Positions 1 through 47,277 of a stretch of 47,277 bases of DNA are shown here, one piece after another. The stretch covers positions 1 through 47,277 of the forward strand of contig JBDKTO010000117.1 of NCBI GenBank assembly GCA_039680175.1, written 5' to 3'. Position numbers and translations under genes: made by a program. The DNA is from Veillonellales bacterium (lineage in GTDB: Bacteria; Bacillota; Negativicutes; JAAYSF01). The notes below the pieces were generated by a model that made no database searches, was not told the origin of the DNA, and worked only from the letters and a program-made list of their open reading frames with translations. Each line of letters opens with the position of its first letter. The stretch's first letter is position 1.

Positions 1-50
1 AGGGGCTTCGCCGCATATTTTCGTCTGTTTGTCAATCTTTTTGTACAAAA

Positions 51-89
51 AAAAGAACCGGGTACGCTTTTTTCGTACTCGGTTCTTTT
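51..89. terminator. Intrinsic terminator, probably bidirectional
   Basis: The arms AAAAGAACCGGGTACG and CGTACTCGGTTCTTTT pair over 16 positions with one G-T wobble around a 7-nt T-rich loop. The A-run on the left and T-run on the right make it usable from both strands. It most likely ends a gene lying left of the window. Confidence 0.8.
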
Positions 90-170
90 GGGAATTTATC
101 CTATATGCTTTAACTTAATGACATTGCCCTCCGGGACGCCTTTTTGCTATGGATAAAAAGCATTATAGTT

Positions 171-257
171 GTCATCGACTGGCGTCAGCCATGGCATCGC
201 CAAGCGGGATGCGGTGAAGCGAAAGTACGAGATGGCTTCACTGTCGTTCGCAATGAC
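171..257. repeat. Dispersed palindromic repeat, diverged copy
   Basis: It begins GTCATCG and ends CGCAATGACA, with the internal segments GGCATCGCC and GAGATGGCTTC. This is the same plan as the better-preserved copies at 3313 and 3423: an outer GTCATTGCGAGG arm, an inner GCAATCTC arm, a short centre and the inverse arms. Together with the next copy it fills most of 90-480, where I see no gene. Confidence 0.6.
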
Positions 258-291
258 AAATCGTTTTAGTATGAAAGCGAAAAACGATTCC

Positions 292-423
292 GTCATCGCG
301 AGGAGCGGCAGCGACGCGGCGATCTGTAGAGCCTCCATGCTACTCTGTGCAATTTTTTCATTCCCGCTGCGAACGCAGGCGGCAATTTCAGAAGCATCGG
401 CCGTTCGTTCCTGCGAATGACAG
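292..423. repeat. Dispersed palindromic repeat, GCGACGCGGCGATCT variant
   Basis: The left arm is GTCATCGCGAGGAGCGGCAG followed by CGACGCGGCGATCT; the right end is CGAATGACAG. Its left arm and the internal segment TACTCTGTGCAA recur in the copy inside the heptosyltransferase gene at 19568-19639, so these two belong to one subfamily. An open frame crosses this repeat into the next gene, but it is repeat sequence and not a credible N-terminus. Confidence 0.7.
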
Positions 424-483
424 GATAGTAAGCTGTGAGTCAGGAATCCAGCTGCCCGGTTCCAGCGGCTGTAAGCGAAAATT

Positions 484-514
484 GGCAGGAATATCTTCCC
501 TCCTATCGAATATA
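484..514 (+). promoter_or_regulatory. Sigma-H-like promoter upstream of the YqgF-like gene
   Basis: GGCAGGAATA at 484 and CGAATATA at 507 match the Bacillus sigma-H consensus (RNAGGAWWW, 11-12 nt, RNNGAATWW). The GAAT lies about 50 nt before the start codon at 557. The 23-nt spacing from the first G to the base before GAAT is identical in five other intergenic copies in this window. Confidence 0.6.
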
Positions 515-556
515 CTCTATTATATGGGATGCATATTTCCCAAGGAGGACCAATTC

Positions 557-967
557 ATGGAGCAGCAGCTAATCATCGCCGTTGATCCCGGCAGAGAAAA
601 ATGCGGGGTAGCGGTTGTACATAAAACAAACGGCGCCCTGTGGCGGCAAGTCGTGGCAGCCGTCGCCATGGCGGATACGGTAAGCCGTCTGGCCGCCCAA
701 TACGCGATTTCCACCGTCGTCCTGGGCGATCGGACCACCAGCCGCCAGGCGGCCGGAAAATTAGCCGGTATCCTGGTCAACGGCGGCCCCCTGACCGTCA
801 TCCCCGTAGACGAACACCGTTCCACCGACGCAGCCCGCCAGCGCTACTGGCGGGAAAATCCTCCCCGCGGCTTGAAACGGCTGATCCCCGTGACCATGCA
901 GGTGCCGCCGGTACCGGTAGACGACTATGTAGCCGTCATCCTGGCCGAGCGTTACTTTGGGCGGTGA
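557..967 (+). CDS. YqgF/RuvX-type RNase H-fold protein
   Basis: A 136-residue protein. Residues 6-20 (IIAVDPGREKCGVAVV) form the first strand-turn of the RNase H/resolvase fold, with an early Asp as in YqgF (pre-16S rRNA nuclease) and RuvC-type enzymes. VVLGDRTTS near residue 55 and the acidic pair in PVDDYVAV near 125 would complete the acidic site. The length matches YqgF (about 140), but the divergence suggests a paralogue rather than the housekeeping copy. The start is set by AAGGAGG eight nt before the ATG; the open frame runs further upstream, but only through repeat DNA. It has its own sigma-H-like promoter. The family assignment is fairly sure; the substrate (RNA, Holliday junction or none) cannot be told. 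Confidence 0.75.
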   Translation: MEQQLIIAVDPGREKCGVAVVHKTNGALWRQVVAAVAMADTVSRLAAQYAISTVVLGDRTTSRQAAGKLAGILVNGGPLTVIPVDEHRSTDAARQRYWRENPPRGLKRLIPVTMQVPPVPVDDYVAVILAERYFGR

Positions 968-968
968 G

Positions 969-1066
969 TATGGGCTGTTGGCTGTTGGCTATTGGCTATG
1001 AGCCATGAGCTGTTGGCTATGGGCTATGGTATGGGCTGTGAGCTAATCGCCAACAACCAACAACAG
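969..1066. repeat. Inverted heptamer array (GGCTRTK units)
   Basis: A run of 7-bp units such as GGCTGTT, GGCTATT and GGCTATG is followed by a short arm of reverse-complement units (GCCAACA, ACCAACA). The same architecture recurs at 1450, 5098, 6830, 9938, 10059 and 26977. It lies directly before the four-helix-bundle gene and separates it from the YqgF-like gene. Confidence 0.7.
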
Positions 1067-1078
1067 AAAGGAATCACT

Positions 1079-1453
1079 ATGTCTGATAATCAGAGAAATT
1101 TCAAAGATTTGCGGATTTGGCAAGATTCAATGGATTTAGCTGTTAAAGTATTTAAAATGACAGAACAATTACCGAGGCAGGAAATACATGGGCTTAGTTC
1201 GCAAATAAGACGCAGTGCTGTATCTGTTCCGTCAAACATTGCTGAAGGTTGGGGTAGAAAAAGGGATAAGGAATTTTATCGCTTTCTGGATATTGCGTAT
1301 GGCAGTCTATGCGAGCTTGAAACTCAGCTAGAGTTAGCGAAATGCTGCTATGCGATTGAGGTCAATGATATGCAAGCACAATGCGAGAGCATTCAAAAGC
1401 AAATAGGAGCATTACGAAAAACAATTATGAATCAGAATCAAGGGTCGTTATGA
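1079..1453 (+). CDS. Four-helix-bundle protein (23S rRNA intervening-sequence protein / Avd-like family)
   Basis: A 124-residue protein. The opening FKDLRIWQDSMDLAVKVF, the central SSQIRRSAVSVPSNIAEGW near residue 42 and the following FYRFLDIAYGSLCELETQL are the hallmark segments of the S23/IVP four-helix-bundle family. Members occur inside 23S rRNA intervening sequences, as Avd accessory proteins of diversity-generating retroelements, and as free-standing genes of unknown role. No rRNA, reverse transcriptase or variable repeat is visible here, so this is the free-standing type. The start is the ATG after AGAAAGGAATCACT. The gene fits exactly between two heptamer-repeat arrays, with its stop codon inside the first unit of the second array. 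The family is clear, the function unknown. Confidence 0.85.
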   Translation: MSDNQRNFKDLRIWQDSMDLAVKVFKMTEQLPRQEIHGLSSQIRRSAVSVPSNIAEGWGRKRDKEFYRFLDIAYGSLCELETQLELAKCCYAIEVNDMQAQCESIQKQIGALRKTIMNQNQGSL

Positions 1454-1554
1454 GCGATGAGCGATTGGCGATTGGCTATGAGCCCACAGCCCACAGCCCA
1501 CCGCCCATCACCAACAGCCAACAGCCAATCGCCCACCGCCAACAGCCCATCACC
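1450..1554. repeat. Inverted heptamer array, right flank of the four-helix-bundle gene
   Basis: The left arm has units like GAGCGAT, TGGCGAT and TGGCTAT; the longer right arm has their complements (CCCACAG, CCAACAG, CCAATCG, CCCACCG). The arms could fold into a long imperfect hairpin. Beyond it, 1555-1858 holds the promoter and leader of the SLH porin. Confidence 0.7.
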
Positions 1555-1582
1555 AAAAATTTTTAAAAAAATTTTCCAATCA

Positions 1583-1612
1583 AGCAGGAATATTAAGGTG
1601 AATATAGAATTT
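1583..1612 (+). promoter_or_regulatory. Sigma-H-like promoter of the SLH porin
   Basis: AGCAGGAATA at 1583 and AGAATTT at 1606 fit the sigma-H consensus with the same 23-nt spacing as the other copies. Unlike them it lies about 250 nt before the start codon, which predicts a long untranslated leader. Confidence 0.55.
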
Positions 1613-1858
1613 GAAGTATTGTAAAGCAATGATTGGATATATTATATTCAATCCTGAACTTTGATCTGTCACTGAAGAGAACTGACGGGAAAGGAAGGAG
1701 GTGTACCTTAGGTTCCCGGGAGCGGTTCTTGCAGTAGGTGAATAGATATGAGACCTTTGACAAGGGAATATTGAAAATTGAGGAAACAAGGAAACTCAAC
1801 GACAGTTCCCTTCTTAGGCTCATTACAACAAAAAAAATAAACCTAAGGAGAGAAAAGA
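1613..1858 (+). promoter_or_regulatory. Long structured 5' leader of the SLH porin mRNA
   Basis: About 245 nt without a gene. CCTAAGG at 1842-1848, which includes the start of the Shine-Dalgarno AAGGAG, is exactly complementary to CCTTAGG at 1706-1712 and over 6 nt to CTTAGG at 1813-1818. AAGGGAA at 1762-1768 can pair with TTCCCTT at 1806-1812. A very strong Shine-Dalgarno-like AAGGAGGTG at 1694-1702 has no start codon at a usable distance. These features suggest alternative folds that expose or hide the ribosome binding site. I recognise no known riboswitch class. Confidence 0.4.
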
Positions 1859-3220
1859 ATGAAAAAGACTCTTATTCTGACCCTTGCTCTGGTATTCGTA
1901 CTGAGCATCGGCAGCGCAGCTTTCGCAGCTGCAAATCCTTTCGTTGATGTACCGGCTAAACACTGGTCATACGACGCAGTTGCCAAATTGGCTCAGGCCG
2001 GTCTGATTGACGGCTACAATGATGGCACTTTCCGTGGCGACAAGACCATGACTCGTTATGAAATGGCTCAGGTTGTAGCCAAAGCTATGGCAAAATCCGA
2101 CAAAGCCAGCGCTGAAAACAAAGCCTTAGTTGACAAACTGGCTGTTGAATTCTCCTCTGAGCTGCAGAATCTCGGCGTTCGCGTCGCAAAGCTGGAAGCG
2201 AATCAGTCCGCAGTTAAAATTGGCGGCGATATCCGGATGCGTTATGACAATCTGGATAAGAGCGATGCCGTTTGGAAAAATCGTCTGCGTATAACGATGA
2301 CCGGCAATATTAACGACACGACTTCTCTGTATGCCCGTTATGTTGCTGCCGACAACAACTTTGGTCATATTGCTACGACGACTGATAATCCCGGTGCTGA
2401 AGGCACTAACCGCTTAAGTGATTTGGCTCTGACTACTAAAGGTCTGATCCACAATACGGATGTTACCGTAGGCCGTTATACCCTGCAACTTGGTCCAACG
2501 CAATATTTAGCCGGAACTACCGGTAATATTGACGGTATTCAGACCAAGAGTAAGTTCGATAAATTCGGTTTGATGTTAGGTTATGCCGATGCCAGCTATT
2601 GGCAACATAAAGATGCAGCGTATTATGCACGTGTGAATGGTGTTAGGGCAACGACGCCGAGTAGTGAGTGGCAAGATATGAAAGACATTTACTATGCTGA
2701 AGCAACATATGCTTTCGACAAGAAAATTAAAATGAATGTTGATTATTTCAAAAATCAGGATAATGGTGCCATTGTCAAGAATTACAATATTTTTGGCGGC
2801 GGCGTAACGTATCAGTTCGCTCCGAAGTGGAATGTAATCGGTGAATATTACAGAAACACTGCTGACGGTGCTAAAGACGGATTTGACGGCAACAGCCCGA
2901 AAGCCACTATCGGCAGACTGACATACGGTCAGGCTAACCTTGCTAAACCCGGTTCTTTCGCTCTGTTTGGCGAGTATGCGAAATTCGAAGGTCATGTTTT
3001 CCCGTATGCCATGATGGGTCCGTATACCAAAACTGATGGCGATGCTGTAGGAGTTAAGACTGGTAACGGAATTAAATTCTGGGACTTCCAAGTTGCATAT
3101 GTATTAGCGAAAAATATCAACTTTGAAGGTGTTTACCAGTTCAACATCAAAGACGCCAAAACCGGTGATGATGCACCAAACAAGAACTTCACCAGACTCC
3201 AAATCAACTACTTCTTCTAA
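1859..3220 (+). CDS. OmpM-type outer membrane porin with SLH domain
   Basis: A 453-residue protein. Residues 1-23 are a signal peptide ending AAFA. Residues 26-70 form one S-layer-homology domain (FVDVPAKHWSYDAV, GYNDGTFRGD, TRYEMAQVV). Residues 75-113 are a helical, probably coiled-coil stalk (VDKLAVEFSSEL, VAKLEAN). From 115 onward alternating, aromatic-rich strands make a beta-barrel that ends NYFF with a terminal Phe, as in outer membrane proteins. In Negativicutes such proteins tie the outer membrane to (often polyamine-modified) peptidoglycan through the SLH domain and serve as major porins. The RBS is AAGGAGAG. The gene has its own promoter, long leader and terminator, which suits an abundant single-gene transcript. 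Confidence 0.92.
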   Translation: MKKTLILTLALVFVLSIGSAAFAAANPFVDVPAKHWSYDAVAKLAQAGLIDGYNDGTFRGDKTMTRYEMAQVVAKAMAKSDKASAENKALVDKLAVEFSSELQNLGVRVAKLEANQSAVKIGGDIRMRYDNLDKSDAVWKNRLRITMTGNINDTTSLYARYVAADNNFGHIATTTDNPGAEGTNRLSDLALTTKGLIHNTDVTVGRYTLQLGPTQYLAGTTGNIDGIQTKSKFDKFGLMLGYADASYWQHKDAAYYARVNGVRATTPSSEWQDMKDIYYAEATYAFDKKIKMNVDYFKNQDNGAIVKNYNIFGGGVTYQFAPKWNVIGEYYRNTADGAKDGFDGNSPKATIGRLTYGQANLAKPGSFALFGEYAKFEGHVFPYAMMGPYTKTDGDAVGVKTGNGIKFWDFQVAYVLAKNINFEGVYQFNIKDAKTGDDAPNKNFTRLQINYFF

Positions 3221-3225
3221 GAAGC

Positions 3226-3260
3226 AAAAAGGATCCCGCAGTGATGCGGGGTTCTTTTTT
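3226..3260 (+). terminator. Intrinsic terminator of the SLH porin
   Basis: The stem GGATCCCGCA / TGCGGGGTTC has a GTGA loop and is followed by a run of eight T; it starts a few bases after the stop codon. Confidence 0.9.
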
Positions 3261-3312
3261 TTAGAATCCCATGCCGCTCATGCCGATAAAATCATAGATG
3301 TGCTTTTTGCTC

Positions 3313-3513
3313 GTCATTGCGAGGAGGAACGACGAAGCAATCTCCAAGCAGGAGAGGCGGTCCGGTATCGGGAGATTGCGTCGCTGTCGCTCGCGTTGAC
3401 AGAATTGAGGGTGCTTTTTGCTCGTCATTGCGAGGAGGAACGACGAAGCAATCTCCAAGCGGGAGAGCCGGTCCGGCACGGAGAGATTGCTTCGCTGTGG
3501 CTCGCAATGACAG
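3313..3513. repeat. Two tandem copies of the dispersed palindromic repeat
   Basis: The copies at 3313-3402 and 3423-3513 share GTCATTGCGAGGAGGAACGA and then CGAAGCAATCTCCAAGC at the left, and end in GAGATTGCxTCGCTGT...TGACAG at the right. Their 110-bp period includes a repeated GTGCTTTTTGCTC spacer, so a whole unit plus spacer was duplicated. They fill most of the 627-bp gap between the two porin genes; no gene is seen there. Confidence 0.85.
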
Positions 3514-3595
3514 AATGGAGTGAGCCAAAGGTCACATTTGTATAGCCCCAAACCGCATTTCTTGATTTTTCCTAATGAAATTTCAAAAATGTCTA

Positions 3596-3625
3596 TTGAC
3601 ACGCTCCCGTGCTATATGGTAAAAT
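3596..3625 (+). promoter_or_regulatory. Sigma-A-type promoter upstream of the second porin
   Basis: TTGACA at 3596-3601 and TAAAAT at 3620-3625 are separated by 18 nt, close to the housekeeping consensus. Transcription would start near 3632, just before a terminator hairpin. Confidence 0.65.
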
Positions 3626-3646
3626 TCAAAACAATTCCTGGCAATG

Positions 3647-3684
3647 AAGCCTCCGCAGCAGTGTCTGCGAAGGCTTTATTTTTT
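3647..3684 (+). terminator. Leader terminator (attenuator or short RNA end) before the second porin
   Basis: AAGCCTCCGCAG (3647-3658) pairs with CTGCGAAGGCTT (3665-3676) with one mismatch and a 6-nt loop, followed by TATTTTTT. It lies only about 15 nt after the predicted transcription start and about 165 nt before the porin ATG. Transcripts from the promoter at 3596 would therefore be cut to about 50 nt unless the hairpin is prevented. No second strong promoter is evident between it and the gene. Confidence 0.7.
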
Positions 3685-3847
3685 ACCGGTTTTTACCCTC
3701 GCGGGACAGGCAGGAAAAGTCCCGGGCGGATAAAACATAACGCTCACTGTACGGGTTGTACCGAACGGATAAGGAAACAGGGGCAACTTATACCGGAACG
3801 GCAATCACGTCAGTCGGGCGAAAAAAACATTTTTAGGAGGAGTTACC

Positions 3848-4795
3848 ATGAAAAAAAGACTTCTGGCCGCAGCGGTTGCTGCAATGATCACTCTCTCTAC
3901 CGGTCTGGCGCTGGCCAACCCTGTGGAACTGGACGGTTCCGTTTCTTATCGCTATCGTGTGGACCACAATCAAAACAGTGAAGATCACAACGCCGGCATT
4001 ACCCGTTTCACCTTGAATGCCAAAAGTGAAATTGCTCCCCAACTGAGTATCTACGCCCGGTTTGCGGCTGAAGGCGTAAGCAACAACAACTTTACGGCCG
4101 CGAAAGACTATAACGATTCGGACAACTTCCTGGGCGAGATCGATCAATACGGCTTTGACTATACGAACAAAGGCTTTGAGTACAAAATCGGCCAGCAGGC
4201 AGCCTGGATTGGCGGTACCGGACTGCTGTATGACAGCACCGGCTATCTGGGCCAGCAGGATTTTGGCGTTGTCGACGGAATTAATATTAAAGGAAAATCC
4301 GGCGTAACTTCTTTGGACTTCCTGGCGGCTCAGGAAAATAACAGCACCGGGGACGACAATAAAATCTATGCTTTGCGCGGTTCCTACAATCCGACGAGTG
4401 CTTTGACTCTGGGTGCGACTTACGCAACGTACAGGAAAGATGACGCACAGAATTTCTGGGCTGTCGACGCCGCGTACACAATGGGAAAAGCTACTTATTC
4501 GGCTGAATATGCCAAATCCAATGCCGACGCCGATAATTCGGCTTATGATGTAGGAGTGGCCTATAAATTTGACAATAAAAATACGGTATCGGTAACCAAT
4601 TATAAAGTAGAGACAAACGGCAACATTAATGCCATGACGACTTTTGATTCGAATCGCAAAGGCTTCTACTACAGTGCCGACCACAACTTTACCAAGGATA
4701 CTGCTCTTCATCTTCTCTACCGCGATATGTCTGTAGTAAAAGGCGCTGCTGATGACAACACTTCCTTCCGGGCAACGGTAAGCTACAATTTCTAA
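3848..4795 (+). CDS. Porin-like outer membrane beta-barrel protein without SLH domain
   Basis: A 315-residue protein. Residues 1-23 are a signal peptide (MKKRLLAAAVAAM...ALA), and mature NPVELDGSVSYRYRVD starts directly with a barrel strand. Repeated short amphipathic strands with many Asn, Asp and Tyr (YAEYAKSNADAD, YDVGVAYKFDN) run to the end, which closes ATVSYNF with the terminal Phe recognised by the BAM machinery. It lacks the SLH anchor and stalk of the neighbouring porin, so it would not be fixed to peptidoglycan. The RBS is TTAGGAGGAG. A promoter and an early terminator in the leader suggest conditional expression. I cannot assign a channel specificity. Confidence 0.8.
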   Translation: MKKRLLAAAVAAMITLSTGLALANPVELDGSVSYRYRVDHNQNSEDHNAGITRFTLNAKSEIAPQLSIYARFAAEGVSNNNFTAAKDYNDSDNFLGEIDQYGFDYTNKGFEYKIGQQAAWIGGTGLLYDSTGYLGQQDFGVVDGINIKGKSGVTSLDFLAAQENNSTGDDNKIYALRGSYNPTSALTLGATYATYRKDDAQNFWAVDAAYTMGKATYSAEYAKSNADADNSAYDVGVAYKFDNKNTVSVTNYKVETNGNINAMTTFDSNRKGFYYSADHNFTKDTALHLLYRDMSVVKGAADDNTSFRATVSYNF

Positions 4796-4810
4796 ATTTT
4801 ATATCAGCGC

Positions 4811-4845
4811 GCAGGACCCGCATTTTTGCATGCGGGTCCTTTTTA
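4811..4845 (+). terminator. Intrinsic terminator of the second porin
   Basis: AGGACCCGCA and TGCGGGTCCT form a perfect 10-bp stem followed by TTTTT, shortly after the stop codon. Confidence 0.9.
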
Positions 4846-4895
4846 CGTAGAAAATAAAATTGGCTGGGGGGATTCCAACGCCATGAACCCTATCT

Positions 4896-5092
4896 GTCAT
4901 CGCGCGACGCCAGCCGAAGCAATCTCCAAGCGCGGCCCGGAACTGTGAGATTGCTTCGCTGCGGCTCGCAATGACAGAATGGAGGGCTGTGCTTTTGCTC
5001 TGTCATTGCGAGGAGGAACGACGAAGCAATCTCCAAGCGGGAAGAGGCGGCCCGGCACCGAGAGATTGATTCGCTGCGGCTTGCAATGACAG
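4896..5092. repeat. Two further copies of the dispersed palindromic repeat
   Basis: The copies at 4896-4977 (left arm diverged, GTCATCGCGCGACGCC) and 5002-5092 (GTCATTGCGAGGAGGAACGA) both end in GCGGCTyGCAATGACAG. They occupy the 453-bp gap before the next gene; nothing coding is seen. Confidence 0.85.
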
Positions 5093-5097
5093 TAAAT

Positions 5098-5145
5098 GCT
5101 ATGAGCTGTGGGCTATGGGCTATGGGCTGTGAACCAACCACCGCC
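5098..5145. repeat. Heptamer array joined to the palindromic repeat
   Basis: GCTATGAGCTGTGGGCTATG and similar 7-bp units turn into ACCAACCACCGCCC. The array begins 5 nt after the CAATGACAG end of the preceding palindrome, the same order and closeness as at 6825/6830, 10051/10059 and 26970/26977. Confidence 0.65.
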
Positions 5146-5174
5146 CGCTGCTCCGCAACATTTTCTTTTCCGGC

Positions 5175-5204
5175 GGTAGGAAAAAGTTCTCCCCTGTCGA
5201 ATTA
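5175..5204 (+). promoter_or_regulatory. Sigma-H-like promoter
   Basis: GGTAGGAAAA at 5175 and CGAATTA at 5198 (RNAGGAWWW / RNNGAATWW, 23-nt spacing), about 50 nt before the ATG at 5249. Confidence 0.6.
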
Positions 5205-5248
5205 CACATAATATAGAATAGCAGGAGCGATTAACAGGAGGTATTTAA

Positions 5249-5680
5249 ATGAAGCAACGGGTAATTATCGGTCTGCTCGTATTCTGTATGTTGTCGGTGG
5301 CGGTTGTTCCGGTTACCCAGGCGTTTGGGTTTGGCGATGTTTTAAAAGTCGGCGGGGTAGCCATTGTCGTCGACAAATTTGCCGGACCGCTGAACAACTT
5401 TATCAACACGCTGATGGCAAAACATGGCGCGGAAAGCGGCTATGCCACGAAGGTGGTCCCGATCATCACTTTTGGTAGCGGCGGCTACGTAGGGGCGGTT
5501 CAGGTTACCGGGCCTCAGGAACTGGTTGATCAGACAGAAGCGGTGATCCAAATTGAGGGAAATTTTAACGGCAGTCAGTTCCGGGTTAAAGGTTTAGTAC
5601 CGATTGACAGCAAAAACCCGACCAATTTTTCCCGGGTGCAGGGCGTGGGCGTTTCGGCAATGATCGATGTAAAAATATAG
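5249..5680 (+). CDS. Secreted protein of unknown function
   Basis: A 143-residue protein. Residues 1-25 are a clear signal peptide (hydrophobic IIGLLVFCMLSVAVV, cleavage after TQA). The mature part has a short helical segment (VVDKFAGPLNNFINTLMAKHG) and then strands with many Gly and Val (TFGSGGYVGAVQVTG, AVIQIEGNFNG, GVSAMIDVKI). There is no Cys after the signal, so it is not a lipoprotein, and no transmembrane segment. A soluble periplasmic or outer-membrane-associated location is likely. The RBS AACAGGAGG fixes the start. I do not recognise the family. It stands between porins and the LPS assembly gene, with a sigma-H-like promoter like its neighbours. Confidence 0.8.
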   Translation: MKQRVIIGLLVFCMLSVAVVPVTQAFGFGDVLKVGGVAIVVDKFAGPLNNFINTLMAKHGAESGYATKVVPIITFGSGGYVGAVQVTGPQELVDQTEAVIQIEGNFNGSQFRVKGLVPIDSKNPTNFSRVQGVGVSAMIDVKI

Positions 5681-5687
5681 CTTATGA

Positions 5688-5713
5688 ATATCCTGCCAAT
5701 ACCGGCAGGATAT
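5688..5713 (+). terminator. Hairpin after the secreted-protein gene
   Basis: ATATCCTGCC and GGCAGGATAT form a perfect 10-bp stem with a 6-nt loop, followed by CTCTTTA. The T-run is weak for a terminator. The right arm is also the first half of the sigma-H-like promoter of the next gene, so one sequence seems to serve two signals. Confidence 0.5.
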
Positions 5714-5733
5714 CTCTTTAAGATACCGAATAT
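5704..5733 (+). promoter_or_regulatory. Sigma-H-like promoter overlapping a hairpin arm
   Basis: GGCAGGATAT at 5704 and CGAATATA at 5727 fit the consensus with 23-nt spacing. The GAAT lies about 45 nt before the ATG at 5773. Confidence 0.6.
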
Positions 5734-5772
5734 AAAAATTGTAATGTTGGTTCAAAACAGGGGAGGAATACT

Positions 5773-6699
5773 ATGCTGCGCAAGATACTTATTGGAACTA
5801 TGATGCTCATGCTCATGCTGTCGGCGGCAGTGTCGGCGGAAGCGACGACCGAGGTAACGCTGCTGGATAAGACGGCAGCGATGGAAAAGATTTACTACGG
5901 AACGGAACAGACCGGGTCTCTGGTGGAGCGGATCAGCAAGCTGGAGAAGGATATTTACGGCACGGAAACCAAGGATGCGCTGATGAGCAAAGTGGATCGC
6001 ATCTATAGCTATACAAAGGAAAATGGCTCAATGACTCCTTCCTTTATCGTTCGCTTAAATGGTGTGGAGTGGGCGCTGAATCATTTGGTTACCGGACAGC
6101 CGGCCAAAACCCGCCTGGAAAATATTGAACGGGTGCTGATGGGAAATACCGTTGCCGGGTCCTTTGACAGCCGGTTGACCAAACTGACCAAACTGGCTTA
6201 TGCAGATGGTCAGGTCAATATTACCAAGACAACGATTAACAAGGATACACTGTTTAAAATAAAAGTGATATCGCCCCTTAGCACGAAGAACAGCCGGGTG
6301 GGGGATATTGTGACATATCAGGCGGCCAATGATATTTATGCCGGCGGTGTTCTGGTCATTGCTCAGGGAGCCTGTGGGACAGGCAAGGTAACGAAAATAG
6401 AACCGCGGAAAAATTTCGGACGGGATGCCGAACTGCAGATTACTTTTGATACTATTGAAGGGGTTGACGGCACTGTCATCAACACTGTAATGGGCGAAAA
6501 AGCCAAGGAAGAAACGAAATCCTTAGCCAAGGCGGCAGGGGCGACGGTTGCCGGTATGGCAATCCTCGGGCCGTTTGGTGTCGTGGGCGGCGCTTTTGTA
6601 CACGGCCAGGATATAGAAATCCCCGCCGGGACTTCATTATTTATCCAGGCGTCTGCCGATACGGATCTTTACGGCATTCAGGTCAGCAATACCCAATAA
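5773..6699 (+). CDS. Secreted repeat protein with glycine-rich C-terminal segment, function unknown
   Basis: A 308-residue protein. A signal peptide covers residues 1-22 (Met/Leu-rich core). Residues 38-57 and 58-77 are two adjacent 20-residue repeats (EKIYYGTEQTGSLVERISKL and EKDIYGTETKDALMSKVDRI), with a weaker third near 115-135 (IERVLMGNTVAGSFDSRL). Residues 160-240 look like a beta domain (GDIVTYQAANDIYAGGVLVI, GTGKVTKIEPRKNFGRDAEL). Residues 250-275 (AAGATVAGMAILGPFGVVGG) are a glycine-zipper-like hydrophobic stretch that could insert in or rest on a membrane. The RBS GGGAGG fixes the start. It has its own promoter and terminator. A role in outer membrane or peptidoglycan contact is only inferred from its position. 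Confidence 0.8.
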   Translation: MLRKILIGTMMLMLMLSAAVSAEATTEVTLLDKTAAMEKIYYGTEQTGSLVERISKLEKDIYGTETKDALMSKVDRIYSYTKENGSMTPSFIVRLNGVEWALNHLVTGQPAKTRLENIERVLMGNTVAGSFDSRLTKLTKLAYADGQVNITKTTINKDTLFKIKVISPLSTKNSRVGDIVTYQAANDIYAGGVLVIAQGACGTGKVTKIEPRKNFGRDAELQITFDTIEGVDGTVINTVMGEKAKEETKSLAKAAGATVAGMAILGPFGVVGGAFVHGQDIEIPAGTSLFIQASADTDLYGIQVSNTQ

Positions 6700-6712
6700 A
6701 TTTTCACTCAGT

Positions 6713-6741
6713 AAAAAAGCCACCCCACGGTGGCTTTTTTA
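6713..6741 (+). terminator. Intrinsic terminator
   Basis: AAAAAAGCCACC and GGTGGCTTTTTT form a 12-bp stem with a 4-nt loop and a T-run, just after the stop codon. Confidence 0.9.
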
Positions 6742-6763
6742 CATATAGACGCGTTTTTAGCTG

Positions 6764-6907
6764 TCAGCGCGAGGAGAGACGATCCGGCACCGTGAGATTG
6801 CTTCGCTGCGGCTCGCAATGACAGTAAAGGCTATGAACTGTGAACTGTGAGCTGTGAGCCAACCGCCAAGTGCCAAGTGCCAATCACCAAGTGCCAACAA
6901 CCAATAG
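6764..6907. repeat. Shortened palindromic repeat plus heptamer array
   Basis: 6764-6825 is a palindrome copy with a central deletion (GTCAGCGCGAGGAGAGACGA joined to GATTGCTTCGCTGCGG...CAATGACAG). 6830-6907 is a heptamer array (GAACTGT, GAGCTGT, then GCCAAGT, GCCAATC, GCCAACA). The 327-bp gap 6700-7026 holds these, the terminator and the next promoter. Confidence 0.75.
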
Positions 6908-6935
6908 CTTTGCTACAATTTCCCGGTGGCAGCTG

Positions 6936-6965
6936 GGCAGGAAAAACGCTATACTTGTAGAATAA
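6936..6965 (+). promoter_or_regulatory. Sigma-H-like promoter of the LPS assembly and core operon
   Basis: GGCAGGAAAA at 6936 and AGAATAAA at 6959, again 23 nt apart, about 65 nt before the lptD-like ATG at 7027. It could drive the whole tightly packed run through hldC and beyond. Confidence 0.6.
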
Positions 6966-7026
6966 AAAAAGAATTATGGGAAAGTCTATGGTTGCTTTAG
7001 CAAAATTTCTATAGATTGGAGATAAT

Positions 7027-8442
7027 ATGGGGAAAACAAAACTATTTTTGTTTGGTTTGCTGACGTTTAGTCTGGCATTTGGCACTGCTTTATCAGGGCA
7101 GGCGGCCGATAGGCAGGCTGCAGCTGCCAATACAGCTTCTCCGGCAAAAGCTCCCGTCGTGATTGAAGGGGATGAACTTTCCTTTAACGATTTGACAGGC
7201 GATGTATATGCCAACGGCAATGTGATTATGACGCAAAACGGCGATAAAATACTTACAGATCTCCTGCAGGGCAATACGAAGCAGCATGAAGTGTGGATGA
7301 ACGGCAACGCTACTTTTTTGCAGCCGGGGATGATACTGAACGGTTTAGGCGCTCATTACAATTATCAGGAGAAAACAGGAACCATCCGGCAGGCCAAAGG
7401 CGTTTTGGATGAGGCGGGAAAACCGTATCAGGACCATATTGCCGGTCACACTATTGATTTCTCCGCCAAGCAGATCAATATCCACGACGGGATGATTACC
7501 ACCTGCCCGGCGAAGGTGCCTGATTATCATATCAGCGCCACCCGGATTGAAGTATGGCCCGGCGATAAATATATCGCCTATAACGCCAAGTTTTGGATTA
7601 AGAATACAGTGATTTTTTCTTTGCCCAAATATGAGCAGTCCCTGGCAAAAGGGAAGGATGAAAATTCCGCTTTTCCGCGGCTTGGCTACAGCTCCAACAA
7701 TGGCGTATCCATTTCTCAATATTTAGAATATCCCATTGCCGGCCGGCTGTCGGCTTATGGCGATTTGGCCTATTATTCCCACAAAGGATTTAAACCGACT
7801 TACGGTCTGGCAAGCCGGCAGGATAACTATACGGTAAGCCTTTATGACAGCTATACATTCAATGGTGATGATGAATGGGTTCATAAAACGCCGGAACTTA
7901 TGGTCAATTGGAAGCCCTTCCGTATTGGCGGCAGTTCCTGGACGACTCATTTTTTCCTGACTGCCGGTAAATGGAACGCAGACAATGCTTCCGGCTGGCG
8001 GCGCGAATCGAATCTGTATTTCAAAAAAGATCCGATTCTCCTCAGCAAGATTCTTACCTTTGATCTGGGGACAGGCTTTGACAACATCAGATACGGCTAC
8101 AATCAAACATCCAATGATATTTGGATGCTGAATCTGCGTCTGACAGCAAAACCCAACGACCGGCTGACAACCTGGGTCGGCTATAATTTTAACAAGGAAA
8201 GCGGCACCAGCCCTTACGAATATGACAAAATTGATGTGAGCCATGAATTGGTTAACGGAATTACCTATAAGCTGGACCGGATGGATACGTTGACGGTTAA
8301 GACCAGCTATGATACCCAAGGGGAATTTCTGAAAGATGTGGACTATACCTGGAAGCGAAATCTCCACTGCTGGGAAGCCGATTTGACGTACCGGGCCAAA
8401 CGGAGTGAGTGGCGGCTTAAATTGTCAACCCTTTCTTGGTAA
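7027..8442 (+). CDS. lptD: LptD-like LPS assembly outer membrane protein
   Basis: A 471-residue protein. A signal peptide ends near residue 26 (LSGQA). Residues 43-185 are an OstA/LptA-type beta-jellyroll (VVIEGDELSFNDLTGDVYAN, LTDLLQGNTKQHEVWMNGNA) that passes into the LptD signature TTCPAKVPDYHISATRIEV near 157 and FWIKNTVIFSLPKYEQ near 180. The remainder is made of barrel strands. LptD places LPS in the outer leaflet; in proteobacteria it is about 780 residues and needs LptE. This one is much shorter, so the barrel has fewer strands or the protein represents a divergent OstA family. It ends LSTLSW. The next gene follows within 40 nt, so LPS assembly and heptose synthesis appear co-transcribed. 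Confidence 0.75.
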   Translation: MGKTKLFLFGLLTFSLAFGTALSGQAADRQAAAANTASPAKAPVVIEGDELSFNDLTGDVYANGNVIMTQNGDKILTDLLQGNTKQHEVWMNGNATFLQPGMILNGLGAHYNYQEKTGTIRQAKGVLDEAGKPYQDHIAGHTIDFSAKQINIHDGMITTCPAKVPDYHISATRIEVWPGDKYIAYNAKFWIKNTVIFSLPKYEQSLAKGKDENSAFPRLGYSSNNGVSISQYLEYPIAGRLSAYGDLAYYSHKGFKPTYGLASRQDNYTVSLYDSYTFNGDDEWVHKTPELMVNWKPFRIGGSSWTTHFFLTAGKWNADNASGWRRESNLYFKKDPILLSKILTFDLGTGFDNIRYGYNQTSNDIWMLNLRLTAKPNDRLTTWVGYNFNKESGTSPYEYDKIDVSHELVNGITYKLDRMDTLTVKTSYDTQGEFLKDVDYTWKRNLHCWEADLTYRAKRSEWRLKLSTLSW

Positions 8443-8478
8443 GGCAGCGTGGCATTATACGATGGGGGAGGTTTTTCA

Positions 8479-9489
8479 TTGCAAACTTTTTTGACGGATT
8501 GGATAGACAAACTTCAGTCGAAAAAAATTATGGTTATTGGCGATATGGTGGCTGACGTATATCTGGAAGGGAGAATCTCCCGCATTTCCCGGGAAGCGCC
8601 GGTGCTGGTGCTGGAAGACCAGGGCAAAACAGTGGTTCCCGGCGGTGCCGCCAATGTTGTTCACAACGCCGCTGCTTTGGGCGGGGATGTCTATACGGTC
8701 GGCGTCGTCGGGCAGGACTATGCCGGTCGGGAACTGGTTCGCATTTTGGCGGCTAAAAAGATTAAAACGGTTGGTTTGATGGCGGATGACAGCCGGCCGA
8801 CGATTACGAAGACCCGGGTCATGGCGGGGGGGCAGGCCACAGTCCGCCAGCAGATAGTACGGATTGACAAAGAAAAGAAGGAACCGCTGGCGTCTGCCAT
8901 GGAGGAGCGGGTGCTTGATTATATCAGGCAGTATATCGGGCAGATGGACGGAGTCGTGCTGAGCGATTACGGCAGTCACACGGTTTCACCGCTGATTATG
9001 CGCTATGCAATTGATACCTGCCGGTCTGCCAACATTCCCTGTATCGTGGACTCCCGCTACAATGTTATGGCGTTTACGGGAGTCACCCTTGTCAAGCAAA
9101 ATGAGTCGGAAGCCGCGGCGGCTCTGGGAATGAAGTCTCTGGATGAAGCAGCGCTGATTCCCGCGGGACAGGCTTTGCTGAAACAGCTGGAGGCCGAAGC
9201 GGTGCTGATTACCCGCGGACCGGACGGGATGACTTTATTTGAAAAATCCGGCAGTTACAGCCACATTCCCGTCACCAATAAAAGTGAAGTCTACGATGTA
9301 TCCGGGGCAGGCGATACGGTGGTTACCGCCATGATTCTGGCGGTAACTGCCGGAGCTTCTTATGGGGAGGCAGCCCGTCTGGCGAATTTTGCCGCCGGCG
9401 TCGTGGTGAGAAAGCTGGGAACGGCGGCGGTTTCCCCTGATGAATTGCGGGAAGCGATAGGGAGGCATTATGAAAGTCATCAGTCGTGA
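8479..9489 (+). CDS. hldA: D-glycero-beta-D-manno-heptose-7-phosphate kinase (RfaE domain I type), first copy
   Basis: A 336-residue ribokinase-fold enzyme that would phosphorylate heptose 7-phosphate at C1. It shows the kinase N-terminus KKIMVIGDMVADVYLEG, the sugar-binding VPGGAANVVHNAAALGG, a phosphate-site NESEAAA segment and the catalytic DVSGAGDTVVTA near residue 285. The start is a TTG at 8479, because GGGGGAGG lies seven nt before it; a GTG at 8449 in the same frame has a poor RBS. The gene overlaps hldC by 20 bp, the usual partner. A second kinase of the same family is encoded at 16181, so one of the two may have another sugar substrate. Confidence 0.85.
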   Translation: MQTFLTDWIDKLQSKKIMVIGDMVADVYLEGRISRISREAPVLVLEDQGKTVVPGGAANVVHNAAALGGDVYTVGVVGQDYAGRELVRILAAKKIKTVGLMADDSRPTITKTRVMAGGQATVRQQIVRIDKEKKEPLASAMEERVLDYIRQYIGQMDGVVLSDYGSHTVSPLIMRYAIDTCRSANIPCIVDSRYNVMAFTGVTLVKQNESEAAAALGMKSLDEAALIPAGQALLKQLEAEAVLITRGPDGMTLFEKSGSYSHIPVTNKSEVYDVSGAGDTVVTAMILAVTAGASYGEAARLANFAAGVVVRKLGTAAVSPDELREAIGRHYESHQS

Positions 9490-9937
9490 TCGCATCTGCG
9501 ATGCGATTCAACCTATAAAGGCCGCTGGTAAAACCGTTGTTTTTACCAACGGCTGTTTTGACATTCTGCACGCCGGGCATGTCCGCTATCTGGCGGCAGC
9601 TAAAGCACTGGGACATTGTCTGGTGGTCGGTTTGAACAGCGATCAGTCGGTGCGGCGTCTGAAAGGCCCCGCCCGGCCGGTTAACCCGGCGGAAGACCGG
9701 GCCGAAGTACTGGCGGCTTTGGCCGCAGTGGATTTTGTCGTAATATTCGCTGACCCCACGGCCGAAGGTCTGGTGGCTCAGATTCAGCCGGACATCTATG
9801 TCAAAGGCGGCGACTACTGTATAGATTCGCTGCCGGAAGCGAAAATAGCCGCCGCCTACGGCGGCAAAACCGTACTCATACCCCTGGTGGAAGGCCGGTC
9901 AACCAGCAGTATTATTCAGAAGATCAGCAGGGACTAG
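9470..9937 (+). CDS. hldC: D-glycero-beta-D-manno-heptose 1-phosphate adenylyltransferase (RfaE domain II)
   Basis: A 155-residue cytidylyltransferase-fold protein that makes ADP-D,D-heptose from heptose 1-phosphate and ATP. The nucleotide-binding segment TNGCFDILHAGHVRYLAAAK carries the HxGH motif, GLNSDQSVRRLKG follows near residue 50, and GRSTSSIIQKI at the C-terminus is the ISSTxxI-type motif. In E. coli this domain is fused to the kinase as HldE; here the two are separate overlapping genes. Downstream, 9938-10118 is repeat DNA. Confidence 0.92.
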   Translation: MKVISRDRICDAIQPIKAAGKTVVFTNGCFDILHAGHVRYLAAAKALGHCLVVGLNSDQSVRRLKGPARPVNPAEDRAEVLAALAAVDFVVIFADPTAEGLVAQIQPDIYVKGGDYCIDSLPEAKIAAAYGGKTVLIPLVEGRSTSSIIQKISRD

Positions 9938-10105
9938 GGGCTTGTGGGCGGTTGGCTGTAGCTAAGAGCGAGGTGTTGCCGTGGCGGTAGTTTCAACGCT
10001 GGATAGGCGACCGTAGCCGTGAGATTGCTTCGCTGCGGCTGGCAATGACAGAATTTGGTGCCAAGTACTAAGTGCTGTGAACCAACCGCCAATTGCCAAA
10101 AACCA
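9938..10105. repeat. Degenerate repeat cluster
   Basis: 9938-9967 holds heptamer-like units (GTGGGCGGTTGGCTGTAGC). 10017-10051 is only the right arm of the palindromic repeat (GAGATTGCTTCGCTGCGGCT, ending CAATGACAG). 10059-10105 is a heptamer array of the GCCAAGT / ACCAACC type. No gene is seen; the open frame across it belongs to the next gene, which starts at 10119. Confidence 0.6.
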
Positions 10106-10118
10106 GGAGGAATTCTCC

Positions 10119-11138
10119 ATGACTTATCACAACATTCTTATCGTAAAACTCAGCGCCATCGGCGATGTCATTCACGCGCTGCCGGTTTCTCATGCACTTA
10201 GACAGTGTTTTCCCCAAGCCCGGATTACCTGGGTTGTGGAAAAGCCGGCTTACGATTTGCTAACGAATAACCCGGATATTGACGAAATCATTATTTTTGA
10301 TAAACCCCAATTTAAGTCTCTGGCAGGACTGATCCGGCATGCTCCGCCTTTTATCACAGCGCTGCGGCAAAAGCAGTTTGATTTGGCGCTGGATTTGCAG
10401 GGTTTGTTGAAGAGTTCCTTGATTAGCTTTTTCAGCGGAGCCCAGCGGCGTCTCGTTTATCAGAATGCCCGGGAGGGAAGCCGGTTTATCTCTGAACGGG
10501 TGGTTGGCGCTTATGCTAACGGACATGTGGTTGACCGTTATCTGGATGTGGTACGGGCGCTTGGCTGCCGGGTAGAAAAACCTGTTTTTCCGATCCGGGT
10601 CACAGAGCAGGATGCCCGGAGCGCTCAAGCTATTTTGAAACAGGCGGGAGCAGGGGGCGAAATTCCTTACGTAGTATTGGCCCTTGGCGCCAACTGGCCG
10701 AATAAAATCTGGCCGCCGGAGCATTTTGCCGCTTTGGCGGATAAGCTGTTTGCCCGGCAGATTATACCGGTGGCAGTGGGCGGCCCCGGCGACAGAAAGC
10801 TGCTGGATCGTTTGAATCAAACGGCAGAAATTCCCCCCGTTGATTTGATTGGCAAAACCAGCTTAAAACAACTGGCTTATGTTATTCAGCAGGCCGCTGC
10901 CTTTGTCGGCGGCGACACCGGCCCCATGCATTTGTCCGCCGCCCTCGGCACGCCGACGATTGCCTTAATGGGGCCGACCGATGTCAACCGCAACGGTCCG
11001 CTGGGACAAAAAAATACCGCCCTTGTCGCCGGCCGTCCTTGTATCGGCTGCTGGCACCGCAAATGCCCGACAGGGCTTGACTGCCTGGCGGAGATTTCAG
11101 TTGAAGATGTATACCAGGCAATTAAAAAGTTTGTATAA
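10119..11138 (+). CDS. waaC: LPS heptosyltransferase I-like (GT9)
   Basis: A 339-residue GT-B enzyme that would add the first heptose to Kdo on lipid A. The N-terminal KLSAIGDVIHALPVSHALRQ is the WaaC-type opening, LDLQGLLKSSLI near residue 90 is typical of that branch, and the C-terminal domain has ALGANWPNKIWPPEHFA and GGDTGPMHLSAALGTP, which bind the ADP-heptose. The start is the ATG after AGGAGGAATTCTCC; upstream in-frame codons are repeat DNA. Cys-rich CIGCWHRKCPTGLDC near 308-322 is shared with the other GT9 proteins here. WaaC rather than another GT9 is a likely, not certain, assignment. Confidence 0.85.
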   Translation: MTYHNILIVKLSAIGDVIHALPVSHALRQCFPQARITWVVEKPAYDLLTNNPDIDEIIIFDKPQFKSLAGLIRHAPPFITALRQKQFDLALDLQGLLKSSLISFFSGAQRRLVYQNAREGSRFISERVVGAYANGHVVDRYLDVVRALGCRVEKPVFPIRVTEQDARSAQAILKQAGAGGEIPYVVLALGANWPNKIWPPEHFAALADKLFARQIIPVAVGGPGDRKLLDRLNQTAEIPPVDLIGKTSLKQLAYVIQQAAAFVGGDTGPMHLSAALGTPTIALMGPTDVNRNGPLGQKNTALVAGRPCIGCWHRKCPTGLDCLAEISVEDVYQAIKKFV

Positions 11139-11145
11139 AGTTATT

Positions 11146-11245
11146 GTCATTGCGAGGAGGAACGACGAAGCAATCTCAGGAACCGCTGTTGTTTCTTCCG
11201 AGATGTCCCGGATTGCCGCGTCGCTGTCGCTTCTCGCAATGACAG
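11146..11245. repeat. Dispersed palindromic repeat between two heptosyltransferase genes
   Basis: A full-length copy with the left arm GTCATTGCGAGGAGGAACGA and the right end CTTCTCGCAATGACAG. Its centre carries an extra inverted GAAACAACAGCGG-like segment. It begins 8 nt after the waaC stop. Confidence 0.85.
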
Positions 11246-11279
11246 AGATAGTACTATATAAATTTTCTAGGAGTGTCTG

Positions 11280-12302
11280 ATGAAGATTAATCATGCTTCC
11301 ATCAAAAAAATTTTGGTAATCAATCTGGCCTTTATTGGGGATGTCTTATTGACTACCCCGGTGACTAGGGCGCTGCGGGAAAATTATCCCGGCGCGGACA
11401 TTGATATGCTGGTGGTCCCGGTGGCCGAACCTATAGCCAGGCTGAATCCTTATATTCATCAGACTCTTGTTTATGATAAACGGGGCAAGCATAAAAAACC
11501 GTCCCAGCTTTGGCAATTAATCCGTCAGTTGCGGCAGCAAGACTATGATCTCACGGTATCCACTAACTTTGCCCTGCGTGGCTCAATGGTGGCCTGGGCC
11601 AGCGGTGCCAGGTACCGGGCCGGCTATGACGCTCAGCATGCAAAGTGGTTTCTGACCCATGTCGCAGCTTCTCATCGTCCGGTGATCCGTCACGAAGCGG
11701 AAAATCAATTGGATGTTTTGAAGCCCCTGGGAATTACCACTGGGAATACCAGCCTGACTTTGCAAATCAATCCCCTGGACCGGCAAAAGGCAGAAGAAAA
11801 AGTAAAGCGGACCCCCGAAAAATCTTTAGTGGTGCTTTGCCCCGCCGGAAGCTATCCTCGGAAAAGCTGGACAGTGGAAGGTTATGCCGCCTTGCTGCAA
11901 TCATTATCGTCTCAGGCCGACTGCTGTTTGATCGGGGGACCGAAGGAGCAGGCCTGCCTTGAACAAATTAATCACCGGGCGGGAAATCTTGCTCAGGTTT
12001 TCGGCGGCACACTGACCCTGGGAGAGTCATCGGCTCTCATTTCCCAGGCCGATCTGCTGATTACCGTGGATACGGCGCCGCTGCACATTGCTCAGGCAGT
12101 CGACACTCCGGTACTGGCCCTGTTCGGTCCCACAGACCCTAAAGGCTGGGGACCGCGAGGACCGCGGGACATTGTACTTCAGGCTCCGGCAGCATGTGCC
12201 CCCTGCTGGGGAAAAGGAAATTGTGAACGTCATGCTTGTATGGAACAAATCAGCAGCGATCAGGTCGTTTCGGCGGCGTTAAATATGCTGGGGAAGCAGT
12301 AA
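11280..12302 (+). CDS. waaF: LPS heptosyltransferase II-like (GT9)
   Basis: A 340-residue GT-B protein. ILVINLAFIGDVLLTTPVTR opens the acceptor domain. VVLCPAGSYPRKSWTVEGY and VDTAPLHIAQAVDTPVLALF form the donor domain, and the late GPTDPKGWGPRGP loop and CAPCWGKGNCERHACM cysteines are typical of WaaF/RfaF relatives. It would transfer a second heptose from ADP-heptose. The RBS AGGAGTG precedes the ATG. It differs from the next GT9s in having no insertion in the interdomain linker (about residue 178), which makes it a useful reference for them. Confidence 0.82.
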   Translation: MKINHASIKKILVINLAFIGDVLLTTPVTRALRENYPGADIDMLVVPVAEPIARLNPYIHQTLVYDKRGKHKKPSQLWQLIRQLRQQDYDLTVSTNFALRGSMVAWASGARYRAGYDAQHAKWFLTHVAASHRPVIRHEAENQLDVLKPLGITTGNTSLTLQINPLDRQKAEEKVKRTPEKSLVVLCPAGSYPRKSWTVEGYAALLQSLSSQADCCLIGGPKEQACLEQINHRAGNLAQVFGGTLTLGESSALISQADLLITVDTAPLHIAQAVDTPVLALFGPTDPKGWGPRGPRDIVLQAPAACAPCWGKGNCERHACMEQISSDQVVSAALNMLGKQ

Positions 12303-12336
12303 ACCGAACTGTCTCCAGAAGAGGATGTCATAGACG

Positions 12337-13491
12337 ATGAAATTGGCAATTATGGAATCGATTACTACACCCGGCGGTCATGAAGTTGATTTTGACCGTA
12401 TTTTAGTGGAAGAAATTCAGGCATTAGGTCATGAAGCGGTTTTTTATGTGCCGGAGAATTTTGTGTTTAAATACGATTATGGCGTTCCTGTCCGTTATCT
12501 TCCCGGTGAAGGCGTATCATATACCGGGCTAAAGGGTATCGGCAAGATGCTGTTTTCTGTTAAGCGGGAATGGAACCGCCAGCGCTGGTTCCGGGCGTTA
12601 GCTGCTCTCGCCGGCAGGGGCGAATTCGACGCCGTTATCATTCCGACATCAACGTACCGCTATTTGCGGGCACTGAATATCAATAGCTTAAAACACTCTC
12701 CTGTACCGGTAATTTTTATTGTACACGGCATCAATCCCAACGAAGCACCGCGCTTTTTTAAAGCAGTGGAAAAATTGCGCGACTATCCGAATGTGAAAGC
12801 GGCTGTTCTCACTTTTGGCGATGCCTTATTCGGCCATAAGTTTCCCAATGTTTATTGCATCAATCCGCCGGCGTATACACCGCGGGACATTGATTTTCAG
12901 CCTGCCTCGTTCAGCGGAGTCCTTGACCAGGGGCGGCCTCTGCGGCTTGGCTTTTTTGGGCAATACCGCCGGGAAAAACAATTGGATACTTTCTTAGATG
13001 TTTTTTTAACCGGCCAGTATAAACGGCCGATTCAGCTGCAAGTGCAGGGGGCGACAATGAATCCGGATGATTCCGCCGATTTTGAACGGATTATAAAAAA
13101 ATACAGCGGTCATCCTCATATCCGCTTTTTGCATAAAGGCTTGATTGGAAAAGAGTGGCAGACAGCCATCGCCGGTATTGATGCGCTGCTGATGCCCTAT
13201 TCGGCCAGCCGGTACCGGTATCACTGGGCCGGCATGCTGTTTACGGCGATTGGCTACCAAAAACCGGTGGTTCTCAGTTCCGAGATCAATCCGGAAGTGC
13301 TGGCGAAATATGAAATCGGCGTCAGCTTTTCCGGCGGCGATAACCACTCTCTTAAGGAAGCAATTGAGAATTTTGTCAATACCTTTGACGATAAAGCCGC
13401 CCTTTATACCAGGGAACTGGACCGGGCCGCCGCTGATTACTCGTCGGGGAAATTTGCCAAAACGCTGCTTCAGCTGGTTGGGAGATGTTGA
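12337..13491 (+). CDS. GT-B glycosyltransferase, LPS core
   Basis: A 384-residue protein with two Rossmann-like halves: N-terminal LAIMESITTPGGHEVDFDRI to about residue 180, and a C-terminal half beginning PLRLGFFGQYRREKQLD, a GT4-like glycine loop. IDALLMPYSASRYRYHWAGM near 285 occupies the donor-binding place. The family resembles glycosyltransferases that extend the inner core, but I cannot name donor or acceptor. The ATG at 12337 has only a weak RBS, and the stop lies one base before the next start, so translation is probably coupled with the following GT9. Confidence 0.7.
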   Translation: MKLAIMESITTPGGHEVDFDRILVEEIQALGHEAVFYVPENFVFKYDYGVPVRYLPGEGVSYTGLKGIGKMLFSVKREWNRQRWFRALAALAGRGEFDAVIIPTSTYRYLRALNINSLKHSPVPVIFIVHGINPNEAPRFFKAVEKLRDYPNVKAAVLTFGDALFGHKFPNVYCINPPAYTPRDIDFQPASFSGVLDQGRPLRLGFFGQYRREKQLDTFLDVFLTGQYKRPIQLQVQGATMNPDDSADFERIIKKYSGHPHIRFLHKGLIGKEWQTAIAGIDALLMPYSASRYRYHWAGMLFTAIGYQKPVVLSSEINPEVLAKYEIGVSFSGGDNHSLKEAIENFVNTFDDKAALYTRELDRAAADYSSGKFAKTLLQLVGRC

Positions 13492-13492
13492 A

Positions 13493-14641
13493 ATGTCATC
13501 TTTAAAAATACTTGTCATCAACCTAATGCATATCGGGGATCTGCTGCTGGTCACCCCCGTTCTGCGCACACTGCGTACCAATTATCCCCAGGCTCATATC
13601 GCCCTGCTGGCGGATGCCAAACTCAGCGATCTGGTAAAATACAATCAAAATATTGATGAATTAATTGCAATTGATAAAAAAGGCTATCATAATAAATTGG
13701 GCAACTATATTCACTTTATCGCTGAGATACGCCAGCGCCGGTTTAATCTGGTGATCAACCTCCACGCCAATGAGAGGGCTTCGTTTATTGCCGCTTTCAG
13801 CGGCGCCGGCCGGATTATCGGCTATTCCTCCTGGGGACTGGGGAAAATGTTTCAATATTGCATTAAAAACCGCAAAGCCGTCAAGCACCAGATTCATTCC
13901 CACTTTGATGTCTTAAAAGAAGGCCTGGGCATTACCCGCATTGACGACCGGGGAATCGAGATGTGGCTGGACGAAGCGGCCGAAAAAAGTGCGGACGAAA
14001 TCTGGTCCCAATCCTTCCCCCCCAATCCATCTTCTTCGTGTCCTTCGCGCCTTCGCGGTTCCAATCAATCCGATAACTCCAATCCTCCCGTCATCGGTCT
14101 CAACATCGGCGCTTCCTGGCCCACCAAACGCTGGCTGAAGGAATACTATGCCGAACTGGCTGACCGTCTGCTGGAGAAGAACCTTGGCGTAGCCTATTTC
14201 GGCGGCCCTATGGACGAAGAACTGGTTCAGCAAACCATCGCCTTGATGCGGCACAAAGACCACCCTTTGCTCCGGATATTCACCGGCAGGCTGACTCTGC
14301 TGGAACTGGCGGCACTGCTGAAAAAATGTGCCGTCTTCGTCACCAACGATTCCGGCCCGATGCACATTGCCGTGGCCATGGACGTGCCCCTTGTCACCAT
14401 GTTCGGTGCCTCGCCGGTTCCCGGTTTTTACCCCTACAATAACAAGAGCATTTTGATTAAGACTCCGGCAGAGTGCCATCCCTGCGGGGTGCATACCTGC
14501 GAGCACCTGAAATGCATGAAGCAGATTCCAGTGGATATTGTGCTGCAGCATACCTTGAAACTGCTTGAACGGTACGGTAACCAAGTGGGTCACGTTCCCC
14601 GGGACCCGGGACAATATCAATGTCAAATCATCGAATTATAA
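13493..14641 (+). CDS. Heptosyltransferase family protein (GT9) with repeat-derived linker insert
   Basis: A 382-residue protein, about 40 longer than its paralogues here. The acceptor domain begins ILVINLMHIGDLLLVTPVLR; the donor domain begins VIGLNIGASWPTKRWLKEYY at residue 200 and includes NDSGPMHIAVAMDVPLVTMF. Between them, residues about 174-199 (rich in Ser, Pro and Asn) are encoded by a copy of the CCTTCGCGCCTTCGCGGTTC dispersed repeat that also occurs at 14645-14758 and 17302. The last 20 residues (after LERYGNQ) also look unlike the family and may come from another repeat (GGTCACGTTCCCCGGGACCC). The frame is intact, so it is probably functional. It starts one base after the preceding stop. 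Confidence 0.85.
   Translation: MSSLKILVINLMHIGDLLLVTPVLRTLRTNYPQAHIALLADAKLSDLVKYNQNIDELIAIDKKGYHNKLGNYIHFIAEIRQRRFNLVINLHANERASFIAAFSGAGRIIGYSSWGLGKMFQYCIKNRKAVKHQIHSHFDVLKEGLGITRIDDRGIEMWLDEAAEKSADEIWSQSFPPNPSSSCPSRLRGSNQSDNSNPPVIGLNIGASWPTKRWLKEYYAELADRLLEKNLGVAYFGGPMDEELVQQTIALMRHKDHPLLRIFTGRLTLLELAALLKKCAVFVTNDSGPMHIAVAMDVPLVTMFGASPVPGFYPYNNKSILIKTPAECHPCGVHTCEHLKCMKQIPVDIVLQHTLKLLERYGNQVGHVPRDPGQYQCQIIEL
14012..14089. repeat. Dispersed TTCGCGCCTTCGCGGTTC repeat inside the GT9 coding region
   Basis: AATCCATCTTCTTCGTGTCC, then TTCGCGCCTTCGCGGTTCCA, then AATCAATCCGATAACTCCAA, closely follows the order seen outside the gene at 14680-14750. It contributes about 26 codons in frame at the interdomain linker. 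Confidence 0.7.
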
Positions 14642-14644
14642 ATT

Positions 14645-14758
14645 CATTTTTTCCTCTGCGTCCTCTGCGGGTAAACATCCAATCCATCTTCGCGTTCTCC
14701 GCGTCTTTGCGGTTCAAATGACCCCCAATTCTCCCCATCCTTCGCGGTTCAAAATATT
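14645..14758. repeat. Cluster of CTTCGCG/CTTTGCGGTTC dispersed repeats
   Basis: Three partial units follow one another (CCTCTGCGTCCTCTGCGGGT; ATCTTCGCGTTCTCCGCGTC with TTTGCGGTTCAAAT; CCTTCGCGGTTCAAAAT). They lie between the third GT9 and the GT2 gene. The middle unit resembles the copy inside the preceding gene. Confidence 0.65.
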
Positions 14759-14788
14759 AAAGTCCATATTGAGAAAGCAGGAATCGAT

Positions 14789-15547
14789 ATGAAGCTGACA
14801 GTCCTTATATTGGCCAAGAATGAAGAAAAAAACATACGGGCCTGTATCGAAAGCGCATTATTTGCCGATGAAATCATTGTCATTGATGATTTCAGCACCG
14901 ACAACACGGCTAACATTGCCCAAGAACTAGGTGCGAAAGTAGTGCAGCGAGCCATGAACGGCGACTGGGGCTCTCAGCAGACCTTTGCCATTCAGCAGGC
15001 AGCGACGGACTGGATTTTTTTCCTCGATGCCGACGAGCGGATTACCCCGGAGCTTGCTGCCGAAGTGCAGGCTGCAGTGAAACGCAATGAACCCTATACC
15101 TATCTGGTGCCCCGGCTGAATCATACTATGGGAAATGTGCTGCGGCACGGCGGCTGGTATCCTGATTATGGCATTCATCTTTTGCTGCGGGAAGGAAGCT
15201 ATGTGGAAGGGTTTGTTCATCCGCAAATCGTTCACCAGCACCCATTAAAAAAAATCGCCAAACCGATGATCCATTACCCCTACGCCAATTGGGAAAGTTA
15301 TTTTAACAAACTGAATCTGTATACCAAGCTGGCGGCTGAAAAAAACAAGAAAAAAGGGAAACGGGCCAACTTCTTTTTGGATATCATGATCCGGCCTTAT
15401 TTTGCCTTTTTTAAAATGTATATTTTGAAAGCCGGCTGGCGGGACGGGAGAATCGGTTTTATTTTGGCGGTATTTCACTTTTTTTATACGATGGCCAAAT
15501 ATGTAAAATTGTATTATATTCAAGATATAAACGATGACAAAAAGTAA
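14789..15547 (+). CDS. WaaE/KdtX-like GT2 glycosyltransferase, LPS core
   Basis: A 252-residue GT-A protein. LTVLILAKNEEKNIRACIES opens the fold, VIDDFSTDNT binds the nucleotide sugar, and FFLDADERITPEL has the DxD-type metal site. LREGSYVEGFVHPQI and the later PMIHYPYANWESYFNKLNLY are typical of the WaaE group, which adds a beta-linked glucose to inner-core heptose. A C-terminal hydrophobic segment (FILAVFHFFYTMAKYV) suggests membrane association. The RBS AGCAGG precedes the ATG. The stop is 16 nt from the next start. Confidence 0.82.
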   Translation: MKLTVLILAKNEEKNIRACIESALFADEIIVIDDFSTDNTANIAQELGAKVVQRAMNGDWGSQQTFAIQQAATDWIFFLDADERITPELAAEVQAAVKRNEPYTYLVPRLNHTMGNVLRHGGWYPDYGIHLLLREGSYVEGFVHPQIVHQHPLKKIAKPMIHYPYANWESYFNKLNLYTKLAAEKNKKKGKRANFFLDIMIRPYFAFFKMYILKAGWRDGRIGFILAVFHFFYTMAKYVKLYYIQDINDDKK

Positions 15548-15562
15548 TGAAGGGGATGATTT

Positions 15563-16126
15563 GTGTTGCAGACCGGGAAAATCATTCAAGCGCACATCAG
15601 CGTCGTAGAGGCGGTACAAAATGGTTGTCTGGCGGATATAGAAAAATTTGCACAAATTTGTCAGGCAGCGCTGAAAAACGGCAGAACCATATATTTTTGC
15701 GGCAACGGCGGCAGTGCCGCCGATTGTCAGCATCTTGCCGCTGAATTCGTCGGCCGGTTTGTTAAGGAGCGTCACGGACTTCCGGCCGTTGCTTTGACCA
15801 CCGATACTTCCATTTTGACGGCTGTCGGTAATGATTACGGCTTTGATCAGGTATTCGCCCGGCAAGTGGATGCTTTGGTCCGCCAGGGGGATGTGGTCGT
15901 AGGCATTTCCACCTCCGGCAATAGCGCCAATGTGGTGCGGGCTATGGACAAAGCCAGGCTTCAGGGCGCCAAAACCATCGGCCTGACAGGCCAGCAAGGC
16001 GGCAAACTGGCGAAATGCTGTGACCTTTGCCTGCAGGTTCCCTCCCAAGTCACTGCCAGAATCCAGGAAGCTCATATTCTCATTGGCCATATTGTCTGTG
16101 AATTGATCGATGAAGAATTTGCATAA
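15563..16126 (+). CDS. gmhA: Phosphoheptose isomerase
   Basis: A 187-residue SIS-fold enzyme converting sedoheptulose 7-phosphate to D-glycero-D-manno-heptose 7-phosphate, the first step of ADP-heptose synthesis. [36 protein letters not shown] and [14 protein letters not shown] are the family signatures; the Glu in AAEFVGR and the His in QEAHILIGH occupy the catalytic positions. The start is GTG at 15563 (AAGGGGA seven nt upstream), with TTG one codon later as an alternative. The length equals other GmhA proteins (about 190). Confidence 0.93.
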
Positions 16127-16135
16127 TCATTTTAA

Positions 16136-16165
16136 CCGCAATCTTTGCACTCTTTGCGGTTCATA
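16136..16165. repeat. TTTGCGGTTC repeat fragment
   Basis: AACCGCAATCTTTGCACTCT followed by TTGCGGTTCAT is a partial copy of the CTTCGCGGTTC family between gmhA and the second kinase gene. Confidence 0.5.
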
Positions 16166-16180
16166 TTAGGATGGATTGCT

Positions 16181-17173
16181 ATGTATCGAAACTATAACAA
16201 AATAAAAGCTTTTGTCGAGGAGCAAGTAACACAATGCACCGTATTGGTAGTCGGCGATGTCATGCTGGACAAATATTACTTCGGCGAAGTCAAACGGATT
16301 TCACCTGAAGCTCCGGTTCCGGTGACACGGGTCATGCAGGAAAAAGAGACGCTGGGCGGTGCGGGCAATGTCGCCCACAACCTGGCACGCTTAGGCTGCC
16401 GGACGCTGCTGGCGGGCGCAGTGGGGAATGACATCCATTGCGATAGCTTATGCCGGTTATTGGATGAGAGAAACATTATACACGAGGGTTTAGTGGCAAA
16501 AGACGGTCCCACCACTACCAAGCTTCGCGTGATCGGCGGCCATCAGCAAATGCTTCGCCTGGACTTTGAAGAGACTTCTCCGGTTGGGGATGAGGTTGAA
16601 ACAAAGATTCTGTACTATGTAGATAAAGCATTGCAGCAAAAGGCCGGCAGTGTAATCTTGTCGGATTATGGCAAAGGCATCTGTACCTCCCGGGTATGCC
16701 AAGCCATTATCAGTAAGTGTGCCGAGTATCATATTCCGGTCATCATTGATCCCAAAGGAAGCAACTGGCATAAATATACGGGAGCATCTTTCATTACTCC
16801 CAATATAAAAGAACTGAACGAAGTTTCGAAAAATGAAGTTACCAATGAAGATGAACCGGTAAAGCAAGCCGCTCAGACTATCAGGCGGAAATTCCGGATT
16901 AAAAATATGATGGTGACTCGCTCTGAAAAAGGGCTAAGCCTCGTCGGTGCCAAACGATGCGTTCATATTCCCACCCTGGCCCAGGAAGTATTCGATGTCT
17001 CCGGTGCCGGGGATACGGTCATCGCCGTCATGGGAGCCGCCTTGTCAGCCGGTCTCGACCCGGTAGACTCAGCCTACCTTGCCAACATGGCCGCCGGCGT
17101 CGTCGTCGGCAAGTTAGGCACCTACGCCATCAGCCGGCAAGAACTGCTGGAAGCGTTGGAAAATACAAATTGA
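16181..17173 (+). CDS. hldA: D-glycero-beta-D-manno-heptose-7-phosphate kinase, second copy
   Basis: A 330-residue ribokinase-fold protein. TVLVVGDVMLDKYYFGEVKR, the segment ISPEAPVPV, TLGGAGNVAHNLARLGC, SDYGKGI and FDVSGAGDTVIAVMGAALSA are all close to the E. coli HldE kinase domain, closer by eye than in the copy at 8479 (which has MVADVYLEG and SDYGSHT). I therefore take this one as the likelier true heptose 7-phosphate kinase. The ATG at 16181 is chosen because the sequence upstream is repeat DNA. It lies between gmhA and hldD-gmhB, all in one direction. Confidence 0.88.
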   Translation: MYRNYNKIKAFVEEQVTQCTVLVVGDVMLDKYYFGEVKRISPEAPVPVTRVMQEKETLGGAGNVAHNLARLGCRTLLAGAVGNDIHCDSLCRLLDERNIIHEGLVAKDGPTTTKLRVIGGHQQMLRLDFEETSPVGDEVETKILYYVDKALQQKAGSVILSDYGKGICTSRVCQAIISKCAEYHIPVIIDPKGSNWHKYTGASFITPNIKELNEVSKNEVTNEDEPVKQAAQTIRRKFRIKNMMVTRSEKGLSLVGAKRCVHIPTLAQEVFDVSGAGDTVIAVMGAALSAGLDPVDSAYLANMAAGVVVGKLGTYAISRQELLEALENTN

Positions 17174-17186
17174 TGGAACCGTGATT

Positions 17187-17320
17187 GAACCGCGAAGGCG
17201 CGAAGGGGTGATGGCGGATGATTTGTAATGAATTTGATTGTATCACTGCTTAAGACCGGAATAAAACGTATAATATTAACATAACCGCATTTCTTTACGC
17301 TCTTCGCGCCTTCGCGGTTC
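17187..17320. repeat. Perfect 19-bp inverted repeat flanking the hldD promoter region
   Basis: GAACCGCGAAGGCGCGAAG (17187-17205) is the exact reverse complement of CTTCGCGCCTTCGCGGTTC (17302-17320). The 96 nt between contain a good -10 box (TATAAT, 17269-17274) with no clear -35. The arms belong to the same family as the copy inside the GT9 gene at 14012. A transcript reading through would form a long stem-loop just before hldD. Confidence 0.75.
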
Positions 17321-17351
17321 AAATTCTATCTTTGAAAGGAAAGTGAAATCT

Positions 17352-18320
17352 ATGATCATCGTTACCGGTGGTGCCGGATTTGTCGGCAGCAATCTTGTCA
17401 AAGGCCTGAACGAAAAAGGCTGCGACAACATCCTGGTGGTGGACAACCTGGGAGAAGGGGATAAATTTAAGAACCTGGTTCCCCTGAAGTTTTCCGACTA
17501 TAGCGACAAGCGGGATTTTATTTGCGATATAGAAGAAGGCGCATTTGACGATGAAAAAATCGAAGCCGTCTTCCATATCGGCGCCTGTTCCGACACCATG
17601 GAATACAACGCCAATTATATGATGGACAACAACTATCAGTATAGCAAATCATTGCTGCATTTTTGTCTGCGCCGGAAAATTCCTTTTATATATGCTTCCT
17701 CCGCTTCCGTCTATGGCAGCGGTTTGAAAGGTTTTCGTGAAAGCGGCGAATGTGAAAGCGCCCTCAACGTTTATGCTTTTTCCAAGATGCAGTTCGACCG
17801 TTATGTGACTCGCCTCTTGCCTGACGCGGAAAGCCAAATAGTTGGGCTGCGTTTCTTTAATGTCTTCGGTCCCCAGGAAATTCATAAAGGCCGGATGGCG
17901 TCTATTGTTTATCAGCTTTACAATCAGATTGTAAAAGACGGCGTCGCCCATTTGTTTACCGGCACCGACGGCTATGGGGACGGCGAACAGGAACGGGACT
18001 TTATCTATGTAAAAGACGTGGTAAAAGTCAACTTGTTTTTCCGGCAGCATCCGGACCGGAGCGGCATCTTCAACTGCGGCACCGGCAAAGCCCGCAGCTT
18101 TAACGATGTGGCCAGCAGCATCATTGAGGCCAAGAACCACGGCAAGATTGAGTATATCCCCTTCCCGGAAAGCCTGAAAGGAAAATATCAAAGCTTCACC
18201 CAGGCCGATACTACTAAGCTTTGTACCGCAGGCGGCTACGACGGCGGCTTCATGAACCTGGAAACAGCCGTTGCCGACTACTGCCGCTATCTTGACAAAA
18301 ACAAGGGATACTTATCATGA
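17352..18320 (+). CDS. hldD: ADP-L-glycero-D-manno-heptose 6-epimerase
   Basis: A 322-residue extended SDR enzyme that epimerises ADP-D,D-heptose to ADP-L,D-heptose. It has the NAD(P) loop TGGAGFVGSN at residues 5-14, VDNLGEGDKFKNL with the family-specific DKF region, GACSDTME, SSASVYG and the catalytic YAFSK around residue 140. FFNVFGPQEIHKGRMASI and GQERDFIYVKDV are conserved in HldD. The start ATG at 17352 follows AAAGGAAAG. The stop overlaps the gmhB start by 4 bp. Confidence 0.95.
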   Translation: MIIVTGGAGFVGSNLVKGLNEKGCDNILVVDNLGEGDKFKNLVPLKFSDYSDKRDFICDIEEGAFDDEKIEAVFHIGACSDTMEYNANYMMDNNYQYSKSLLHFCLRRKIPFIYASSASVYGSGLKGFRESGECESALNVYAFSKMQFDRYVTRLLPDAESQIVGLRFFNVFGPQEIHKGRMASIVYQLYNQIVKDGVAHLFTGTDGYGDGEQERDFIYVKDVVKVNLFFRQHPDRSGIFNCGTGKARSFNDVASSIIEAKNHGKIEYIPFPESLKGKYQSFTQADTTKLCTAGGYDGGFMNLETAVADYCRYLDKNKGYLS

Positions 18321-18820
18321 CCAACTTAAAGCCAGCCGTATTCTTCGATCGGGACGGTGTACTTAATATCGATCACGGCTATGTGTACCGTTCGGAAGAC
18401 TTTGAATGGATGCCCGGTGCCATTGCTGCCATTAAGCATTTTAATGATCAAGGCTGCCTTGTCTTCGTCATTACCAACCAAAGCGGCATTGCCAGGGGCT
18501 ATTATACCGAGCAGGATTTTCAAAAGCTCAATGAGTTTATGGAGCGGGAACTGGTAAAACACAACGCCCACATTGATGCTTTTTACTACTGTCCCCATCA
18601 CAAGGACGGCATCATTCCTCAATACACCAAGGATTGCACCTGCCGCAAGCCCCAGCCGGGCATGCTGCTCAAAGCCATGGAGGAATGGCCGGTAGACAAA
18701 GATCGGTCAATTCTTATCGGCGATAAGCCTTCCGATATGGAAGCGGCCAAAGCCGCCGGCATACCGGGCTATTTATATCAGGGAAGCAATCTTTATGACT
18801 TTGTTCTGAAAATTTTCTAG
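18317..18820 (+). CDS. gmhB: D-glycero-beta-D-manno-heptose-1,7-bisphosphate 7-phosphatase
   Basis: A 167-residue HAD phosphatase. FFDRDGVLNIDHGYV carries the two catalytic Asp; VITNQSGIARGYY, the zinc loop YYCPHHKDG...DCTCRKPQPG (Cys, His, Cys, Cys) and IGDKPSDMEAAKAAG complete the family pattern. It removes the 7-phosphate before nucleotide activation by HldC. With gmhA, the kinases, hldC and hldD this completes the ADP-heptose pathway within 10 kb. It is translationally coupled to hldD (ATGA overlap). Confidence 0.94.
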   Translation: MTNLKPAVFFDRDGVLNIDHGYVYRSEDFEWMPGAIAAIKHFNDQGCLVFVITNQSGIARGYYTEQDFQKLNEFMERELVKHNAHIDAFYYCPHHKDGIIPQYTKDCTCRKPQPGMLLKAMEEWPVDKDRSILIGDKPSDMEAAKAAGIPGYLYQGSNLYDFVLKIF

Positions 18821-18850
18821 ATTGCTTCGTCGTACCTCCTCGCAATGACA
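18821..18850. repeat. Left-arm fragment of the palindromic repeat, inverted
   Basis: ATTGCTTCGTCGTACCTCCT followed by CGCAATGACA directly after the gmhB stop codon (TAG at 18818-18820) is the reverse complement of the usual left arm. Confidence 0.7.
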
Positions 18851-18899
18851 AATTCCGTATATATATAAACTACGCACTCGGAGAGTGGGGAAAATGTAA

Positions 18900-20153
18900 A
18901 TGTCTAATCAATATCGCAACATCCTGGTCCATTCCCTGGTTAACATTGGCGACGTCCTGTTATCTACCAGCGCCGTTGCTCTGTTGCGCCAAGTATACCC
19001 TGACGCTAAAATCACCATGATGGTTAGACCGGCAGCAGCTCAGCTGGTGACCAATAATCCCGTCATTGACGAAGCCATCATCTACGACTACAAAGCAAAG
19101 CACAAATCCTTCGGGAAAATGTGGCAAATGGCACAACGCCTGCGGTCAAAGCACTTTGATCTCAGTATTTCTTTTGACCGCAAGCTTCGTCCGGCTTTAC
19201 TCACCTGGCTGGCAGGCATTCCGGTGCGAGTGGGACCGGACAAAGTGTTTGACGACAAACCAAGCCGGGTGACCATGCTCTATACCCGAACCATTCCCCT
19301 CCGCCACGACATTGTCAACACCCTCCAGGCCGAAACCTATCAGGCCATCATCCGCGGCTTTACCGGAACAACCGGTTCCGCCAAGCCCGTCATGGCCCGC
19401 ATCATGCCGGAAAACGAAGAGAAAGCCGGAGAACTGTTAGCGTCACTACTCCCCGGCAGCGATTCTGGTTCTGTCTTTAACAAGAAAGATCAGTTTGTTG
19501 GAGATGGTATCATCGTACCTCCTTGCAATGACAAATCACCTGAGAATAACAGCACAAAAAACATTCTGTCATCGCGAGGAGCGACAGCGACGCGGCGATC
19601 TCCGGGGCCACAGACATTCTTTCATGATACTCTGTGCAAGCAATCTCAGCCCGACGCACAGCTATCACGGCCGCTTCGCATCGCACTCTGTGTCAAAGGC
19701 ACCTTTCCTCTGAAAACTTGGCCGAAAGAACGGTTTGCCGCAGTGGCGGACCAATTAGCCGCCCAATACACGGCCCAATTCTTCATTATCGGCGCTCCGG
19801 AAGACAGGGACTATGCCGATGAAGTTATTGCTTTTGCCAAAACGCCTATTGCCAATTTCTGCGGCCAAACCAGCCTGGTAGACTTAGCGGCTTTGCTGCA
19901 AAAGACGGATTTATTGGTAACAGTGGATACGGGAACGGCACATATCGCCGCAACAGTCGGAGTGTCTATGATAGTGATTTATGGCTGTACTTCTCCCAAA
20001 CGCTGGCATCCTATCAATCCTAACGCAGTTGTTCTTACCAGTAATGAATCGTGCTGCCCCTGCGCAATTCCGGCGGAGGCTTGTCCGGAACGGCGCTGCC
20101 TTCAGCATATTAATGTAGAGGATGTTACTCTGGAGGTTCAAAAAAAATTATAA
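18900..20153 (+). CDS. Heptosyltransferase family protein (GT9) carrying an in-frame palindromic repeat
   Basis: A 417-residue protein, about 70-80 longer than the other GT9 proteins here. The acceptor domain opens ILVHSLVNIGDVLLSTSAVA; the donor domain starts at about residue 257 (PLRIALCVKGTFPLKTWPKE) and has TVDTGTAHIAATVGVSMIVI. Residues about 196-256 are encoded by dispersed repeat DNA: an inverted fragment (19500-19533) and a copy of the GTCATCGCGAGGAGCGACAG subfamily (19568-19648). The reading frame is uninterrupted and the insert lies in the linker between the domains, so activity may survive. C-terminal cysteines (CCPCAIPAEACPERRC) match the paralogues. Donor and acceptor are unknown. 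Confidence 0.85.
   Translation: MSNQYRNILVHSLVNIGDVLLSTSAVALLRQVYPDAKITMMVRPAAAQLVTNNPVIDEAIIYDYKAKHKSFGKMWQMAQRLRSKHFDLSISFDRKLRPALLTWLAGIPVRVGPDKVFDDKPSRVTMLYTRTIPLRHDIVNTLQAETYQAIIRGFTGTTGSAKPVMARIMPENEEKAGELLASLLPGSDSGSVFNKKDQFVGDGIIVPPCNDKSPENNSTKNILSSRGATATRRSPGPQTFFHDTLCKQSQPDAQLSRPLRIALCVKGTFPLKTWPKERFAAVADQLAAQYTAQFFIIGAPEDRDYADEVIAFAKTPIANFCGQTSLVDLAALLQKTDLLVTVDTGTAHIAATVGVSMIVIYGCTSPKRWHPINPNAVVLTSNESCCPCAIPAEACPERRCLQHINVEDVTLEVQKKL
19500..19648. repeat. Palindromic repeat inserted in frame in the GT9 gene
   Basis: 19500-19533 reads GGAGATGGTATCATCGTACC then TCCTTGCAATGACA, a diverged right arm. 19568-19648 reads GTCATCGCGAGGAGCGACAG, CGACGCGGCGATCTC, later TACTCTGTGCAAGCAATCTC. 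The second part shares its arm and the TACTCTGTGCAA segment with the intergenic copy at 292-350, showing it is the mobile-type repeat and not ordinary coding sequence. Confidence 0.8.
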
Positions 20154-20162
20154 AAAAAGCTA

Positions 20163-20191
20163 TTTATAGGTTATAGATTGCTATGTATAAT
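20163..20191 (+). promoter_or_regulatory. Possible sigma-A promoter at the left edge of the AT-rich island
   Basis: TTTATA (20163-20168), 17 nt, TATAAT (20186-20191). It would drive the GT9-GT2-GT17 genes through the transposase remnant. Confidence 0.4.
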
Positions 20192-20212
20192 GAACTAATG
20201 ATTTTTATTGTC

Positions 20213-20332
20213 ATTGCTATGAATACCTCTCAAATGGCTCATATCGGTTCCTATCTCTGAAAGGATGACCTCGGCACTACGTTTACCTATGCCTGCAATA
20301 TCATCAATTCGTTGGAGCACGTCTTCTATATT
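20213..20332 (-). pseudogene. IS110-family transposase remnant
   Basis: Read on the minus strand this stretch encodes NIEDVLQRIDDIAGIGKRSA followed by EVILSEIGTDMSHLRGIHS without a stop. This is the helix-hairpin-helix-like IPGIG...ILAEIGTDMS segment of the IS110/IS1111 transposase C-terminal domain. There is no start codon, no catalytic DEDD domain and no terminal structure, so only about 40 codons survive. It marks the left edge of the AT-rich block. Confidence 0.75.
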
Positions 20333-20359
20333 AAATTATTTTTAAGGCAGGAATAATTT

Positions 20360-21376
20360 ATGGAACATCTAAAATACAGTCTGAAGAATGTAAAAAAAAT
20401 AGCCGTTTTTCAACGCGCCAGTTTGGGAGATACTTTATTAGCCACTCCTACATTGAGGGCTATTAAAGAGACCTGCCCTAATAGTCGAACTGTTATTTTA
20501 GCCAAACCGGCTGCTAAAGATATCTTAGATGGACATCCTCTTGTTGATGATTTACTGCTGTATAAAAAAGGGGATAGCGTTTTTCCTATCATTAAAAAAA
20601 TATGGCGGGCTGATCTTGCCTTGGTATTAGACTCTCATTATCGTTCCAGTTTTTTTGCCTGGTTAGCACGAATTCCGGTAAGAGTCGGGCGCAGCCCTGT
20701 AAATAAATCTTTTTTGACCCATCAAGTAACGGGGACGCCTAATTGTGATACTTATGAAGTGGAAAATACATTGGCTGTGGCGCGTTTTGCGGGAATTGAT
20801 ACAAAAAATTATCAATTAGAAATGGCTCCTGTTCGCAGCCATGAAAAAGAGAAAGTACACCAGTTATTGCAGAGGACAGGAGTAAAGGATTCAGACAAGA
20901 ATTTTGTGATACTAGCACCGTACTCGTTATCTGACATAAAAGACTGGCCTTCATCAAATTATCAAAAGGTTATTGAGTTCTTGCGAATACATGGGTATAT
21001 TCCTATTATAGTAAGCGGCAGGGAAAATCGGGAGCGTGCCGATGAGTTAAAAGGAGCTATTAACTTTGCCGGCAGGATGAATCTGCGGGAAACAACATAC
21101 TTAATTAGTTTATCTCAATTAGTTATATGCGGCTGTACCTCGGTGCTGCATCTTGCAGCAACAACTCATACTCCGCAAATTGCTTTATATGGTCCAACAA
21201 CACCTGTGCAATGGGCTCCCCGTACTAGGTGTATTGTTATTAGTAAATTTCTTGACTGTTCACCTTGTTATGGCACAGTAGCAGTTTGCCCAAAGGGGAA
21301 AATGTGTATAGAATCTATAGAAGTTGATGAAGTATTATCTGCCATTTGTAAAGTTTTAAATATAACCAAGCATTAA
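20360..21376 (+). CDS. Heptosyltransferase family protein (GT9)
   Basis: A 338-residue GT-B protein. IAVFQRASLGDTLLATPTLR opens the acceptor domain; FVILAPYSLSDIKDWPSSNY and CGCTSVLHLAATTHTPQIAL form the donor domain, where the usual DTGPxH is changed to GCTSVLH. The C-terminus has CSPCYGTVAVCPKGKMC. It is visibly more AT-rich than the GT9 genes to its left, suggesting separate acquisition. A GGCAGGAATAATTT segment directly before the ATG serves as RBS. The sugar transferred cannot be told. Confidence 0.83.
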   Translation: MEHLKYSLKNVKKIAVFQRASLGDTLLATPTLRAIKETCPNSRTVILAKPAAKDILDGHPLVDDLLLYKKGDSVFPIIKKIWRADLALVLDSHYRSSFFAWLARIPVRVGRSPVNKSFLTHQVTGTPNCDTYEVENTLAVARFAGIDTKNYQLEMAPVRSHEKEKVHQLLQRTGVKDSDKNFVILAPYSLSDIKDWPSSNYQKVIEFLRIHGYIPIIVSGRENRERADELKGAINFAGRMNLRETTYLISLSQLVICGCTSVLHLAATTHTPQIALYGPTTPVQWAPRTRCIVISKFLDCSPCYGTVAVCPKGKMCIESIEVDEVLSAICKVLNITKH

Positions 21377-21391
21377 TATAAGGAGAAAAGC

Positions 21392-22294
21392 ATGGTTTAT
21401 ATCATCTTAATAAATTATAATAGCTGGCAAGATACTTTGGAGTGCTTAGCATCGCTGAAGCAACTTACTTTTTTGAATTATAAAATTATTATAATAGATA
21501 ACGCTTCGCAAGATGAGAGCGTACAGCAGATTTCTCGAAATTATCCTGACGCAGTAATTATTTCTAGTCAAGAAAATCTTGGCTTTGCCGGGGGAAATCA
21601 GTTAGGAATTGACTTTGCATTAAAAGAGGGCGCTAAGTATATATGGCTATTAAATAATGACACAGTAGTTCATAAAGAAAGCTTGACAGAATTGGTTCAT
21701 AATGCCGAGTCATTCCCATTAGCACTATTGACTAATAAGATTTACAAGTATGGCACAGAGCGGGATATATGGTATTGCGGGGGCGATATTCATTGGTGGA
21801 AGGGAAAGCCTTTTCATATCCGTATGCATCAACAGGATGATCAGTTCGCAAAACAACCTTATGCAACAACGTGGATTTCAGGTTGCAGTATGTTTGCAAA
21901 AGCGGAGCTATTTCAGAATTATCATATGGATAAACGCTATTTTTTGTATTTTGAAGATGTTGAATTTTGTGAACAGCTCAAGAAAGGAGGTATTTCCCTA
22001 TTTGTTATACCAAAATCCATTATTTGGCATAAAACTTCTGCCTCCATTGGTAAGATGTCTCATATACAAGCATATTATTCCGTTCGAAACAACATGTACT
22101 TCGTATCTAAACAGGCAAACTTAATTCATAAAGTAGTTTATTTTCCTTATTTTATTGTGAGAACGCTGATTTTTTCGCTGCGGTATCGTTTGCGGGGATG
22201 GAAGAACAAGGATTCGTTAAAATCAATGGTGGGAAAGGCATACTGGCGTGGACTTATTGATTTTTTTTGTGGAAAGTACGGAAAATTGAAATAA
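21392..22294 (+). CDS. GT2 glycosyltransferase (rhamnosyltransferase-like)
   Basis: A 300-residue GT-A protein. VYIILINYNSWQDTLECLAS, IIIDNASQDES, NLGFAGGNQLGIDFAL and IWLLNNDTVVHKESL, with its Asp-rich metal site, are typical of the rhamnosyltransferase-like GT2 branch. MDKRYFLYFEDVEFCEQLKK contains the conserved FEDVDxC-type element and IIWHKTSASIG follows. A basic, aromatic C-terminus suggests membrane contact. The RBS is AAGGAG. It belongs to the AT-rich island. Confidence 0.85.
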   Translation: MVYIILINYNSWQDTLECLASLKQLTFLNYKIIIIDNASQDESVQQISRNYPDAVIISSQENLGFAGGNQLGIDFALKEGAKYIWLLNNDTVVHKESLTELVHNAESFPLALLTNKIYKYGTERDIWYCGGDIHWWKGKPFHIRMHQQDDQFAKQPYATTWISGCSMFAKAELFQNYHMDKRYFLYFEDVEFCEQLKKGGISLFVIPKSIIWHKTSASIGKMSHIQAYYSVRNNMYFVSKQANLIHKVVYFPYFIVRTLIFSLRYRLRGWKNKDSLKSMVGKAYWRGLIDFFCGKYGKLK

Positions 22295-22348
22295 TTACAT
22301 CATTTTGTTTTATTGCAGTAGGTACACCTCAGAAAGGACAGTGCGTTA

Positions 22349-23266
22349 ATGGCGATATATGATTGCTTTACGTTTTATAATGAATTTGAGCTGTTAGAAT
22401 TAAGATTGAAAACATTATATGATGCAGTAGATTATTTCGTTATTGTTGAATCCGATAAAACTCATCGAAACATTCCCAAAAAGTTTAATTTTGAGGAGCG
22501 GCAAGAAGAATTTGCAGTATATATGCCCAAAATACGGTATATAAAAGAAACGGATATTTTACCGTATACGGGAAAAGGAGACTGGACATTAGAAAACCAT
22601 CAAAGAAATTGCATTATGCGGGGGCTTTATGATGCACAGCCGGATGATTATGTTTTTATTTCGGACTTGGATGAAATACCCCATCCCGAGTTTATTAAAC
22701 GTTTAGAGCGGAACGAGCTTAAAATACATTTTTTTGGGCATAAAGCCCTTTTGGATCGTCGCTTAAAAAAGTATAGGCGCTTAAACCGTATTAAATTTGC
22801 ACTTTTGCATCCCCAGTCATTGTTCCGATCTTTATCCAATCGTGAGTTTTTAGAACATAGTCCATTGGTTACTGAACAAGATTTTTTTTATTATTTTCTT
22901 AATTGTCATAGTAAAGGTTTGTGGTACGGAAGTATTCTTGTTTTGTTTAAAAATCTAAAACTTCCGCAAGAATTACGCAATATCAGGAACAGACTTCCTA
23001 GAGTCGAAAAAGGTGGGTGGCACTTTTCTTATATGGGTGGGGTGGAGCGCATTATAGTAAAAATGAACTCGATAGTTGAAGGAAATGAAGAAATTGCGGT
23101 ACCACAACATATTGAAGCATGTCTGAGGGAAGGAAAAGATGTGTATGGGAGAACTGGTGCAGCAGATTTTGAGTTTGAATTTTGCAAGTTGGAAGATATA
23201 GGTTTATTGAAAATCGAAGATTTTGTAAAGAAGTATCCAGAGTTTTACTATGAATTTAACCAGTAA
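22349..23266 (+). CDS. GT17-family glycosyltransferase (beta-1,4-N-acetylglucosaminyltransferase-like)
   Basis: A 305-residue protein. MAIYDCFTFYNEFELLELRL, then VDYFVIVESDKTHRNIPKK and YVFISDLDEIPHPEFI near residue 105, are the hallmarks of glycosyltransferase family 17. That family was first known from the animal enzyme making bisecting GlcNAc, and it also has many bacterial members in polysaccharide loci. GGWHFSYMGGVERI near 225 is a further conserved block. There is no signal or membrane segment, so it acts in the cytoplasm. The donor and its role in this LPS are not known. Confidence 0.85.
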   Translation: MAIYDCFTFYNEFELLELRLKTLYDAVDYFVIVESDKTHRNIPKKFNFEERQEEFAVYMPKIRYIKETDILPYTGKGDWTLENHQRNCIMRGLYDAQPDDYVFISDLDEIPHPEFIKRLERNELKIHFFGHKALLDRRLKKYRRLNRIKFALLHPQSLFRSLSNREFLEHSPLVTEQDFFYYFLNCHSKGLWYGSILVLFKNLKLPQELRNIRNRLPRVEKGGWHFSYMGGVERIIVKMNSIVEGNEEIAVPQHIEACLREGKDVYGRTGAADFEFEFCKLEDIGLLKIEDFVKKYPEFYYEFNQ

Positions 23267-23296
23267 GGGCTTGAGTCGTGATGAAGGGAGGTAGTA

Positions 23297-23536
23297 ATGC
23301 TGGAACGGAACTACTATCAAAATCCGCGGCCGGAGATAAAGGCACAATTGTCTAATAAATCTGCCGCTGTATTAGAACTGGGGTGTGGAGAAGGATTTTT
23401 TGGATATGCAATCAAACAATGCTATAATTCTCGTGTCACGGGGATCGAACTTTCCGAAGAAGTTTCTAAGCAGGCGTGGGAGCGATTAGGAAGAATATTA
23501 CAAAAAACAATAGTATATTTTGAAAGCGAACTATAA
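23297..23536 (+). pseudogene. Truncated SAM-dependent methyltransferase
   Basis: A 79-residue open frame that has only the N-terminal part of a class I methyltransferase: AAVLELGCGEGFFGYAIKQC is motif I (SAM binding) and VTGIELSEEVSKQA motif II. It stops right after the second strand; normal members are 200 or more residues. The Shine-Dalgarno GGGAGG is intact. It is followed by a Firmicute dispersed repeat and the end of the AT-rich island, which suggests the rest was lost at that junction. Confidence 0.7.
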
Positions 23537-23544
23537 GAATTTAT

Positions 23545-23567
23545 ACACAGGGGGACGGTTCTGCTGT
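23545..23567. repeat. GGGGGACGGTTCTGCTGT repeat fragment
   Basis: TACACAGGGGGACGGTTCTG then CTGTA matches the core of the hairpin at 26738-26768 (GACGGTCCTGCTGT). It sits at the right junction of the AT-rich island. Confidence 0.5.
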
Positions 23568-23602
23568 AAAAATATTCCCGGCAGTATATTGTAGGAGGAG
23601 TT

Positions 23603-24643
23603 ATGTATAAAAAAATTTTTGTCAGCAATCGGATGGGATTGGGCGACGTTATTCTTACCACTCCTATTTTAAAGGCACTTAAACAAAAGTATCCGGATAG
23701 CAGGATTACTTTTGTTACATCGCCGAATTGTCTGCCCATTGTCCAAGGCTTGGATTTCATTGATGAAGTGATTACCTATGAGAAACACGTAGACAGTGTC
23801 TGGAAAGTTGTAAAAAAAATCTGGCGGTATGATTTGGCATTGTGCATTGACTTTAAATACCGCAGCGCAGTTATGGCTTTTTTAGCGGGAATACCGTTAC
23901 GGGCAGGACTGAAACACAAACGCAAGCTTTTTCTGACTCACCCGGTTGACAAGCCGCCGGAATGGGAAAGTACCTATGAACCGCTGAATTTTTCTTATGT
24001 GCTGAAGCAGAGTGTGGGAATTGAGTTTGACGCTGATTTAACCCGGCTGTATGTACCGGAAATCAGTAAAACGGAACAAATCGCCGTGGATGAGATGTTA
24101 GCTGTCCAGGGTATAAAAGGAGGTTCTCCCTATATTGTTCTTGCGCCCGTCACCTCCTGGCCGCCGAAAGACTGGCCGGAAGACCGCTATGTGGAGCTGG
24201 TCCGTTCTCTTATTGAGGAATATTCTTATCCGGTCGTCTTACTGGGAGCACCGTCAGATGCGGAAAAAGTAGTGACGCTAGATAAACTTGACGGTGTTGT
24301 GAACCTGATGGGCAGGACGACGGTCATGCAAATGGTGGAAATCATTCGCCGGGCGAATCTTCTGGTAGGCGGCTGCAGCGGACCTTTGCACATCGCCGGG
24401 GCAGTCCGAACTCCCTTCGTTGCGTTATATGGACCTACTTCCCCGCGGGAATGGGCGCCGAAAACCAAAGGCATTACCATTAGTCATGACGACCGGTTCC
24501 CTTGCAGTCCCTGCCTGGTTGAGATGGTAGGCTGCCCGGAGAAGCCCTGCATGCAGGCGATTTCAGTTCAGGAAGTGTTTGAAGCCTGCCGTCAGATGCT
24601 GTCGGAATCTTCAGTACATCGCAATACAAAAACTGTTCGTTAG
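23603..24643 (+). CDS. Heptosyltransferase family protein (GT9)
   Basis: A 346-residue GT-B protein. IFVSNRMGLGDVILTTPILK opens it, YIVLAPVTSWPPKDWPEDRY begins the donor domain at about residue 180, and GGCSGPLHIAGAVRTPFVAL is the donor-binding loop with C-S-G-P in place of D-T-G-P. CSPCLVEMVGCPEKPC near the end is the family cysteine cluster. Base composition returns to that of the main LPS region. It is the sixth GT9 gene in the window. The RBS TAGGAGGAG is strong. Confidence 0.85.
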   Translation: MYKKIFVSNRMGLGDVILTTPILKALKQKYPDSRITFVTSPNCLPIVQGLDFIDEVITYEKHVDSVWKVVKKIWRYDLALCIDFKYRSAVMAFLAGIPLRAGLKHKRKLFLTHPVDKPPEWESTYEPLNFSYVLKQSVGIEFDADLTRLYVPEISKTEQIAVDEMLAVQGIKGGSPYIVLAPVTSWPPKDWPEDRYVELVRSLIEEYSYPVVLLGAPSDAEKVVTLDKLDGVVNLMGRTTVMQMVEIIRRANLLVGGCSGPLHIAGAVRTPFVALYGPTSPREWAPKTKGITISHDDRFPCSPCLVEMVGCPEKPCMQAISVQEVFEACRQMLSESSVHRNTKTVR

Positions 24644-24685
24644 AGGAACAATCCACTTATAAAGCAGATAAATGAGGGATGAAGC

Positions 24686-26728
24686 TTGTTTGAATCATTT
24701 TTTTTTGATATGCAGCAAGACATACAGCTGTTTTTATTTCCGCCGATAGTATGTGCTGCTTTTCGCGCGATTTTTATTTGGCTGTACAATCCTTATCAGA
24801 GCCTGAGGGGGCAGGAAAAGAAGATTTATCACTGCTTTCGCTATGGGTTTTGGTGGGGGATGAATTTTAACGCCTATGTGTTTCTCGTTTCGCTGGGGAT
24901 CGTCACCATGCCGGGAATGTTTTTTCCCCAATGGCTGGCTTACGGCGACGGGATACGGATTGCCCTGTTGGATATTTATCTGACGTTATTGTATTTTGCC
25001 TTCATGGGGAAGCTTATTTTCTATTCTCACTTTCATGATATTTATAACTCGATTTTGTGGCTGGGGAAAAAAGCGGAAAAGCATAATCTGGCAGACGTGT
25101 TTTTCCATCAGCACCATGGTGTTTGGATTTTGCTGGGGTGTATTCCCTATTTGGTATGTTGTACGTTTCTGGTAAAGCAGTTTTTAGCTTTGCCCAATAT
25201 TTCCTATCCGCATTTTTCAGCTCCGGGAGCTTATGTGTTTAACACTTTGGTAATTGCTGCTATTGGAGTGGGATTCTATTTTTTCCGCTATGGCGGATCA
25301 CTGCTCCATACGAATAAACCGCGGTGGGACAGGATTCCTGACATTGTAAAAGAAGACATTTTTTTTGCCCGCGCTTCCGTCGACGACCTGATCGCTCTCA
25401 AGGAAGTCTGGCTCCGTCCCTTGCACAACTCGCTTGCTCAAACGAATGCAGAGATGGAGGCATCTATTGAAAAAATTATACCCCCATCAAGGCGGGAAAC
25501 CTGGGGAAATCTGCAAAATCCCGTATATGCCTTTGAAAGAACGGCGAGGGGGGCGAAAATCAAAAAACCGCGGCATATTTTTTTGGTTGTCGGAGAAAGT
25601 TATTCGCAGCTGCCCTTTGACAGGCCGTACGAGGCGCTGCATATTGTCGACGGCGGCAGGAGGTTCCGTGAAGATTCCCATGCCGTGAGCCTTAATCATT
25701 TCCTTTCTGCCGGCGATCTGTCGCGTCCGTCGATTGTCGGTCTGATGACGGGGATTTTTGATGCCCGTCTGGAATTAAATGAAAGAGAAGGATTCTGGCG
25801 GGGAACGGTACCTACCGCTTTGCCCGTACAGCTTAAAAAGCTGGGATACGAGTCTGTATACTGGTATGGCGGCAGTGTTATACACGGGAATTTCAATCAG
25901 TTTGCCCCGGCGAACGGATTTGACCGGGTGATGTCGGCGACGGAATTTTGCGCGCCGGATGCGCCGAAAACATGGGTCGGTGTGTACGATCATGTTTTTC
26001 TGGAGACAGCGGCACAGCTGATCAGGGAAATGGATACCGGCAAGCCCGTATTTCATTTTATTTATACAACATCCAATCATGGGCCACATAAAATGAATCT
26101 GCAAAAATTGGGATATGATGCGGAGCAGATCATGCCGGAGGCACCGGCAGAGATAAAGAGCAGCCGGAAAACGCAGCAACTGCTGGGAACCCATTGGTAT
26201 TCAGACCAGGCGCTGTCGCATTTTATTGAAGCTATGAAAAGGACATATCCGGATAGCTTGATTATCGTAACCGGGGATCATTCCTATATCCCCGGCCCGC
26301 TGAACCAAAGCTCATTGCTGCAGCGTGCCGATTATTCCTTCCGGGAGCAGTTCTGCACGTCCTTTATGCTGTATCATCAGGATATCCAGCAGGATATCCT
26401 GGCAGGCAACACAATTGGCGGGCATATGCATATTATGCCGACGATTATTGAGCTGATTGCCCCACAGGGCTTTACGTACTATTCCTTATTTCCGTCGCTG
26501 ACCGAACCGATTGACCAGGTGGTCACACCGTATCACTGGCTTACGCGCGACGCCATCGGCCCACAGGGGAACAGTTTCTATCAGCCGCTTACCGTGTCGG
26601 CGGAAGAGATTCCAACGTTGGAGCGGGACAATCCTTTTACCAGACAGGCAGACGACTGGTGCGTTCTTACCAGCTGGCTTTTACGGCATACGGATAAGCT
26701 GGAGCCGGCTGAACAACTGGTAAAATGA
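24686..26728 (+). CDS. Membrane sulfatase-fold transferase (LTA synthase / phosphoethanolamine transferase family)
   Basis: A 680-residue protein. Residues 1-210 hold about five hydrophobic segments (for example FNAYVFLVSLGIVTMPGMFF, VWILLGCIPYLVCCTFLV). Residues 285-620 are an alkaline-phosphatase-fold domain: IFLVVGESYSQLPFD has the metal-binding Glu, FLSAGDLSRPSIVGLMTG occupies the nucleophile region, YTTSNHGPHK follows, and LIIVTGDHSYIPG has the Asp-His metal pair. Relatives move phosphoglycerol or phosphoethanolamine from lipids to glycans outside the inner membrane. Where LtaS and EptA have a catalytic Thr, I see only Ser residues (LSRPS). The start is TTG at 24686 after GAGGGATGAAG. 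In this context it probably decorates LPS or a periplasmic glycan. Confidence 0.78.
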   Translation: MFESFFFDMQQDIQLFLFPPIVCAAFRAIFIWLYNPYQSLRGQEKKIYHCFRYGFWWGMNFNAYVFLVSLGIVTMPGMFFPQWLAYGDGIRIALLDIYLTLLYFAFMGKLIFYSHFHDIYNSILWLGKKAEKHNLADVFFHQHHGVWILLGCIPYLVCCTFLVKQFLALPNISYPHFSAPGAYVFNTLVIAAIGVGFYFFRYGGSLLHTNKPRWDRIPDIVKEDIFFARASVDDLIALKEVWLRPLHNSLAQTNAEMEASIEKIIPPSRRETWGNLQNPVYAFERTARGAKIKKPRHIFLVVGESYSQLPFDRPYEALHIVDGGRRFREDSHAVSLNHFLSAGDLSRPSIVGLMTGIFDARLELNEREGFWRGTVPTALPVQLKKLGYESVYWYGGSVIHGNFNQFAPANGFDRVMSATEFCAPDAPKTWVGVYDHVFLETAAQLIREMDTGKPVFHFIYTTSNHGPHKMNLQKLGYDAEQIMPEAPAEIKSSRKTQQLLGTHWYSDQALSHFIEAMKRTYPDSLIIVTGDHSYIPGPLNQSSLLQRADYSFREQFCTSFMLYHQDIQQDILAGNTIGGHMHIMPTIIELIAPQGFTYYSLFPSLTEPIDQVVTPYHWLTRDAIGPQGNSFYQPLTVSAEEIPTLERDNPFTRQADDWCVLTSWLLRHTDKLEPAEQLVK

Positions 26729-26737
26729 TACGGGGGA

Positions 26738-26768
26738 GAGATACACGGCGACGGTCCTGCTGTATCTC
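26738..26768. repeat. Hairpin repeat after the transferase gene
   Basis: GAGATACA and TGTATCTC form an 8-bp stem around a 15-nt loop containing GACGGTCCTGC; the core is shared with 23545-23567. It lacks a T-run, so termination is doubtful. It is followed by about 110 nt in which I see nothing recognisable. Confidence 0.5.
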
Positions 26769-26887
26769 AAAGCGCTACGAGGTAAGCCAAAAGGCCATTA
26801 CCATTAACGTTGTCAACTTTACCTGCCTGCCGAGTGACAGCTGCTATCACAGCACTTTTCATATCCGCGAAGATGAAACGCAGATTT

Positions 26888-27024
26888 GTCATTGCGAGGA
26901 GGAACGACGAAGCAATCTCCCTCCTATCCACCGTGAAGCGAGATTGCTTCGCTGGCGCTCGTAATGACAGAACGTAGCGCTATGGGCTATGAGCCAACAG
27001 CTAACAGCCAACAGCCAATCGCCC
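26888..27024. repeat. Palindromic repeat plus heptamer array
   Basis: 26888-26970 is a full palindrome (GTCATTGCGAGGAGGAACGA ... GTAATGACAG). 26977-27024 is an array (GCTATGGGCTATGAGCCAAC, AGCTAACAGCCAACAGCC). Together with the hairpin and the next promoter it fills the 486-bp gap 26729-27214. Confidence 0.8.
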
Positions 27025-27072
27025 GGGATAGCGGATGCTGTCGGGAAAAAGTGTCAGAAAAAATCTGGCTTT

Positions 27073-27102
27073 GCCGGAAATTTATGGTTTACAGAGAAAT
27101 AT
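27073..27102 (+). promoter_or_regulatory. Degenerate sigma-H-like site or sigma-A promoter before the PAP2 gene
   Basis: GCCGGAAAT (27073) and GAAATAT (27096) keep the spacing of the other sites but have C for A in AGGA and GAAA for GAAT. An overlapping alternative is TTTACA (27088) - 18 nt - TATCAT (27112). Either would start transcription about 100 nt before the gene. Confidence 0.35.
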
Positions 27103-27214
27103 ATATTATGGTATCATAATGTAGTACTTTGAATCAGCGTTGTGAAGGTGCAAGGTGCTATTTTTTATACTTATTTTTCATTCTTTAACGCAGTAAAGGT
27201 GGCAAGAAAACGCA

Positions 27215-28045
27215 ATGCTTTTCACTAAAGCGCTTCGACTTATCGTATTCGTCTGCTTCATCGCAAGTGTAACCGGCGCGGGCGCTTTGGCCGCAGAAAA
27301 AGATCAATTGAATTTGAACCGGGAATATCTTCGCTCCTATGCTGCGGATGCCGGCTATGTCCTCAGAGCGCCGACCCGCTGGAATGCTGCCGATTGGCGG
27401 CAGGCCCTCCTCCTTGGCGGAGCCGCTCTGACGCTTTATCACAACGACGAAAAAATTGAGCACTGGGCGCAGCAGCAGCGGAATGGCAACAGCAATCAAG
27501 TTTCCGGTTGGGTCAGAAACTTCGGCGATGTCCGCTGCATAGCTCCCGCTTTGGGACTGACTTATGCGGTCGGCAAACACAACGATAATGACCGGCTCAC
27601 CCGAACAGCCTTGCTGGGGATGGAAAGCCTGGTTATTGCCAACGGCATTACCGGCTCCCTAAAGCTGCTGACCCACCGTCACCGCCCCAATACGGGCGAT
27701 CCTTATAACACCTGGGACGGCCCCGGCTTTCATAATCCCAATGATTCTTTCGTTTCCGGTCACGCTACCTCAGCCTTTGCCGTCGCCACAGTCATCGCAA
27801 CCGAATATCAGGGGAAAAGGGGCGTGCCGCAAATGGCCTACGGTCTGGCAGCGCTAACCTCCCTGTCCCGAGTCAACGACAACCAGCACTGGGCATCGGA
27901 CGTATTCGCCGGTTCGGTCATTGGCTATTATACGGCCAAGCTGGTAACGGAGCATCATCCGGATACATCTCTGTCGTCCGGTCAGGACAGTCAGACACCC
28001 AGCGGCGTTCAACCTCTGGCGGCCTATCAGCTGCATTTTAAGTAA
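27215..28045 (+). CDS. PAP2-family phosphatase, exported
   Basis: A 276-residue protein. Residues 1-27 form a signal peptide or N-terminal membrane segment (LIVFVCFIASVTGAGALA). The three PAP2 motifs are present: KLLTHRHRP near residue 151, FVSGHATSAF near 178 and SRVNDNQHWASDVFAG near 218. Such enzymes dephosphorylate lipids, including undecaprenyl diphosphate and lipid A. With a single N-terminal hydrophobic segment and a mostly soluble-looking core, it resembles periplasmic or outer-membrane PAP2 proteins more than the six-helix membrane type. The ATG at 27215 follows AAAGGTGG. The substrate is inferred only from its position between LPS and capsule genes. Confidence 0.83.
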   Translation: MLFTKALRLIVFVCFIASVTGAGALAAEKDQLNLNREYLRSYAADAGYVLRAPTRWNAADWRQALLLGGAALTLYHNDEKIEHWAQQQRNGNSNQVSGWVRNFGDVRCIAPALGLTYAVGKHNDNDRLTRTALLGMESLVIANGITGSLKLLTHRHRPNTGDPYNTWDGPGFHNPNDSFVSGHATSAFAVATVIATEYQGKRGVPQMAYGLAALTSLSRVNDNQHWASDVFAGSVIGYYTAKLVTEHHPDTSLSSGQDSQTPSGVQPLAAYQLHFK

Positions 28046-28187
28046 AAAAGAGCAGGACAGACAAAAGTTTTACAAAAAATATGATTTGACTATACTTTAG
28101 TATGGGGACAAGCTAAAAGATATTTGTTAAAATAATACTATATGTGTAATATATCCGGATCCACTTAACTATAAGTTTACAAAATTG

Positions 28188-28217
28188 GGCAGGATATTAA
28201 TTTTTCCTGTAGAAATA
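28188..28217 (+). promoter_or_regulatory. Sigma-H-like promoter of the polysaccharide export operon
   Basis: GGCAGGATAT at 28188 and TGTAGAAATATA at 28208 keep the 23-nt spacing, with GAAA instead of GAAT. It lies about 70 nt before the OPX start. Upstream, ATACTTTAGTAT (28092-28103) is a perfect 12-bp palindrome of unknown meaning. The 234-bp gap holds nothing else I recognise. Confidence 0.5.
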
Positions 28218-28279
28218 TACATGATATTGTTTAATTATCAATTTACGCAATAGGCAGACAAGAACGGAGTGGTCATAGC

Positions 28280-28975
28280 TTGAAGCATAAAAAAATTGCC
28301 GCATGGCTGCTGGCGGCGGTCATCAGTGTTGGCATACCCATGGAAGCCCTGGCGGCGGAGCAGCAGACGCCGATTTTTACGACGCAGACCAATTCTCAGC
28401 CGCTGGAAGAATACCATCTCAGCAAATACGACGTGATCAATATTGTCATCATCGGCTTTCCCGATGCCGCCGGATTCAGCGACATCATGATCGGTCCCGA
28501 CGGCTATGTGAACCTGCCTTATGCCGGGACACTGCACCTGGCCGGGATGACCATTCCGGAAGCTACCGAAGTACTGACCGATAAACTGGGTGAATATATC
28601 AAAATTCCCGGCATGGCGGTGATGGTCAAGCAGTACGGTCCCCGGAAAATCTATGTCATGGGGGAAGTCGCCAAGCAGGGCCTCTACTCCCTCAGCTCCG
28701 ACTATATGAACATCTTCGCCGCCTTATCCAGCGCCGGCGGCGTTACCAAGCGGGGTCGGCCCAAGCATATCGCTGTGGTCCGGACGATAGACGGCAAGGT
28801 GTACATGCAGGAAGTGAACCTTGACCGGTTTGTGGAAAAGCAGGACGGTTCCCAGAATGTGATCCTCCAGGACGGAGATATAGTGTATGTGCCAAAATCA
28901 AATAAAATCGATTTGTATGAAGATATCATGCCGCTGGTTGGCGTTTATGCTACGTATAAATCAATAACGAATTAG
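28280..28975 (+). CDS. Outer membrane polysaccharide export protein (Wza/OPX family)
   Basis: A 231-residue protein. A signal peptide ends around residue 25 (VGIPMEALA). LSKYDVINIVIIGFPDAAGF and IGPDGYVNLPYAGTLHLAGM form the poly-export domain (about 45-120), and KIYVMGEVAKQGLYSLSSD with VILQDGDIVYVPKSN is one SLBB domain. E. coli Wza is about 380 residues and ends in an outer-membrane helix; this protein stops after the SLBB domain, so it lacks that helix and perhaps needs another outer-membrane partner. No lipobox Cys is seen. The start is TTG at 28280. It leads a run of closely spaced genes through the sugar transferase. Confidence 0.88.
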   Translation: MKHKKIAAWLLAAVISVGIPMEALAAEQQTPIFTTQTNSQPLEEYHLSKYDVINIVIIGFPDAAGFSDIMIGPDGYVNLPYAGTLHLAGMTIPEATEVLTDKLGEYIKIPGMAVMVKQYGPRKIYVMGEVAKQGLYSLSSDYMNIFAALSSAGGVTKRGRPKHIAVVRTIDGKVYMQEVNLDRFVEKQDGSQNVILQDGDIVYVPKSNKIDLYEDIMPLVGVYATYKSITN

Positions 28976-28988
28976 AGGAGCTGCTATT

Positions 28989-30353
28989 GTGGAAGAACAG
29001 GATACCATTGATTTGAGAAAAGTAATGCAAATTGCAGCTGCCTATAAATACCGACTGGTGGCAATCGTCCTGGTGACGACGATTCTGGCATTAATACTTT
29101 CCTTCGTTTTACCGAAGCAATATGAATCCAGCGTCTTGCTCCGGGCGAAAAACCCGAAGCAGACCGGCTTGTCGGGACAGGCTGCTTCTGTCGCTGCATT
29201 ATTGGGCGGCAACATGCCCAGTTCAGCCCAAACGTATATTGAAATGATGAAAAGCCGAAGCGTATTAGAGCCGGTCATGGAACCTTTGGATTTACCGAAT
29301 AAAGAGAAGCTGGATGTACCGACATTTGCTAAGAAATATTTGAAATTCCAAAATACAAAAGGCACCGACTTGATTGAAGTGACAGCCACCGGGCGCACCC
29401 CGGAAGAAGCCCAGCAAATCGCTGCCGGCGTTGTGGCCAATTTTCAGCAGAATTTGACCCGGCTCAGCCAGTCGGATCAATCCCTGATGGTCAAATTTTT
29501 AAAAGACCGCATGGCAATTGCCAAGCAGGAGATGGAGCAGGCGGAGCAAAATCTGGAACAGTTCCGGCAGCAGGAAAAGATTTACGTGCCGGACGAGCAG
29601 GCCAAGGCTTCCATCAAAAAACTAACCGAATATGATCAGAAAATCGCCCAGCTGAAAGTGCAGAACGACGCCAATCAGGCAAGACTTCAGGGCGTCAGTG
29701 ATCAGCTGAATCGTCAGAATGTAGCCATCTCCACCTATAATATTGCCGATAACCCGGTAATCCAGGAAATCCGCAAGCAGCTGGTGGCGAAGCAAATCTC
29801 CCTGGTAGATGCTCAGCAGCGCTATACCGACAAGCATCCCGATGTAATTCTAATCCAGAATGAGATCGACCAATTAAACGGTAAGCTCCAGGAAGAAGTG
29901 AGCAACTCCGTTCAGGCAGGGACCAGCACCTTAAATCCGGTGCAGATGGGATTGGTGAAAGCAAAGGCCGAAACGGAAACCGAACTTCTGGTGGGACAGG
30001 CGACCCTCTCCGGCCTGCAGCAGGTTCAATCCGGCAATGAACAGGAAATCAGCCAGCTGTCGGCTGACAGCGTTACCTATATCGGCCTGGAGCGCCAGAC
30101 AAGAATTGCTCAGGAAGTATATAGTGTATTAGTTAAGAGTTACGAGCAGACCCGCATCCAGGAAGCCATGGAAAGCATGGATATCCAGATTGTGGATGAG
30201 GCTAATCTGCCGAAGAAGCCGTCCTTTCCGAAGAAATTGCTGATAACAGCGGTCGGTGGAGTGTTGGGGATTATGCTTAGCTTTATCTATCTTATTATTT
30301 TGTATCGTAAAAATTCTTCTTCCTCCTATAATTTGAATCGTTCTATCCAATAA
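28989..30353 (+). CDS. Polysaccharide co-polymerase / chain-length determinant (Wzz domain)
   Basis: A 454-residue inner-membrane protein with transmembrane segments at about 20-40 (YRLVAIVLVTTILALILSFV) and 420-440 (LLITAVGGVLGIMLSFIYLI). The periplasmic part between them has the Wzz motif region (YESSVLLRAKNPKQ) and a long coiled coil (about 160-260). The Pro-rich stretch PKKPSFPKK precedes the second segment, as is usual. The cytoplasmic BY-kinase domain of Wzc is absent, and no separate kinase gene follows. The start GTG at 28989 follows AGAGGAGC. With the OPX protein it sets chain length and export of the surface polymer. Confidence 0.88.
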   Translation: MEEQDTIDLRKVMQIAAAYKYRLVAIVLVTTILALILSFVLPKQYESSVLLRAKNPKQTGLSGQAASVAALLGGNMPSSAQTYIEMMKSRSVLEPVMEPLDLPNKEKLDVPTFAKKYLKFQNTKGTDLIEVTATGRTPEEAQQIAAGVVANFQQNLTRLSQSDQSLMVKFLKDRMAIAKQEMEQAEQNLEQFRQQEKIYVPDEQAKASIKKLTEYDQKIAQLKVQNDANQARLQGVSDQLNRQNVAISTYNIADNPVIQEIRKQLVAKQISLVDAQQRYTDKHPDVILIQNEIDQLNGKLQEEVSNSVQAGTSTLNPVQMGLVKAKAETETELLVGQATLSGLQQVQSGNEQEISQLSADSVTYIGLERQTRIAQEVYSVLVKSYEQTRIQEAMESMDIQIVDEANLPKKPSFPKKLLITAVGGVLGIMLSFIYLIILYRKNSSSSYNLNRSIQ

Positions 30354-30367
30354 GGAAGTGATGAATC

Positions 30368-32296
30368 ATGCGGCGCAGGTTGGTATCGCTCGCTCTTGTA
30401 GTAGCCGATATCCTTGTTGTTTCTATTGTCCCGTTTATTGCCTTGTATCTTCGCTTTGACGGTATAGTCGATGCACACTATTATTCACAACTAGTATCCT
30501 ATTTACCGGCTATTGTACTTATCCAACTGACAACTTTTTATCTGTTCCGTCTCTATCACCGTTTATGGCGCTATGCCAGTATTCACGAACTAGTGGTGAT
30601 TGTGGGGGCGGTAACGGTCAGCTCGGCTGTGTTGGTTGCCTATTCAAATATAATAAATTCTATATTGCCAGGAAGTATTTATGTGTTAAGCTGGCTGTTT
30701 ACTATTGTCTGCATAGGCGGCAGCCGGCTGGGGCTTCGTATCCTGCATTACTTGATCCGCCAGACTCATTCCAATCCGATTCAAAATGTGCTGATTATCG
30801 GCGCCGGTGATGCCGGGGCAATGATCGCCAGGGAAATCACCCAACGGTACTATGAAACAAAAAAAATAGTCGGTTTTATTGATGATTCTGCTTATAAGAG
30901 CAACCAAATCTTGTTTGGCGCCAGAGTGTTAGGTCCCTGCAGTCAAATTCACCGTATTGTTCAGGAACAAAGCATTAGTGAAATTATTATTGCCATGCCG
31001 TCGGTGGAGGGCAGTATCGTCAGGCAGATTGTTCAGGAGTGCAAAACAACCCAGTGCAATGTGCAGATTGTTCCCGGTATTTATGAACTGATTGACGGCA
31101 AGGTCAGTGTTCACCAATTACGTAATGTGGATTTGGAGGACTTGCTGCGACGGGAGCCGGTACAACTGAATGCGGAAGATATTGCCGGATACATAAAAGG
31201 CCATCGGGTGCTGGTGACCGGAGCCGGTGGGTCCATTGGCTCCGAGCTTTGCCGCCAGATTGCCCGTTTTTCACCGGAACAGATTCTTCTGTTGGGAAAG
31301 GGAGAGAATAGTATTTACGAAATTCATCAGGAACTGGGAAGAAAATATCCCGACTTAAATCTTTCACCCATCATTGCCGATGTCCGGGATGAAGAGCGAA
31401 TCAATGATATTTTCGCCACCTACCGGCCGGAAATCGTCTTCCACGCCGCTGCGCATAAGCATGTGCCCCTCATGGAACTGCAGCCGTTGGAAGCGGTCAA
31501 AAATAATGTATTCGGCACGAAAAATGTGGCTCAGGCAGCAGATCGCTATGAAACGAAAATCTTTATTATGATTTCCACCGATAAGGCGGTCAACCCTACC
31601 AGTGTCATGGGATGCACGAAACGGGTGGCGGAAATGATTATTCAAAGCCTAAACCGGGAGAGCAAGACTAAATATACCACAGTCCGCTTCGGCAATGTCC
31701 TTGGCAGCCGGGGCAGCGTCATCCCTCTCTTTAAAAAACAGATTGCCGCCGGAGGACCGATTACCATTACCCACCCGGACATTATCCGTTACTTTATGAC
31801 CATTCCCGAAGCTAGCCAATTGGTGCTGCAAGCGGGGGCTTTAGCCCAGGGTGGCGAAGTGTTTGTTCTCGATATGGGCAAGCCGGTTAAGATACTGGAC
31901 ATGGCTTGCGACTTGATCGAACTTTCCGGCCTGGTGCCCTATAAAGATATAAAATTTGAATTCACCGGACTGCGGCCAGGAGAGAAGATGTTTGAAGAAC
32001 TGCTTACCGCCGAAGAAGGAACACAGGCGACAAAGTATAAGAAAATTTTTCGGGCTAAATTACGATCGGTGGATGAGAAAAAATTATCAAAAGTCTTGTT
32101 TCAGTTTCAAAATCAATTTAATGACAGCGAAGAAGTAAAGCGTTTGTTGCAAAAGCTCATTACCGTTTATAAGCCATACCATAAAAAGGATAGTCAGGAT
32201 AGTTCTTCTGGCAAGCTAGCAATAGCAGAAGAACCTACTGTACAACAAGAAACACCTGCCTTTTATCCGGCAGAGTCAATGGAAGCGAGTCATTAA
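30368..32296 (+). CDS. Membrane-bound nucleotide-sugar 4,6-dehydratase (CapD/WbpM/FlaA1 type)
   Basis: A 642-residue protein. Four hydrophobic segments lie in residues 1-115, then a Rossmann CoA-binding-like domain (NVLIIGAGDAGAMIAREI, about 140), then a second SDR domain from about 280 (VLVTGAGGSIGSELCRQIAR) with HAAAHKHVPLMELQP, STDKAVNPTSVMGCTKR at the catalytic site and VRFGNVLGSRGSVIPLFKKQ. Relatives convert UDP-GlcNAc to the 4-keto-6-deoxy sugar used to start bacillosamine- or QuiNAc/FucNAc-type repeat units. It lies directly before the phosphoglycosyl transferase, which may use its product. The last 40 residues are low in complexity and variable. Confidence 0.9.
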   Translation: MRRRLVSLALVVADILVVSIVPFIALYLRFDGIVDAHYYSQLVSYLPAIVLIQLTTFYLFRLYHRLWRYASIHELVVIVGAVTVSSAVLVAYSNIINSILPGSIYVLSWLFTIVCIGGSRLGLRILHYLIRQTHSNPIQNVLIIGAGDAGAMIAREITQRYYETKKIVGFIDDSAYKSNQILFGARVLGPCSQIHRIVQEQSISEIIIAMPSVEGSIVRQIVQECKTTQCNVQIVPGIYELIDGKVSVHQLRNVDLEDLLRREPVQLNAEDIAGYIKGHRVLVTGAGGSIGSELCRQIARFSPEQILLLGKGENSIYEIHQELGRKYPDLNLSPIIADVRDEERINDIFATYRPEIVFHAAAHKHVPLMELQPLEAVKNNVFGTKNVAQAADRYETKIFIMISTDKAVNPTSVMGCTKRVAEMIIQSLNRESKTKYTTVRFGNVLGSRGSVIPLFKKQIAAGGPITITHPDIIRYFMTIPEASQLVLQAGALAQGGEVFVLDMGKPVKILDMACDLIELSGLVPYKDIKFEFTGLRPGEKMFEELLTAEEGTQATKYKKIFRAKLRSVDEKKLSKVLFQFQNQFNDSEEVKRLLQKLITVYKPYHKKDSQDSSSGKLAIAEEPTVQQETPAFYPAESMEASH

Positions 32297-32317
32297 CTTT
32301 AAAATGGGATGTGTAGT

Positions 32318-32896
32318 ATGAAAAGATTGTTTGACGTGACATCATCTGCTGTCGCACTTTTATTATTTCTTCCGCTATTTATTTTTATCGCAATTTTAAT
32401 AAAGTTTGATTCTAGAGGACCAGTATTTTTTTGCCAAAGACGCATAGGTGTTAAAGACAAAGAGTTTATGATGTATAAGTTCCGATCGATGGCGGTGGGA
32501 ACACCGGAAGTAGCTACAGATAAGCTGACCAACAGTCAGGCGTATATTACCAAAGTCGGTTACTATTTGCGCAAATACAGCCTGGATGAATTGCCTCAGT
32601 TAATCAATATTTTGAAAGGCGATATGTCTGTTGTTGGACCGCGCCCTGCCTTATATAATCAGTATGAATTGCGAGAAAAACGCAATAAGCAGGGGATTTC
32701 AGCTTTGCGTCCAGGACTTACCGGCTGGGCACAGATCAATGGGCGGGATGAGATAGCTTTGGAAGAAAAGTTTAAATTGGACTCTTTCTATTCTCAGCAC
32801 CAGAGCTTTTGGTTGGATATGAAAATTATATTTTGTACGTTGTTTAGTGTTTATTCGGGCAGTGGAGTCAAGGTGAAGACGTTTTTGCACGAGTGA
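32318..32896 (+). CDS. Phosphoglycosyl transferase (bacterial sugar transferase, PglC/WcaJ core)
   Basis: A 192-residue monotopic membrane enzyme that links the first sugar phosphate to undecaprenyl phosphate. RLFDVTSSAVALLLFLPLFI is the re-entrant membrane helix, GPVFFCQRRIGVKDKEF and MYKFRSM follow, YSLDELPQLINILKGDMSVV holds the Asp-Glu catalytic pair, and GPRPALYNQYEL and PGLTGWAQINGRD complete the family pattern. It has only the catalytic core, without the N-terminal membrane domain of WbaP or WcaJ. The ATG at 32318 is preferred because the protein then starts directly at the conserved helix; an ATG three codons earlier is possible. Base composition turns AT-rich about here. Confidence 0.9.
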   Translation: MKRLFDVTSSAVALLLFLPLFIFIAILIKFDSRGPVFFCQRRIGVKDKEFMMYKFRSMAVGTPEVATDKLTNSQAYITKVGYYLRKYSLDELPQLINILKGDMSVVGPRPALYNQYELREKRNKQGISALRPGLTGWAQINGRDEIALEEKFKLDSFYSQHQSFWLDMKIIFCTLFSVYSGSGVKVKTFLHE

Positions 32897-32951
32897 TATT
32901 TGGTGGTGAAAGTTCATTTAGAAATAGTTGTTCTGAGGGGAAGGAAAGCGC

Positions 32952-33725
32952 ATGAAAGTAGTAATCCTTGCTGGTGGTTTTGGTACACGTATTAGTGAAG
33001 AATCACACTTAAAGCCGAAACCCATGGTGGAAATTGGTGGCAGACCGATACTTTGGCATATTATGAAAATATATTCCAGTTACGGATTTAATGATTTTGT
33101 GATATGTCTTGGGTACAAAGGGTATTGCATTAAAGAATATTTTGCTCATTACTTTTTGCATGAGTCTGATGTTACTTTTGATTTTCGCATGTCCAATCAG
33201 CAATATGTTCATCACAATCATGCTGAACCATGGAAAGTTACTTTAGTGAATACTGGTCTAAATACTATGACAGGCGGTCGTGTAAAACGTATCCAATCAT
33301 ATATTGGCAATGAGCCGTTTATGCTTACGTATGGAGATGGTGTTAGCAATGTGGATATTGGTAAATTAGTAGAATATCATAACGCACAGGGTAAATTAGT
33401 TACTGTTACTGCCGTTCAGCCAACAGGCCGTTTTGGTGCGTTGGATATAGATGAAAATAATGGTATAAATGGTTTTCAGGAGAAGCCCAAAGGCGATGGT
33501 GCTTGGATTAACGCGGGCTTTTTTGTGATGCAGCCGGAAGCGTTTAACTATATTGGTGATGACAGCACTATTTTAGAAAGAGAACCCCTGGAAAATTTAG
33601 CTAAAGATAAACAACTTGTCGCCTACAGACATGGTGGATTTTGGCAGCCGATGGATACCTTGCGAGATAAGAATCAGTTAGAAGAATTATGGCAGACAAA
33701 TAAAGCTCCTTGGAAAGTATGGTAA
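32952..33725 (+). CDS. rfbF: Glucose-1-phosphate cytidylyltransferase
   Basis: A 257-residue protein making CDP-glucose from glucose 1-phosphate and [23 protein letters not shown] is the nucleotidyltransferase signature; [30 protein letters not shown] with the metal-binding Asp, RFGALDIDE and [11 protein letters not shown] agree with RfbF/AscA/DdhA. The length is as in the family. It is the first of three consecutive genes of the CDP-3,6-dideoxyhexose pathway, and its stop lies 5 nt before the rfbG start. Confidence 0.95.
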
Positions 33726-33730
33726 GGGAA

Positions 33731-34810
33731 ATGATTTCAAAGGAATTTTGGCAGGATAAAAAGGTATTTATTACCGGACATACAGGTTTTAAAGGTTCAT
33801 GGCTATGCCTATGGCTGTATTCCTTAGGTGCCAAGGTAACTGGGTATGCTTTACAGCCACCAACTACACCAAGCTTATTTGAACTTTGCAAAATTGAAGG
33901 GTTAGTTAGTCATATCATTGGTGATGTGCGTGATGCTGAGGCCCTAAATAATGCTATGAACAAAGTTCAGCCGGAAATCGTCATTCACATGGCTGCTCAG
34001 CCGCTAGTGCGTGATTCCTATAAAATTCCTGCTGAAACTTATACCATTAATGTTATGGGAACGGTTCATCTATTTGAAGCAGTTCGTCAGTGCAAAAGCG
34101 TTAAAGCTGTTGTCAATGTAACAACAGATAAGTGCTATGAGAATAAGGAATGGCTGTGGGGTTATCGGGAGAATGAACCAATGGGTGGCTATGATCCTTA
34201 TTCCAATAGCAAGGCCTGTTCGGAATTAGTTACTGCCTCCTATCGCAATTCATTTTTTCATCCTTCCAAGTATGCTGAACATGGTGTTGCTATAGCTTCG
34301 GCCAGAGCGGGTAATGTCATCGGTGGGGGAGATTGGGCGGCTGATAGATTGATACCAGATTGCATAAATTCGTTATTATATAATAAAAGGATTTATATCC
34401 GCAGTCCGCAGGCAATTCGTCCCTGGCAGCATGTATTGGAACCATTAAGTGGTTATTTGATGTTAGCGCAGAAACTCTATGAAGAAGGGATACCCTTTGC
34501 CGAAGGGTGGAATTTTGGACCGAATGATAGTGATTCCAAGCCGGTAGAGTGGATTGTGCAGAAGATGTGTGAACAATGGGGCGGTAATGCTTCATATGAA
34601 ATAGATACAAGTCCACAACCGCACGAAGCGAGTTACTTGAAATTGGACTGTTCTAAAGCTCGGATGCGATTGGCGTGGGAGCCACGCTGGAACTTAGAAC
34701 AGGCTTTGAGTAAAATTATCGAATGGGTTTCGGCGTACAGGGAGAATCAAAATATGCGTGATGTTTGCTTACAACAAATAAAACAATATGTAAATGAGGT
34801 TGAGCCATGA
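33731..34810 (+). CDS. rfbG: CDP-glucose 4,6-dehydratase
   Basis: A 359-residue extended SDR enzyme converting CDP-glucose to CDP-4-keto-6-deoxyglucose. [20 protein letters not shown] at the N-terminus, [41 protein letters not shown] with the catalytic YxxxK, and [19 protein letters not shown] are diagnostic. In-frame starts at 33710 and 33719 are possible, but the ATG at 33731 gives the family's usual length and N-terminus. The last 4 bp overlap rfbH. Confidence 0.95.
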
Positions 34811-36159
34811 ACTGCAATGAAGAATTGGAAAAACAATTGCACCGAGAGATAATGGAATTGGTAGCAAAATATTATAAAGTGAAACATAGAAAAGAAAATG
34901 TATTTAAACCAGGGGATCGAATTTCCTACGGGGGCCGTGTATTTGACGAGCAGGAAATGACTAATCTTGTAGATTCTGCATTAGACTTTTGGCTAACTAC
35001 CGGTAAATACACTGCACAATTTGAAGCAGATTTTGCTAACTTTTTAGGTGTAAAATATTGTTCGTTAACTAATTCCGGTTCTTCCGCCAATTTATTAGCC
35101 TTCATGGCACTTACTTCACACAAATTAGGAGAACGCCACATTAAAAAAGGTGATGAAGTCATCACTGTTGCCGCGGGGTTTCCGACAACAGTTGCTCCCA
35201 TTATTCAGTATGGTTCCATTCCAGTATTTGTCGATGTGACTTTACCTGCCTATAATATTGATGTTTCACAGTTGGAAAATGCGTTATCCGATAAAACCAA
35301 GGCGGTAATGATTGCTCATACATTAGGTAATCCATTTGATTTGCAAGCAGTTAAAGATTTCTGTGATAAGCATGATTTATGGTTAGTGGAAGATAACTGC
35401 GATGCATTGGGAACTAAGTATTTATATAATGGGGAATGGAAATACACAGGTACAGTTGGGCATATTGGTACATCCAGCTTTTATCCGCCACACCATATGA
35501 CTATGGGGGAAGGCGGTGCTATTTATACTAACGATCTTCAATTGAAACGTATTGTTGAATCCTTCCGTGACTGGGGCCGTGATTGCTGGTGCCCGTCAGG
35601 CCATGACGATACTTGTAAACATCGTTTTACGCAACAGTTTGGTGAATTGCCGTTGGGATATGATCATAAATATGTATATTCGCATTTGGGTTATAATTTG
35701 AAAGTTACTGATATGCAGGCGGCAGTAGGCTGTGCACAATTAAAAAAAATTCCGAGTTTTATTGATGCACGACGTAAAAACTGGCAAATGCTTCGGGAGG
35801 GTTTAAGTGATCTTCAGGACGTATTATTATTACCAGAACCAATGAATAACTCTGAACCAAGCTGGTTTGGTTTCCTTATTACAGTGAAAGAAAATGCTCA
35901 AATTAAGCGTGATGATATCGTTAGATACTTGGAAGAAAATAAAATTCAAACTAGAATGTTATTTGCGGGTAATTTAATTAAGCATCCGTGCTTTGATGAA
36001 ATGAGAGCAACGAAAACTGGCTATCGTGTAGTTGGAGAACTAACTAATACAGATAAAATTATGAATAATACTTTCTGGATCGGCGTTTATCCGGGCATGA
36101 ATGAAGCTATGATCAAATGTATGATAAATGCCATTAAAAATGCCATTAAAAATGGTTAA
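34807..36159 (+). CDS. rfbH: CDP-4-keto-6-deoxyglucose 3-dehydrase (E1, PMP and iron-sulfur)
   Basis: A 450-residue aminotransferase-fold enzyme that removes the C3 hydroxyl of CDP-4-keto-6-deoxyglucose. Around residue 229, [16 protein letters not shown] has His where ordinary PLP enzymes have the Schiff-base Lys, the mark of E1 dehydrases. The segment [20 protein letters not shown] supplies cysteines for the [2Fe-2S] cluster. [17 protein letters not shown] binds the cofactor phosphate. E1 needs an NADH-dependent iron-sulfur reductase (E3, RfbI/AscD); none is encoded in this window. Confidence 0.95.
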
Positions 36160-36276
36160 TGATAGTATTATTATCTTAGTTAAGCAATTTATTGTCATTA
36201 ATTTTTAATAACGGTACCATTAAATTTTTTGCTTAATAAATTATGGGCGTTTAAGTAAGAATTTAAGGAGTATGAA

Positions 36277-37998
36277 ATGAAATTAAGCGACTATATTGTA
36301 TCATTTTTAGTAGAAAAGAAGATAACAGATGTATTTGGTTATCCTGGTGGAATGGTAACACATTTAATGGATTCTTTCGATAAATATAATGATAAAATTT
36401 TTGCTCATCTTGCTTATCATGAGCAAGGTGCCGCTTTTTGTGCTTGTGGGTATGGACAAATATCTAAGTTACCTGGAGTTGCATATGCTACCAGCGGTCC
36501 TGGAGCAACAAATTTAATTACTGGAATTGCAAATGCATATTTTGATTCTATTCCTTGCGTTTTTATTACAGGACAGGTTAATACTTACGAAGCCAAGGGA
36601 TGTTTAGAGGTTCGGCAAAAAGGATTTCAAGAAATGGACGTTGTTAGTGTAGTAAAAAGCATAACCAAATATGCGGTACAAGTTACACAGGCGGACGATA
36701 TACGGTATGAATTAGAAAAAGCTTTTTCTATAAGTATGAGTGATAGGCCGGGACCAGTACTGTTAGACATTCCCATGAATATTCAAAGAGCAGAAATTGA
36801 TCCCGAAGCGTTAGCTGGATATAGTAATAGTTGTAATTGTGTTTGTTCTTGTGGTTCGAGAAAAGATATAGTTTTTAATACTTTGATGCAAGCAAAAAGG
36901 CCGCTTATTATTGCGGGTGCAGGTGTTAGTAATTCGGGTTGTAAAAAGGTTTTTCAGAAATTAGTTGATAAGCTAAAAGTACCAGTGGTTACTAGTATGA
37001 TTGGCATTGATTGCTTGTCCCATGAATCACCATATAACTTTGGCTTTATTGGTGCCTATGGTCATCGTTATGCTAATTTTGCAATTGCAAAAAGTGATTT
37101 GATTATATCAATTGGATCTAGACTTGATTGTAGGCAAACAGGTTCTAATAAAAATATTTTTGCCCAAGGTGCTAAAATAATCCGAATTGATATTGATGCA
37201 GGCGAACCTACTAATAAAATAAAGGAAGACGATACTTTATTACTATGTGATATAAGAGAGTTTATTCCAGCTATCTTAGATGATACCCGCTTTCAATTTG
37301 GCAATAAATATGAGCATTGGTTAAATCAGTGTAGAGAATTAAAAGGTAATCTAGAATGTATTGATAATGAGCCGGCAAACACAATTGTTCGTGAAATAAG
37401 TAAGTATGTTCCTGATGATGTTGTTGTAACTACTGATGTAGGGCAAAATCAGGTATGGGTAGCTCAAGATTTCGAAGTAAAAAAGAATCAACGTGTTTTG
37501 TTTTCAGGTGGCCACGGTGCTATGGGATATTCGCTTCCGGCGGCGATTGGTGCATATTATGCAAGTCATAAACCTGTTATTTGTTTTAATGGTGATGGTG
37601 GTCTACAAATGAATATTCAAGAATTACAATTTATTGCAAGGGAAGGCATTCCTATAAAAATTGTTCTAATGAACAATCATTCACTTGGTATGATAAGGCA
37701 TTTTCAAGAAATGTATTTTGACTCTAACTCTATGCAAACGACTGCCGACAAAGGATATACAGTTCCAGATTTTAATAAGGTTGCTGCAGCATATGGTATT
37801 GACACTTATACTATTAAACGGATGAATGAAATACCGCAATTAGGAAAAATTTTCCAAGAACTTTCGCCAGCCTTTATTAATGTTATATGTAGTGATAAAA
37901 CCTATGTATACCCTAAACTTGCTATGAATAAACCAATTCATGACCAAGAACCGTTAATGGACAGGGATTTGTTTGATAAGTTAATGGGTGCTGAATGA
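36277..37998 (+). CDS. ThDP-dependent enzyme, acetolactate-synthase-like; possible YerE-type branched-sugar synthase
   Basis: A 573-residue protein with the three-domain fold of acetolactate synthase. The activating Glu49 is in YHEQGAAF; TSGPGATNLITGIANAYFDS, DRPGPVLLDIPMNIQ and a cofactor motif starting NGDGGLQMNIQELQF (about 437) and ending in NN (about 466) are present. The region after it (HSLGMIRHFQEMYFDSNSMQ) departs from the QWQxxFY pattern of true acetolactate synthases. Coming directly after rfbFGH it fits YerE of Yersinia, which adds a two-carbon unit from pyruvate to C4 of CDP-4-keto-3,6-dideoxyglucose. A biosynthetic acetolactate synthase would normally lie with ilv genes, and no small subunit is present. 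The RBS is AAGGAG. The ThDP family is sure, the YerE role inferred. Confidence 0.8.
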   Translation: MKLSDYIVSFLVEKKITDVFGYPGGMVTHLMDSFDKYNDKIFAHLAYHEQGAAFCACGYGQISKLPGVAYATSGPGATNLITGIANAYFDSIPCVFITGQVNTYEAKGCLEVRQKGFQEMDVVSVVKSITKYAVQVTQADDIRYELEKAFSISMSDRPGPVLLDIPMNIQRAEIDPEALAGYSNSCNCVCSCGSRKDIVFNTLMQAKRPLIIAGAGVSNSGCKKVFQKLVDKLKVPVVTSMIGIDCLSHESPYNFGFIGAYGHRYANFAIAKSDLIISIGSRLDCRQTGSNKNIFAQGAKIIRIDIDAGEPTNKIKEDDTLLLCDIREFIPAILDDTRFQFGNKYEHWLNQCRELKGNLECIDNEPANTIVREISKYVPDDVVVTTDVGQNQVWVAQDFEVKKNQRVLFSGGHGAMGYSLPAAIGAYYASHKPVICFNGDGGLQMNIQELQFIAREGIPIKIVLMNNHSLGMIRHFQEMYFDSNSMQTTADKGYTVPDFNKVAAAYGIDTYTIKRMNEIPQLGKIFQELSPAFINVICSDKTYVYPKLAMNKPIHDQEPLMDRDLFDKLMGAE

Positions 37999-38046
37999 TA
38001 ACTATAGCAGTAACATTATGAGGCTATCACTTCTGTACTTATTTAA

Positions 38047-38154
38047 TCGGATTATTCGTTAGATGTATTTAAAGACATAAAAATTGCAGAAATTGAAAAT
38101 GCAAAGGACTTTTTAATAACTGATAGGATTGCGGATTATCCAATGACAGAATAG
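38047..38154 (+). pseudogene. Possible C-terminal remnant of a lost gene
   Basis: A 35-codon open stretch ending at TAG 38152 reads SDYSLDVFKDIKIAEIENAK followed by DFLITDRIADYPMTE. It has a protein-like composition but no start codon or RBS and is preceded by a stop. It may be the tail of a deleted sugar-biosynthesis gene between the ThDP enzyme and the reductase. I do not recognise the family. Confidence 0.3.
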
Positions 38155-38172
38155 CATGCGGAGGGAATATTC

Positions 38173-39249
38173 ATGTGTCAAAGTTTTATGAGAAGCGATG
38201 TTATTGAGAAGGATATGCAGGATATTTATTCGCGTGATATTGCCTGGGAAAGATTTAAGGGGAAAACTATTTTGGTTACGGGTGCAACAGGGATGTTGGT
38301 ATCGTATCTTTTATATTTTTTGATATATTTAAATGAGGTACACAATGCTAATATCCGTATAATTGCTTTGGTACGGAATTTGAAAAAATGTGAACAAAAA
38401 TTTGGTAAGTATAAAGAAAAATCATATTTTAAAATTTATACAGAGGATATTACAAAGCCTTTAAATATTGCGGAAGCAATAGATTTTATTATTCATGCTG
38501 CGAGTTTAGCAAGTCCGCAGTATTATGAGCCTATGCCCATTGAAGTTGCTGCACCTAATGTATTGGGAACGTATTACTTATTACAATTAGCTAGAGAAAA
38601 AAAAGTAAGCGGTTTTTTGTTTTTTAGTAGTGGAGATATTTATGGAAAAATGCCGGAAGGGACAGGAGATATAGTAGAAGAGATGTCAGGATCTATGGAC
38701 CCTTTGGATATGCATAGTTGTTATGGTGAAAGTAAACGTATGGGGGAAACATGGTGTGCATCTTTTGCACGTGAATATGATATGCCAGTTACGATTGTTC
38801 GCATTGGGCATACGTATGGACCAACTATGGATGTTGAGCAGGATCCAAGAGTATTTGCTTCTTTTATGAAATGTGTTTATCATGGAGAAGATATTGTTAT
38901 GTTAAGCGATGGAAGTGCTAAGCGTCCCTTTTGTTATATCGCTGATGCGATAGTAGCATTTTTTCTAGTTTTATTAGAAGGTAAAAAAGGTGAGGCTTAT
39001 AATGTTTGTAATACCATGGAATTTTTGAGCATAGCAGAACTTGCGGAATTGATGGTTCGCTTACGTCCGGAACTTGGTTTGAAGTTTATCCGAAAGCAAC
39101 GTGTGCGTTCAGAGGTTTATTTAGAAAATAAGGGGAACAAGGATAATAAACCAATTGAAACGAAATTGAAAAAATTGGGATGGAAATGTCATTATGATAG
39201 TTATACTGGTTTTAAAAATGTATTACGATATTTGCAACAGAGGGGTTGA
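38173..39249 (+). CDS. NAD-dependent epimerase/dehydratase-type SDR; candidate YerF-like reductase
   Basis: A 358-residue extended SDR. About 30 residues precede the nucleotide loop (TILVTGATGMLVSYLLYFLI). IDFIIHAASLASPQYYEPMP, FFSSGDIYGKMPE and CYGESKRMGETWCASFA with the YxxxK pair follow; RIGHTYGPTMDVEQDPRVF and RPFCYIADAIVAF are typical of UDP-glucuronate decarboxylase relatives. By position after the YerE-like enzyme it could reduce the acetyl side chain of the branched sugar, as YerF does; a plain 4-reductase or decarboxylase role is also possible. The RBS GGAGGG precedes the ATG. Confidence 0.75.
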   Translation: MCQSFMRSDVIEKDMQDIYSRDIAWERFKGKTILVTGATGMLVSYLLYFLIYLNEVHNANIRIIALVRNLKKCEQKFGKYKEKSYFKIYTEDITKPLNIAEAIDFIIHAASLASPQYYEPMPIEVAAPNVLGTYYLLQLAREKKVSGFLFFSSGDIYGKMPEGTGDIVEEMSGSMDPLDMHSCYGESKRMGETWCASFAREYDMPVTIVRIGHTYGPTMDVEQDPRVFASFMKCVYHGEDIVMLSDGSAKRPFCYIADAIVAFFLVLLEGKKGEAYNVCNTMEFLSIAELAELMVRLRPELGLKFIRKQRVRSEVYLENKGNKDNKPIETKLKKLGWKCHYDSYTGFKNVLRYLQQRG

Positions 39250-39278
39250 TAAATGAATGGGTTAGGGGTGTATTATCT

Positions 39279-39538
39279 TTGCCGTTTATGAAGGAACTCA
39301 GCTTAGATGGGAAGCTTTTTGTCGAATTCATTGCACTTACTTCTTATCCTATGTGAAAAAGAAAATGCAGGACGACAACCTGTTTACAAAGTATACGATG
39401 CAGGAACTTTTTGATGAATTAGATGTGATTGAATGCTTTGAATATCCTGGATATGATTTGCGTGTAAGTGAAATGACATCTCGTCAACTCGCTATATACG
39501 AAACAATGGGGTTTAATCCCCCAGCTTCGTTACATTAA
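39279..39538 (+). pseudogene. Transposase C-terminal remnant (IS4/IS1634-like), frameshifted
   Basis: LPFMKELSLDGKLFVEFIAL runs in one frame from 39279. About 39330 the reading continues in another frame as YFLSYVKKKMQDDNLF, then KYTMQELFDELDVIECFEYP, and ends NPPASLH at 39538. This resembles the C-terminal end of IS4/IS1634-type transposases (GKLFxxFIAL...SYxKKxM...YTMQELxDELD). The catalytic DDE region is absent. The 465-bp gap 39250-39714 contains this remnant, two small inverted repeats and the leader of the flippase gene. Confidence 0.6.
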
Positions 39539-39553
39539 GTCCGGGAATGCAGG

Positions 39554-39604
39554 ATACCTAGGTATAATCGCTACTGAGGCAACGTGACATATAAAAAATG
39601 TCAC
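39554..39604. other. Two small inverted repeats after the transposase remnant
   Basis: ATACCTAGGTAT (39554-39565) is a perfect palindrome. GTGACAT (39584-39590) pairs with ATGTCAC (39598-39604) around an A-rich loop. They may be the remains of an insertion-sequence end; no T-run suggests a terminator. Confidence 0.35.
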
Positions 39605-39714
39605 TATCTTAATTCATCACAGGAGTGGTCTTGATATTGTGGTCCATTATAGTCAGAATGATTCTTGTCGGATAATCAAAGGGGAGTGGGTATTTTAGCA
39701 AAAGTAATTAAGTC

Positions 39715-41082
39715 ATGAAGTTTTTAGAGAAAACAATGGGAAAAGGTAGTGGAGAAGCATGCATGATAGATAACAAAGATGTTTCATATAGTGATAAAGT
39801 AATTTATAAGAATTCTATTTTTTCATTATTATATAAAGGTATTGCGATGTTATTATCCCTTCTTTCGGTACCATTGATGTTACATTGTCTCGGTACAGAA
39901 AAATATGGCGTGTGGGTATCGTTGTTGTCTGTTGTTTCTTGGATTTATTATTTTGATTTAGGTGTAGGAAATGGATTAAGGAATAAATTGGCAGAATCTA
40001 TAGCTCTTCATGATATTGAAAGTTCAAAAAAATATTTAAGCGTTTCTTATCTTTTAGTAAGTGGAATATCATTTCTTATATTCATTGCAATTCTCGTTAT
40101 TTTTTCTATAATAGATGTTTCTTCGCTGTTGCACTATAGCCTTTTAGATGAAAATCTTGATCTCATATTGATTATTGCATTTTTCTTTGCCTGTGTTAAT
40201 TTTGTGGCCTCTCTTGTCAATAATATATTTTATGCTGTACAGAGAGCTAGCTTAGTGAACTTTTTTGGCGTAGTAGGACAGGTGCTCTTTATTTTAGGAT
40301 TGATAGTGTATATTCAAACAGGTAAAAGTTTTCTTGTAATGCTTGTTATTGTTGAAGGGGTTGCCCAACTGTTAAAAAATGTTGTGGCGACAGGTTATAT
40401 ATTCCGTACTTATTCACAATTAAAGTTTTCGATCAATAAGATTGATTTTAGTTATGCACATGGAATAGTAGGTTTTGGCCTCCGAGTTTTTCTTATTCAG
40501 ATTACGGCATTAATTTTGAATTCGACAGATAATATTATTATCTTACGATATTTTGGCGCGGATGCTGTAACGCCATATAGTTTGTGTTATAAGTATTTTA
40601 ATACGATTAATGCATTTTTTGTAGTTATGTTAACACCTCTTTTATCTGCCTATACTTTTGCTTATGCGCGACATGACGTTGAATGGATAAAGAAAACTTT
40701 ATATAAGGGATTTTTGCTTTTCATTGCTTTTGTTGCGATTATACTCATTGCTGGATTTGTTTTTGAGCCAGTTACAATTTTATGGTTGCAAAAAAAACTT
40801 TATTTTCAACCGGGTCTCATATTTTTGACTGGATTGTATTTCGTTTTGTTAATGTTTACACATAATTTTTCCACGCTATTAAATGGAATTAGTAAAGTTT
40901 CAGGGTATACAATATCAACGATTTTGATGGCAGTTATTAACGTACCAATTTCAGTTTTTATAGCCGTTTATATGGGAATGGGGATTAATGGAGTTATTAT
41001 GGGATCTATTATTTCGATGATAATTGGGGTTGTAGTTTCTCCTATTATTGCGATAAAGGAATTAAAGAAGTTGGGAGGTTAG
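39715..41082 (+). CDS. Wzx-type polysaccharide flippase (MOP/PST family)
   Basis: A 455-residue integral membrane protein with about 12 hydrophobic segments. The first (IFSLLYKGIAMLLSLLSVPL) carries the usual basic, amphipathic start, followed by LGTEKYGVWVSLLSVVSWIY and FDLGVGNGLRNKLAES, which are conserved in this family. It would flip undecaprenyl-linked repeat units across the inner membrane. I see no wzy polymerase in the window. The N-terminal 25 residues are unlike the family and the ATG at 39715 has no clear RBS, so the start could lie further in (for example at the Met of MIDNKDVSY). Confidence 0.85.
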   Translation: MKFLEKTMGKGSGEACMIDNKDVSYSDKVIYKNSIFSLLYKGIAMLLSLLSVPLMLHCLGTEKYGVWVSLLSVVSWIYYFDLGVGNGLRNKLAESIALHDIESSKKYLSVSYLLVSGISFLIFIAILVIFSIIDVSSLLHYSLLDENLDLILIIAFFFACVNFVASLVNNIFYAVQRASLVNFFGVVGQVLFILGLIVYIQTGKSFLVMLVIVEGVAQLLKNVVATGYIFRTYSQLKFSINKIDFSYAHGIVGFGLRVFLIQITALILNSTDNIIILRYFGADAVTPYSLCYKYFNTINAFFVVMLTPLLSAYTFAYARHDVEWIKKTLYKGFLLFIAFVAIILIAGFVFEPVTILWLQKKLYFQPGLIFLTGLYFVLLMFTHNFSTLLNGISKVSGYTISTILMAVINVPISVFIAVYMGMGINGVIMGSIISMIIGVVVSPIIAIKELKKLGG

Positions 41083-41085
41083 AAA

Positions 41086-42156
41086 ATGCTTCTTTTGTCA
41101 ATTTGTATACCATCATATAACCGATTTACTAGTTTGAATGTAGCCGTTAAATTAATGTTGAAAGCAGAATCTAGAGACTTTGAAATTATAATATTAGATA
41201 ATAAATCGCCAAATGATATTGAAAAGGAAATTATAATTCATGATAAACGTTTACATTTTATCAAACAAGAGTCAGCTGTTAATGCAAATGAGAATATTAG
41301 GGATTGTTTATTATATGCTACGGGAAAGTATGCAATGATTTGCTTAGATAAGGATAGTATTAATGGAAGAATGTTAGATGAGTTTCTTCAAGTTATTCGG
41401 CAAAATCCCAAAATTTGCGGAGGTTGCTGTATACAAAATAAAATATCTAAAGAAAATAAAATTGAGATTTATGATCATGATCAGATTCTAAAATTTGGAT
41501 ATTTATATTTAGGAAAACATCCGTCAGGTGATTTTTACAGAACCGAATATATGAATGAAGATATAAAGTTGTTATCGGAAAAAGCATTGAATAGTGGATT
41601 TATATCGGATTTAATTTTGGCAAGATGCGCTAGTCATGGTTCTATGCTATTTTATGATAAACCTTTAGTGTTTCTTGAGAAATCGAAAACTGCTGCAAAA
41701 ATAAAGTCATATACATATTCTGGAAAAAATAATAATGTATATTTTTATCCTAATAAGAGAAAAGAACAGTTTAGCGTGTATATTGATCATATGAAATCAT
41801 TGTATATAACACATAAATTATGGAAAAAATTACTTGAGAAGATTTATGTTCAGAAAATTATTCAAGTTACGTTTGGTTTTCGAGATGTTATGCGTTTAAA
41901 AGATGCATGTACACACTATGATCTCACGGTTAGGAATATTACGTTAAAAGAAATGTTTCATTATTGGATAGATTTTAATAATTATTTTTTGAAAAGTGAT
42001 CTTAATGATTTATCCAAATATAGTAAGTTGTATATTATCATTAAATCAAATTTAATGCTTGTAAAAAAATTTATCGATAAAAAATTATGCTATTCTAGTT
42101 GTAGAAGAAATGTATTTATGAATAAGTTGCTTATTGGAAAAAATTCAATAAGATGA
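41086..42156 (+). CDS. GT2 family glycosyltransferase
   Basis: A 356-residue protein. LLSICIPSYNRFTSLNVAVK, FEIIILDNKSPND and NANENIRDCLLYATGKYAMI, then LDKDSINGRML (a divergent DxD), form a GT-A domain of about 220 residues. The C-terminal 130 residues are basic and aromatic without a recognised domain. It starts 3 nt after the flippase stop, with GGGAGG inside the end of that gene as RBS, so the two are coupled. Substrate unknown. Confidence 0.78.
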   Translation: MLLLSICIPSYNRFTSLNVAVKLMLKAESRDFEIIILDNKSPNDIEKEIIIHDKRLHFIKQESAVNANENIRDCLLYATGKYAMICLDKDSINGRMLDEFLQVIRQNPKICGGCCIQNKISKENKIEIYDHDQILKFGYLYLGKHPSGDFYRTEYMNEDIKLLSEKALNSGFISDLILARCASHGSMLFYDKPLVFLEKSKTAAKIKSYTYSGKNNNVYFYPNKRKEQFSVYIDHMKSLYITHKLWKKLLEKIYVQKIIQVTFGFRDVMRLKDACTHYDLTVRNITLKEMFHYWIDFNNYFLKSDLNDLSKYSKLYIIIKSNLMLVKKFIDKKLCYSSCRRNVFMNKLLIGKNSIR

Positions 42157-42226
42157 GGATACTAATCTGAATAATGCAAATAATAAAAGAAATTATCATA
42201 GAATATATGCATGGAGGAATGCAGCA

Positions 42227-43297
42227 TTGATTATTAAACATTCTCATACTGGTTTTGAGGCATTGCGTATTTTGGCAATGCTAATGATTGTTAGTCTACA
42301 TTATTTGGGTCACGGAGGGGTTTTACAAGCAACGCCATATTCAACAAATTATTTATTAGGCTGGTTTATCAATGCTTTTTGTAAAGTAGGTGTAAATTGT
42401 TATGTTCTAATAAGCGGATATTTTTTAGTAAAATCGTCAGATTTTAAAATTAAGAAAGCTTGCGATTTATGGATAGAAGTTTTCTTTTATTCGGCTGGTA
42501 TTTTTCTTTTATTTTATAGCTTAAATATTATTCCTCTTTCAACAAAAGGATTACTGAAAAGTTTTTTACCAATCAAATTAGAAGCATATTGGTTTGTTAC
42601 GGCATATATGGGTCTGTATATTTTATATCCATACCTTAATAAATTAATAACAAATCTAAGCAAAAGGGATTACCAAAAATTTATTTTTGTTTTGCTGGGT
42701 ATTTTCAGCATATATTCGTTTGTAGGCGATACATTCCATGTAGTTGGAGGCTCTAGTCTGATTTGGTTTATTGTACTATACTGTATTGGTGGATACTTCA
42801 GGCTTTTCGATGATTTTAGCAACAAAAACAAAATGTTTTTGTTTTATGTAATTATGTCAATATTTATTTTTATTACTAAAATTACTCTTTATAGTATAGG
42901 TTCTCATTTCGGCTTTGCTACTAAAGGCGGTTCAGAAATATTTTATGCATATAATTCACCAATATTATTATGTTCTTCCGTTGCATTATTTCTATTTTTT
43001 AAAAATGTAACAGTGGATCGTATATGGTTGCTTCATTTAATTAACTTTTTTGCACCACTTACTTTTGGCGTGTATTTAATTCATGACAATGATTTTGTAA
43101 GAGCAAATATATGGAGATATTGGCTGAATACACCTGCATTTTATGATTCTCAATATTTCCTTTTACACTATATTATGTCTGTTATCAGTGTGTTCGTCAT
43201 TTGTGCACTAATAGATAAAATTAGACAGTCGATATTTTTTATTAGTGGCAATATGATGCACACTTTGTATGAGAGACATAGAAAACGTATGGTATAG
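42227..43297 (+). CDS. Membrane acyltransferase (acyltransferase-3 / OafA-WecH type)
   Basis: A 356-residue protein with about ten hydrophobic segments. TGFEALRILAMLMIVSLHYL contains the catalytic His near residue 25 (usual form R-x-x-A-x-x-x-V-x-x-x-H). FCKVGVNCYVLISGYFLVKS, AYWFVTAYMGLYILYPYLNK and FGVYLIHDNDFVRANIW are family segments. It would O-acetylate the polysaccharide or its lipid-linked unit. The start is TTG at 42227 with GGAGGAATG before it; an ATG within that segment is out of frame. Confidence 0.85.
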   Translation: MIIKHSHTGFEALRILAMLMIVSLHYLGHGGVLQATPYSTNYLLGWFINAFCKVGVNCYVLISGYFLVKSSDFKIKKACDLWIEVFFYSAGIFLLFYSLNIIPLSTKGLLKSFLPIKLEAYWFVTAYMGLYILYPYLNKLITNLSKRDYQKFIFVLLGIFSIYSFVGDTFHVVGGSSLIWFIVLYCIGGYFRLFDDFSNKNKMFLFYVIMSIFIFITKITLYSIGSHFGFATKGGSEIFYAYNSPILLCSSVALFLFFKNVTVDRIWLLHLINFFAPLTFGVYLIHDNDFVRANIWRYWLNTPAFYDSQYFLLHYIMSVISVFVICALIDKIRQSIFFISGNMMHTLYERHRKRMV

Positions 43298-43565
43298 TAA
43301 ATTTTTAATACTATTGTTGCAGATAGAAATGCAAGTGAGCCATTATAGAGGACTGGTTTCTGGGTCATTGTTATATAAAACCGGACATTATTCAAAGCAT
43401 TCAAGAAGAACGTCAACATGTAGCTTAGCCTCGCTCTGAGACTTGATGGCTTTTGCGAAAGTTATTGGACACTAGCTACAAAAATACATCAAATAATTAT
43501 TTTGGTTCAACAAGGACTCTAGTAGGCATACTTTCTTATTTTTTTATAAGTAGGGGGAAAAATCT

Positions 43566-44204
43566 GTGAATTTAGTACAAGTTGTAAAGCATATAGTGAA
43601 GAAAATTATTTGGCCTTCGCCGTATACTGTTATAAAAAAAAGCCCCCAAAAGTTTATGGTTGATCCTAGTTCAGTTCTTTTTGATTCAACTAGATTTGTT
43701 TTTTGTGTACCTAAACATACGATTAATCCATGTGTATATATTGCCAAAGACTCAATGATCGGCTGTGAGTTTATTTTTGAGTCAACACAGGGGTGTATTA
43801 GTGTTGGGAATAGAACGTATATTGGGAATGGAACTAAACTTATATCTAGATCTTCAATAACAATAGGGGACGATGTAACAATAGCTTGGGGATGTTATCT
43901 ATACGATCATAATTCTCATTCTTTAAATTGGGAGCAGAGACGTAAGGATATCCAACAACAAATGATTGATTTAAAAAATACTAAAAATTTTATATTGAAT
44001 AAAGACTGGAGTGTAGTAAAAACAGAAGCAATTGTAATTTGTGATAAGGCATGGATTGGTTTTGAAGCTGTTATTTTGAAAGGTGTTACCGTGGGTGAAG
44101 GGGCAATAGTTGGAGCTAGGTCGGTAGTTACAAAAGATGTTGAACCGTGGACGGTTGTGGCAGGTAATCCGGCAAGAGTAGTAAAAAGGCTAAAGAAGAA
44201 CTAG
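43566..44204 (+). CDS. Left-handed beta-helix acyltransferase (hexapeptide repeat, CatB/WbbJ-like)
   Basis: A 212-residue protein. Hexapeptide repeats run through GCISVGNRTYIGNGTKLISR, SITIGDDVTIAWGCYLYDHN and, after a 50-residue loop with HNSHS as the likely active-site His region, AWIGFEAVILKGVTVGEGAI and VGARSVVTKDVEPWTVVAGN. It uses acetyl-CoA to acetylate a sugar. The GTG start at 43566 follows AGGGGGA. The 268 bp before it hold nothing I recognise. It is the second acyltransferase of the locus. Confidence 0.85.
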   Translation: MNLVQVVKHIVKKIIWPSPYTVIKKSPQKFMVDPSSVLFDSTRFVFCVPKHTINPCVYIAKDSMIGCEFIFESTQGCISVGNRTYIGNGTKLISRSSITIGDDVTIAWGCYLYDHNSHSLNWEQRRKDIQQQMIDLKNTKNFILNKDWSVVKTEAIVICDKAWIGFEAVILKGVTVGEGAIVGARSVVTKDVEPWTVVAGNPARVVKRLKKN

Positions 44205-44219
44205 TGGGTGAATTTTTTA

Positions 44220-45136
44220 ATGGATAAAAAAGTACTTATTACAGGGGCATATGGTTTTATTGGCCGATATGTTGCAAAGTATTTTGAAAAGCAGGGTTGG
44301 GATGTTATAGGATTAGGGCACGGAGAGTGGTCACGCCAAGAGTGGCAGGCTTGGGGTATTAAAGAATGGCATACCACGGATATTACTACAGATAATTTGC
44401 TAACTTATGCCAATGAACCAGATGTTATAATTCACTGTGCTGGAAGCGGGTCAGTTAGTTTTTCGCTAAATCATCCACTTCAGGATTATAATCGTACAGT
44501 ACAGACTACTTTGTCTGTGCTGGAATTTGCTAGAATTCATGCTCCAAAAGCTAAAATAATTTATCCATCGAGCGCAGCAGTTTATGGTTCGGTTGGCCCC
44601 AGTCCAATTAAGGAGAATAGTTTATTAAATCCTGTTTCACCATATGGTTTCCACAAAAAAATTGCAGAAGAATTATGTTCCTCTTATGCAAGATTTTTTA
44701 ATATTTCCGTTGCAATTGTAAGGCTTTTTTCAATTTATGGAGTGGGTTTACGCAAACAATTATTTTGGGATGCATGTGAAAAAATTTCAAGGAATGAAAC
44801 GTTGTTCTTTGGATCTGGAGAGGGAACGCGTGATTGGCTTCATGTTCAAGATGCAGCTTCAATATTATACACGGCTAGCCAATTTGCATCTACAAAATGT
44901 CCTATTGTTAATGGCGGGGCTGGTAGAAAAGTAACTATTCGCGAGGTATTGTCTGAACTTTTTAGAGAGTTTGGGCGATCTGACGAACCAATTTTTCAGG
45001 GTATCACACGTACGGGAGACCCGCAACATTACTTGGCGGATATAAATTATCTGCGGATGTGGGGGTGGAAACCTCAATTTAGTTTGTTTCAAGGAATTCG
45101 TCAATATGTGGAATGGTATAAAGATGGTGGAGTCTT

Positions 45137-45140
<4 letters not shown>
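44220..45140 (+). CDS. NAD-dependent sugar epimerase/dehydratase (extended SDR)
   Basis: A 306-residue protein. KKVLITGAYGFIGRYVAKYF is the nucleotide loop, VIIHCAGSGSVSFSLNHPLQ and YPSSAAVYGSVGPSPIKENS follow, and SPYGFHKKIAEELCSSYA has the YxxxK pair. GSGEGTRDWLHVQDAASILY is usual for nucleotide-sugar epimerases. With gmd nearby it could be a GDP-4-keto-6-deoxymannose reductase, but the sequence does not settle this. The ATG at 44220 with GGGTGA before it is preferred to a GTG at 44208. It overlaps the next gene by 4 bp. Confidence 0.82.

Positions 45141-47277
<2,137 letters not shown>

Follow-up and report, generated by a model that had tools for sequence, protein, structure and literature searches.

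A REP/BIME-type palindromic repeat inserted in frame at the interdomain linker of a heptosyltransferase-like gene in a Negativicutes bacterium

The window considered here, a 47,277-nucleotide stretch of DNA from a Veillonellales genome (G000), lies on a 118-kb contig (C117) and contains, at 18900..20153 (+), a heptosyltransferase-like GT9 open reading frame (ORF) of 417 codons. Its product matches Pfam Glyco_transf_9 (E=7e-35), its predicted fold finds the GT9 structure 3tov, WaaF (1psw) and WaaC (2h1h) as best Foldseek matches, and no Rfam family was found over the gene. Four further GT9 ORFs or candidates in the window encode 338-353 residues, those at 10077, 11280 and 20360 being verified as Glyco_transf_9 by Pfam; an earlier account of this DNA (the preliminary description), which had set 417 residues here against about 340 for the paralogues, was therefore right on this point. 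Directly upstream, an HAD phosphatase gene together with the REP arm that abuts it spans 18317-18849. Elsewhere in the window, at 32000-46000, G+C falls from about 0.48 to 0.29-0.40 with a strong GC skew, which suggests a segment of different origin. The GT9 gene and the repeat copies outside it are as follows.

292..352 (+), intergenic copy sharing arm and spacer with the GT9 insert, TACTCTGTGCAA at 341-352
3313..3511 (+), two complete palindromic units (3313-3400 and 3424-3511) in a 111-bp tandem
4896..5090 (+), a pair of complete palindromic units (4896-4975 and 5002-5090)
11146..11243 (+), complete palindromic unit, fold -43.8 kcal/mol, z -4.9
18819..18849 (-), REP arm belonging to the subfamily of arm A (below), directly adjoining the TAG stop that ends the HAD phosphatase gene upstream of GT9
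18900..20153 (+), GT9 ORF, 417 aa, frame open throughout
26888..26968 (+), complete palindromic unit

When the GT9 protein was aligned with 54 orthologues, the check that the preliminary description had proposed, about 71 of its residues were absent from 53 of them; the linker segment that holds these residues measures 12-14 residues in the 53 orthologues and 84 here. This orthologue set comprises one genome per species with no same-genus relative and is biased to Selenomonadaceae. The same 60 residues in distant orthologues would have spoken against an insertion, and none of the 54 carries them. The insert had been placed at residues 196-256; its existence stands, and its limits proved slightly narrow, since the comparison with orthologues gives residues ~186-258 and a match to an intergenic repeat copy (C21:16398) starts at 19471. 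Both halves of the gene are in frame on either side of the insert within the 118-kb contig, which makes an assembly chimera unlikely. The insert is made up as follows.

19455..19673 (+), whole inserted segment, net ~71 codons (~213 nt; residues ~186-258) by alignment with orthologues, give or take a few codons at its limits
19471..19501 (+), loop remnant before arm A (GTCTTTAACAAGAAAGATCAGTTTGTTGG..), aligning with the intergenic composite copy C21:16398 and also with L069/L072
19502..19532 (-), REP arm A, degenerate, 5 of 31 positions changed from GTCATTGCGAGGAGGTACGACGAAGCAATCT, hairpin broken
19533..19567 (+), spacer of 35 nt with arms tail-to-tail, in the AATGACAAATCAC..TTCTGTCATCGCGAGG arrangement seen also at window 250-310, on C21, at two places on C74 and on C11
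19568..19601 (+), REP arm B, perfect subfamily match, identical to C74:130081
19602..19639 (+), loop tail with TTTCATGATACTCTGTGCAA, common to C36, C117:66 kb, C117:73 kb, C117:92 kb and window 336-352
19640..19649 (+), probable third-arm remnant GCAATCTCAG, the same 10-mer as in the unit at 11146, in the frame of the G036 arm (..KQS..) described below

Alignments of the insert with intergenic repeat copies give 75-95% identity. Within a local set of loci, the closest full-length relative is the intergenic copy C21:16398 (75% over 19471-19622, E=3e-23), and arm B is a 34-nt perfect match. The loop tail includes CATGATACTCTGTGCAA as well as TACTCTGTGCAA, the latter at 19628-19639, and the preliminary description was correct both in finding GTCATCGCGAGGAGCGACAG in the gene (19568-19587) and in noting that the arm and TACTCTGTGCAA are shared with the intergenic copy at 292. 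The reading of GCAATCTCAG at 19640-19649 as the end of a third arm is suggestive only, as the match is short, and the outer edges of the insert (19455-19470 and 19650-19673) have no clear repeat match. Two of the six frames of the insert are free of stops, and the GT9 gene uses one of those two. The hairpin in the insert has a core of -18 kcal/mol (z -3.5).

The 20-mer GTCATCGCGAGGAGCGACAG has one other perfect copy in the genome, and allowing two mismatches brings the total to 11; the wider arm pattern GTCATYGCGAGN{3,16}GCRATCY finds 61 intact arms; reversed controls returned zero in both searches. These results, together with the 417 open codons, bear out the proposal of a dispersed palindromic repeat that leaves the frame open. 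The arm census counts exact matches to the pattern in the searched genomes only; a single long full-arm pattern gave no matches because arm lengths vary. In 63 arms compared, the base before GTC is T in 59 and C in four, with AT next; arms are 27-34 nt long with a 5-bp outer stem and mostly end in CTC. The individual arms are small hairpins in their own right, and across the listed arms ATTGC/GCAAT exchanges with ATCGC/GCGAT as a compensatory change. A complete unit of ~88 nt runs GTCATYGCGAGGMG..GGCRATCTC, then a ~30-nt loop, then GAGATTGCTTCGCTGCCGCTCGCAATGAC, and a covariance model (R1; alignment A1) places complete units at about 40 places in the genome; such units fold strongly (z -4.9 and -6.4). 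Arms stand head-to-head inside units and tail-to-tail across the spacer (AATGACAAATCAC..TTCTGTCATCGCGAGG) at the copy at 292 and on C21, C74 and C11. This arrangement of arms and spacers is that of REP/BIME elements. Related units are present in some other genomes of the class, and neither the arm pattern nor the covariance model found the repeat in G048.

The repeat is unevenly distributed. Two contigs that make up 5.7% of the genome, C117 and C30, hold 41 of the 61 intact arms (binomial P about 1e-36, the contigs having been chosen after the counts were seen), and in another genome, G038, eight of 15 arms lie within C1:105-286 kb, around that genome's own GT9 orthologue, so that regional clustering near envelope genes is seen in both. 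Degenerate heptanucleotide tandem arrays (GCTATGG, GCCAAGT, AGCCAAC and similar) occur in the window at 969-1045, 1481-1556, 5098-5132, 6834-6905 and 26992-27018; several lie directly beside REP units, and arrays of the same kind flank REPs on other contigs (L078, L079 and L091).

The preliminary description had suggested a search for further coding copies, and this search found none: among the ~63 arms of this genome, the GT9 copy alone lies inside a recognisable gene, the repeat being mostly extragenic. Several ORFs that overlap repeats have no Pfam family and were taken as spurious (the window ORF at 3123, L004/L120, L092, L093, L055, L107 and L198, and likewise L243, L216, L220, L241, L247, L256 and L258). 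In an MTHFR ORF of genome G045 (L215) and a 2-hydroxyacid dehydrogenase ORF (L105) the repeat overlaps only the part before the domain, which we read as start-site artefacts. The repeat appears at most weakly predisposed to open frames, since 17% of frames are open in composite copies (11 sequences, one of them the gene copy) versus 7% after shuffling, and open frames in complete units are no commoner than in shuffles. The genome has seven Y1_Tnp loci, three of them full-length RAYT-like genes (L143, L144 and L145; 254-266 aa), and none of the seven is flanked by repeat arms within the flanks examined, up to about 1.5 kb long. A repeat-flanked RAYT transposase is not a feature of every REP family.

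We examined where the insert would lie in the folded protein using an AlphaFold2 model built from 20 sequences. Values of pLDDT fall below 50 only at residues 186-252, between the helix at 170-181 and the strand at 259-264, and the domains mostly score 80-97. The insert is thus predicted to form a disordered loop at the junction of two well-predicted Rossmann domains, where the preliminary description had located it. Outside the insert the protein shows no sign of decay: there are no departures at 49 near-invariant columns, its branch (0.21) is the shortest in a three-member clade (others 0.32 and 0.37), and against orthologues pN is 0.21 with pS about 0.77.

The one orthologue of the 54 that is not empty at the linker escaped the preliminary description. 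It belongs to G036, from another family of the same class, and has one in-frame REP arm of 27 nt at this linker, which reads LP-VIASETKQS-LYRIALC and is coded CCT GTCATTGCGAGTGAAACGAAGCAATCC CTT TAT CGC. The stem of this arm is intact, the arm is identical at 24 of 27 positions to other arms of the G036 genome, and the ORF is intact. Counting an arm as inside a gene when it is interior to an ORF with a recognised domain on both sides, we found that of ~109 intact arms placed in G000, G036, G045 and G038 only the GT9 arms of G000 and G036 qualify. G000, G036 and G048, whose own orthologue has an empty linker, form one clade (95/91) with an inner order that the tree does not settle; an AU test does not reject G000 and G036 as sisters (p 0.49), and synonymous sites between their GT9 genes are saturated (pS 0.76). 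In a 60-genome search, G036 (C88) was the sole genome among the five of its genus, g8, to have a close orthologue of the GT9 gene, an observation compatible with horizontal transfer.

We consider it highly probable that a non-autonomous REP/BIME-type repeat was inserted as a composite into the heptosyltransferase gene, at a linker that tolerates it, and is read through in frame. The repeat would have entered as right arm, spacer, left arm and loop; with a net length that is a multiple of three and a stop-free frame in use, translation would pass through it; and, the insert lying in a surface linker of the GT-B fold, the enzyme could plausibly fold around a disordered loop of ~70 residues. As G036 carries its own REP arm at the site, most likely through a separate event, the linker would be a recurrently colonised, tolerant one. 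The full-length 417-aa protein is presumably made and active, and the insert presumably tolerated and not useful. Given the pristine arm B, the insertion may also be so young that selection has had no time to test the gene. The idea that the insert is an ordinary lineage-specific linker expansion, like the repeat only by chance, could appeal to its outer edges (16 nt at the start and 24 nt at the end), which have no clear repeat match, but an arm that is perfect over 34 nt, an alignment of 157 nt to an intergenic copy and the lack of any control match refute this idea, to which we give virtually no credence. A recent insertional mutant, in which the frame is open by chance, the loop inactivates the enzyme and loss of the gene is under way, would fit the apparent youth of arm B; the mRNA hairpin (-18 kcal/mol core, z -3.5) could hamper expression, and the lost function could be made good by several GT9 paralogues in the cluster. 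We nevertheless regard it as improbable in view of 417 codons with no stop or frameshift, the retention of all conserved residues on a short branch, a linker position predicted to be harmless and the parallel insertion in G036 with its frame intact.

The number of events at the linker is a refinement of this question, and the likelihoods that we attach to the alternatives are not mutually exclusive. If insertion were random and independent, the same linker being struck twice would, in our judgement, be very unlikely, so that the site should be special, whether through a scarcity of tolerant places, target preference or descent. Under descent, one ancestral arm would have entered the linker before G000 and G036 split, G048 would have lost it, and the G000 arm would later have seeded the composite by REP recombination. 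Besides the shared linker, the improbability of two independent strikes at random sites and the AU result (p 0.49), this scenario draws on the fact that the G000 insert ends in AAGCAATCTCAG in the orientation and frame (KQS) of the G036 arm; the KQS frame common to the third-arm remnant and the G036 arm is the main pointer to a common seed, though as a hint only. We think this scenario unlikely, if still deserving of some weight: synonymous divergence is saturated (pS 0.76) whereas the arm in G036 still agrees at 24 of 27 positions with the REPs now present in that genome, the main arms of the two genes are read in different frames, and G048, of the same clade, has an empty linker. The saturated divergence set against a near-consensus G036 arm, together with the differing frames and subfamilies, favours separate events as the most likely origin of the two insertions. 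An adaptive or domesticated origin, in which REP-coded linkers tune the heptosyltransferase and are selected, could be argued from the sole two in-gene arms (of ~109 in four genomes) sharing a codon position in orthologous genes. We find it distinctly implausible, as the peptides are unrelated (LSSRGATATRRS versus VIASETKQS) and one is several times as long as the other, 53 orthologues manage without an insert, and flexible-linker tolerance with local REP density explains the site. There is a slim chance that the linker is a true recurrent REP target in Negativicutes, hit independently in two families, with the linkers kept for changed enzyme behaviour; mobile palindromes would then be a source of new protein linkers.

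Under the composite-insertion reading that we favour, the locus extends translated palindromic repeats to diderm Bacillota, and two orthologues with different REP-coded insertions at one linker offer a natural pair for weighing tolerance against contribution to protein evolution, and for asking whether REPs choose their sites. The Rickettsia palindromic elements RPE-1, RPE-4 and RPE-6 are likewise palindromic repeats translated inside host proteins whose orthologues lack them, and they decorate many genes per genome. The case described here shares with them an open, in-frame repeat in a protein whose orthologues lack the residues, a likeness of arrangement, and differs in affecting one gene only and in its host, a diderm member of the Bacillota (Negativicutes). 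In REPIN/BIME systems with a RAYT (TnpA_REP), inverted arm pairs and defined spacers occur as they do here, and RAYT-like Y1_Tnp genes are present in this genome too, but the transposase of those systems is flanked by the repeat, whereas none of the seven Y1_Tnp loci here is (within flanks of up to ~1.5 kb). A literature search by sequence string returned unrelated papers only, and none of the papers searched connected REPs with Negativicutes. The parallel with Rickettsia drawn in the preliminary description holds as an analogy; its implied novelty was overstated, because the repeat is of REP/BIME type and Di Nocera et al. (2013, PMC3733652) had already described in-frame intragenic copies of short, dispersed, palindromic GTAG/CGTC-tagged REPs from several phyla, beyond the Rickettsia cases. 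In Thauera and R. conorii that paper gives larger runs of 43-82 REP-coded residues, and the five phyla from which it lists CGTC repeats do not include Firmicutes/Bacillota. Those REPs resemble ours in having a T/CGTC tag with AT next to it where the stem begins, inverted dimers, in-frame copies and positions beside stop codons, and their CGTC members differ in an 8-9-bp stem, a 4-5-nt loop and a CCA tail, against a 5-bp outer stem, longer loops and a CT end here (PMC3733652). Translated intragenic REPs were thus already known (PMC3733652); what is new here is the Negativicutes host, and the unusual feature is recurrence at the same site.
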